From: Methylotenera sp.
GTDB taxonomy: Bacteria > Pseudomonadota > Gammaproteobacteria > Burkholderiales > Burkholderiaceae_C
NCBI GenBank assembly: GCA_021738245.1
Contig: JAIPCJ010000026.1
Span: 1-37,605 of the forward strand
DNA length: 37,605 nucleotides
Direction: 5' to 3'
A program made the translations under genes and the position numbers. The notes beneath the pieces were generated by a model, which had not been told where the DNA came from, did no database searches, and was given only the letters and a program-made list of their open reading frames with translations. This document shows positions 1-37,605 of the stretch, piece after piece. Position 1 is the first letter of the stretch. Each line of letters starts with the position of its first letter.

Positions 1-121
1 GGCGCTGCCGGCCATGTACGCCGCGTGGTTCCGGGTGGTGCGCCCACACGAGGAAGAGCAGAGCCGCCTGCACAGTCAGCTGCCCGACGCTGACGCGCAA
101 GCCCCGGGCGCTCCCGCCTGA
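1..121 (+). CDS. 3' end of an unrecognised CDS (truncated by window edge)
   Basis: An open frame enters from the left edge (codons begin at base 2) and ends at TGA 119-121. The last 39 residues include a hydrophobic/aromatic stretch (ALPAMYAAWFRVV) followed by a charged, then Pro/Ala-rich tail (PHEEEQSRLHSQ...APGAPA). This could be the last membrane helix and cytoplasmic tail of an integral membrane protein, but too little is present to name a family. A GC-rich hairpin follows at 143-165, consistent with the end of a transcription unit. The frame is supported only by codon-like composition and by the downstream hairpin. Confidence 0.5.
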   Translation, partial: ALPAMYAAWFRVVRPHEEEQSRLHSQLPDADAQAPGAPA

Positions 122-142
122 AGCCCGTTCGCCAAGGGTTTT

Positions 143-165
143 GCCGCCCCGCAGCTCGGGGCGGC
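143..165 (+). terminator. GC-rich hairpin downstream of the partial CDS
   Basis: GCCGCCCCG (143-151) pairs perfectly with CGGGGCGGC (157-165) around the loop CAGCT. No T-run follows, so it is either a weak or Rho-assisted terminator or an mRNA-end stabiliser. A TACAAT hexamer at 187-192 is a possible -10 for the tRNA-Leu/tig unit, but no convincing -35 is seen. Confidence 0.45.
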
Positions 166-258
166 GGCCGGCCTCCGCGAGGTCGCTACAATCGCCGGTT
201 TGCCGAATCGCCTACGGGGTTGCTGCGGCTTTCATTGCAGCAACTCAAAGCTTGACCC

Positions 259-345
259 GCGCGGGTGGCGAAATTGGTAGACGCACCAGGTTTAGGTCCT
301 GACGCCTTCACGGGCGTGCCGGTTCGAGTCCGGCCCCGCGCACCA
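259..345 (+). tRNA. tRNA-Leu (anticodon UAG)
   Basis: An 87-nt class II tRNA including encoded CCA. The acceptor stem GCGCGGG (259-265) pairs with CCCGCGC (335-341), followed by discriminator A and CCA (343-345). The anticodon stem CCAGG/CCTGA-type surrounds TTTAGGT, giving anticodon TAG, and a long variable arm and the GGTTCGAGTCC T-arm follow. It reads leucine CUA/CUN codons. The gene lies 32 bp before tig with no terminator between them, so co-transcription with tig is likely, an arrangement familiar in Burkholderiales. Confidence 0.97.
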
Positions 346-377
346 CCTCTGTCCCTTCAACTGTTCCCGAGTCCATC

Positions 378-1691
378 ATGGCCGTCACCGTCGAAACCCT
401 CGAAAAGCTGGAACGCCGCATCACCCTGCACGTGGCGGCCGCTGAGATCAACAGCGAAGTCGAAGCCCGTCTGAAGAAGCTGGCCCGTACCGTCAAGGCC
501 GACGGCTTCCGTCCCGGCAAGGTGCCGATGAACGTCGTCGCCCAGCGCTACGGCTACTCGGTGCAATACGAAGTCGTGAACGACAAGCTCGGTCAAGCCT
601 TCAACAACGCCGCCAACGAAGCCAACCTGCGCGTGGCCGGCATGCCCCGCATCGAGCAGAAGAACGAAGCGCCCGAGGGTCAGATGGCCTTTGACGCCAC
701 CTTCGAGGTCTACCCTGAAGTCAAGATCGGCGACCTGGCCACGGCAGAAGTCGAGCGCGTGAGCAGCGAAGTCACCGAAGAAGCCATCGACAAGACCGTC
801 GAAATCCTGCGCAAGCAGCGCCGCAGCTTTGCGCAACGCGCTGCCGCGGACGTCGCCCAGGCCGGTGACCGCGTCACCATCGACTTCGAAGGCAAGATCG
901 ACGGCGAGCCCTTCGCCGGCGGCAAGGCCGAAGGCTTCCAGTTCCTGATCGGCGAAGGCCAGATGCTGGAGCAGTTCGACGCCGCCGTGCGCGGCATGAA
1001 GGCCGGCGAGAGCAAGACCTTCCCGCTGCAGTTCCCTGAGGACTACCACGGCAAGGATGTCGCCGGCAAGGAAGCCGACTTCCTGGTCACGGTCAAGAAG
1101 ATCGAAGCCCAGCACCTGCCCGAAGTGAACGAGGCGTTTGCCAAGTCGCTGGGCATCAAGGACGCCACGGTCGAAGGCCTGCGCGCCGACATTAAGAAGA
1201 ACCTCGAGCGCGAAGTGAAGTTCCGTGTGCTGGCTCGCAACAAGGGCGCAGTCATGGACGCCCTGGTGGCCGTGTCGGAACTCGACGTGCCCAACGCCCT
1301 GGTGCAGGGCGAAGCCGAGCGCATGGTGGGCCAGGCCCGCGAAGACCTGAAGAAGCGCGGCGTGAAGGATGCCGACAAGGCCGAGATCCCTGCCGACATC
1401 TTCAAGCCGCAAGCCGAGCGCCGCGTGCGCCTGGGCCTGGTGGTGGCCGAACTGGTGCGCGCCAACAACCTGCAGGCCAAGCCGGCCCAATTGCAGGCGC
1501 ACATCGAAGAGCTGTCGCAAAGCTACGAGAAGCCCGCTGAAGTGATGCGCTGGTACCTGACGGACCGCGAGCGCATGGCTGAAGTCGAAGCCGTTGTCGT
1601 CGAGAACAACGTCACGGATTTCGTGCTGGCCAACGCCAAGGTCACCGACAAGGCCCTGCCGTTCGACGAACTGATGGCCCAGGGCAACTGA
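378..1691 (+). CDS. tig: Trigger factor, ribosome-associated chaperone/peptidyl-prolyl isomerase
   Basis: A 437-aa trigger factor, the usual length. It binds at the ribosome exit tunnel, shields nascent chains and has prolyl isomerase activity. The N-terminal ribosome-binding domain carries the signature GFRPGKVP at residues 43-50. A central FKBP-type domain spans roughly residues 155-245 ([18 protein letters not shown]..., with GxxxxF and FPxxY motifs), and a helical C-terminal substrate-cradle domain follows. ATG 378 gives the canonical [14 protein letters not shown] start; no strong Shine-Dalgarno is visible, which fits a leader shared with the upstream tRNA. tig heads the conserved tig-clpP-clpX-lon block, so folding and degradation factors sit together. 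Confidence 0.98.
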
Positions 1692-1708
1692 AAGCCCTTC
1701 GCATGACG

Positions 1709-1741
1709 AAGGCGCCGCGCCGCAAGGCCCGGCGCCTTTTT
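1709..1741 (+). terminator. Rho-independent terminator of tig
   Basis: AAGGCGCCG (1709-1717) pairs with CGGCGCCTT (1730-1738), and a T-run extends to 1741. It lies 17 bp after the tig stop and separates tig from clpP, which therefore needs its own promoter. Confidence 0.88.
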
Positions 1742-1742
1742 A

Positions 1743-1770
1743 CTTGCATGGCCATAATCTGCCCCCATAA
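1743..1770 (+). promoter_or_regulatory. Sigma-32-like heat-shock promoter of clpP
   Basis: CTTGCAT (1743-1749), a 13-nt spacer, then CCCCATAA (1763-1770). The RpoH consensus is CTTGAAA-N11-16-CCCCATnT, so both halves and the spacing fit. The site starts directly after the tig terminator and 34 bp before clpP. clpP is a known heat-shock gene in proteobacteria. Assignment is by eye; no transcription start is shown. Confidence 0.62.
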
Positions 1771-1803
1771 CGGTTGCAGTTGAATTTGTTTTCAAGGATC
1801 TGA

Positions 1804-2412
1804 ATGAGCGCTCTCGACACCAGCAATCTCGGCCTCGTGCCCATGGTCATCGAACAATCGGGCCGTGGCGAACGCGCGTATGACATCTACTCGCGCCTGC
1901 TGCGTGAGCGCATCGTGTTCCTGGTGGGGCCGGTCAACGACGCCGTGGCCAACCTGGTCGTGGCGCAGTTGCTGTTCCTGGAGAGCGAGAACCCCGACAA
2001 GGAGATCTCGCTCTACATCAACAGCCCGGGCGGCAGCGTGTCGGCGGGCATGTCGATCTTCGACACCATGCAGTTCATCAAGCCCGAAGTCTCGACCCTG
2101 TGCATGGGCATGGCGGCCAGCATGGGCGCCTTCCTGCTGGCGGCTGGGGCCAAGGGCAAGCGCTTCTCGCTGCCCAACGCCAAGATCATGATCCACCAGC
2201 CGCTGGGCGGCGCGCAGGGCCAGGCCACCGACATCGAGATCCATGCGCGTGAAATCCTGAAGACGCGCGAGACCTTGAACCGCATCCTCGCCGAGCGCAC
2301 CGGCCAGACGCTGGAGAAAATCCAGTCCGACACCGAGCGCGACTACTTCATGTCGGCCGCCGAGGCCCAGACCTACGGCCTGATCGACCAGGTGCTGGAA
2401 CACCGGCCCTGA
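1804..2412 (+). CDS. clpP: ATP-dependent Clp protease proteolytic subunit ClpP
   Basis: A 202-aa serine protease that forms the two-ring tetradecamer degrading proteins unfolded by ClpX or ClpA. The catalytic triad is visible as Ser106 ([10 protein letters not shown]), His131 (MIHQPLGG) and Asp180 (TERDYFMSA), each five positions before the E. coli precursor numbering. The [10 protein letters not shown] strand-turn motif is at residues 68-77. The start at 1804 follows AAGGA (1794-1798) and gives a short propeptide like other betaproteobacterial ClpP proteins. It sits immediately before its ATPase partner clpX, with a heat-shock-like promoter upstream. Confidence 0.98.
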
Positions 2413-2462
2413 ACCCTCAGGTCGTGAGGGGCTGTCACCGGCCCCTGGATTCATCGCGAAAA

Positions 2463-2490
2463 CGGGGCCCTTATCCCTACAAGGGCCCCG
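2463..2490 (+). terminator. Strong hairpin between clpP and clpX
   Basis: CGGGGCCCTT (2463-2472) pairs perfectly with AAGGGCCCCG (2481-2490) around an 8-nt loop. Only a weak T-rich tail (GATCGTTTGG) follows, so it may be a partial terminator or a 3' stabiliser that lets clpP be expressed in excess over clpX. A possible TATCAT -10 element lies about 50 bp before clpX. Confidence 0.55.
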
Positions 2491-2559
2491 CGATCGTTTG
2501 GACTATCATCATTCGAAGCGTCCCGCCTCGATTCATCCCGTTTTCATAGAGCAGTTCTC

Positions 2560-3831
2560 ATGGCCGACAAAAAAGGCACCTCCAGCGAGAAAGTTCTGTA
2601 CTGCTCCTTCTGCGGCAAGAGCCAGCACGAGGTCAAGAAGCTCATCGCCGGTCCGTCCGTCTTCATCTGCGATGAATGCATCGAGCTGTGCAACGACATC
2701 GTGCGCGACGAGATCCCCGCGCCCGCGCCGGCCGCGCGCGCCGGCAAGTCCGACCTGCCCGTGCCCAGCGAGATCAAGGCGAGCCTTGACCAATACGTGA
2801 TCGGACAGGATGTCGCCAAGCGCACGCTGGCCGTGGCCGTCTACAACCACTACAAGCGGCTGCGCCACATGAGCACCGCCAAGGATTCGGTGGAGCTGTC
2901 CAAGAGCAACATCCTGCTCATCGGCCCCACCGGCTCCGGCAAGACGCTGCTGGCCCAGACCCTGGCGCGCCTGCTGAACGTGCCGTTCGTGATCGCCGAC
3001 GCCACCACCCTGACCGAAGCCGGCTACGTGGGTGAAGACGTCGAGAACATCATCCAGAAGCTGCTGCAGAACTGCAATTACGACGTCGAGCGTGCGCAGC
3101 GCGGCATCGTCTACATCGACGAAATCGACAAGATCTCCCGCAAGGCCGACAACCCCTCCATCACCCGCGACGTGTCGGGCGAGGGCGTGCAGCAGGCGTT
3201 GCTGAAGCTGGTGGAAGGCACCATGGCTTCGGTGCCCCCGCAGGGCGGCCGCAAACACCCCAACCAGGACTTCCTGCAGATCGACACGACCAACATCCTG
3301 TTCATCTGCGGCGGCGCCTTCGATGGCCTGGAGAAGGTCATCCAGAACCGCAGCGAGAAGTCCGGCATCGGCTTTGGCGCGACGGTCCGCAGCAAGAGCG
3401 AGAAGAAGGTCGGCGAGGTCTTCCGCGAGGTCGAGCCCGAGGACATCATCAAGTTCGGCCTGATCCCTGAACTCGTCGGCCGCCTGCCGGTGGTCGCTAC
3501 GCTGGGCGAGCTGACCGAAGACGCGCTGATCCAGATCCTGACCGAGCCCAAGAACGCGCTGGTCAAGCAGTACCAGCAGCTGTTCGAGATGGACGGCGTC
3601 GAACTGGAAATCCGCAAGCCGGCCCTGGCCGCCATCGCCCGCAAGGCCCTGGCCCGCAAGACCGGCGCCCGGGGGCTGCGCTCGATCATGGAGCAGTCCC
3701 TGATCGACACCATGTTCGACCTGCCCACCCTGGACGGTGTCGAGAAGGTGGTGCTGGACGAGCACAACATCGAGGACGCGACCTCGCGCCCGCTTCTGGT
3801 TTACCGCGAGCAAGCCAAGGCCAGCGCCTGA
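2560..3831 (+). CDS. clpX: ATP-dependent Clp protease ATP-binding subunit ClpX
   Basis: A 423-aa AAA+ unfoldase that recognises tagged substrates (for example ssrA) and threads them into ClpP. The N-terminal C4 zinc domain has Cys15, Cys18, Cys37 and Cys40. Walker A is GPTGSGKT (122-129), the pore loop is GYVG (155-158), and Walker B is IVYIDEID with Asp187-Glu188. The ClpP-docking IGF loop is at 270-272 and the sensor-2 region is GARGLRS near 378. All parts needed for ClpP partnership are present. ATG 2560 gives the standard MADKKG start. Confidence 0.98.
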
Positions 3832-3851
3832 GCCCGCTGACAACGCATCCG

Positions 3852-3879
3852 CTTGCATTCGCCCCCTCAGGCCCGATAT
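3852..3879 (+). promoter_or_regulatory. Sigma-32-like heat-shock promoter of lon
   Basis: CTTGCAT (3852-3858), a 13-nt spacer, then CCCGATAT (3872-3879), with lon starting at 3903. The -35 heptamer and spacer length are identical to the clpP site at 1743-1770. The -10 part lies inside a hairpin, CTCAGGCC (3866-3873) with GGCCTGAG (3881-3888). That hairpin could also form at the end of the clpX mRNA. lon is a classic heat-shock gene, which supports the call; it is not experimentally shown here. Confidence 0.58.
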
Positions 3880-3902
3880 CGGCCTGAGAAAGAGAGGTCT
3901 TC

Positions 3903-6317
3903 ATGTCCGGACACCCCATCCTCCCCGCCGACCCGATCACGCTGCCGCTGCTGCCGCTGCGTGACGTCGTCGTGTTCCCGCACATGGTCATCCCGCTGTT
4001 CGTCGGGCGCCCCAAGTCCATCAAGGCCCTGGAAGCCGCGATGGAAGCCGGCCGCCAGATCATGCTGGTCGCGCAGAAGGCGGCCGGCAAGGACGAGCCC
4101 AAGCCCGAAGACATGTTCGAGGTCGGTTGCGTCTCCAGCATCCTGCAGATGCTCAAGCTGCCTGACGGCACCGTGAAGGTGCTGGTCGAAGGCCTGCAGC
4201 GCGCGACCACCCAGTCCATCACCGAGCCGGGCGAGCACTTCGTGGCCGAAGTGACCCCCATCCCGCCCGAGACCGAGCATGCGCCCGAAGTCGAGGCCCT
4301 GCGCCGCGCCGTGACGCAGCAGTTCGACCAGTACGTCAAGCTCAACAAGAAGATCCCGCCCGAGATCCTCACCTCCATCGGCGGTATTGATGACCCGGGC
4401 CGGCTGGCCGACACCATCGCGGCCCACCTGCCGCTCAAGCTCGACGCCAAGCAAGCCGTGCTGGACCTCGCCGACGTCGCCAAGCGCCTCGAGAAACTGC
4501 TCGACCTCCTCGAGCACGAAGTCGACATCCTGCAGGTCGAGAAGCGCATCCGTGGCCGCGTCAAGCGCCAGATGGAGAAGAGCCAGCGCGAGTACTACCT
4601 CAACGAGCAGGTCAAGGCCATCCAGAAGGAGCTCGGCGACGGTGAAGACGGCGCCGACATGGAGGAGCTCGAGAAGAAGATCCTCGCGGCCAAGATGCCG
4701 AAGGAGGCCCGCAAGAAGGCCGACGCCGAGCTCAAGAAACTCAAGCTGATGTCGCCCATGTCCGCCGAGGCGACCGTGGTGCGCAACTACATCGACACGC
4801 TGGTCAACCTGCCCTGGAGCAAGAAGACCAAGATCAAGCACGACCTCAAGAATGCCGAGGACGTGCTGAACGAAGACCACTACGGCCTCGAGAAGGTCAA
4901 GGACCGCATCCTTGAATACCTCGCGGTGCAGCAGCGCGTGGACAAGGTCAAGGCGCCCATCCTGTGCTTGGTCGGTCCTCCGGGCGTGGGCAAGACCTCG
5001 CTCGGCCAGAGCGTGGCGCGCGCCACCGGCCGCAAGTTCGTCCGCATGGCGCTGGGCGGCGTGCGCGATGAAGCCGAGATCCGCGGCCACCGCCGCACCT
5101 ACATCGGCTCCATGCCGGGCAAGGTGCTGCAGTCGCTGACCAAGGTCGGCACGCGCAACCCGCTGTTCCTGCTCGACGAGATCGACAAGCTCGGCATGGA
5201 CTTTCGCGGCGACCCGTCGTCGGCCCTGCTGGAAGTGCTCGACCCCGAGCAGAACCACACTTTCGGCGACCACTACATCGAGGTCGACTTCGACCTGTCC
5301 GATGTGATGTTCGTGGCCACCTCGAACTCGATGAACATCCCGCCGGCCCTGCTGGACCGGATGGAAGTGATCCGCCTGTCGGGCTACACCGAGGACGAGA
5401 AGGTCAACATCGCCCAGACTTACCTGCTGCCCAAGCAGCGCAAGAACAACGGCGTGCAGGACGACGAACTGGAAGTCACCGAGTCCGCCATCCGCGGTGT
5501 GATCCGCTACTACACGCGGGAAGCCGGTGTTCGTTCGTTGGAACGCGAGATGTCCAAGATCTGCCGCAAGGTGGTCAAGGGCATCCAGCTCAAGACCTAC
5601 GAAGGCAAGGTCGTCGTCACTGAGGACAACCTGAATGACTTCCTCGGCGTGCGCAAGTACGACTTCGGTCGCGCCGAGAAGAAGAATCAGGTCGGCCAGG
5701 TGGTGGGCCTCGCATGGACGGAAGTGGGCGGCGACCTGCTGACCATCGAAGCCACCGCCATGCCCGGCAAGGGCAACATCATCCGCACCGGTTCGCTGGG
5801 CGACGTGATGAAGGAGTCCGTCGAAGCGGCTCGCACGGTGGTGCGTTCGCGCGCGCGGCGCCTGGGCATCAAGGACGAGGTCTTTGAGAAGCGCGATGTC
5901 CACGTGCACGTGCCTGACGGCGCCACGCCGAAGGACGGCCCGAGCGCGGGTGCCGCCATGACCACGGCCTTCGTGTCTGCCTTGACGGGTATTCCGGTGC
6001 GTGCTGATGTCGCGATGACCGGCGAGATCACGCTTCGTGGCGAGGTGACGGCGATCGGCGGCCTGAAGGAGAAGCTGCTCGCGGCCCACCGCGGCGGCAT
6101 CAAGACGGTCATGATCCCGGAAGAGAACGTCAAGGACCTGCAGGACATTCCGGAGAACGTCAAGAACCAGCTCGAGATCGTGCCGGTTCGCTGGATCGAG
6201 CGCGTGCTCGAAGTGGCACTCGAGTCCGTGCCGACGCCGCTGCCCGACGAGGACGTCGCGGTCGCTGCGGCCAAGCCGGAAGAGGGCGCCACGAAGAGCA
6301 CGGTGGTGCCTCACTGA
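3903..6317 (+). CDS. lon: ATP-dependent Lon protease
   Basis: An 804-aa LonA-type protease that degrades misfolded and regulatory proteins. Domains in order: the N-terminal LON substrate-recognition domain (about 10-200, starting [15 protein letters not shown]), a coiled-coil linker (about 200-290), an AAA+ module with Walker A GPPGVGKT (358-365) and Walker [10 protein letters not shown], then the C-terminal peptidase. The catalytic dyad is Ser681 (DGPSAG) and Lys724 ([11 protein letters not shown]), 43 residues apart as in E. coli. The tail is a short acidic/alanine-rich extension. AGAGAGG lies just upstream of ATG 3903. It completes the tig-clpP-clpX-lon block. Confidence 0.98.
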
Positions 6318-6332
6318 AGAAGTGCAGCTGGC

Positions 6333-6362
6333 TTGCAATCCATCAAAAAGTTGGATTACAAT
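6333..6362 (+). promoter_or_regulatory. Sigma-70 promoter for the tRNA-Gly transcript
   Basis: TTGCAA (6333-6338), an 18-nt spacer, then TACAAT (6357-6362), located 72 bp before the first tRNA-Gly. Both hexamers are close to the housekeeping consensus. The intervening leader would be removed during tRNA processing. Confidence 0.6.
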
Positions 6363-6434
6363 GCCAGCTTCGCTAGATCGCAAAGAGAACTATTTAAGTT
6401 GTCAGCGCGAGAGAGCGAAAATTGCGAAAGCAAT

Positions 6435-6510
6435 GCGGGTGTAGCTCAGTTGGTAGAGCGCAACCTTGCCAAGGTTGAGGTCACGAGTTCGAGCCTCGTT
6501 ACCCGCTCCA
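6435..6510 (+). tRNA. tRNA-Gly (anticodon GCC), copy 1
   Basis: A 76-nt tRNA with encoded CCA. The acceptor GCGGGTG pairs with TACCCGC (final pair G-T), the discriminator is T, and the anticodon loop TTGCCAA gives GCC. The T-arm is GAGTTCGAGCCTC. The sequence is identical to the copies at 6707-6782 and 6833-6908. It is followed at once by its own terminator, so it can form a single-gene transcript. Confidence 0.97.
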
Positions 6511-6522
6511 GGTTCTAGAGAA

Positions 6523-6545
6523 GGGAAGCCCCGGCTTCCCTTTTT
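6523..6545 (+). terminator. Rho-independent terminator after tRNA-Gly copy 1
   Basis: GGGAAGCC (6523-6530), loop CC, GGCTTCCC (6533-6540), then five T (6541-6545). It separates copy 1 from the tRNA-Cys/Gly/Gly group. Confidence 0.9.
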
Positions 6546-6620
6546 CATCGAAGCAGCAAGTTCCTTGAGTTTGCTGTTTTCGTCAAAGTCGCACCAACGG
6601 CTTTGATCAGGGTTTACGGC

Positions 6621-6694
6621 GGCGCGATAGCAAAGCGGTTATGCCCCGGATTGCAAATCCGGTTAGTCCGGTTCGACTCCGGATCGCGCCTCCA
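6621..6694 (+). tRNA. tRNA-Cys (anticodon GCA)
   Basis: A 74-nt tRNA with encoded CCA. The acceptor GGCGCGA (6621-6627) pairs with TCGCGCC (6684-6690), the discriminator is T, and the anticodon loop TTGCAAA gives GCA. It begins a second transcript with the two following tRNA-Gly genes. No clear promoter could be picked out in 6546-6620. Confidence 0.97.
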
Positions 6695-6706
6695 AAATCG
6701 CATCAT

Positions 6707-6782
6707 GCGGGTGTAGCTCAGTTGGTAGAGCGCAACCTTGCCAAGGTTGAGGTCACGAGTTCGAGCCTCGTTACCCGCTCCA
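6707..6782 (+). tRNA. tRNA-Gly (anticodon GCC), copy 2
   Basis: A 76-nt copy identical to 6435-6510, only 12 bp after tRNA-Cys and therefore on the same precursor. Confidence 0.97.
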
Positions 6783-6832
6783 GTAAAAGTCGGTCGCACC
6801 GATGTCCAGCCCCGGCAGGCTGAACGAAATGC

Positions 6833-6908
6833 GCGGGTGTAGCTCAGTTGGTAGAGCGCAACCTTGCCAAGGTTGAGGTCACGAGTTCGAGCCTCGTTAC
6901 CCGCTCCA
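6833..6908 (+). tRNA. tRNA-Gly (anticodon GCC), copy 3
   Basis: A third identical 76-nt copy, 50 bp after copy 2. The spacers between the copies differ although the genes are identical, which points to selection or gene conversion acting on the tRNA sequence itself. Confidence 0.97.
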
Positions 6909-6912
6909 GATC

Positions 6913-6950
6913 ACGGGAGATTCGAGAAATCGAATCTCCCGTTCTCTTTT
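6913..6950 (+). terminator. Very stable terminator with GAAA tetraloop
   Basis: ACGGGAGATTCGA (6913-6925), loop GAAA, then TCGAATCTCCCGT (6930-6942): a 13-bp perfect stem followed by TCTCTTTT (6943-6950). It ends the Cys-Gly-Gly transcript. tRNA-Leu(UAA) downstream would then need a separate start; GATAAT at 6962-6967 is a possible -10 just before it. Confidence 0.9.
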
Positions 6951-6976
6951 GTGCCGCCGCCGATAATGCGGCCGCC

Positions 6977-7064
6977 GCCCGGGTGGCGAAATCGGTAAAC
7001 GCAGCGGACTTAAAATCCGCCGCCCTCAACAGGCGTACGGGTTCAAGTCCCGTCCCGGGCACCA
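6977..7064 (+). tRNA. tRNA-Leu (anticodon UAA), integration target
   Basis: An 88-nt class II tRNA with encoded CCA. GCCCGGG (6977-6983) pairs with CCCGGGC (7054-7060), the discriminator is A, CCA is 7062-7064, and the anticodon loop CTTAAAA gives TAA. A long variable arm is present. Its 3' end (from 7041) is the left attachment site of the element that follows. The gene remains intact because the element supplies the 3' end. Confidence 0.97.
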
Positions 7065-7069
7065 AATCA
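7041..7069 (+). other. attL: tRNA-Leu 3' end at left element boundary
   Basis: The 29-bp T-arm/acceptor end of tRNA-Leu(UAA), from GTTCAAGTCCCG to ACCAAATCA, recurs in altered form at 12299-12325 next to murI. Integration at tRNA 3' ends is typical for the P4-type integrase family encoded just downstream. Basis: the direct repeat seen plus family knowledge. Confidence 0.82.
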
Positions 7070-7098
7070 GCAGTTCACAATATCGCAGACCGCCTCAG

Positions 7099-7133
7099 GC
7101 GCCTAGGTTCATCAAGGACTTAGGCGCTTTTTT
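7099..7133 (+). terminator. Rho-independent terminator after tRNA-Leu(UAA)
   Basis: GCGCCTA (7099-7105) pairs with TAGGCGC (7121-7127), with further imperfect pairing at the loop side, and six T follow (7128-7133). It lies inside the element's left end, so the element brings a terminator that insulates the integrase from tRNA transcription. Confidence 0.85.
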
Positions 7134-7169
7134 CATGTCAGGTCCGCTCACGATCCCTCTTTACAGCGC

Positions 7170-7251
7170 GGGGGAACAAGGGGAACATCCAGGGGAACAA
7201 AGCGCCATTCCCCCGCATCGGGGGTAACTGTTCCCCCAGAGGTGTTCCCCC
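7170..7251 (+). repeat. Left arm-type repeats GGGGGAACA (3 direct, 2 inverted)
   Basis: Direct copies GGGGGAACA 7170-7178, GGGGAACA 7180-7187 and GGGGAACA 7192-7199; inverted copies TGTTCCCCC 7229-7237 and 7243-7251. A CCCCCG-CAT-CGGGGG hairpin (7210-7224) lies between the two sets. The last inverted copy sits between the AGAGG ribosome-binding site (7238-7242) and the integrase ATG (7252). Repeats of the same word occur near the right end at 12226-12246. Most likely these are integrase arm-binding or excisionase sites, which could also let the protein limit its own synthesis. Confidence 0.7.
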
Positions 7252-8493
7252 ATGCTGACCGACGCCGCCTGCCGCAACGCTGTTTGCCCTCCCGACAAAG
7301 CCCGCGTTCGCCTCTCTGATGCTGGGGGCCTGTACCTGGAAGTGGCCGCCAGTGGCTCGAAGCGCTGGTTCGTGAAGTACCGTTTCGGCGGCAAGGAAAA
7401 GCGCCTTGCCCTGGGCAACTACCCCGCTGTCACCCTCAAGGACGCCCGGGAAGGCCGCGAGAAGGCCCGCAAGACCCGGGAGGAGGGGCGCGACCCCGTC
7501 CAGGCCCGCCGCGTCGCCAAGGTGGCCGTTATGGCGAGAAGCGCCCAGACCTTCGAGGCCGTGGCCCGTGAGTTCCATAAGGCGCAGGTGAAGGGCTGGA
7601 GCGAGAACCACGCCCGACAGTGGCTGCGCACCGTCGAGAAGGACTTGTTCCCCTGGGTGGGCGCTGTTCCGCTGGGGGAACTGACGGCACCTTTGCTGCT
7701 CCAGGCCATCCGCAAGGTGGAGGCTCGGGGCGCAACTCAGATTGCCCACGATCTGCGCGGCTATGCCGGTCAGGTGTTCAAGTTCGGTATTGCCACCGGC
7801 CGATGCGCTAGCAACCCTGCCGCAGACCTTCGCGGCGCGCTGGTGGCCCACAACGTCAAGCACATGGCCGCCATCTTGGAGCCCACGCAGGTCGGCGAAC
7901 TGATGCGCGGCTTCGATGGATACACAGGGCAGCCGGCCACGCGGGCGGCGCTGATCCTGTCCGCCCTGCTGTTTCAGCGGCCCGGAAACATCCGCGCGAT
8001 GGAGTGGACCGAACTCGACCTAGACGCGGCTCTGTGGACCATCCCGGCCGCCAAGATGAAGCGCACCATCCATGGCAAGACCAATGGCCGGCCGCACTTG
8101 GTCCCGCTGCCCACGCAGGCTGTCGAGCTGCTGCGCGAGTTGGCGCCGCTGACTGGGCACGGGCGGTTTGTCTTCCCGTCCCTGTTGACGGGGGAGCGTT
8201 GCATGAGCGAGAACACCGTGAGGACCGCCCTACGGCGCCTGGGCTACGGGAATGCAGAGATGACGCCGCACGGGTTTCGAGCGATGGCGCGCACGCTGAT
8301 CGCGGAACGGGTCCCGGGCGTGTCGCCTGACGTGATCGAGGCCCAACTGGCGCACGGGAAATCCGGCCCTCTCGGCATGGCCTACGACCGCGCCGAGTTC
8401 ATGGAGCAGAGGCGGGCGCTGATGCAGGCATGGGCGGACTATCTCGACCAACTGAAGGCGGGCGGGAAGGTGATCGAGTTCAAGGCAGCTTGA
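7252..8493 (+). CDS. int: P4-family tyrosine integrase
   Basis: A 413-aa site-specific tyrosine recombinase that would integrate and excise the island at tRNA-Leu(UAA). The N-terminal arm-binding domain (DUF4102 type) covers about 1-90 (LTDAACRNAVCPPDKARVRLSDAGGLYLEV...KRLALGNYPAVTLKDAR). A core-binding SAM-like domain spans about 100-200 and the catalytic domain about 210-395. Active-site residues seen are Arg248 (RPGNIR), His340 and Arg343 (TPHGFR), His368 (LAHGK) and Tyr378 (AYDR), so it looks functional. ATG 7252 follows AGAGG by nine bases and immediately abuts a GGGGGAACA-type repeat. Length is normal for the family. Confidence 0.95.
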   Translation: MLTDAACRNAVCPPDKARVRLSDAGGLYLEVAASGSKRWFVKYRFGGKEKRLALGNYPAVTLKDAREGREKARKTREEGRDPVQARRVAKVAVMARSAQTFEAVAREFHKAQVKGWSENHARQWLRTVEKDLFPWVGAVPLGELTAPLLLQAIRKVEARGATQIAHDLRGYAGQVFKFGIATGRCASNPAADLRGALVAHNVKHMAAILEPTQVGELMRGFDGYTGQPATRAALILSALLFQRPGNIRAMEWTELDLDAALWTIPAAKMKRTIHGKTNGRPHLVPLPTQAVELLRELAPLTGHGRFVFPSLLTGERCMSENTVRTALRRLGYGNAEMTPHGFRAMARTLIAERVPGVSPDVIEAQLAHGKSGPLGMAYDRAEFMEQRRALMQAWADYLDQLKAGGKVIEFKAA

Positions 8494-8565
8494 AGTAGGT
8501 CCCCGGCATCGAGCTAGCGCCGATTGCTAACGAAAGGGTCGCCTATTGCGGTCGCCGACTGAAGA

Positions 8566-8585
8566 TGCTGTATAAAAATACAGTA
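8566..8585 (+). promoter_or_regulatory. LexA (SOS) box
   Basis: TGCTGTATAAAAATACAGTA matches 17 of 20 positions of the E. coli LexA consensus, including the invariant CTG-N10-CAG (8568-8583) and a perfect CTGT...ACAG dyad. It overlaps a TATAAA -10 candidate and lies 410 bp before alpA with no terminator seen between. LexA repression, relieved by DNA damage, is the natural reading. Confidence 0.85.
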
Positions 8586-8676
8586 TGTTGGTCGAGGTCG
8601 TCGTACTGCGCAGGGAAGGCGCGAAGATTCCACGGGAAGAGCTGGGCGCCCCTCGGCGTGGATGGCTTCGGCTTGA

Positions 8677-8943
8677 CGCGGCCAACTAATCAGGCGCGCA
8701 AGCCAGAGGGCCGCTCACCTACGGCACGGCAAGACCAATACAGCGCGTACCTTTGTTGTACATGAATGGCTCGCGCACAAGGCGGCCTACGCGGGCAACA
8801 AGTCTGCTTTTGCCCGGGACTACGTTCGCCGAGTTCTGAATGAGTTTGACGTACGCATAACTGAGAAGACCGTTAGGGAGGTTTGGCTGGCTGATACCCC
8901 GGATGCGGGCATTCAGGCCGGATTACAGGCAGACGGGGAATGA
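8677..8943 (+). pseudogene. Possible gene remnant or non-canonically started small protein
   Basis: This frame opens after TGA 8674-8676 and ends at TGA 8941-8943. Its last ~65 residues look protein-like: KTNTARTFVVHEWLAHKAAY followed by AGNKSAFARDYVRRVLNEFD and a TEKTVREVWL segment, amphipathic-helical in character. There is no ATG, GTG or TTG in the well-behaved part. The start may lie in the +1-shifted ATG frame at 8585, implying a frameshift, or the gene may be decayed. No family is recognised. Confidence 0.4.
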
Positions 8944-8995
8944 CCGGCTGAGCAGGAAGATTCACGATTGCGCCATCCAGTCAGGAGGGCGCACG

Positions 8996-9247
8996 ATGCA
9001 GCCATTCATCACTCAAGCCGGGCGCGGCAATGGACGCAATCCCCAGCCGCTGCACGCGGTTCAACTCGCCGATGCGCTGCTGCGCCTTCAAACGGTCGCC
9101 AGTGCCACCGGCCTATCTGGCGCGACGATCTACAGGAAGCTGAAGGCGGGCGAGTTTCCCAGCCCCGTACGCATGGGCGCCCGCTGCACCCGCTGGAAGG
9201 CCGCTGACGTGCGGGCCTGGATTCAGGCTCAAGGGGGTGAGCAATGA
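8996..9247 (+). CDS. AlpA-family DNA-binding regulator/excisionase
   Basis: An 83-aa helix-turn-helix protein. The core LQTVASATGLSGATIYRKLKAGEFPSPVRMG followed by RWKAADVRAWIQAQ is the AlpA/phage P4 Vis-type pattern, in which the helix-turn-helix picks DNA sites and a tryptophan-bearing strand follows. In related elements such proteins activate or perform excision together with the integrase. The start at 8996 is chosen because AGGAGGG (8983-8989) sits seven bases upstream. It overlaps the next gene by ATGA and heads a run of overlapping genes. The LexA box upstream suggests SOS control. Confidence 0.85.
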   Translation: MQPFITQAGRGNGRNPQPLHAVQLADALLRLQTVASATGLSGATIYRKLKAGEFPSPVRMGARCTRWKAADVRAWIQAQGGEQ

Positions 9248-9543
9248 CCGCCCCCCACAACATCACGCCGGAGCGAGTGGCAGCGCTACACGCCATCCGC
9301 GACCGTCATCGCGGTGACGCTTGCGCCACCCAGGCCGCACGGCTCTTGGACGCGCTGGAAACGCTCCAGCCCATACCGACCTACGAAGCGAGCCGGTGCC
9401 TTGACCTGTACGACCCGAGGGCGCGCAAGCTCAATCTCGTGAAGGCCGGGCATCGCATCCTGACGGCCTGGCGCACGGTCCACACCGAGAGCGGCGCACC
9501 ACATCGCGTCGGGGTCTACACGCTCATCCGGGGTGAGGCATGA
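9244..9543 (+). CDS. Small helix-turn-helix-like protein of mobile elements
   Basis: A 99-aa protein. The segment from about residue 30 (AARLLDALETLQPIPTYEASRCLDLYDPRARKLNLVKAGHRILTAW) followed by the HRVGVYTL strand resembles small phage and island proteins with a winged-helix fold. Those proteins typically read 'xTxEAxxxLxxxxPxxRxxxLxxxGxxIxTxW'. Its role is unknown; DNA binding is inferred. ATG overlaps the alpA stop (ATGA, 9244-9247), so translation is probably coupled. Confidence 0.7.
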   Translation: MTAPHNITPERVAALHAIRDRHRGDACATQAARLLDALETLQPIPTYEASRCLDLYDPRARKLNLVKAGHRILTAWRTVHTESGAPHRVGVYTLIRGEA

Positions 9544-9809
9544 GCGCGGCAGAGATGCAGGCGGGCGACGTTGGGCGAGCCGGGCAGGGCATGGCGACGT
9601 TTCATGCCGGACACCAAGGGCATGGGAAGCGGCTCGCCACGCTCCAGGCCCTCTTTGCCTTGCGTGGCTATGCACTGCACCAACTCGTCGATTCGACGCT
9701 GCTGGTGGAGCGCTGGGGCTACTGCCGGCCTATCGCCAATGTGGATGAGGCTGCTCAGGTGCTGGCCCAGCTCGGTGGCGCGCCTGCAGGCTGGGTCGGT
9801 CATGGCTAA
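9540..9809 (+). CDS. Hypothetical protein of the island
   Basis: An 89-aa protein with ATGA overlap to the upstream gene (9540-9543) and 8-bp overlap with the downstream one, so it belongs to the same tightly packed operon. The core ATLQALFALRGYALHQLVDSTLLVERWGYCRPIANVDEAAQVLAQLGG looks like a small alpha/beta domain seen in tRNA-integrated islands of proteobacteria, but I cannot assign a function. No signal peptide or membrane segment is present. Confidence 0.65.
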   Translation: MSAAEMQAGDVGRAGQGMATFHAGHQGHGKRLATLQALFALRGYALHQLVDSTLLVERWGYCRPIANVDEAAQVLAQLGGAPAGWVGHG

Positions 9810-10614
9810 CGCCCGCAGCATCGGCCGCAAGGGCGACGCCGGTCGGGACTCCGGCGGCTTCATGGCGCTGCCGTGGTCGGTCATGGATTGCCCCGCCTAC
9901 CGGCGCCTGAGCTACGCCGCACGGTCGCTGCTGTTGGAAATCTTCCGGCAGTTCGTGAAGGACAACAACGGCCGACTTCTGGCGAGCCGGGCCTATCTCG
10001 CCGGCCGTGGCTGGAACTCGGCCGACGTTATCGACCGGGCGAAGCGTGAACTGCTCGAAGCCGGTTTCATTCATGAGACGGTGAAGGGGCACAGGCCGAA
10101 CAAGGCGAGCTGGTACGCGGTGACGTGGCGCATTCTTGACCCGCATCACGGCTATGACCCGGGCGCTGCGGCGACGTTTGTGCGCGGCGCCTACCGTGGC
10201 GCAAGCCTGCCGGAACCCCTCAAGAAAAACGCAGTCCTTAGTCCGGCTGGCGGAACAGGGAACGCCGCTATTGGTCCGTCTCCCGGAACAGGAAGGGACA
10301 CCGCTGTTCCGTCTCCCGGACCTATGGAGCCTGTTGCCGTGGCCCTCTCTGTTCCGTCTGCCGGACACCATCTAGAAATGCCATCTGAAGGTGAGCGAGC
10401 AGGGGGTGAGGGGCACGACGGGGAGCAGGACCACGACCCCGACGACGAGTGCAGCCGCGAAAGTGAGGGCGAGATTGACGTGAGCCGCTTCGACCCGGTG
10501 ACGGGTGAGTTTCTGCCCCCGCATGAGATCCCAGCGCAGCCGCTCACGAAGGCCGCCGCTGCATGGGTCGAGGCCAGTCTGGGCCAGCATGGCGCGGGTC
10601 GGCGTGCTGCCTAG
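9802..10614 (+). CDS. Winged-helix replication-like protein
   Basis: 270 aa. Residues ~20-110 (FMALPWSVMDCPAYRRLSYAARSLLLEIFRQF, then NNGRLLASRAYLAGRGW and AKRELLEAGFIHETV) form a winged-helix unit. This type is common in island and plasmid replication or regulatory proteins, where the 'A R L L L E' helix and 'S R A Y L A' recognition helix are typical. From about 135 to 200 the protein is Pro/Gly/Ser-rich with recurring PSPG motifs encoded by iteron-like DNA repeats. The tail is acidic. ATG 9802 is preferred over earlier in-frame starts because it limits overlap with the preceding gene to 8 bp. Replication initiation is an inference; no catalytic domain is seen. Confidence 0.68.
   Translation: MANARSIGRKGDAGRDSGGFMALPWSVMDCPAYRRLSYAARSLLLEIFRQFVKDNNGRLLASRAYLAGRGWNSADVIDRAKRELLEAGFIHETVKGHRPNKASWYAVTWRILDPHHGYDPGAAATFVRGAYRGASLPEPLKKNAVLSPAGGTGNAAIGPSPGTGRDTAVPSPGPMEPVAVALSVPSAGHHLEMPSEGERAGGEGHDGEQDHDPDDECSRESEGEIDVSRFDPVTGEFLPPHEIPAQPLTKAAAAWVEASLGQHGAGRRAA
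10243..10365 (+). repeat. Iteron-like repeats CCGTCTCCCGGA inside the Rep-like gene
   Basis: Copies: CCGGCTGGCGGA 10243-10254, CCGTCTCCCGGA 10276-10287, CCGTCTCCCGGA 10309-10320 and CCGTCTGCCGGA 10354-10365. A weaker copy (CCTGCCGGAA) lies at 10206-10215. The first three are exactly 33 bp apart, about three helical turns. Each has a TCCG...CGGA half-dyad. They translate to repeated PSPG/PSAG, so they may be peptide repeats, DNA sites, or both; origins embedded in rep genes are known in other systems. Confidence 0.55.
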
Positions 10615-10661
10615 AACCGGGGTTTGCCTAATGATTTCGTATTCAGTGCGGGGTGCTGATC

Positions 10662-11252
10662 GTGGCTAAGGGCGGGTACAGGTGGAACGCTGGCCGACCG
10701 GCAATGCACGTCAAGGCCGAACACTGCCTTCGGATCGACGCACGGCGCTGGGCGCGTGAAGGCATGTTCACGGCCGGCCGCTTCGGCGCCTGGGTGTGGC
10801 GCGATGCCGATAGCGCGCAGGAAACCGGCCGGATCGGCTACCAGGGCGAGGGCGGTGCCGTGTCGCTCAACTTCAGCGTGAACGGCGAGCCTGTGCGCCA
10901 GCACATCACCACCCAGCGGACAGCGTGCAACTACGGCGGCAGTCGCCTGTGGTTCACATGCCCGCGCTGCTGGCGGCGCGTGGCCGTGCTGTTCCTTCGC
11001 GGAAATGCCGGGTTCGTCTGCCGGCACTGCGGGCGCATCGCCTACGGCAGTCAGAGCGATGACGCGATGGGGCGGGCCTGGAGGAAGCAGCACAAGGCCG
11101 AGGCAAAGCTGGTGGATGGCTGGCGCCGGCCGAAAGGGATGCACCAGGCTACCCGTGAGCGGCTGATCGCCATCATCATTGAATGCGAAGAGCGGCGAGA
11201 TGCTGCGCTTGCAGCGTTCGTTTCTCGGCACCTTCCCGGGGGCTGGGTATAG
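10662..11252 (+). CDS. Zinc-ribbon protein of mobile islands
   Basis: A 196-aa protein beginning MAKGGYRWNAGRP from GTG 10662, with GGGGTG about eight bases upstream; an alternative GTG lies at 10653. A four-cysteine zinc ribbon is visible as CPRCWRRV...CRHCGRIAYGSQ, followed by a basic helical tail (RAWRKQHKAEAKLV...RPKGMHQATRERLIAII). The HVKAEHCLRIDARR...G N-terminal pattern is one I associate with small proteins of tRNA-integrated elements next to Rep-like genes. Biochemical function is unknown; nucleic-acid binding is likely from the zinc ribbon. Confidence 0.7.
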   Translation: MAKGGYRWNAGRPAMHVKAEHCLRIDARRWAREGMFTAGRFGAWVWRDADSAQETGRIGYQGEGGAVSLNFSVNGEPVRQHITTQRTACNYGGSRLWFTCPRCWRRVAVLFLRGNAGFVCRHCGRIAYGSQSDDAMGRAWRKQHKAEAKLVDGWRRPKGMHQATRERLIAIIIECEERRDAALAAFVSRHLPGGWV

Positions 11253-11329
11253 GGGTGGGGGCGCCTGAAATCTCCACGACCCTCGTGCACCTGACCGCTA
11301 CTGTCTGCCACACGCGGAACATTTCCCCC

Positions 11330-11351
11330 TTTTGATTCTGTCAAATCAAAA
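11330..11351. terminator. AT-rich inverted repeat between convergent genes
   Basis: TTTTGATT (11330-11337), loop CTGTCA, AATCAAAA (11344-11351). It lies between the plus-strand zinc-ribbon gene and the minus-strand DUF3800 gene. The symmetric T/A arms suit a bidirectional terminator, although the stem is AT-rich and the site could instead bind a protein. The rest of 11253-11490 shows nothing I can name. Confidence 0.45.
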
Positions 11352-11490
11352 ACAGGGCGGCTCTGTAGACCCACTCCAGGGTGAGAGGTTAGACTCGCGC
11401 TGAGTTGGCGCGGTCCTAATCGACGATAAGAGCCCCGGCGGAGCTTCCTTCACTGGATAGTTGAATCAAGGGGCCGCGTCACTCACCCCC

Positions 11491-12144
11491 TCAGTAGTAG
11501 TGCGTTCGACCGTGAGCCCAGAGGTCGTACTCGTACACGATCTTGTCCTTGATGAGGTCGTAGGCTTGGGAGTCTCCTCGCTCCCATTTACGTTGAATGG
11601 CCCATGTGCAGTAGTCGGTGACCTGGAGGCAAGGGTCAGACGCTGATGACCAAAATGCAGCACGCCAGACGACATGCCGGGCGGTCTGGTCGAGAACGTC
11701 CTTCACAGCCTCTGAAAATGCGGTCTGGCCCTTCTTGGTCCCGATCGACGCCGCCGTAATCATTAGCCTGTCGTTGGTGTTGACCATCTTCGGCAGGCAG
11801 TGACGCAAAAGGTAAAGCCAGGCGTGCTTGTAGAAGCGTTCCTTATTTGGCCGGATCTGCGGTTGTGCTTTCGACTTTTCGAGAATCTGGGCGTACACGC
11901 GAAAGTCGTGCTTGCAGATCAACTCGAACACCTTGGCGCGTACCTTCGCGTGGTCTTTCGTGCAGTGAAAGTAGTCCCCGAGCGGAAGGCCTTCCCAGGC
12001 CATTTCACGGCGAAGGTCTAGCAGTTCCTTGCCAAGGTCACAGTCGGCCATGTCCACGGCACAGACGATGAAATACTTGCTGACGTTGGGCTTGCGGGAA
12101 AACTCGAAGCATCCCGCCTCGTCAGAGAACACGTAGCGCGTCAT
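11491..12144 (-). CDS. DUF3800 domain protein (probable island cargo)
   Basis: A 217-aa protein with the DUF3800 pattern. An N-terminal strand with acidic pair RYVFSDEAG (Asp8-Glu9) is followed by FHCTKDHAKVR (His60) and a C-terminal DPCLQVTDYCTWAIQRKWERGD (Asp170, Asp177). The family is predicted to have an RNase H-like fold, so the acidic residues may bind metal for nuclease action; its biochemical role is not settled. It is the only minus-strand gene in the island, lies at the right end where satellites often carry passenger genes, and has visibly less extreme GC bias than its neighbours. A GGGGGG run precedes ATG 12144. Anti-phage activity is possible but unproven. Confidence 0.8.
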   Translation of the reverse strand: MTRYVFSDEAGCFEFSRKPNVSKYFIVCAVDMADCDLGKELLDLRREMAWEGLPLGDYFHCTKDHAKVRAKVFELICKHDFRVYAQILEKSKAQPQIRPNKERFYKHAWLYLLRHCLPKMVNTNDRLMITAASIGTKKGQTAFSEAVKDVLDQTARHVVWRAAFWSSASDPCLQVTDYCTWAIQRKWERGDSQAYDLIKDKIVYEYDLWAHGRTHYY

Positions 12145-12225
12145 CTACCCCCCCTGCGGCGCTGCTGCGGTGCGCGCTTTATATCGTGCGTACGGCCCTA
12201 GGATTCTGGCCATGGCGGACGCGTC

Positions 12226-12246
12226 GGGGGAACAGACGGGGGAACA
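12226..12246 (+). repeat. Right arm-type repeats GGGGGAACA (2 direct)
   Basis: GGGGGAACA at 12226-12234 and 12238-12246, 12 bp apart. They match the left-end repeats at 7170-7251 and lie 53 bp before attR. Presence at both ends, flanking the attachment core after circularisation, is the layout expected for integrase arm sites. Confidence 0.72.
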
Positions 12247-12298
12247 ATCAGCTATCGACGCTGGTAGGCGCCTTGTTTCATGGGGCATAGCGGCGAGT

Positions 12299-12325
12299 GT
12301 TCAACTCCCGTCCCGCACCAAGTCA
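12299..12325 (+). other. attR: decayed copy of tRNA-Leu 3' end
   Basis: Aligns to 7041-7069 with two substitutions (C for G in GTTCAACTCCCG, G for A near the end) and loss of two G from the CCCGGGC acceptor strand. It ends 13 bp before the murI stop. It is presumably the original chromosomal tRNA end, freed from selection after the element supplied a new one. Confidence 0.8.
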
Positions 12326-12338
12326 CTTCACGCGCACA

Positions 12339-13169
12339 TCACGGGGTCTGCACGGGCAGGCCATTGGCGTTTTCGGGCCGCCAAGCCTGTACGTTGACGC
12401 CGGTCCATCCCAGGACCGCAGCCATCCATGACTGCAGCGCGTCCGGGTTGCCGCTGGTTTCCACGGCGAGGTGCGCTGCGTCGCTCGGCGACGGTCCCCA
12501 CAGGTCCGCTGCACGACGCGCGACGGCCGTTTCGATCCGCAGCAAAGTGACGGCAGGCCCCAGGGCTTCGCGCCACAGGGGCTCGATCAGCGGGTAATGC
12601 GTGCAGCCGAGCAAGGCAGTGTCGACGCCAGCTTCCACCAACGGGGCGCAGTGGCGCGCCACGAGGGCCTGGAGCTCGGGGCTGGCCAGGTCACCTGCCT
12701 CGATGTGGTCGACCACGCCGGCGCAGCCCTGCACCGTGATTTCACGGCCCGCTGCGTGGCGTTCGATCAACGCGCGCAGCCGCGTGCTGCGTGCGGTCGA
12801 GGGAGTCGCCAGCAGCCCGATGCGGCCGTTGGCGGATGCTGCCACCGCCGGTTTGATGCCCGGCTCCGTGCCCACAAACTGCACCGCAGGCCAATGCTGA
12901 CGCAGGGCATCGATCGCATGTGCGGTCGCGGTGTTGCACGCGATGACGATGAGCTGCGCGCCCTGCGCGATGAGGTGCTCGGTGATCGCGAAGCTGCGCA
13001 TCCGGATCTCTTCCGGGGTGCGACTGCCGTACGGCGCATAGGCCGTGTCGGCGAGGTAGCGCAGGCGGGCGTGCGGCAGCAGCGCGCGCAGTTCGCGCAG
13101 CACCGTGAACCCGCCGACGCCGGAGTCAAAGACGCCGATCTCGCGGCGCGTGGAGAGGTCGATCTGCAT
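12339..13169 (-). CDS. murI: Glutamate racemase
   Basis: A 276-aa cofactor-independent racemase that makes D-glutamate for peptidoglycan. Motifs: GVFDSGVGGF with Asp15, IACNTATAHA with catalytic Cys78, and GCTHYPL with Cys189 and His191. These are the two-cysteine active site of the family, with the duplicated alpha/beta fold expected. Length is normal and the 3' end is intact despite the island boundary 13 bp away. It would have been the convergent neighbour of tRNA-Leu(UAA) before integration. The start at 13169 gives MQIDLSTRREIGVFDSG; the ribosome-binding site is weak. Confidence 0.96.
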   Translation of the reverse strand: MQIDLSTRREIGVFDSGVGGFTVLRELRALLPHARLRYLADTAYAPYGSRTPEEIRMRSFAITEHLIAQGAQLIVIACNTATAHAIDALRQHWPAVQFVGTEPGIKPAVAASANGRIGLLATPSTARSTRLRALIERHAAGREITVQGCAGVVDHIEAGDLASPELQALVARHCAPLVEAGVDTALLGCTHYPLIEPLWREALGPAVTLLRIETAVARRAADLWGPSPSDAAHLAVETSGNPDALQSWMAAVLGWTGVNVQAWRPENANGLPVQTP

Positions 13170-13245
13170 GGGGCCGAGCAGTCTAGCTTCGTGATTCGAG
13201 AGGGCTCTCCAAAAACTCTTTCCACAGGGCTATCGCGGGTCTGGC

Positions 13246-13303
13246 TAGAATCGAACGATCGTGCTTTTTTAAGCGCCGTTGTCCTGGGAAGCGCCCGTAG
13301 AAT
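13246..13303 (+). promoter_or_regulatory. Candidate promoter region of the etf operon
   Basis: Two TAGAAT -10-like hexamers occur at 13246-13251 and 13298-13303 in the 174-bp murI-etfB spacer. Neither has a well-spaced consensus -35 (TTGTCC at 13279-13284 is only 13 bp from the second), so the exact promoter is uncertain. TGGAG precedes etfB. Confidence 0.35.
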
Positions 13304-13343
13304 CCCCGGTTAACGTTTACGTCAATTCGAGCTGGAGTTTTCG

Positions 13344-14099
13344 ATGAAGGTCTTGGTTCCTGTCAAACGCGTCGTCGACTACAACGTCAAGGTGCGCGTC
13401 AAGAGCGACGGCACGGGCGTCGACATCGCCAACGTGAAGATGTCCATGAACCCCTTCGACGAGATCGCCGTCGAAGAGGCCGTGCGCCTGAAGGAGAAGG
13501 GCGCGGTCACCGAAGTGATCGCCGTGTCCTGCGGCGTCACGCAGTGCCAGGAAACCCTGCGCACCGCCATGGCCATCGGCGCCGACCGCGCCATCCTGGT
13601 GGAGACCGCTGCCGACGTCGAACTGCAGCCGCTGGCCGTCGCCAAGCTGCTGAAGGCGCTGGTCGACAAGGAAGGCCCGAGCCTGGTCATCCTGGGCAAG
13701 CAGGCCATCGACGACGATTGCAACCAGACCGGCCAGATGCTCGCTGCGCTGACCGGCATGCCCCAAGGCACCTTCGCCTCCAAGGTGGAAGTCGCGGGCG
13801 ACAAGGTCAACGTGACCCGCGAAGTGGACGGCGGCCTCGAGACCGTGTCCCTGAGCCTGCCCGCCGTCGTGACGACCGATCTGCGCCTGAACGAGCCGCG
13901 GTACGTCACGCTGCCCAACATCATGAAGGCCAAGAAGAAGCCGCTGGACGTCGTCAAGCCGGCTGATCTGGGCGTGGATGTGACGCCGCGCATCAAGACG
14001 CTGAAGGTCAGCGAGCCGCCCAAGCGCGGTGCCGGTGTCAAGGTGCCTGACGTCGCCACCCTGGTGACCAAGCTCAAGACCGAAGCCAAAGTCATCTAA
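13344..14099 (+). CDS. etfB: Electron transfer flavoprotein beta subunit
   Basis: A 251-aa beta subunit of ETF, the soluble heterodimer that takes electrons from acyl-CoA dehydrogenases and passes them to ETF:ubiquinone oxidoreductase. The start [39 protein letters not shown], the AMP-site region [15 protein letters not shown], and the C-terminal [31 protein letters not shown] signature are all diagnostic. GGAG lies nine bases before ATG. It is followed 25 bp later by etfA. Confidence 0.97.
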
Positions 14100-14124
14100 C
14101 GAAAAGATTGCAGGAGATTCCAAG

Positions 14125-15057
14125 ATGACCGCACTCGTCATTGCCGAACACGACAACGCCTCGATCAAGGGCGCCACGCTGAACACCGTGACCGCCGCCG
14201 CCGCCCTGGGTGGCGATGTGCACGTGCTGGTGGCCGGCCACAACGCCGGCGCGGCTGCCGCAGCCGCTGCACAGATCGCTGGCGTGGCCAAGGTGCTGCA
14301 CGCCGACGCGCCCGCCCTGGCCGAAGGCCTGGCCGAGAACGTCGCCGCACAAGTGATCGCGCTGGCTTCTGGCTACAGCCACATCCTCTTCCCCGCCACC
14401 GCCGCCGGCAAGAACGTCGCCCCGCGCGTGGCCGCGCTGCTGGACGTGGGCCAGATCAGCGACATCACCAAGGTGGTGAGCGCCGACACGTTCGAGCGCC
14501 CGATCTACGCCGGCAACGCCATCGCCACCGTGCAGAGCGGCGACGCCACCAAGGTGATCACCGTGCGCACGACCGGCTTCGATCCGGCCGCCGCCTCGGG
14601 CGGTTCGGCTGCCGTGGAAGCGGCCGCTGCGGCCACTGACAGCGGCAAGAGCAGCTTCGTCGGCCGTGAGGTCACGAAGAGCGATCGCCCCGAACTGACC
14701 GCTGCCAAGATCATCGTGTCGGGCGGCCGCGCGCTGGGCTCGAACGAGAAGTTCATGGAAGTGCTGACGCCGCTGGCCGACAAGCTCGGTGCCGCGCTGG
14801 GCGCCTCGCGAGCCGCGGTGGACGCGGGCTACGCGCCCAACGACTGGCAGGTGGGCCAGACCGGCAAGATCGTGGCGCCGCAGCTGTACGTGGCGGCCGG
14901 CATCTCCGGCGCCATCCAGCATCTGGCTGGCATGAAGGACTCCAAGGTCATCGTCGCCATCAACAAGGACCCGGAAGCCCCGATCTTCTCGGTGGCCGAC
15001 TACGGCCTGGAGGCCGACCTGTTCACGGCCGTGCCGGAACTCGTGAACGCGCTGTAA
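14125..15057 (+). CDS. etfA: Electron transfer flavoprotein alpha subunit
   Basis: A 310-aa alpha subunit carrying the FAD of ETF. Domain I (1-190) begins [38 protein letters not shown]. The FAD-binding C-terminal domain includes [34 protein letters not shown] and [37 protein letters not shown] precedes ATG 14125 by eight bases. Length and motifs are complete, and it pairs with etfB upstream. Confidence 0.97.
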
Positions 15058-15076
15058 GCCGCGCGCAGACTGCACC

Positions 15077-15113
15077 GGGCGCCCCCGACTCCGGTCGTTG
15101 CGGCGCCCTTTTT
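15077..15113 (+). terminator. Terminator between etfA and the acyl-CoA dehydrogenase gene
   Basis: GGGCGCC (15077-15083) pairs with GGCGCCC (15102-15108), with a smaller CCGACTCCGGTCG hairpin inside, and TTTTT follows (15109-15113). The next gene starts only 20 bp later with a strong ribosome-binding site, leaving no room for a separate promoter after the hairpin. Partial read-through is therefore likely. Confidence 0.8.
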
Positions 15114-15133
15114 GTATCCGCCTGGAGGAACAA

Positions 15134-16921
15134 ATGAGTTACCAAGCTCCCGTCAAGGACATGCTCTTCAACATCCAGCACCTCGCTGGCCTGCAGACGC
15201 TGACCGAGCAGATCCCCGCCTTCGCTGACTTCGGCCTCGACACCGCCGGCGCCGTGCTGGAGGAATGCGCCAAGCTGACCCAGGACGTCATCGCGCCGCT
15301 GAACTGGGAAGGCGACAAGAACCCGTCGTTCTGGCAGGACGGCCAGGTCACCACGACGCCCGGCTTCAAGGAGGCCTTCCGCGCCTATGCCGAAGGTGGC
15401 TGGCAGGGGCTGCAGCACCCCACCGACTTCGGCGGCCAAGGCGCGCCCAAGACGATCGCCGCGGCCTGCAACGAGATGCTGCAGGCGGCCAACATGAGCT
15501 TCGCGCTGTGCCCACTGCTGACGGACGGCGCTGTGGAAGCGCTGCTGACCGCAGGCAGCCCCGAGCAGCAGGCGACGTTCATCCCGCCGCTGCTCGAAGG
15601 CCGCTGGACGGGCACGATGAACCTCACCGAGCCGCAGGCCGGCTCGGACCTGGCTCTGGTGCGTACGCGCGCCGAGCCCCAAGGTGACGGCACCTACAAG
15701 ATCTTCGGCACCAAGATCTTCATCACCTACGGTGAGCACGACATGGCCGAGAACATCGTCCACCTCGTGCTGGCCCGCGTGGCCGGCGCGCCGGAGGGCG
15801 TGAAGGGCATCAGCCTGTTCATCGTGCCGAAGTTCCTCGTCAATGCCGATGGTTCGCTCGGGGCGCGCAACGACGCGCACTGCGTGTCCATCGAGCACAA
15901 GATGGGCATCAAGGCCAGCCCCACCGCCGTGCTGCAGTTCGGCGACCACGGCGGCGCCATCGGCACCCTGATCGGCGAAGAGAACCGCGGCCTGGAGTAC
16001 ATGTTCATCATGATGAACGCCGCCCGCTACGGCGTGGGCGTGCAGGGCATCGGCATCGCCGACCGCGCCTACCAGAAGGCCGTGGCCTACGCCAAGGACC
16101 GCGTGCAGTCGCGCCCCGTGGACGGCTCCAAGCCCGGCAGTGCCCCCATCATTCACCACCCCGACGTGCGCCGCATGCTGATGACGATGCGCGCGCTCAC
16201 CGAGGGCTGCCGCGCGATGGCCAGCACCGCCGCTGCCGCCTTCGATGCCGCCCACCATCACCCCGACGCCGACGCCCGCAAGCAGAACCAGGCTTTCTAC
16301 GACTTCATGGTGCCGCTCGTGAAGGGCTACAGCACCGAGATGAGCCTGGAGGTCACGTCGCTCGGCGTGCAGGTGCACGGTGGCATGGGCTTCATCGAGG
16401 AAACGGGCGCTGCACAGTACTACCGCGACGCCAAGATCCTGACCATCTACGAAGGCACGACCGCCATCCAGGCCAACGATCTCGTCGGCCGCAAGACGGC
16501 GCGTGACGGCGGCCAGCTGGCGCGCGGCATCGCGGGTCAGATCGAAGTCACCGAAGGCCAGCTCGCCCAGCGCGACAGCGCCGCCGCCCGCGCCGTGCTC
16601 AAGGCCCTGCGCGCCTCGCGCGAGGACTTCCTGGCGGTGGTGGACTTCATCGCCGCCTCGGCCAAGGCCAACCCGAACGCCGCCTATGCCGGCTCGGTGC
16701 CCTACCTGATGCTGGCGGGCAACCTGGTGGCCGGCTGGCAACTGGCCCGTGCGCTCATCGTGGCCGAAGACACCTTGGCGACTGACAAGGCATTCATGGA
16801 AGCCAAGATCGCCACGGCGCGCTTCTACGCCGAGCACATCCTGCCGCGCACCGGCGCGCTGCGCCGCGCCATCGTCGATGGCGCCGACAGCGTGACCGAA
16901 CTGAGCCTCGAAGCTTTCTGA
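15134..16921 (+). CDS. Acyl-CoA dehydrogenase (DmdC/long form with extra C-terminal domain)
   Basis: A 595-aa FAD enzyme that oxidises acyl-CoA to enoyl-CoA and feeds electrons to ETF encoded just upstream. N-terminal helical domain to about 160, beta domain with NLTEPQAGSDLALVRTRA and GTKIFITYGEHD, C-terminal flavin domain with GGMGFIEETGAAQYYRDAKILTIYEGTT; Glu440 (IYEGTT) is the catalytic base position. About 130 extra residues at the C-terminus match the long DmdC-like subfamily (including methylmercaptopropionyl-CoA dehydrogenases). Substrate is not predictable. Start 15134 is chosen for GGAGGAA six bases upstream; an earlier in-frame ATG at 15098 falls inside the terminator. Confidence 0.94.
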   Translation: MSYQAPVKDMLFNIQHLAGLQTLTEQIPAFADFGLDTAGAVLEECAKLTQDVIAPLNWEGDKNPSFWQDGQVTTTPGFKEAFRAYAEGGWQGLQHPTDFGGQGAPKTIAAACNEMLQAANMSFALCPLLTDGAVEALLTAGSPEQQATFIPPLLEGRWTGTMNLTEPQAGSDLALVRTRAEPQGDGTYKIFGTKIFITYGEHDMAENIVHLVLARVAGAPEGVKGISLFIVPKFLVNADGSLGARNDAHCVSIEHKMGIKASPTAVLQFGDHGGAIGTLIGEENRGLEYMFIMMNAARYGVGVQGIGIADRAYQKAVAYAKDRVQSRPVDGSKPGSAPIIHHPDVRRMLMTMRALTEGCRAMASTAAAAFDAAHHHPDADARKQNQAFYDFMVPLVKGYSTEMSLEVTSLGVQVHGGMGFIEETGAAQYYRDAKILTIYEGTTAIQANDLVGRKTARDGGQLARGIAGQIEVTEGQLAQRDSAAARAVLKALRASREDFLAVVDFIAASAKANPNAAYAGSVPYLMLAGNLVAGWQLARALIVAEDTLATDKAFMEAKIATARFYAEHILPRTGALRRAIVDGADSVTELSLEAF

Positions 16922-16934
16922 CGGAGACATCCCC

Positions 16935-17888
16935 TTGGCATTGCCCGACATCCTGAAGAACCTGCCGCTGCCGGTCATCGGTTCGCCGCTGTTCATCATC
17001 AGCAACCCCAAGCTCGTCATCGAGCAGTGCAAGGCCGGCGTCGTCGGCTCGATGCCGGCGCTCAACGCCCGCCCGGCGGAACTGCTCGATGAATGGCTGG
17101 CCGAGATCACCGAGACGCTTGCCGCCTACAACAAGGCCAACCCGGACCGGCCGGCCGCGCCCTTTGCCATCAACCAGATCGTGCACAAGAGCAACGAGCG
17201 GCTCGAGCACGACATGGCGGTGTGCGCCAAGTACAAGGTGCCCATCATCATCACCAGCCTCGGCGCGCGTGAAGACGTGAACCAGGCGGTGCATGCCTGG
17301 GGCGGCATCGTGCTCCACGACATCATCAACAACAAGTTCGCGAAGAAGGCCATCGAGAAGGGCGCCGACGGCCTGATCGCGGTGGCGGCAGGTGCGGGCG
17401 GCCACGCCGGCGTGAAGAGCCCCTTTGCGCTGATCCAGGAGATCCGCGAATGGTTCGACGGCCCGCTGGCGCTGTCGGGCTCGATGGCCACGGGCGACGC
17501 CGTGCTGGCGGCCCAGGCCATGGGGGCCGATCTGGCCTACATCGGCTCGGCCTTCATCGCGACCGAAGAAGCACGCGCCGCAGCCGAGTACAAGCAGATG
17601 ATCGTCGACAGCAACAGCGATGACATCGTCTACAGCAATCTCTTCACCGGCGTGCACGGCAACTACCTGCGCGGTTCGGTCGTGGCGGCCGGGCTGGACC
17701 CGGACAACCTGCCCGAAAGCGACCCGAGCAAGATGAACTTTGGCGGCGGCGCCGCCAAGGCCTGGAAGGACATCTGGGGCAGTGGCCAGGGCATCGGCGC
17801 GGTCAAGCAGGTGGTGCCGGCGGCGGAGCTGGTTGCCCGGCTCAAGCGTGAGTACGCAGCAGCCCGCCAGCGCCTGGCGCTGGGCTGA
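16935..17888 (+). CDS. Nitronate monooxygenase-like FMN oxidoreductase
   Basis: A 317-aa TIM-barrel flavoprotein of the 2-nitropropane dioxygenase/nitronate monooxygenase family. Motifs: VIGSPLFIISNPKLVIEQCKAGVVGSMPALNAR near the N-terminus, AVAAGAGGHAG with His157 at the expected active-site position, and SGSMATGDAVLAAQAMGADLAYIGSAFIAT for FMN phosphate binding. It starts with TTG (16935) after GGAG (16923-16926); no internal ATG would keep the N-terminal motif. Thirteen bp separate it from the acyl-CoA dehydrogenase stop, so they are co-transcribed. Family members next to beta-oxidation genes often act as enoyl reductases or detoxifying enzymes; the exact reaction is open. Confidence 0.9.
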   Translation: MALPDILKNLPLPVIGSPLFIISNPKLVIEQCKAGVVGSMPALNARPAELLDEWLAEITETLAAYNKANPDRPAAPFAINQIVHKSNERLEHDMAVCAKYKVPIIITSLGAREDVNQAVHAWGGIVLHDIINNKFAKKAIEKGADGLIAVAAGAGGHAGVKSPFALIQEIREWFDGPLALSGSMATGDAVLAAQAMGADLAYIGSAFIATEEARAAAEYKQMIVDSNSDDIVYSNLFTGVHGNYLRGSVVAAGLDPDNLPESDPSKMNFGGGAAKAWKDIWGSGQGIGAVKQVVPAAELVARLKREYAAARQRLALG

Positions 17889-17915
17889 CGCGCCTTTTGC
17901 CTTTTGCGCTGACCC

Positions 17916-17945
17916 ACGGCCGCCTCCGGGCGGCCGTTGTCCTTT
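17916..17945 (+). terminator. Terminator of the etf/acad operon
   Basis: ACGGCCGCC (17916-17924), loop TCCG, GGCGGCCGT (17929-17937), followed by TGTCCTTT. The perfect stem ends the operon 28 bp after the stop. Confidence 0.8.
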
Positions 17946-17970
17946 CAGTCGTCAGTGGCGCAAAGCCTTG

Positions 17971-18025
17971 GCGGGCATAAGGCGGGCATGAAGCGGGCAT
18001 GAAGCGGGCATGAGGCCGGCATGAA
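17971..18025 (+). repeat. Tandem 11-bp repeat, five copies
   Basis: Units of GCGGGCATGAA: 17971-17981 (TAAG ending), 17982-17992, 17993-18003, 18004-18014 (GAG ending) and 18015-18025 (GCCGGCATGAA). It is intergenic between two convergent units. The 11-bp unit equals about one helical turn, so it could be a slippage-prone minisatellite or a bend/binding array. Confidence 0.85.
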
Positions 18026-18057
18026 AGCAGGGCCGGTGGGCCCGCACGAAGAACACA

Positions 18058-18125
18058 GCCACAGAGGCATGGAGGCACGGAGGCCGCGGGATGAAGGCCA
18101 CTCTGTGTCTCTGGGGCTCTGTGGC
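18058..18125. repeat. Dispersed palindromic repeat, copy 1
   Basis: GCCACAGAG (18058-18066) and CTCTGTGGC (18117-18125) form the outer arms, with GGAGGC/CTCTGTGT-like degenerate inner arms. It is followed by CTTTGGGC...GCTGAA. A cleaner copy of the same design lies at 36175-36236. Both are in intergenic 3' regions, like REP/BIME elements. Confidence 0.75.
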
Positions 18126-18162
18126 GCCTTTCGGTTCTTTGGGCCTGCAGGCTGAATTTTCT

Positions 18163-20436
18163 TCAGCGACGCAGCAAGCGCAGCCCGTTGAAGACCACCA
18201 GCAGGCTCGCGCCCATGTCGGCAAACACGGCCATCCACATCGTCGCGCTGCCGAACACGGCCAGCACGAAGAACACGGCCTTGATGCCCAGGGCCATCGC
18301 GATGTTCTGCCAGAGCAGCGCATGGGTGCGGCGCGACAGGCGGATGGTGTCGGCCACCTTGCGCAGGTCGTCGTTCATGATGAGGACATCCGCGGCTTCC
18401 TTGGCCGTGTCGGTGCCGGCGGCGCCCATCGAGAAGCCGACCGTGGCCGCGGCCAGGCTCGGCGAGTCGTTGACGCCGTCGCCCACCATGCCCACCGGCC
18501 CGCGTGCGGCCAGCGCGGTGATGGCATCCAGCTTGTCCTGGGGCAACAGTTCGGCGCGCACGTCGTCGATGCCGAGTTCCCGGGCGATGGCCTTTGCGGT
18601 GGTGCTGTTGTCGCCGGTCAGCATGACCGGCAGGACGCCCAGCGACTGCAGCTGGGCCACGGCCTCGCGGCTGCTGGGCTTGACCGTGTCGGCCACCGCG
18701 AAAAGGCCCAGCACGCGGCCTTCGTCGGCGAGCAGCGACACCGTGCGCCCCTGAGCCTCTTGTGCCTGCAGGGCGGCCTCCAGCGCCGGCGTGCACAGGC
18801 CGCGCTCGTGCAACCACCGGTGGTTGCCCAAGGTCAACGGCTGGCCTGCGATGCGGCCGCGTACGCCGCGCCCGGGTTCGGCGGTGACGTCGTCCACCGG
18901 CAAAACCTCGCCGGGCAGCCCTCGGGCGATGGCCTGCGCGACCGGATGGTCGGAGCGTGCGGCCAGGCTGCGCGCAAGGCGGTGCAGTTCGCCATCGGCC
19001 AGTTCGGAGACGCGGGCCTCCTGGGCCACCAAGGTCGGGCGCCCCTCGGTCAGCGTGCCGGTCTTGTCCAGTGCCAGCACCCGCAGGCGCCGGGCCTGCT
19101 CCAGGTGCACGCCCCCCTTGATGAGAATGCCGCGCCGCGCGGCGGCGGCCAGGCCGCTGACGATGGTTACCGGCGTGGAGATGACGAGGGCGCAGGGGCA
19201 GGCGATGACGAGCAGCACCAGTGCCTTGTAGACCGCGGTCAGCCAAGGCCAGCCCAGCAGCAGCGGCGTGCCGATGGCCACGGCCAGCGCGAGCAGGAAG
19301 ACTGCGGGCGTGTAAACCGCCGCGAACCGGTCCACGAAGCGCTGCGTGGGCGCACGCTGGGCCTGCGCCGCCTCGACGGCGTGGATGATGCCGGCCAGCA
19401 CCGTGTCGCCCGCAGGCCGCGTGACCTCGAAGGTCAGTGCGCTGGTCTGATTGATGGTGCCGGCGAAGACGGCATCGCCCGGCCCCTTGTCCACCGGCAG
19501 GCTTTCGCCGGTGACAGAAGACTGGTCCACCGCGCCCTGGCCCACGCTGACGCGGCCATCGAGCGCAAAGCGCTCCCCCGGCTTGACCCGCACGAGGCTG
19601 CCCACCGCCACGGCCTTGGCAGTCACGCGCTGCCAGCTACCGTCGGGCTGGCGCACCTCCGCCGTCTCGGGCGACAGCGCGAGCAGCCCCGTGATGGCAT
19701 GCCGGGCCCGCTCGACGGAACGCGCCTCGATCAGCTCGGCCAGCGAGTACAGCGCCATCACCATCGCGGCCTCCGGCCACTGGCCGATGGCGAAGGCGCC
19801 GGTGACAGCCACGGCCATCAGCGCGTTGATGTTGAGCTGGCCACACAGCAGCGATGCCAGACCCTTGCGGAACACGCCCAGGCCCGACAACGCAATGGCC
19901 AGCGCCGCGACGGCCATGCCGCCTGCGCGCCAGGGCAGGGTGTCCGGGGCCGCGTAGTGCAGCAGTTCGGCGCCGACCGCGACGACCAGCGCGGCTGCGA
20001 GCCGGGCCAGTTCGCGCTGGCGTGTGCGGCTCACGTCTGCCGCGGCCGGCGGTGCGGACAGCGTTTCGGCCTTGAAGCCGGCACGAGCGATGGCTGCCGT
20101 GACCGCATCCCAGCTCGCCGGCGCGGCATCCACGGCCAGCGCGCGCGCGGGCAGGTCGAAGCGCAGGCCCTGCACGCCCGCCACGGATTCCAGCGCTCGG
20201 CGGATCTGCGCCTCCTCGGTCGGGCAGTCCATCGCCGGGATGCGCAGCAGCAGCCCGTCCTGCGGGAGCGGCAAGGCGATGGGGGCCGTTGCGTTGGCAC
20301 AGGCGCCGCCGTGGCAGTGGGCCGGTGCGGCGTCCTGCGCGTGACTGTGGCGGTGAGGGTGCGCGTCGTCGTGCGAAGGGTCGTGGGCGTGGTCGTGTGT
20401 GTGATCGTGCTTGTGGTCGGGCGTATGGGTGCTCAT
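18163..20436 (-). CDS. cadA: Zn/Cd/Pb-exporting P1B-type ATPase
   Basis: A 757-aa heavy-metal efflux pump. The first ~45 residues are extremely His/Asp-rich with two cysteines (CHGGAC) and probably collect metal. One HMA domain follows with MDCPTEE (Cys71), the Asp/Cys/Glu variant common in zinc/cadmium/lead pumps, then the membrane core with the CPC triad Cys413-Pro414-Cys415 (IACPCALV). The phosphorylated Asp457 is in DKTGTLTEG, followed by a nucleotide-binding domain (SDHPVAQAI) and MVGDGVNDSPSLAAA. It is divergent from a CadR-like regulator with a MerR-type operator. Specificity between Zn, Cd and Pb cannot be fixed from sequence; zntA is an equally fair symbol. Confidence 0.93.
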   Translation of the reverse strand: MSTHTPDHKHDHTHDHAHDPSHDDAHPHRHSHAQDAAPAHCHGGACANATAPIALPLPQDGLLLRIPAMDCPTEEAQIRRALESVAGVQGLRFDLPARALAVDAAPASWDAVTAAIARAGFKAETLSAPPAAADVSRTRQRELARLAAALVVAVGAELLHYAAPDTLPWRAGGMAVAALAIALSGLGVFRKGLASLLCGQLNINALMAVAVTGAFAIGQWPEAAMVMALYSLAELIEARSVERARHAITGLLALSPETAEVRQPDGSWQRVTAKAVAVGSLVRVKPGERFALDGRVSVGQGAVDQSSVTGESLPVDKGPGDAVFAGTINQTSALTFEVTRPAGDTVLAGIIHAVEAAQAQRAPTQRFVDRFAAVYTPAVFLLALAVAIGTPLLLGWPWLTAVYKALVLLVIACPCALVISTPVTIVSGLAAAARRGILIKGGVHLEQARRLRVLALDKTGTLTEGRPTLVAQEARVSELADGELHRLARSLAARSDHPVAQAIARGLPGEVLPVDDVTAEPGRGVRGRIAGQPLTLGNHRWLHERGLCTPALEAALQAQEAQGRTVSLLADEGRVLGLFAVADTVKPSSREAVAQLQSLGVLPVMLTGDNSTTAKAIARELGIDDVRAELLPQDKLDAITALAARGPVGMVGDGVNDSPSLAAATVGFSMGAAGTDTAKEAADVLIMNDDLRKVADTIRLSRRTHALLWQNIAMALGIKAVFFVLAVFGSATMWMAVFADMGASLLVVFNGLRLLRR

Positions 20437-20460
20437 GTCGGCGATGTCCTCGTGTCGGGC

Positions 20461-20491
20461 ATTGGAATCCCTGGAGCAACTCCAGAGTCAA
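20461..20491 (-). promoter_or_regulatory. MerR-type operator/promoter of the metal ATPase gene
   Basis: Read on the minus strand: TTGACT (20491-20486), a 19-bp spacer containing the dyad CTGGAG-TTG-CTCCAG (20485-20471), then TCCAAT (20466-20461). The overlong spacer and the central dyad are the hallmark of promoters that MerR/ZntR/CadR proteins untwist on metal binding. It lies 25 bp upstream of the ATPase ATG and between the two divergent genes. Confidence 0.88.
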
Positions 20492-20529
20492 GTCCCTACA
20501 CTGGCTGCCGCCTTGCGTTCGGAGCCGCC

Positions 20530-20979
20530 ATGAAGATCGGAGATCTCGCCACCGCTTCGTCGACCGCCGTCGACACCATCCGCTACTACGAGCGGGAAGG
20601 GCTGCTGCCGGCCCCCGGGCGCACCCAGGGCGGGTTCCGCGTCTATGAGCAGCCGCATCTGGAGCGCCTGCAGTTCATCCGCTACTGCCGCGGGCTGGAC
20701 ATGTCGCTGGACGAGGTGCGCGTGCTGCTGCGGGTGAAGGATGAGCCCGGCAGCGACTGCGGTGACGTGAACGCCTTGCTGGACACGCATATCGGCCATG
20801 TGTCGCGGCGCATCCGGGAGTTGCGGGCGCTGGAGAAGCAGTTGCGCGCCCTGCGGGAGCGCTGCGGCGAAGCCCGGCAGGCGGACCAGTGCGGCATCCT
20901 CCATGGCCTGGCAGCCGCAGCCCAGGAGGCGCCGGCCGCAGCGGCGCCGACCCATCTGAGGTCGGTCCACGGCCACTGA
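20530..20979 (+). CDS. cadR: MerR-family metal-responsive regulator (CadR/ZntR-like)
   Basis: A 149-aa regulator. The N-terminal winged helix-turn-helix starts [29 protein letters not shown]. The dimerisation helix is about 80-110. Metal-binding cysteines are Cys77 (PGSDCGDVNALLD), Cys112 (RERCGEA) and Cys121 (DQCGILHGL), followed by an Ala-rich, His-ended tail (HLRSVHGH) as in CadR-type sensors of Cd/Zn/Pb. The start at 20530 has GGAG five bases upstream. It would activate the divergent ATPase promoter and probably repress itself. The name cadR is by similarity; PbrR or ZntR function is possible. Confidence 0.88.
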   Translation: MKIGDLATASSTAVDTIRYYEREGLLPAPGRTQGGFRVYEQPHLERLQFIRYCRGLDMSLDEVRVLLRVKDEPGSDCGDVNALLDTHIGHVSRRIRELRALEKQLRALRERCGEARQADQCGILHGLAAAAQEAPAAAAPTHLRSVHGH

Positions 20980-21290
20980 ACGGCCTCCCCGGACCGCTTC
21001 AGGGATCGACCGTCCCTGATGCGGGCGACGCGCCGGCGGCCTCCGCACGGGTTTTCCATGAAACCGCTTTCTTGTGGCTCCCAGGAGGATGCAGACCAAT
21101 TCTGAAAGCGCTTTCATTTGGTCTTGGACCGGTGTGAGGCGCTGTCAGACCGCGACCTGACCCCGGCAGCGGCTGCTTGCCCGGTTGTGCAGTAGGTCAT
21201 CCGCAGCCGCCACAGGGGCCGAGTCGCGACGGGCGCGGGGCCCACAGACGCCGGTCGATCCTGCGGGACGCGCCGGCCGAGGAGACAAGC
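20980..21290 (+). other. 311-bp intergenic region, cadR to glucanase
   Basis: It holds a hairpin TCAGGGA (20999-21005) / TCCCTGA (21013-21019), a likely end of the cadR transcript without a T-run. Two LacI-type operators follow at 21059-21072 and 21103-21116. The remaining ~170 bp before GTG 21291 show no clear -35/-10 pair and no gene I can support; the leader is unusually long. Confidence 0.55.
21059..21116 (+). promoter_or_regulatory. Pair of LacI-family-type operators
   Basis: TGAAAGCGCTTTCA (21103-21116) is a perfect 14-bp palindrome with the central CG typical of LacI/GalR-family operators. TGAAACCGCTTTCT (21059-21072) is a near copy, 44 bp upstream centre to centre (about four helical turns). 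They lie before the secreted glucanase gene, which fits sugar-responsive repression. No LacI-type gene is in this window, so the repressor would act in trans. Confidence 0.68.
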
Positions 21291-23045
21291 GTGAATCTCA
21301 TCCTGCGTTGCATGCGCCTGCTCGGCGTATGCCTGTGTCTGGCCCTCGGGCTGGCAGGGCCAGCGGCGGCAGCCGACTATGACCAGGGCGTGGAGGTCAG
21401 TGGCAGCACGGCCACGATCTGGTTCAAGTCCAACGTGGCCACCACCTGGGTCGACGTGCATTACACGGTCAACAACGGCGCGCAGCAGAACTTGCGCATG
21501 ACCGCCGCCAATGGCCGCTACGAGCAGAAGCTCAGCGTCGCCACCGGCAACGTCATCGGCTACTGGTTCACCTACAACAACGGCACGCCGGCCTACGACA
21601 CGCCCAAGTTCAGCTACACCGTGAGTGGCAACACGGCCACCGGCCCGGTGTGCTTCTACGCCGATGCCAACTACACGGGCGACAGCTTCTGCGTCAGCGC
21701 CGACAGCGCCTGGATCGGCAGTGCCTGGAACGACCGCGTCTCGTCGGTCAAGGTGCAGACGGGCTACCAGGTCACGCTGTTCAACGACATCAACTACGGC
21801 GGCGCTTCGCTGGTACTGACGGGCAACGAGCCCAACCTCGTGAGCCGCGGTTTCAATGACCTGACCTCGTCCTTCAAGGTCGGCGCTGCGACGACCACCT
21901 GGAACGGTCGCACCACCTTCAACATCGTCAACCAGACGGGCGGCCGCTGGACCGACGACCAGGTCTACTGGGCCATCATCGGCCGTGACTGGTCGACGGG
22001 GAAGTTCGTGCGCGTGGACGCCGCCGGCAACCTCATCCCGATGTCCACGGCCGACAACGGCGCCCTCACCAAGAACGGCATCACCTATACCAACTACTTC
22101 CACAAGCTCAGCGCGACGCGCTCGCTGACGATCCCGGCGCTCGATTCGGCGCGTGTGCTGATGTCGGTGGGCTCGCCGATGTACATCCGTGTGGTGCTCG
22201 ATGGCAACGGCAATGTGGGCTATGCCGGCGCCAACATCGAGAACCCGACTGATCCCAACATCGACGTCTACTTCGACTTCGGCGAGATGGCCATCATTCC
22301 GCCGGGCCGCCCAGACCCGGGCATCTTCATCAACACCACGCGGGTGGATCACTTCGGGTTCCCGCTGAAGCTGCGCGTGCAGGGGCTGGGGGGTTATGAC
22401 CAGACGGTCGGTGAGGCCCTGGCCGAAACGCGCGACCAGCTCTTCAGCAAGTTCATGGCCGAGGTGCCGACGGCGTTCAAGCCGCTCGCGCAAGCGCCCT
22501 ACGCGCCTTACCGCATCATGGCGCCGGCCCATGCCAGCTTCAAGCCGGGGCAGGCCAATGCCAACTACCTGCAGGCCTACATCGACGCCGTCTGGGCCCG
22601 CTACCGCACCGAAGACCTGGTGTTCACGCTCCAGAACCTCGGCACCTTCCGTGGCCGGGTCAGCGGCGACCGCTTCATCTTCACCGGTGGCTCGCCGGCC
22701 GGCACCTTCTACATCAACGGCAAGCCCGACACCGCCATGGTGCTGCTGGGCGCGGGCCTGCTGGCAGACGGCAGCGGCAGCCCGACCAACGTCGGCACGC
22801 AACTGCAGATCCAGGCGCAGGTGTGTGCGGCGCTGAACCGCCATGTCATGGAGACGCCTGCGAATTGGTATGTCCAGTCGGCTCACTACCCCGCGGGCCA
22901 GGTGGGTAACTGGTACGCCAAGTTCTGGCATGACCACAGCATCAACAAGAAGGCGTATGGGTTTGCCTATGACGACGTGGGCGACTTCAGCCCGTCGCTG
23001 CACACCCAGGCCCCGACGGTGGTGACCTACACCATCGGCTGGTAG
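21291..23045 (+). CDS. Secreted GH64 beta-1,3-glucanase with glucan-binding and crystallin-like modules
   Basis: 584 aa from GTG 21291 (GGAGA five bases upstream; ATG 21312 is an alternative). The signal peptide ends near PAAA-ADYDQG. Module 1 (about 28-115, GVEVSGSTATIWFKSNVATTWVDVHY through FTYNNGTPAYDTPKFSYTV) resembles a CBM56-type beta-1,3-glucan binder. Module 2 (about 120-200, CFYADANYTGDSFCV ... LFNDINYGGASLVLTG) is a beta/gamma-crystallin-like Greek-key unit. Module 3 (about 210-584) is a GH64 thaumatin-like catalytic domain; Glu332 (DFGEM) and Asp353 (RVDHF) are candidate catalytic residues. It would attack fungal or algal beta-1,3-glucans outside the cell. LacI-type operators stand upstream. 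Confidence 0.87.
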   Translation: MNLILRCMRLLGVCLCLALGLAGPAAAADYDQGVEVSGSTATIWFKSNVATTWVDVHYTVNNGAQQNLRMTAANGRYEQKLSVATGNVIGYWFTYNNGTPAYDTPKFSYTVSGNTATGPVCFYADANYTGDSFCVSADSAWIGSAWNDRVSSVKVQTGYQVTLFNDINYGGASLVLTGNEPNLVSRGFNDLTSSFKVGAATTTWNGRTTFNIVNQTGGRWTDDQVYWAIIGRDWSTGKFVRVDAAGNLIPMSTADNGALTKNGITYTNYFHKLSATRSLTIPALDSARVLMSVGSPMYIRVVLDGNGNVGYAGANIENPTDPNIDVYFDFGEMAIIPPGRPDPGIFINTTRVDHFGFPLKLRVQGLGGYDQTVGEALAETRDQLFSKFMAEVPTAFKPLAQAPYAPYRIMAPAHASFKPGQANANYLQAYIDAVWARYRTEDLVFTLQNLGTFRGRVSGDRFIFTGGSPAGTFYINGKPDTAMVLLGAGLLADGSGSPTNVGTQLQIQAQVCAALNRHVMETPANWYVQSAHYPAGQVGNWYAKFWHDHSINKKAYGFAYDDVGDFSPSLHTQAPTVVTYTIGW

Positions 23046-23058
23046 TCCAAGCCGTTGG

Positions 23059-23709
23059 CTAGCGTGGCGTGCCGATGCGCCACGCGGGCAGCGTCCAGCC
23101 TGTCCACAGGGCCAGGCCGCGCAGCAGCACAGCGGTGGCTGCCCCCGCACTGATGGCCGCCCATTGCGGCGCGTCGGCAGCCACCGCGGCCACCAGCACC
23201 CACCCGCCCACAAAGCTGCACAGGGCATAGGGGCGGTGGTCGTGGAAGGCGGCGGGGATCTCGTTGCAGACGATGTCGCGCAGCACGCCGCCGAACACCG
23301 CCGTGATCACGCCCATCAGCACGGCCACGATGGCGGGCATGCCGGCGTCCAGCGCCACGAGCGTGCCGTTGGCGGTGAACAGGCCCAGGCCGAGCGCATC
23401 GGGCCACTGGATGGCGCGCTCGGTCAAGGCGAGGTGGCGTCGCCGCATGCCGAGCATGGCCGCCAGGCACAGGCCCATCAGCACCCACAGCCAGTCGGCA
23501 TGCGCCACCCAGAAGAAGGGCCGGCGGTCCAGCAGCACGTCGCGCAGGGTGCCACCGCCGAAGGCCGACAGCCCGGCCACGACACACAGCCCCACCACGT
23601 CCAGCCGCTTGCGGGCCCCGGCCAGCAGGCCGGACAGCGCGAAGGCCAGCGTGGCGGTGATCTCCACGGCAGATTGCAGCGTCGAAAAATTGATGACGGG
23701 CGGTTTCAT
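23059..23709 (-). CDS. TRIC/UPF0126-family membrane channel protein
   Basis: A 216-aa integral membrane protein with about seven helices built from two repeats, each with the glycine/Arg-Asp signature: SAFGGGTLRDVLLDRRPFFW and AVFGGVLRDIVCNEIPAAF. This is the UPF0126/trimeric intracellular cation channel (YicG-type) pattern, probably a potassium or other cation pathway; some members have been linked to glycine transport. ATG 23709 is preferred to an in-frame ATG at 23772 because it avoids overlap with the upstream helicase gene and gives the usual family start. The gene is convergent with the glucanase, 13 bp apart, without an obvious terminator. Confidence 0.9.
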   Translation of the reverse strand: MKPPVINFSTLQSAVEITATLAFALSGLLAGARKRLDVVGLCVVAGLSAFGGGTLRDVLLDRRPFFWVAHADWLWVLMGLCLAAMLGMRRRHLALTERAIQWPDALGLGLFTANGTLVALDAGMPAIVAVLMGVITAVFGGVLRDIVCNEIPAAFHDHRPYALCSFVGGWVLVAAVAADAPQWAAISAGAATAVLLRGLALWTGWTLPAWRIGTPR

Positions 23710-23719
23710 GCGGTCGGGC

Positions 23720-25678
23720 TCATTCCAGGAAGCCTGCATCCCGCAGGAAGCGGGACGGGCGCTCGGTGTCAAAGGTCAGCGTCAGGCGCTGGCGGGCGCG
23801 TGTGAGCGCCACGTAGAGCAGGTTGCGGTTCTCCAGGCTGCCACCGCCGAACTCGCCGGCCGTCAGGTGGGGCAGGATGACGTGGTCGAACTCCAAGCCC
23901 TTGGCCGCCTCGATGCTGGACAGCACCACACGGGGCCCGGATCGCGAGCGCCCCACGTCACTGCTGCTGCGCAGGCTCAGCGTCCCCAGCATACGCATCG
24001 CCTCCGCCACCGGCCCGCGCTCGGCCAGCACCAGTTGCACGAGCTGCGTGAGGTTGTTGGCCACGCGCACGGCATCCGCCTCGCGCACGAACACCCGGCG
24101 CGCCAGGGCTTGCGGCGCCAGCGTCTTCAGGAAAGACGCCTCGAAGGCCTCGTCGTCACCCGTGCCGAGCAAGGCCAGTGCGGCTTCCAGCGGGCGCCGC
24201 GCGTCGGGCGTGGCGCTGCGCAAGGCATGGGCGTCGATGAAGCGCCGGGTCGAGTCCAGATCTTGTGCGGCTTCGGCAACCGCGACCCGCTGGGCCTGCT
24301 GGCTGTCCAGGTGGCGCAGCTCCTCGCTGTCGACGCGGGCGCCGGAGAACAAGAGCCAGGCCTCCAGCAGCGCGGCGCGGCGTTCGGGCGTGTCGAAGCC
24401 AGCGTAGTCGCCCAGCGCATGCGCATGCAGGCCGCGTACCAGCAGCGTCTCGGGTCGGGCGAGGAAGGGCGTGAAGCCCGCGGTGCCGTAGGCCACACCC
24501 AGGCGCAGCAGCGCATGCTCAATCAGCACGGATTGCGCTGGATGCCGCAGCAGCACGCGCAACGTGGCCTGGCCGCGCTGTGCGAGGTGGGCCTGCGCTT
24601 GCCGGGCGATGTACTCAGCCGCCAGGCGTGGGCTGCTGCAGGGTTCCAGATGCACGGCGGTGCAGGCCTCGCCGCTGGCCGCGTAGGGCTTGCGGGCGAG
24701 GGCACCGGCATGGCGGGCGAGCTCGGGGCCGAAGCGGTGGCTCGCCGTCAGCGGCAGCACCTCGGGCTCGCCGATCTCGCGCCGGAAGTGCTCGCCCATG
24801 AAGCCCGCCTCGGCGCCGCTCTGCGTGTGGATGACCTGGTCCCGGTCACCCACACCGACAAAGGCCGCCCGCGGGTTGGCCGCCAGCAGGGCCTTGAGGA
24901 CCGTGAAGGCGGCCCGGTTCATGTCGTGCATCTCGTCCACGCCGACCAGGCTGAGGCCCTGTTGCAGCAGACCGTCCTCGGGGCGGATCTCGCCGGCCAG
25001 CAGCAGTCGCGCCAGGTCATGCACGCCGTCGCCCGGTGTGCGGAAGTCCGGGCGGTCCGGGTGGCCACCGCGGCGGATGGCCTCGAAGCATTGCCAGCTT
25101 CGCAGCGTCAGGTAGTCGAAGCCGAGCGACTCCGCAGCTGCGGGCGTGAGGCGCTCTTCGGGGTCGAGCTGCTGCAGCACCAGCCGCCCCCTGAGCACTT
25201 CAAAGGCCTGCAGCAGGCCCTCGACCAGGTCAGCGGGACGGGCATCGCCGTGCAACTCATCGGGGTAGCGTTCGTCGGGCAGCGACTGGGCGCGCTCCAC
25301 CGCGCGGATGACGAAGGGCCGCACCTGCTCAGGCGTGGCCAGTGCACGCGCTGCGTCGCCTTCGGCATCGGCCAGCACCGCGAGACTGAAGCTCTCGAAG
25401 GTCTGCACGCGCAGGTGCGCAGCCACGCTGCGGTCGATGCCGATCGCCACGAGGCGCTCTCGCAGCGCGGTCACCGCCGGCGTGGTCGCGGTCAGGGCCA
25501 GCAGGCTCTCGGGCGGCGCCCCGCGCGCCAGCGCCTGGGCCATGCGCAGGGCGAGTGTGGTGGTCTTGGCGGCGCCAGCATTCGCCTCGACGAGCATCAG
25601 CCGCGTGCGGCGCAGCTGGATGGCGCGCTGCTCGTCGCTCGGCGTGATGTGAAGGGGCTGGAAGACGGGTTCGCTCAT
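23720..25678 (-). CDS. UvrD/Rep-like superfamily 1 helicase
   Basis: A 652-aa SF1A DNA helicase or translocase. The Q-motif/Walker A region is SDEQRAIQ...LMLVEANAGAAKTTTL (Lys38), a variant in which the usual GxGKT glycine is alanine (A-G-A-A-K-T-T). Walker B is VGVDEMHDMN (Asp248-Glu249), where His replaces the common Gln. Motif IV-VI regions are seen in SHRFGPELA, IEAAKGLEFDHVILPHL and NLLYVALTRARQRL. It is shorter than UvrD or Rep (about 650 versus 670-720) and lacks RecB-type nuclease. A DNA-repair or housekeeping role is inferred; it is not PcrA-like enough to name. The TRIC gene follows 10 bp later. Confidence 0.9.
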   Translation of the reverse strand: MSEPVFQPLHITPSDEQRAIQLRRTRLMLVEANAGAAKTTTLALRMAQALARGAPPESLLALTATTPAVTALRERLVAIGIDRSVAAHLRVQTFESFSLAVLADAEGDAARALATPEQVRPFVIRAVERAQSLPDERYPDELHGDARPADLVEGLLQAFEVLRGRLVLQQLDPEERLTPAAAESLGFDYLTLRSWQCFEAIRRGGHPDRPDFRTPGDGVHDLARLLLAGEIRPEDGLLQQGLSLVGVDEMHDMNRAAFTVLKALLAANPRAAFVGVGDRDQVIHTQSGAEAGFMGEHFRREIGEPEVLPLTASHRFGPELARHAGALARKPYAASGEACTAVHLEPCSSPRLAAEYIARQAQAHLAQRGQATLRVLLRHPAQSVLIEHALLRLGVAYGTAGFTPFLARPETLLVRGLHAHALGDYAGFDTPERRAALLEAWLLFSGARVDSEELRHLDSQQAQRVAVAEAAQDLDSTRRFIDAHALRSATPDARRPLEAALALLGTGDDEAFEASFLKTLAPQALARRVFVREADAVRVANNLTQLVQLVLAERGPVAEAMRMLGTLSLRSSSDVGRSRSGPRVVLSSIEAAKGLEFDHVILPHLTAGEFGGGSLENRNLLYVALTRARQRLTLTFDTERPSRFLRDAGFLE

Positions 25679-25747
25679 CGCGCGGATTGTCCCGCGCGCG
25701 AGCGATCCTTCAGCCGAGGCTCGCCGGCTGGTGTCGACGTCGGTGCA

Positions 25748-27313
25748 TCACTTCATCGTGGCCCACTTGGCCTGCGGCGCGTCGTTGGCCGAGTGCGGGA
25801 TCGTCACGCCCGCTCGCATCGCCCACGGGCGCACCTGATGATGAATGGGGATGAACAGGAACTCGTCACGCGTGCGCTTGAGCGCTTCCTGCATCAGGGC
25901 CAGGCGCTTGGGGGCGTCGGTTTCGACCTTCATCTGCTGCACCAGCGCGTCCACCTTGGCATCGCTGACCCGCGAGTAGTTGCCCTTGCCATCGGCACCG
26001 CTGGTCTTGGTGTGCACGATGTCCTGCAGCGTGTACTGCGCGTCGAAGGTGGTGACACCCCAGCCGTACATGTACAGCGGCAGCTCGAAGCGTTGCAGCG
26101 CGGCCGAGTGCTGCGACATGGGCTGCGTGGTCAGCTTGGCCTTGATGCCGATGCGCGCCCACATCGACACGACGGCCTGGCAGATTTCCTCGTCGTTGAC
26201 GTAGCGGTCGTTCGGGCAGGCCAGCGGCGTGTCGAAGCCGTCGGCATAGCCCGCATCGGTCATCAATTGCTTGGCGCGGGCCAGGTCGGGCTTGGCCACC
26301 GTGTCCAACTCCTGCGACCAGCCATAGGCCACCGGCGCCACCATGATGGCCGCCGGGATGGAGAGGTTGCGCATCAGGCTGCGCTTGATGGCCTCGCGGT
26401 CGATGGCCAGCGACATGGCCTCGCGCACGCGGCGATCCTTGAACGGGTTCTTGCCCTTCACGTTGCTGCCCTTGATCTCGTCGCTGCCCAGGTCCAGCGC
26501 GAAGAAGATGGTGCGGTTCTCGGGGCCTTCGATGACCTTCAGGCGCGGGTCGGCCTTGAGCTTGGCGACGTCCTGCGGGGGCAGGTCGGTCAGCAGGTCG
26601 AGTGCGCCGGACAGCAGGGCTGCCACGCGGGTGGCGTCCTGCTTGATGGGCAGGTAGGTCACCTCGCTGATGTTGCCCTTGGGTTTGTCCCACCAGTCCT
26701 TGTTGGCGACCATGGTGAGCTTCTGGTCGGGCGTCCAGCCCGTGATCTTGAACGGGCCGGTGCCGTTGGCGTTGCGCGAGGCGAAGGTGTCTTCCTTGGC
26801 CTTGTAGTCCTGTGGGTTCTCGGAGCGGTTCTTGACGGCCCAGGCCTTGCTGACGATGCGCACGAAGGTCAGGTTGCGGGTGAGCACCGGGTTGGGGCCG
26901 TCCAGGATCAGGTCCACCGTGAAGTCGTCGATCTTCTTGACCTCCTTGATGCCGGAGGAGTAGATGACCATGTTGCTGGCCGGATGCTTGATGCGCTGCA
27001 GGCTGAAGACCACGTCGTCGGCCGTGAACGGCGTTCCGTCGTGGAACTTCACGCCGCGGCGCAGGTCGAAGCGCACCTGCGTGGGCGAGACGAAGGTCCA
27101 TTTGGTGGCCAGCGCCGGCTCCACGTCGAACTTCTCGGTGTAGCGCGTGAGGCCTTCGTAGGCATAGCCGCTGATGGTCGTCGTGGCGGAGTGGTTCTGC
27201 GAGTGCGGGTCCAGCGTCTGGATGTCGTTCTGGGCGGCCCAGCGCAAGGTGTTGGCACTGGCGAGGCCGCAGCTGAGCAACAGCGCGGCGGCAAGGGTCG
27301 AGAGCTTCTTCAT
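25748..27313 (-). CDS. ABC transporter substrate-binding protein, family 5 (paralogue B)
   Basis: A 521-aa periplasmic SBP_bac_5 (DppA/OppA-type) protein. The signal peptide MKKLSTLAAALLLSCGLASA is followed by NTLRWAAQNDIQTLDPHSQN. Family motifs are YEGLTRY, GVKFHDGTPFTADDVVFSLQRIK, NANGTGPFKITGW, NPFKDRRVREAMSLAIDREAI, and a C-terminal FLFIPIHHQVRPWAMRAGV. The sequence is closely similar to the protein encoded immediately upstream at 27310-28878, with a 4-bp ATGA overlap, so the pair arose by tandem duplication. No permease or ATPase genes of the transporter lie nearby. Ligand is unknown; peptides, opines or nickel are all possible. Confidence 0.93.
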   Translation of the reverse strand: MKKLSTLAAALLLSCGLASANTLRWAAQNDIQTLDPHSQNHSATTTISGYAYEGLTRYTEKFDVEPALATKWTFVSPTQVRFDLRRGVKFHDGTPFTADDVVFSLQRIKHPASNMVIYSSGIKEVKKIDDFTVDLILDGPNPVLTRNLTFVRIVSKAWAVKNRSENPQDYKAKEDTFASRNANGTGPFKITGWTPDQKLTMVANKDWWDKPKGNISEVTYLPIKQDATRVAALLSGALDLLTDLPPQDVAKLKADPRLKVIEGPENRTIFFALDLGSDEIKGSNVKGKNPFKDRRVREAMSLAIDREAIKRSLMRNLSIPAAIMVAPVAYGWSQELDTVAKPDLARAKQLMTDAGYADGFDTPLACPNDRYVNDEEICQAVVSMWARIGIKAKLTTQPMSQHSAALQRFELPLYMYGWGVTTFDAQYTLQDIVHTKTSGADGKGNYSRVSDAKVDALVQQMKVETDAPKRLALMQEALKRTRDEFLFIPIHHQVRPWAMRAGVTIPHSANDAPQAKWATMK

Positions 27314-28878
27314 TTGACGGTGGTGTAGCGGGCTTCGAAGTAGTCGTTGGACCGATGGATCGTGTCCACGCCCGGTTTCATCGCCCAGGGGCGGATCTGG
27401 TGATGGATGGGGATGAACAGCGCTTCGTCACGGATGCGCAGCAGCGCCTCGCGGATGAGGGCGTTGCGTTTGGGCACATCGGGTTCGAACTTGATCTTCT
27501 GGATCAGGCCGTCCAGCGTGGCGTCGCTGACCTTGCCGAAATTGAAGTTGCCGTCCGCGCCGTTGGTGCGGGTATGGCCCCAGGCCTGCATGGCGTAGAG
27601 GGCATCGTAGGTCGACACGCCCCAACCCAGCATGTAGAAGGCCGATTCGCCGCGCTGGAAGGTCTGGCTGTGGGTGGAGAAAGGCGCGGCGATCAGGCGC
27701 ACCTTCACGCCGATCTTGGCCCACATCGACACCGCCGCCTGGCAGACCTGCTCGTCGTTCACGTAGCGGTTGTTGGGGCAGTGCAGCGGCACGTCGAAGC
27801 CCTGCGGGTAGCCGGCGTCGGCCAGCAGCTTGCGGGCCTTGTCGAGGTCAGGCTTGACCGGCGCATCGAGAGCAGCGTCGTAGCCATTGACGCCGGGCGG
27901 CACCATCAGCGCCGCGGGCACTGACAGCCCGCGCATGATGCTGCGCTTGATGGCCTCGCGGTCAAGCGCGAGGTTCATGGCCTCACGCACTTTTCTGTCC
28001 TTGAAGGGGTTCTTGCCCTTCACGCTGGACTCGCGCAGTTCATCGCTGCCCTCGTCCATCACGAAGAAGATGGTGCGGATCTCGGGGCCTTCCAGCAGCT
28101 TGACCTTGCTCTCCTCCTTGAGCTTGAAGAAGTCCTGCGGCGGCAGGTCGGTCACGATGTCGACATCACCCGACAGCAGCGCGGCGACCCGCGTCGGGGC
28201 CGACTTGATCGGCAGGTAGCTGAGCTCGGTCACGTTGCCGGGGTTCTTGTCCCACCAGTCCTTGTTGGCGACCATCTTCACCGCCTGGTCGGGCTGCCAG
28301 CTGATCAGCTTGTAGGGCCCGGTGCCGTTGGCATTGCGCGACGCGTAGTTCTCGTCCTTGGCCTTGTAGTCCTGCGTGTTGGTGGTGTTGTTCTTCACCG
28401 ACCAGGCCTTGCTCATGATCGAGAAGCTGATGATGTTCTGCAGCAGCATCGGCGTCGGGGCTTCCAGCAGCAGGTCGACGGTGTAGTCGTCGATCTTCTT
28501 CACCTCCTTGATGCCGGAGACATAGGTCTGCTTGGTGCCCTGGGGCTGGGTGATGCGACCGAAGCTGAACACCACGTCGTCGGCCGTGAACGGCGAGCCG
28601 TCGTGGAACTTCACGCCGCGGCGCAGCTCGAAGCGCACCTGGGTCTGCGAGAGGTAGGTCCACTTCGTGGCCAGGGCGGGCTCCGGCCGGTACTCGCGGC
28701 TCAGCCGCGTGAGGCCCTCGTAGATGTGGGCGCCGATGGCGTTCGACGTGTTGTGGTCCTGCGAGTGCGGGTCCAGCGTCAGGATGTCGTTGGTGGCGGC
28801 CCAGCGCAGCGGAGCGGCGGTCGCGGCGCCCAGGGCGAGCGCGGCGATCAGGGGCAGGGCACGGAGAACAGATTTCAT
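27310..28878 (-). CDS. ABC transporter substrate-binding protein, family 5 (paralogue A)
   Basis: A 522-aa SBP_bac_5 protein with a signal peptide (MKSVLRALPLIAALALGAATAA) and the same landmarks as its downstream twin: RWAATNDILTLDPHSQDH, YEGLTRLS, GVKFHDGSPFTADDVVFSFGRI, NANGTGPYKLISW, NPFKDRKVREAMNLALDREAIKRS, FIPIHHQIRPWAMKPGV. GAGGAAG lies seven bases before ATG 28878. It is first in the pair, and translation of the second copy is probably coupled through ATGA. The two differ throughout, so the duplication is not recent, and their ligand ranges may have diverged. Confidence 0.93.
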   Translation of the reverse strand: MKSVLRALPLIAALALGAATAAPLRWAATNDILTLDPHSQDHNTSNAIGAHIYEGLTRLSREYRPEPALATKWTYLSQTQVRFELRRGVKFHDGSPFTADDVVFSFGRITQPQGTKQTYVSGIKEVKKIDDYTVDLLLEAPTPMLLQNIISFSIMSKAWSVKNNTTNTQDYKAKDENYASRNANGTGPYKLISWQPDQAVKMVANKDWWDKNPGNVTELSYLPIKSAPTRVAALLSGDVDIVTDLPPQDFFKLKEESKVKLLEGPEIRTIFFVMDEGSDELRESSVKGKNPFKDRKVREAMNLALDREAIKRSIMRGLSVPAALMVPPGVNGYDAALDAPVKPDLDKARKLLADAGYPQGFDVPLHCPNNRYVNDEQVCQAAVSMWAKIGVKVRLIAAPFSTHSQTFQRGESAFYMLGWGVSTYDALYAMQAWGHTRTNGADGNFNFGKVSDATLDGLIQKIKFEPDVPKRNALIREALLRIRDEALFIPIHHQIRPWAMKPGVDTIHRSNDYFEARYTTVK

Positions 28879-28936
28879 GCGGCTTCCTCACGGGGGCACA
28901 AGCCGAAAAATGTAGCCCCCGCCCCGGGGCTGGCCG

Positions 28937-29221
28937 CTAGGGCTTGCCCGCAGGTTCGAGTGAGCAATCGCAACCGGCGCCCGCCGCGATCCAGCGGCGC
29001 ACCAGCCAGCCGCGCAGGCCACGGGGTTGGGCCGTCAGCATGCCGCACACATACCGGGCGCCTTCCCATCGCAGGGCGACGCAGGCTCCGGTCAGGCGCC
29101 GGCTCAGGAGCACGCCCAAGGGGCAGGGTTCAGCCAAGCAGCACACGCCGCAGCCGTTGCAGGCGGCGCCAGGCGCCGGCTTGGCCGGCGCGTCGGGGTG
29201 GATCTGGATGATCCGGTTCAG
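28937..29221 (-). CDS. Small cysteine-rich protein, probable CTG start
   Basis: 94 aa if read from CTG 29221-29219. The frame contains AACNGCGVCCLAEPCPLGVLLSRR, then GACVALRW, RYVCGML and RRWIAAGAGCDC: nine cysteines in CxxCGxCC...C patterns, suggesting an Fe-S or zinc site like YkgJ-type proteins. I recall similar small proteins in Burkholderiales that start with a methionine exactly here (M-N-x-I...DAPAKPA). No ATG, GTG or TTG exists upstream of the conserved cysteines; the first GTG (29146) would cut off CNGCG. The CTG overlaps the TGA of the upstream oxygenase gene as CTGA, suggesting translational coupling. Confidence 0.72.
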   Translation of the reverse strand: MNRIIQIHPDAPAKPAPGAACNGCGVCCLAEPCPLGVLLSRRLTGACVALRWEGARYVCGMLTAQPRGLRGWLVRRWIAAGAGCDCSLEPAGKP

Positions 29222-30060
29222 GACTTGACGCCCAGCTCGCGCAGGCGCTCGTCGAGGTAGGTGCCGGCGGTGTAGCGGTCGCTCAGCACGACGTTGTCGC
29301 GCGGATGCAGGAACAGCGGCAGTGACACGCGGCTCTTGGTGGCGCCTTCGCCGGTCGGGTTGACCACCCGGTGCTGGGTCGACGGGTAGTAGCCCGCCGA
29401 GGCTTCCTGCAGCATGTCGCCGATGTTGATCGTCAGCGTGCCGAAGTCGCAGGGCACGTCGTGCCAGGCGCCGTCCTTGCCGAGCACCTGCAGGCCCGGC
29501 TCATTGGCGGCGGGCAGGATGGTCAGCAGGTTGATGTCGCCGTGCGCGGCGGCGCGCAGCGAGCCGGCCGGTTCGGTGCCCGTCAGCGGCGGGTAGCGCA
29601 GCACGCGCAGCAGGGTCTGCTGGCTGCCTTGGATCATGTTGGACAGCGGCTCGCGGTACTTCGCGGCGATCTCGGGCGGCGTGAAGCGCTCCACCCAGCC
29701 GAGCAACTCGGCGGCGAGCGCGTTCGCTTCGCGGTAGTAGGTGAGGGCGTCTTCCTTCAGCTGCTCCGGGATGCGGCCCCAGGGGTAGATGTGGAAGTAC
29801 TCCTTGATGTCCTTCTGCGTCGAGCCCTTGGCGGTTTCGGAGATCTCGGTGGAGAAGTAGCCGTCCTGGGTCTCCTTGGAGAACGCGAAGCCGTGTTTGG
29901 CCTCGCTGTTGAAGAAGGCCAGCCAGTCGGCGTAGATCTTCTCGACGAGAGCCTGTCGGATCGGGTGGTTGGTGAGCACGCCGAAACCGGTCTCGTGCAG
30001 GGAGCGGGTGAACTTTTCTGCTGCGTCGGCAGCGCGGTAGTCAACGACCTGGACTTGCAT
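29218..30060 (-). CDS. 2-oxoglutarate/Fe(II)-dependent oxygenase, isopenicillin N synthase-like
   Basis: A 280-aa oxygenase of the plant-type/IPNS-like superfamily. The N-terminal DIOX_N part is GFGVLTNHPI...FF. The double-stranded beta-helix core has Fe ligands His173 and Asp175 (AAHGDINLLTILP) and His230 (STQHRVVNP), and the 2-oxoglutarate-binding Arg244-x-Ser246 (KSRVSLPLF). All catalytic residues are present. AGAGGA lies eight bases before ATG 30060. The substrate is unknown; relatives hydroxylate, desaturate or form ethylene. It is the first gene of a minus-strand unit with the Cys-rich protein. Confidence 0.9.
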   Translation of the reverse strand: MQVQVVDYRAADAAEKFTRSLHETGFGVLTNHPIRQALVEKIYADWLAFFNSEAKHGFAFSKETQDGYFSTEISETAKGSTQKDIKEYFHIYPWGRIPEQLKEDALTYYREANALAAELLGWVERFTPPEIAAKYREPLSNMIQGSQQTLLRVLRYPPLTGTEPAGSLRAAAHGDINLLTILPAANEPGLQVLGKDGAWHDVPCDFGTLTINIGDMLQEASAGYYPSTQHRVVNPTGEGATKSRVSLPLFLHPRDNVVLSDRYTAGTYLDERLRELGVKS

Positions 30061-30366
30061 GGGGAATCCTCTTGTCCCGTGGCGCAGCCATTCAATCGCG
30101 GGGCTGTCGCGGCGGCAAGTTTACGAGGTGGTCAACTTTCCATGACCTGAATCAGTGCACTTTGTCGCGCCCCGTGCACCGGCTCGGGCAAACCCGAAGT
30201 GCTAGAGTTCGGGCCCTGAGACGTAAACCAGTCCTTCCCGTCCCTTTTGATGTGGCCAATGGCAGCAACGAAGGTGGGTCGCAATCCGCCAATCGGTCGA
30301 GCCGTGTCGCGGAAGGTTCTTCAACCAGCCAAAGCCTTGGAAACCGGGGCATGAGGTGAGCGAAAG
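30061..30366 (+). promoter_or_regulatory. 306-bp divergent control region upstream of sucA
   Basis: It separates the minus-strand oxygenase from sucA. It contains two GTGCAC palindromes (30155-30160 and 30174-30179, 19 bp apart), a TAGAGT -10-like element (30203-30208), and a dyad CCCGAA (30193-30198) / TTCGGG (30208-30213) straddling it. GAGGTGAG (30353-30360) is the sucA ribosome-binding site. No matching -35 is clear, and no gene is supported here. Confidence 0.4.
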
Positions 30367-33222
<2,856 letters not shown>

Positions 33223-33235
33223 CACGTGTTGCGCG

Positions 33236-33253
33236 GCGCCCCTGATGGGGCGC
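33236..33253 (+). other. Intercistronic hairpin, sucA-sucB
   Basis: GCGCCCC (33236-33242), loop TGAT, GGGGCGC (33247-33253), 14 bp after the sucA stop with no T-run. It probably protects the sucA mRNA end or tunes the E1:E2 ratio rather than terminating. Confidence 0.6.
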
Positions 33254-33311
33254 TGCGCTCGCCTGCGCCTGCGCACCCCACATCCAAATACAAGACACGG
33301 AGCCTCACATC

Positions 33312-34577
33312 ATGGCCATCGTTGACGTCCAAGTTCCCCAGTTCTCCGAATCCGTTTCCGAAGGCACGCTGCTGACCTGGAAGAAGAAGCCCGGCGAAGC
33401 CGTCACGGTCGACGAGACCCTCGTCGAGATCGAGACCGACAAGGTCGTGCTCGAAGTCCCCGCGCCCGCCACCGGCGTGCTCGCTGAAATCATCAAGGGC
33501 GACGGCAGCACCGTCGTCAGCCAGGAGCTGCTGGCCAAGATCGACACCGAAGGCAAGGCCGGCGTTGCCGCACCCGCCACCACCGCCTCGGTCGCCGCTG
33601 CCGCCGCGCCCGCCGCTGCTGCGCCTGCCCCCGCTGCCACGGGCGGCAACAAGGGCGACGTGGCCATGCCCGCCGCCGCCAAGATCCTGGCCGAGAAGGG
33701 CCTGTCCGCCACCGACGTGGCCGGCTCCGGCAAGGATGGCCGTGTGACCAAGGGCGACGCCCTGGCGGCCTCCGCCAAGCCCGCCGCCGCTGCCGCGCCC
33801 CTGGTCGTGCCCGCCACGCCCGCCGTGGCCAAGCCGCTGCCCGCCGTGGCTGCCCCGGTCGCGCAGAACCTGGGCGACCGCCCCGAGCAGCGCGTGCCCA
33901 TGACCCGCCTGCGCGCCCGCATCGCCGAGCGCCTGCTGCAGTCCCAGGCCACCAACGCCATCCTGACCACCTTCAACGAAGTCAACATGGCCCCGGTCAT
34001 GGAGATGCGCAAGAAGTTCCAGGAGAAGTTCGAGAAGGAACACGGCGTGAAGCTGGGCTTCATGAGCTTCTTCGTGAAGGCCGCGGTCGCTGCACTCAAG
34101 AAGTACCCGGTGCTGAACGCCTCGGTCGACGGCAACGACATCGTCTACCACGGCTACTTCGACATCGGCATCGCGGTGGGTTCGCCGCGCGGCCTGGTGG
34201 TGCCGGTGCTGCGCAACGTCGACCAGATGAGCTTCGCCGACATCGAGAAGAAGATCGCCGAGTTCGGCCAGAAGGCCAAGGACGGCAAGCTGTCCATCGA
34301 AGAGCTGTCCGGCGGCACCTTCTCCATCTCCAACGGCGGCGTGTTCGGCTCGATGCTGTCGACCCCCATCATCAACCCGCCGCAGTCGGCCATCCTGGGC
34401 GTGCACGCGACCAAGGACCGCGCGGTGGTCGAGAACGGCCAGATCGTGATCCGCCCGATCAACTACCTCGCCATGTCGTATGACCACCGCATCATCGACG
34501 GCCGCGAAGCCGTGCTGGGCCTGGTCACGATGAAGGAAGCGCTCGAAGACCCCGCCCGCCTGCTGTTCGACATCTGA
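33312..34577 (+). CDS. sucB: Dihydrolipoyllysine succinyltransferase (E2 of 2-oxoglutarate dehydrogenase)
   Basis: A 421-aa E2. The lipoyl domain (1-76) has Lys44 in [11 protein letters not shown] as the lipoylation site. A mobile Ala/Pro linker (about 80-110) precedes a peripheral-subunit-binding domain ([31 protein letters not shown]), a second Ala/Pro linker, and the catalytic domain with [13 protein letters not shown] (His392, Asp396). GGAG lies about nine bases before ATG. It forms the 24-mer core of the complex and passes electrons via lipoate to LpdA. Confidence 0.98.
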
Positions 34578-34630
34578 GGGCTACTGCGCGGCTCCATGGC
34601 GGCAATGCGGGTCCCGTCCTCAGCATCCTC

Positions 34631-34711
34631 ACGTAGCGCTGCTACGTTCCGGTGCCTCGGCACCCGCGCCTTGCCCTGAAGCTGCTCGCTACGCCCCGCT
34701 CCAGCGGGGTT
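34631..34711 (+). repeat. Three-hairpin intercistronic spacer, sucB-lpdA
   Basis: ACGTAGC-GCT-GCTACGT (34631-34647), GGTGCC-TC-GGCACC (34651-34664) and CCCCGCT-CC-AGCGGGG (34694-34709). They stand in succession in the 155-bp spacer; the last is followed by TTCT and then the lpdA ribosome-binding site (GAAGGA, 34721-34726). The TAGCGCTGCTACG core looks like repeated intergenic motifs I associate with this bacterial group. A role in mRNA processing or partial termination is inferred. Confidence 0.65.
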
Positions 34712-34732
34712 CTGCGCATAGAAGGAATACAC

Positions 34733-36154
34733 ATGAGCACCAAGCAATTCGACGTCGTCGTCATCGGCGGCGGCCCCGGCGGCTACATCGCGGCCATCCG
34801 CGCCGCGCAACTGGGCCAGAACACGGCCTGCATCGACGAGTGGAAGAACGACAAGGGCGGCCCCGCCCTGGGCGGCACCTGCACCAACGTCGGTTGCATC
34901 CCGTCCAAGGCGCTGCTGCAGTCCAGCGAGCACTACGAGCAGCTGAACCACCACTTCGCCGACCACGGCATCACGGCCGACAACGTCAAGATCGACGTGG
35001 CCAAGATGCTGGCCCGCAAGGACCAGGTCGTGAAGCAGAACAACGACGGCATCGTCTACCTGTTCAAGAAGAACAAGGTCACCTTCTTCCACGGCCGTGG
35101 CAGCTTCGTCGCGGCCAAGGACGGCGGCTACGAGATCAAGGCGGGCGAGGAGATCATCTTCGCCAAGCAGGTGATCGTCGCCACGGGTTCCAACGCCCGT
35201 GCGCTGCCCGGCGTGCCCTTCGATGAAGAAACCATCCTGTCCAACGACGGCGCATTGCGCGTAGGCAGCACGCCCAAGAAACTCGGCCTGATCGGCGCGG
35301 GCGTCATCGGCCTGGAGATGGGTTCGGTCTGGCGCCGCCTCGGCGCTGAAGTGACGGTGCTCGAAGGCCTGCCGACCTTCCTCGGCGCGGTGGACGAGAG
35401 CGTGGCCAAGGAAGCCGCCAAGATCTTCAAGAAGCAGGGCCTGGACATCCAGCTCGGCGTGAAGGTCGGTGAGATCAAGTCGGGCAAGGCCGGTGTGAGC
35501 GTGGCCTACACCGATGCCAAGGGCGAAGCCAAGACGCTGGAAGTCGACAAGCTGATCGTGTCGATCGGCCGCGTGCCCAACACCATCGGCCTGGGTGTGG
35601 AAGCCGTCGGCCTGCAGCTGGATGACCGCGGCGCCATCGTCGTCGACCACGACTGCAAGACCAACCTTCCCGGCGTCTGGGCCATCGGCGACGTCGTGCG
35701 CGGCCCGATGCTGGCGCACAAGGCGGAGGAAGAGGGCGTGGCAGTGGCCGAGCGCATCGCGGGCCAGCATGGCCACGTCAACTTCAACACCATCCCCTGG
35801 GTCATCTACACCTCGCCCGAGATCGCCTGGGTCGGCAAGACCGAGCAGCAACTCAAGGCCGAAGGCGTGGCCTACAAGGCGGGCCAGTTCCCCTTCCTGG
35901 CCAACGGCCGCGCGCGCGCGCTGGGTGACACCACCGGCTTCGTCAAGTTCCTGGCCGACGCCACGACCGACGAGATCCTGGGTGTGCACATCATCGGCCC
36001 GTTCGCTTCCGAGCTGATTTCCGAGGCCGTGGTGGCCATGGAGTTCAAGGCCTCGGCCGAGGACATCGCCCGGATCTGCCACGCGCACCCGTCGCTGTCC
36101 GAGGCGACCAAGGAAGCGGCGCTGGCCGTCGACAAGCGCACGCTGAACTTCTGA
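34733..36154 (+). CDS. lpdA: Dihydrolipoyl dehydrogenase (E3)
   Basis: A 473-aa flavoprotein disulfide reductase that re-oxidises dihydrolipoamide with NAD+. FAD-binding GGGPGGY (12-18), redox disulfide Cys50/Cys55 ([16 protein letters not shown]), NAD-binding [13 protein letters not shown], second FAD motif [21 protein letters not shown], and C-terminal [13 protein letters not shown] with the catalytic His-Glu pair. ATG 34733 is chosen over an upstream in-frame ATG (34652) because GAAGGA precedes it and the upstream part lies in the hairpin spacer. Completes the 2-oxoglutarate dehydrogenase operon. Confidence 0.98.
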
Positions 36155-36174
36155 TCGGACGGCCGCCAGACGCA

Positions 36175-36236
36175 GCCACAGAGACGCAGAGGCACAGAGA
36201 CATCCCGATCTCTCTGTGGCTCTGTGACTCTGTGGC
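36175..36236. repeat. Dispersed palindromic repeat, copy 2
   Basis: Outer arms GCCACAGAG (36175-36183) and CTCTGTGGC (36228-36236); inner arms CACAGAGA (36193-36200) and TCTCTGTG (36211-36218). It is built on an ACAGAG-type 9-bp periodicity and followed by CTTTGGGCTGAA like copy 1 at 18058-18125. It lies between lpdA and zapE. Confidence 0.8.
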
Positions 36237-36261
36237 TTTGTCTTTGGGCTGAAGCAAGCCA

Positions 36262-37362
36262 ATGACCTCCGTCACCGAGCTTTACGAGCAAACCCTCAGG
36301 GAACGCGGCTTCAAGGCCGACGAGGCCCAGCTGCGCGCCATTCAAGCGCTGCAGCGCTGCCAGGATGAATGGATCGCCTACAAGTCGCGCCGCAGCAATG
36401 CGGTGACCAAGCTGCTGGTGCGCCCGCCCATCCCGCGCGGCGTCTACATGTACGGCGGCGTGGGCCGGGGCAAGAGCTTCCTGATGGACTGCTTCTTCCA
36501 GGCCGTGCCGCTCACGCGCAAGACGCGGCTGCATTTCCATGAGTTCATGCGCGAGGTGCACCGCGAGCTGCAGGAGCTCAAGGGCATCGCGGACCCGCTG
36601 GAAGAGCTCGGCAAGCGCATCGCGCGGCGCTTCCGCCTCATCTGCTTCGACGAGTTCCACGTGGCCGACGTGACCGACGCGATGATCCTGCACCGGCTGC
36701 TGGATGCGCTCTTCCGCAACCGCGTCAGCATCGTCACGACCTCCAACTTCCATCCTGACGAGCTCTATCCGAACGGCTTGCACCGCGACCGCATCCTGCC
36801 CGCCATCGAGCTGCTCAAGAACCACCTGGAAGTCATCAACGTCGACGCCGGCACCGACTACCGGCGCCGCACGCTGGAGGACATGAAGCTCTACCTGACG
36901 CCGCTGAGCGATGAGAACGAGGCGGCCCTGACGCGCGCCTTCGAGCAGCTCGCGGAGGCCCAGGACGAAGACCGCAAGCTGATGATCGAGCACCGCGCGA
37001 TCTACGCCCGGCGGCGCGCGGGCGGCGTGGTGTGGTTCGACTTCCAGACCCTGTGCGGCGGCCCGCGCTCACAGAACGACTACCTGGAGCTGGCCAGCCA
37101 GTTCCACACGCTCATCCTGTCCAACGTGCCCGAGATGCCGGTACGCCTGGCCAGCGAGGCCCGGCGCTTCACCTGGCTGGTCGACGTGCTCTACGACCGC
37201 CGGGTCAAGCTGATCATCTCGGCCGCCGTGCCGGCCGAGCAGCTCTACACCGAGGGCCCGCTGTCGCACGAGTTCCCGCGCACCGTGTCCCGGCTGCAGG
37301 AAATGCGTTCGGCTGAGTACCTCGCGCTGGCTCGTCGCGAGGTCGATACTTCGCTCACATGA
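36262..37362 (+). CDS. zapE: Cell division ATPase ZapE (AFG1 family)
   Basis: A 366-aa AFG1-like AAA+ ATPase. In E. coli ZapE affects Z-ring constriction, and mitochondrial relatives act on respiratory-complex subunits. Walker A is GGVGRGKS (65-72), Walker B LICFDEFHV with Asp130-Glu131, sensor region IVTTSNFHPDELYPNGLHRDR, and C-terminal FTWLVDVLYDRRVKLIISAAVP. All family landmarks are present at normal length. It follows lpdA after the palindromic repeat and overlaps the next gene by ATGA. Confidence 0.95.
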   Translation: MTSVTELYEQTLRERGFKADEAQLRAIQALQRCQDEWIAYKSRRSNAVTKLLVRPPIPRGVYMYGGVGRGKSFLMDCFFQAVPLTRKTRLHFHEFMREVHRELQELKGIADPLEELGKRIARRFRLICFDEFHVADVTDAMILHRLLDALFRNRVSIVTTSNFHPDELYPNGLHRDRILPAIELLKNHLEVINVDAGTDYRRRTLEDMKLYLTPLSDENEAALTRAFEQLAEAQDEDRKLMIEHRAIYARRRAGGVVWFDFQTLCGGPRSQNDYLELASQFHTLILSNVPEMPVRLASEARRFTWLVDVLYDRRVKLIISAAVPAEQLYTEGPLSHEFPRTVSRLQEMRSAEYLALARREVDTSLT

Positions 37363-37605
37363 AAACGCCGGCCGCTGCTATCGCCCCTCTCTGTTTCGCT
37401 GCGTTGTCGGTGCTGCTCGCACCGGCTGCGCTGTCCGCGCCGGCCACCCGCGCTGAGGTTGCGGCCCAGCGCGCGGCCATCGAGCAGCAGTTCGCCCGCG
37501 AGAAGGCGGCCTGCGAGCAACGCTTTGCGATCTCGGCCTGCCTGGAGGACCTGCGGCAGCGGCAGCGGGAAGCCCTGGCGCCGGTGGTCGCCCGTGAACA
37601 TGAAC
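37359..37605 (+). CDS. Exported hypothetical protein, 5' part (truncated by window edge)
   Basis: ATG 37359 overlaps the zapE stop (ATGA) and the frame stays open to the edge (82 codons). It begins with a signal peptide (MKTPAAAIAPLCFAALSVLLAPAALSA) and continues with a charged helical stretch RAEVAAQRAAIEQQFAREKAACEQRFAISACLEDLRQRQREAL, containing two cysteines and likely to form a coiled coil. Comparable short exported proteins follow zapE in related genomes as far as I recall, but no function is known. Confidence 0.8.
   Translation, partial: MKTPAAAIAPLCFAALSVLLAPAALSAPATRAEVAAQRAAIEQQFAREKAACEQRFAISACLEDLRQRQREALAPVVAREHE

Follow-up and report, generated by a model that had tools for sequence, protein, structure and literature searches.

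The stretch analysed here, referred to as the window, is the 37,605-nt contig JAIPCJ010000026.1 of Methylotenera sp. (assembly GCA_021738245.1), position 1 being its first letter. It contains a mobile-DNA element of 5.26 kb at the 3' end of a tRNA-Leu(UAA) gene (positions 6977 to 7064, forward strand), which is the integration target. The 3' end of this gene constitutes the left attachment repeat (7041 to 7063), and a copy of it on the same strand forms the right attachment repeat (12299 to 12325), 5258 bp further on; 3' of the latter the chromosome restarts on the side of a gene that we take to be murI, as recognised from its protein sequence. A previous sequence-only reading of this DNA had placed a tRNA 3'-end repeat at both borders. 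Both copies are indeed present, but that reading did not mention that the right one is imperfect: the two have 17 nt in common, with one mismatch and then a 2-nt indel before CACCA. The corresponding site is empty in the nearest congener (G597, locus L103), where the murI match follows 13 bp after the same tRNA gene; the window regains similarity to this empty site immediately past the right repeat. The tRNA, the border repeats, the empty site in the congener, the arm-type repeats and the named genes thus bear out the earlier proposal of an element of about 5.3 kb in tRNA-Leu(UAA). This insertion is real and its boundaries are established.

The integrase gene (7252 to 8493, forward strand) encodes a tyrosine integrase of 413 residues with the Pfam domains Arm-DNA-bind_3, Phage_int_M and Phage_integrase, a set from which we presume that it belongs to the P4-integrase superfamily. 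All residues of the R-H-R-H-Y set ascribed to it were found by eye in the translation. The arm-type repeats reported for both element ends were likewise recovered, with five copies of GGGGAACA on the left (7171 to 7250; three on the forward and two on the reverse strand), two on the right (12227 to 12246, forward strand) and an eighth inside int. These 8 copies in the window compare with 1.07 expected, and none of 100 shuffles reached this number. Similar repeats at both ends, 4.7 to 8.2 kb apart, were counted in 8 relatives, without a shuffle control.

Downstream of int, the variable int-alpA slot holds one or more decayed genes (8585 to 8940, forward strand), in which a stretch of 71 codons (8728 to 8940) has a weak relative in L074. 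The alpA gene, encoding an AlpA-type regulator or excisionase (Pfam E-value 1.9e-12), is open from 8903, and we prefer the ATG at 8996 as its start because this is preceded by the ribosome-binding site AGGAGGG (8996 to 9247). It is followed on the forward strand by genes for an HTH_39 winged-helix protein of 99 residues (9244 to 9543; E-value 1.1e-17), an orphan protein of 89 residues (9540 to 9809; conserved in L062, with weak matches in L087, L078, L182, L186 and L187) and a Rep-like initiator of 270 residues (9802 to 10614), which comprises an N-terminal DNA-binding domain, a Pro/Gly-rich linker encoded by iterons and a C-terminal part. The AlpA-like and Rep-like assignments of the sequence-only reading hold, and so does its description of overlapping small genes leading to rep, the successive overlaps being 4, 4 and 8 nt. 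Next on the same strand lies the zinc-ribbon gene noted before (10662 to 11252; start chosen from an alignment with its relatives, within an ORF open from 10653), whose product has two CxxC pairs identified by eye. Profile searches assigned this protein to no family above the cut-off, and the PDB profile search gave only three hits with E-values of 0.36 to 2.2. It was present in 25 of 299 genomes, while none of 36 candidate stretches in the viral collection was confirmed as a relative; judged from its distribution, the gene behaves as a core gene. The remaining gene, on the reverse strand (11491 to 12144), encodes the DUF3800 protein that had been recognised earlier (Pfam E-value 9.9e-8; PADLOC DUF3800_VII, E-value 2.1e-10). 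It was found in only 3 of 299 genomes, in two of them at 27-30% identity, which fits the suggested role as a passenger and led us to reject it as a feature of the family.

The window Rep matched no Pfam family at an E-value of 1. Its match to the PHROG replication initiators was weak (3.4e-4), and its only sequence match in the PDB was 4pta, a RepA_N protein, with an E-value of 0.57. None of 34 Rep members gave a RepA_N (PF06970) profile hit at an E-value of 1, and 6 of these 34 matched HTH_36 (PF13730; best E-value 8.9e-4). The first 200 residues of Rep were unmatched in 50,697 phage records and in 72,556 plasmid records.

Within rep there are four in-frame palindromic iterons on the forward strand, namely the degenerate iteron 1 (AGTCCGGCTGGCGGAACA, 10240 to 10257), iteron 2 (GGTCCGTCTCCCGGAACA, 10273 to 10290), iteron 3 (GTTCCGTCTCCCGGACCT, 10306 to 10323) and iteron 4 (GTTCCGTCTGCCGGACAC, 10351 to 10368). 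No convincing additional iteron was found in the window outside rep, two partial matches with 1-2 mismatches being located inside int. The synonymous bases of the iterons covary as base pairs across elements. This was assessed in 31 of 47 Rep genes, 12 being left out for want of four alignable iterons and 4 for being at least 80% identical to another. Pair 3-15 of iteron 3 was of the Watson-Crick type in 94% of the 31 elements versus 44% after shuffling, and the outer-pair mean of each iteron was matched by none of 2000 shuffles, which ignore the relatedness of the elements. For the outermost pair 1-17, neither iteron 2 nor iteron 3 showed an excess over its shuffles, and in iteron 4 this pair was seldom formed (0.06 versus 0.03 shuffled). 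The synonymous bases agree within elements and differ between them: identity of iterons 2 and 3 at bases 3 and 15 was 0.90 within elements versus 0.44 upon permutation, a value reached in none of 5000 permutations. The iterons are under constraint at the DNA level. Since their synonymous bases covary as pairs in an element-specific manner, the replication origin is probably located inside the initiator gene itself. Such a putative origin with element-specific palindromes would provide a sequence handle for classifying elements.

Within the order, 26 of 300 genomes have a Rep match, and within the family 46 of 399 (E-value 1e-3); for the class the count is 13 of 274 (1e-10). Direct repeats of tRNA 3' ends flank 16 of 45 Rep loci with spans of 4.7-13.0 kb, the targets being tRNAs for Thr, Met, Gly, Lys, Ser, His and Val; these repeats are 14-111 nt long, three of them measuring only 14-17 nt. 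L062, L087, L173 and L174 have the full order int-alpA-HTH_39-rep-zinc ribbon, from which a single detected piece is missing in L099, L170, L171 and L175. That the gene set should recur in small elements, inserted at different tRNA genes and with a different right-hand end, was the check suggested along with the original observation, and this is what we found. For 8 of 10 large cargo ORFs of the relatives, no Pfam family was obtained.

Related elements that carry phage-head genes exist. The set inspected comprised 62 Rep-anchored loci, i.e. 45 (L057-L101), 16 (L125-L140) and the window. L062-L101 are 40 of the listed Rep places from the order and family searches, chosen by score; L061 and L075 are one place in one genome, and the Rep domains are identical in L072 and L130 and nearly so in L063 and L126, all of which were counted. 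Head or terminase matches were obtained in 16 of the 62 loci, or 15 without L064, which entered the count through a query taken from itself and whose protein has no Pfam hit; some queries were also supplied by L090, L098 and L066, giving self-matches, and the viral collection favours loci bearing head genes. Nine loci have the four-gene set of head, protease, portal and TerL. A related integrase, AlpA and Rep occur together with head and terminase genes in L063, L072, L126, L130 and L133. The window integrase is 62, 60 and 65% identical to those of the head-bearing L063, L072 and L126, respectively, and the top identity of the Rep DNA-binding domain (77%) is to L126. A Rep tree of 47 rows, including 14 head-bearing ones, with good support for 6 of its 42 inner branches, groups the window with L062 and L058, both without head genes (SH-aLRT 93). 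Head genes are a minority trait, as 36 of the 62 loci match none of head, DUF5681 and zinc ribbon. Zinc-ribbon genes (24 loci) and head genes (16 loci) co-occurred in none of 82 loci, but we do not claim mutual exclusion because 20 of these loci were picked by their zinc ribbon and the viral collection is biased towards head genes.

P4-like satellites are defined by an alpha primase-helicase and capsid-size genes. The window element shares with them a P4-superfamily tyrosine integrase and an AlpA/Vis-type protein, and it has the layout of satellites in general, an integrase-bearing integrated element between attachment repeats. However, no P4-type alpha primase-helicase or capsid-size family was among the hits of its 8 ORFs, and P4 membership was accordingly rejected. 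The capsid-forming PICIs (cf-PICIs) are resembled by the relatives in which integrase, AlpA and Rep are combined with major head, protease, portal, HNH, TerS, TerL and connector genes, and no tail gene was found among the called ORFs of one of these (L063, delimited, 13.05 kb). The window element itself has no head or terminase genes of its own and is therefore not a cf-PICI. Moreover, the hosts of the present family are Burkholderiales, whereas cf-PICIs are, in the available text of PMC10803314, mainly from Enterobacteriaceae, lactobacilli, Pasteurella and others. The same text describes the PICMI, minimalist islands of Vibrionaceae with a six-gene prototype, as having int, alpA, a replication gene and an accessory gene but no capsid-remodelling genes, and in all these respects and in its minimal size the window element is similar. 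The PICMI model, however, demands a DUF3987/DUF5906 primase and a fis site (PMC10803314, as far as available), in place of which we find a Rep-like initiator and tRNA sites; membership was rejected for this reason. Gram-negative PICIs of the EcCICFT073 type share with the window element the integrase and AlpA homolog, an iteron-bearing replication initiator and mostly rightward transcription. They have, according to the accessible part of PMC6092414, a Pri-Rep and, immediately 3' of its gene, an origin in which two sets of iterons flank an AT-rich region, whereas the four iterons found in the window element lie inside rep and no second set of them was found; an unrelated set of repeats may lie 3' of the gene.

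The closest parallels for the plan of Rep are the staphylococcal RepA_N initiator of pSK41 and the PF13730-type chimera of pPR9, for which the available portion of PMC5703833 describes a winged-helix N-terminus, four boxes in the centre of rep, an origin-encoded linker and a separate C-terminal domain. The window Rep has a comparable plan, with a DNA-binding N-terminus, mid-gene iterons, an iteron-encoded linker and a C-terminal part, but differs in having no Pfam family and only the above-mentioned match to RepA_N. The PLE of Vibrio cholerae is a satellite that uses a RepA_N initiator with semi-palindromic iterons, no primase or helicase activity being predicted (PMC7145576, in the part available), and the plan of the window Rep is similar; yet PLEs measure 18-19 kb, use a large serine recombinase and differ in gene content. 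That part of PMC7145576 also mentions two RepA_N sequences in Burkholderiales and considers that chromosomal ones may belong to cryptic satellites.

Taken as a whole, the gene content and its relatives lead us to view the element, with a probability of about 0.66, as an integrative element of minimal, phage-satellite-like type that has a replicon of its own and carries DUF3800 as its single accessory gene. The integrase would have inserted it at the 3' end of tRNA-Leu, a part of the gene that the element itself restores, and AlpA may act with the integrase as an excision factor or switch. The genes from alpA to rep would form a translationally coupled operon leading to the initiator. As the Rep DNA-binding domain would bind the four iterons inside its own gene, the excised circle could replicate. 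That relatives add virus-head genes suggests that the element travels by borrowing phage particles. With no recognised head, terminase or conjugation gene of its own, the element would be packaged in helper phage particles. Against this reading stand the lack of a recognised transfer gene in the window element, the absence of Rep matches among the phage and plasmid records, the minority status of head genes and the position of the window Rep in the tree. The zinc-ribbon core gene would be the best candidate for a helper-facing function, and DUF3800 a replaceable, possibly anti-phage passenger. Most small islands in tRNA genes, common as these are, lack an explanation, and the shared replicon, by tying head-bearing relatives to an element of 5 kb in which no transfer gene is recognised, offers a concrete hypothesis of movement.

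The window copy may be old or immobile, given its imperfect right repeat and the decayed int-alpA slot. Both observations would also fit a relic, i.e. a once-mobile satellite that is now fixed and retained by chance or for DUF3800. In the same direction, the draft host genome, which is 92% complete, gave no match to HK97-type (PF05065) or P2-type (PF05125) capsids, and a resident helper of these two common capsid types is thus not seen. On the other hand, int, alpA, HTH_39, the 89-residue gene, rep and the zinc-ribbon gene are all open, and dN/dS values relative to L062 are 0.17-0.42 for five element genes, although these mostly reflect selection that predates integration at tRNA-Leu(UAA). The arm-type repeats are intact, and TCCCGTCCC, still common to both attachment repeats, would be long enough for a short crossover core. 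We therefore regard a relic as rather unlikely.

The mechanism proposed at the outset was SOS induction, with LexA repressing alpA and DNA damage leading to excision. The LexA-type box CTGTATAAAAATACAG (8568 to 8583) is real: it is a perfect CTGTATN4ATACAG, the sole copy in the draft host genome, and was absent from 100 shuffles of the window. The host probably reads boxes of this type, since two ACTGTN8ACAGT sites elsewhere in its genome are located at the starts of ORFs that are presumably repair-type radical-SAM genes. The position of the box before alpA was, however, only partly as described; given the likelier start at 8996, it lies about 410 bp upstream of alpA, directly before a short decayed frame that runs into a stop after 34 codons. 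With the threshold set at 11 matching bases out of 16, no box was found in 44 of the 45 relatives scanned (L057-L101), the exception being L059 with a weak box (11/16) likewise between int and alpA. In addition, alpA expression in the E. coli PICI studied depends on the helper phage and not on SOS (PMC6092414, in its available part). SOS control was thus rejected as a family feature, and as the mechanism of the window element we consider it improbable.

Integrated replicons of the ICE and IME type exist, and the alternative half of the earlier reading, a mobilizable element, would call for a plasmid-type Rep, circularisation and an oriT in cis mobilised by a helper conjugative plasmid. This is very improbable: the Rep plan resembles RepA_N plasmid initiators with their origin in rep (available text of PMC5703833; 4pta, E-value 0.57), but no relaxase was found in the window ORFs or among the listed 25 of 43 Pfam families of 25 relatives (149 proteins of 154 called ORFs, integrases excluded beforehand), Rep is unmatched among the plasmid records, and relatives carry phage head genes.

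Beyond the single element, it is possible, and we propose this only tentatively, that these loci represent a satellite family in Burkholderiales that is new as such, with a shared front half, exchangeable back halves, zinc-ribbon packaging and iteron compatibility groups. The front half would consist of the tRNA integrase, AlpA and an initiator with the origin inside its own gene, and each back half of either a DUF5681 gene, a zinc-ribbon gene or a complete phage-head module. If so, a helper would package the zinc-ribbon elements of about 5 kb by way of their zinc-ribbon protein, and the iteron type would set compatibility groups, allowing several satellites per cell. The head-bearing relatives would carry the capsid-forming satellite plan into Burkholderiales, for which our literature searches, covering sources available in part, returned no paper. 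The iterons of the proposed family are element-specific palindromes that track a likely recognition-helix residue: Rep residue 74 follows the iteron type with a z value of 5.7 in 42 of 47 Rep genes, without correction for tree structure or column number, and this correlation represents a testable code of Rep-iteron specificity.

The element at 7041-12325 of the window is a real, minimal, satellite-like member of a family that recurs in Burkholderiales, and its notable parts are a likely origin inside its rep gene and its head-bearing relatives. The window covers 37,605 bases of a draft host genome of 4.64 Mb and includes a run of tRNA genes (Gly-Cys-Gly-Gly-Leu) that closes with tRNA-Leu(UAA), whose end is at 7064. 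As the sequence-only reading had stated, the tRNA 3' end is found at both borders: a second copy lies at 12299, at a spacing of 5258 bp. This right attachment repeat is damaged, differing by one mismatch and an indel of 2 nt. In the nearest congener by murI, a gene name assigned from its protein sequence, tRNA-Leu(UAA) lies only 13 bp ahead of the murI match, and this empty site (G597, locus L103) aligns with the window sequence downstream of the right repeat. Because the repeat is matched by an empty site in a congener, the borders are real. Stretches around murI were retrieved at 19 loci in the genus, the host's own copy counted; 10 of them contained tRNA-Leu(UAA), and in 5 the tRNA was no more than 50 bp from the murI match. 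The proposed arm-type repeats were likewise found at both ends, with five copies of GGGGAACA ahead of the integrase gene and two at the far end, where 1.07 would be expected across the whole window. Directly after the tRNA, a hairpin followed by a T-run (7092-7135, read by eye) is supplied by the element and apparently replaces the terminator of the tRNA operon.

The element encodes an integrase (7252-8493), AlpA (likelier start 8996), an HTH_39 protein (9244-9543), an orphan 89-aa protein (9540-9809), a Rep-like protein (9802-10614), a zinc-ribbon protein (10662-11252) and, on the minus strand, a DUF3800 protein (11491-12144). Overlaps of 4, 4 and 8 nt join the genes from alpA to rep, in agreement with the overlapping small genes described earlier. 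The dN/dS values between this element and its relative L062 were 0.24 for int, 0.42 for HTH_39, 0.31 for the 89-aa gene, 0.39 for rep and 0.17 for the zinc-ribbon gene. Between the zinc-ribbon and DUF3800 genes, an AT-rich inverted repeat seen by eye at 11320-11350 (TTTTGATT...AATCAAAA) is a possible terminator, operator or melting site. Membership of the P4 group was dropped.

At E 1e-3, Rep was detected in 26 of 300 genomes sampled from the order and 46 of 399 from the family (two overlapping samples); at E 1e-10 it was detected in 13 of 274 from the class. Its first 200 residues, used as a query, gave no matches among phage or plasmid records. We studied 45 Rep loci at length, namely 40 places from the order and family searches and 5 further loci. 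In 16 of these, an element of 4.7-13.0 kb is flanked by two direct copies of a tRNA 3' end; the repeats are mostly 46-111 nt long, but just 14-17 nt in L065, L066 and L077, and L083 has an additional 51-nt repeat. Elements of about 4.7-5.4 kb (L069, L071, L074, L087, L099) and some larger ones (L066, L085, L093) have repeats resembling arm sites at both ends, as judged without a shuffle control. A search for the zinc-ribbon protein (E 1e-6) was positive in 25 of 299 genomes, and 20 of its 26 places were read at length; these contained matches to the integrase (10), alpA (9), HTH_39 (7) and Rep (6), and tRNA-Pro(GGG) lay inside the stretch in 5. The complete order int-alpA-HTH_39-rep-zinc ribbon is seen in L062, L087, L173 and L174. 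DUF3800 occurred in only 3 of 299 genomes, the other two at 27-30% identity. The expectation that one gene order would recur at different tRNA genes, followed by another right end, was thus borne out by the core order, the tRNA-bounded relatives and the rarity of DUF3800.

Several further features of the relatives may be mentioned. In L172, L174, L178 and L185 the zinc-ribbon match ends about 220-370 bases ahead of a minus-strand tRNA-Pro(GGG), as would fit a tRNA-Pro-specific lineage in which it is the distal core gene. Toxin-antitoxin genes are frequent (L058, L060, L063, L080, L083 and others); the matches listed for 149 relatives' proteins include at least four HigB-like proteins and at least one each of HipA, HicA, YoeB and BrnT. 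A protein of about 300 aa is encoded directly upstream of rep in L063 (10005-10907), L066 (3754-4680), L126, L136 and L139, and probably accounts for the PHROG 'DNA topoisomerase' matches of 2 of the 149 proteins.

The SOS link that had been proposed held only in part. A LexA-type box exists in the window, and its pattern, CTGTATN4ATACAG, occurs nowhere else in the draft host genome; two ACTGTN8ACAGT sites elsewhere in the host each lie at the start of an ORF that we take to be a repair-type radical-SAM gene. However, at a threshold of 11/16 bases the box was absent from 44 of 45 scanned relatives, the exception being L059, where it also lies in the int-alpA interval, and SOS control as a family trait was dropped. 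In the window, the int-alpA slot (8585-8995) starts directly after the box and is decayed: the frame behind the box reaches a stop at 34 codons, and for a 71-codon stretch read in a different frame a single weak relative was found (L074, E 4e-5). The slots of relatives hold intact ORFs that differ between elements, and eight of these (158-277 aa) matched only themselves among 46 loci (E 0.01). The box may be a private acquisition that drove a gene since decayed.

Four in-frame repeats, with spacings of 33, 33 and 45 bp, are present in the rep genes of most relatives; in the window they lie at 10240-10368. Each of these iterons is an inverted repeat, mostly NNNCCG-N5-CGGNNN, that codes for P-S-x-G. 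Its arms vary between elements (TCCG..CGGA in the window, ACACCG..CGGTGT in L063, GTACCG..CGGTAC in L065, GTACG..CGTAC in L059) but are consistent within one element. We located the iterons by protein alignment rather than by a DNA pattern and examined covariation in 31 elements of less than 80% identity. Base 3 is the wobble position of the codon preceding Pro, and base 15 that of the Gly codon. These bases form Watson-Crick pairs in 74, 87, 94 and 65% of cases in iterons 1 to 4, compared with 40-44% when one side is shuffled. Bases 2 and 16 are paired in 45-65% of cases (26-34% shuffled), while in iterons 2 and 3 pair 1-17 showed no excess over shuffles. The inner pairs are nearly invariant because the Pro and Gly codons fix them. 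Among shuffles, which ignore relatedness, none of 2000 per iteron reached the observed mean over the three outer pairs, and none of 5000 reached the identity between iterons 2 and 3 at bases 3 and 15 (0.90 within an element, 0.44 under random pairing). This palindromic covariation of synonymous bases, together with the agreement within genes, points to selection on the DNA itself, and the array is likely an origin inside rep. In phage lambda, the origin likewise lies inside the O gene. No convincing further iteron copies were seen elsewhere in the element, and no AT-rich melting site was evident near the iterons.

The Rep column most associated with pair 3-15 is residue 74 (z 5.7 in 42 genes, uncorrected for relatedness or column number), which likely sits in the recognition helix. 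Ala accompanies T-A (9) or A-T (4), Asn, Ser or Thr A-T (11), Pro T-A (3) and Lys C-G (3) or A-A (2). The iteron-bearing genes share their layout with pSK41 rep, which is reported to have four central boxes, an N-terminal winged helix that binds them and an origin-encoded linker (PMC5703833). A PDB sequence search with Rep gave 4pta as its sole match (E 0.57), and PF13730 matched 6 of 34 Rep relatives, the window Rep not among them; at the sequence level, kinship with pSK41 Rep is thinly indicated.

Downstream of Rep, L063 and L068 have PHROG matches to the major head protein, head protease, portal, HNH nuclease, small and large terminase subunits, adaptor and head closure. A scan of a viral collection added 16 Rep loci, several with the whole head-terminase series. 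Together with the window this gave 62 Rep-anchored loci. One or more head or TerL matches are present in 16 of them (15 if L064, matched solely by its own protein, is left out), and 9 combine head, protease, portal and TerL. DUF5681 was matched in 6 loci and the zinc ribbon in 4, and 36 loci matched none of these; head genes are a minority trait. L063, bounded by a perfect 19-nt repeat, spans 13.05 kb, and its last genes encode a HipA toxin and a helix-turn-helix protein. Its called ORFs include no tail gene, the same plan as in capsid-forming satellites. In L090, the element inserted at tRNA-Val (6207-16469, 10.3 kb) shares this Rep type and has a head-protein match. It also encodes a protein of 744 aa that contains a lambda tape-measure domain, a tail gene that is unusual in a satellite. 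In a tree built from the DNA-binding domain of Rep, with good support for few branches, 8 changes account for the head label, compared with a mean of 12.3 in shuffles, 3 of 500 of which were as low. By path, the window is nearest to the head-bearing L063 and L126 and then to L062, and its own fork (support 93) groups it with two loci devoid of head genes, L062 and L058. Given these label changes and mixed neighbours, head genes come and go around a common front half.

Judging by domain identity, the integrase and AlpA most likely excise the element. The coupled alpA-to-rep operon would produce Rep, and from its domains and the iterons, Rep would bind its own iterons and start replication with host or helper machinery. 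The head-bearing relatives suggest that a helper phage would package the DNA; the draft host genome gave no match to an HK97-type or P2-type capsid. PICMIs are reported as a case in which a helper packages a six-gene satellite in concatemeric form (PMC10803314), a mode that would suit a 5.3-kb element. Among the papers listed from a mostly open-access literature on satellites in Burkholderiales and on capsid-forming PICIs, none gave an account of this Rep-anchored family. One paper surmises cryptic satellites from two RepA_N sequences in Burkholderiales (PMC7145576), a hint in the same direction. The class-level genome G839 has Rep matches at L195 and L203, separated by 30 kb and each with an internal stop; these are possibly two decayed elements.
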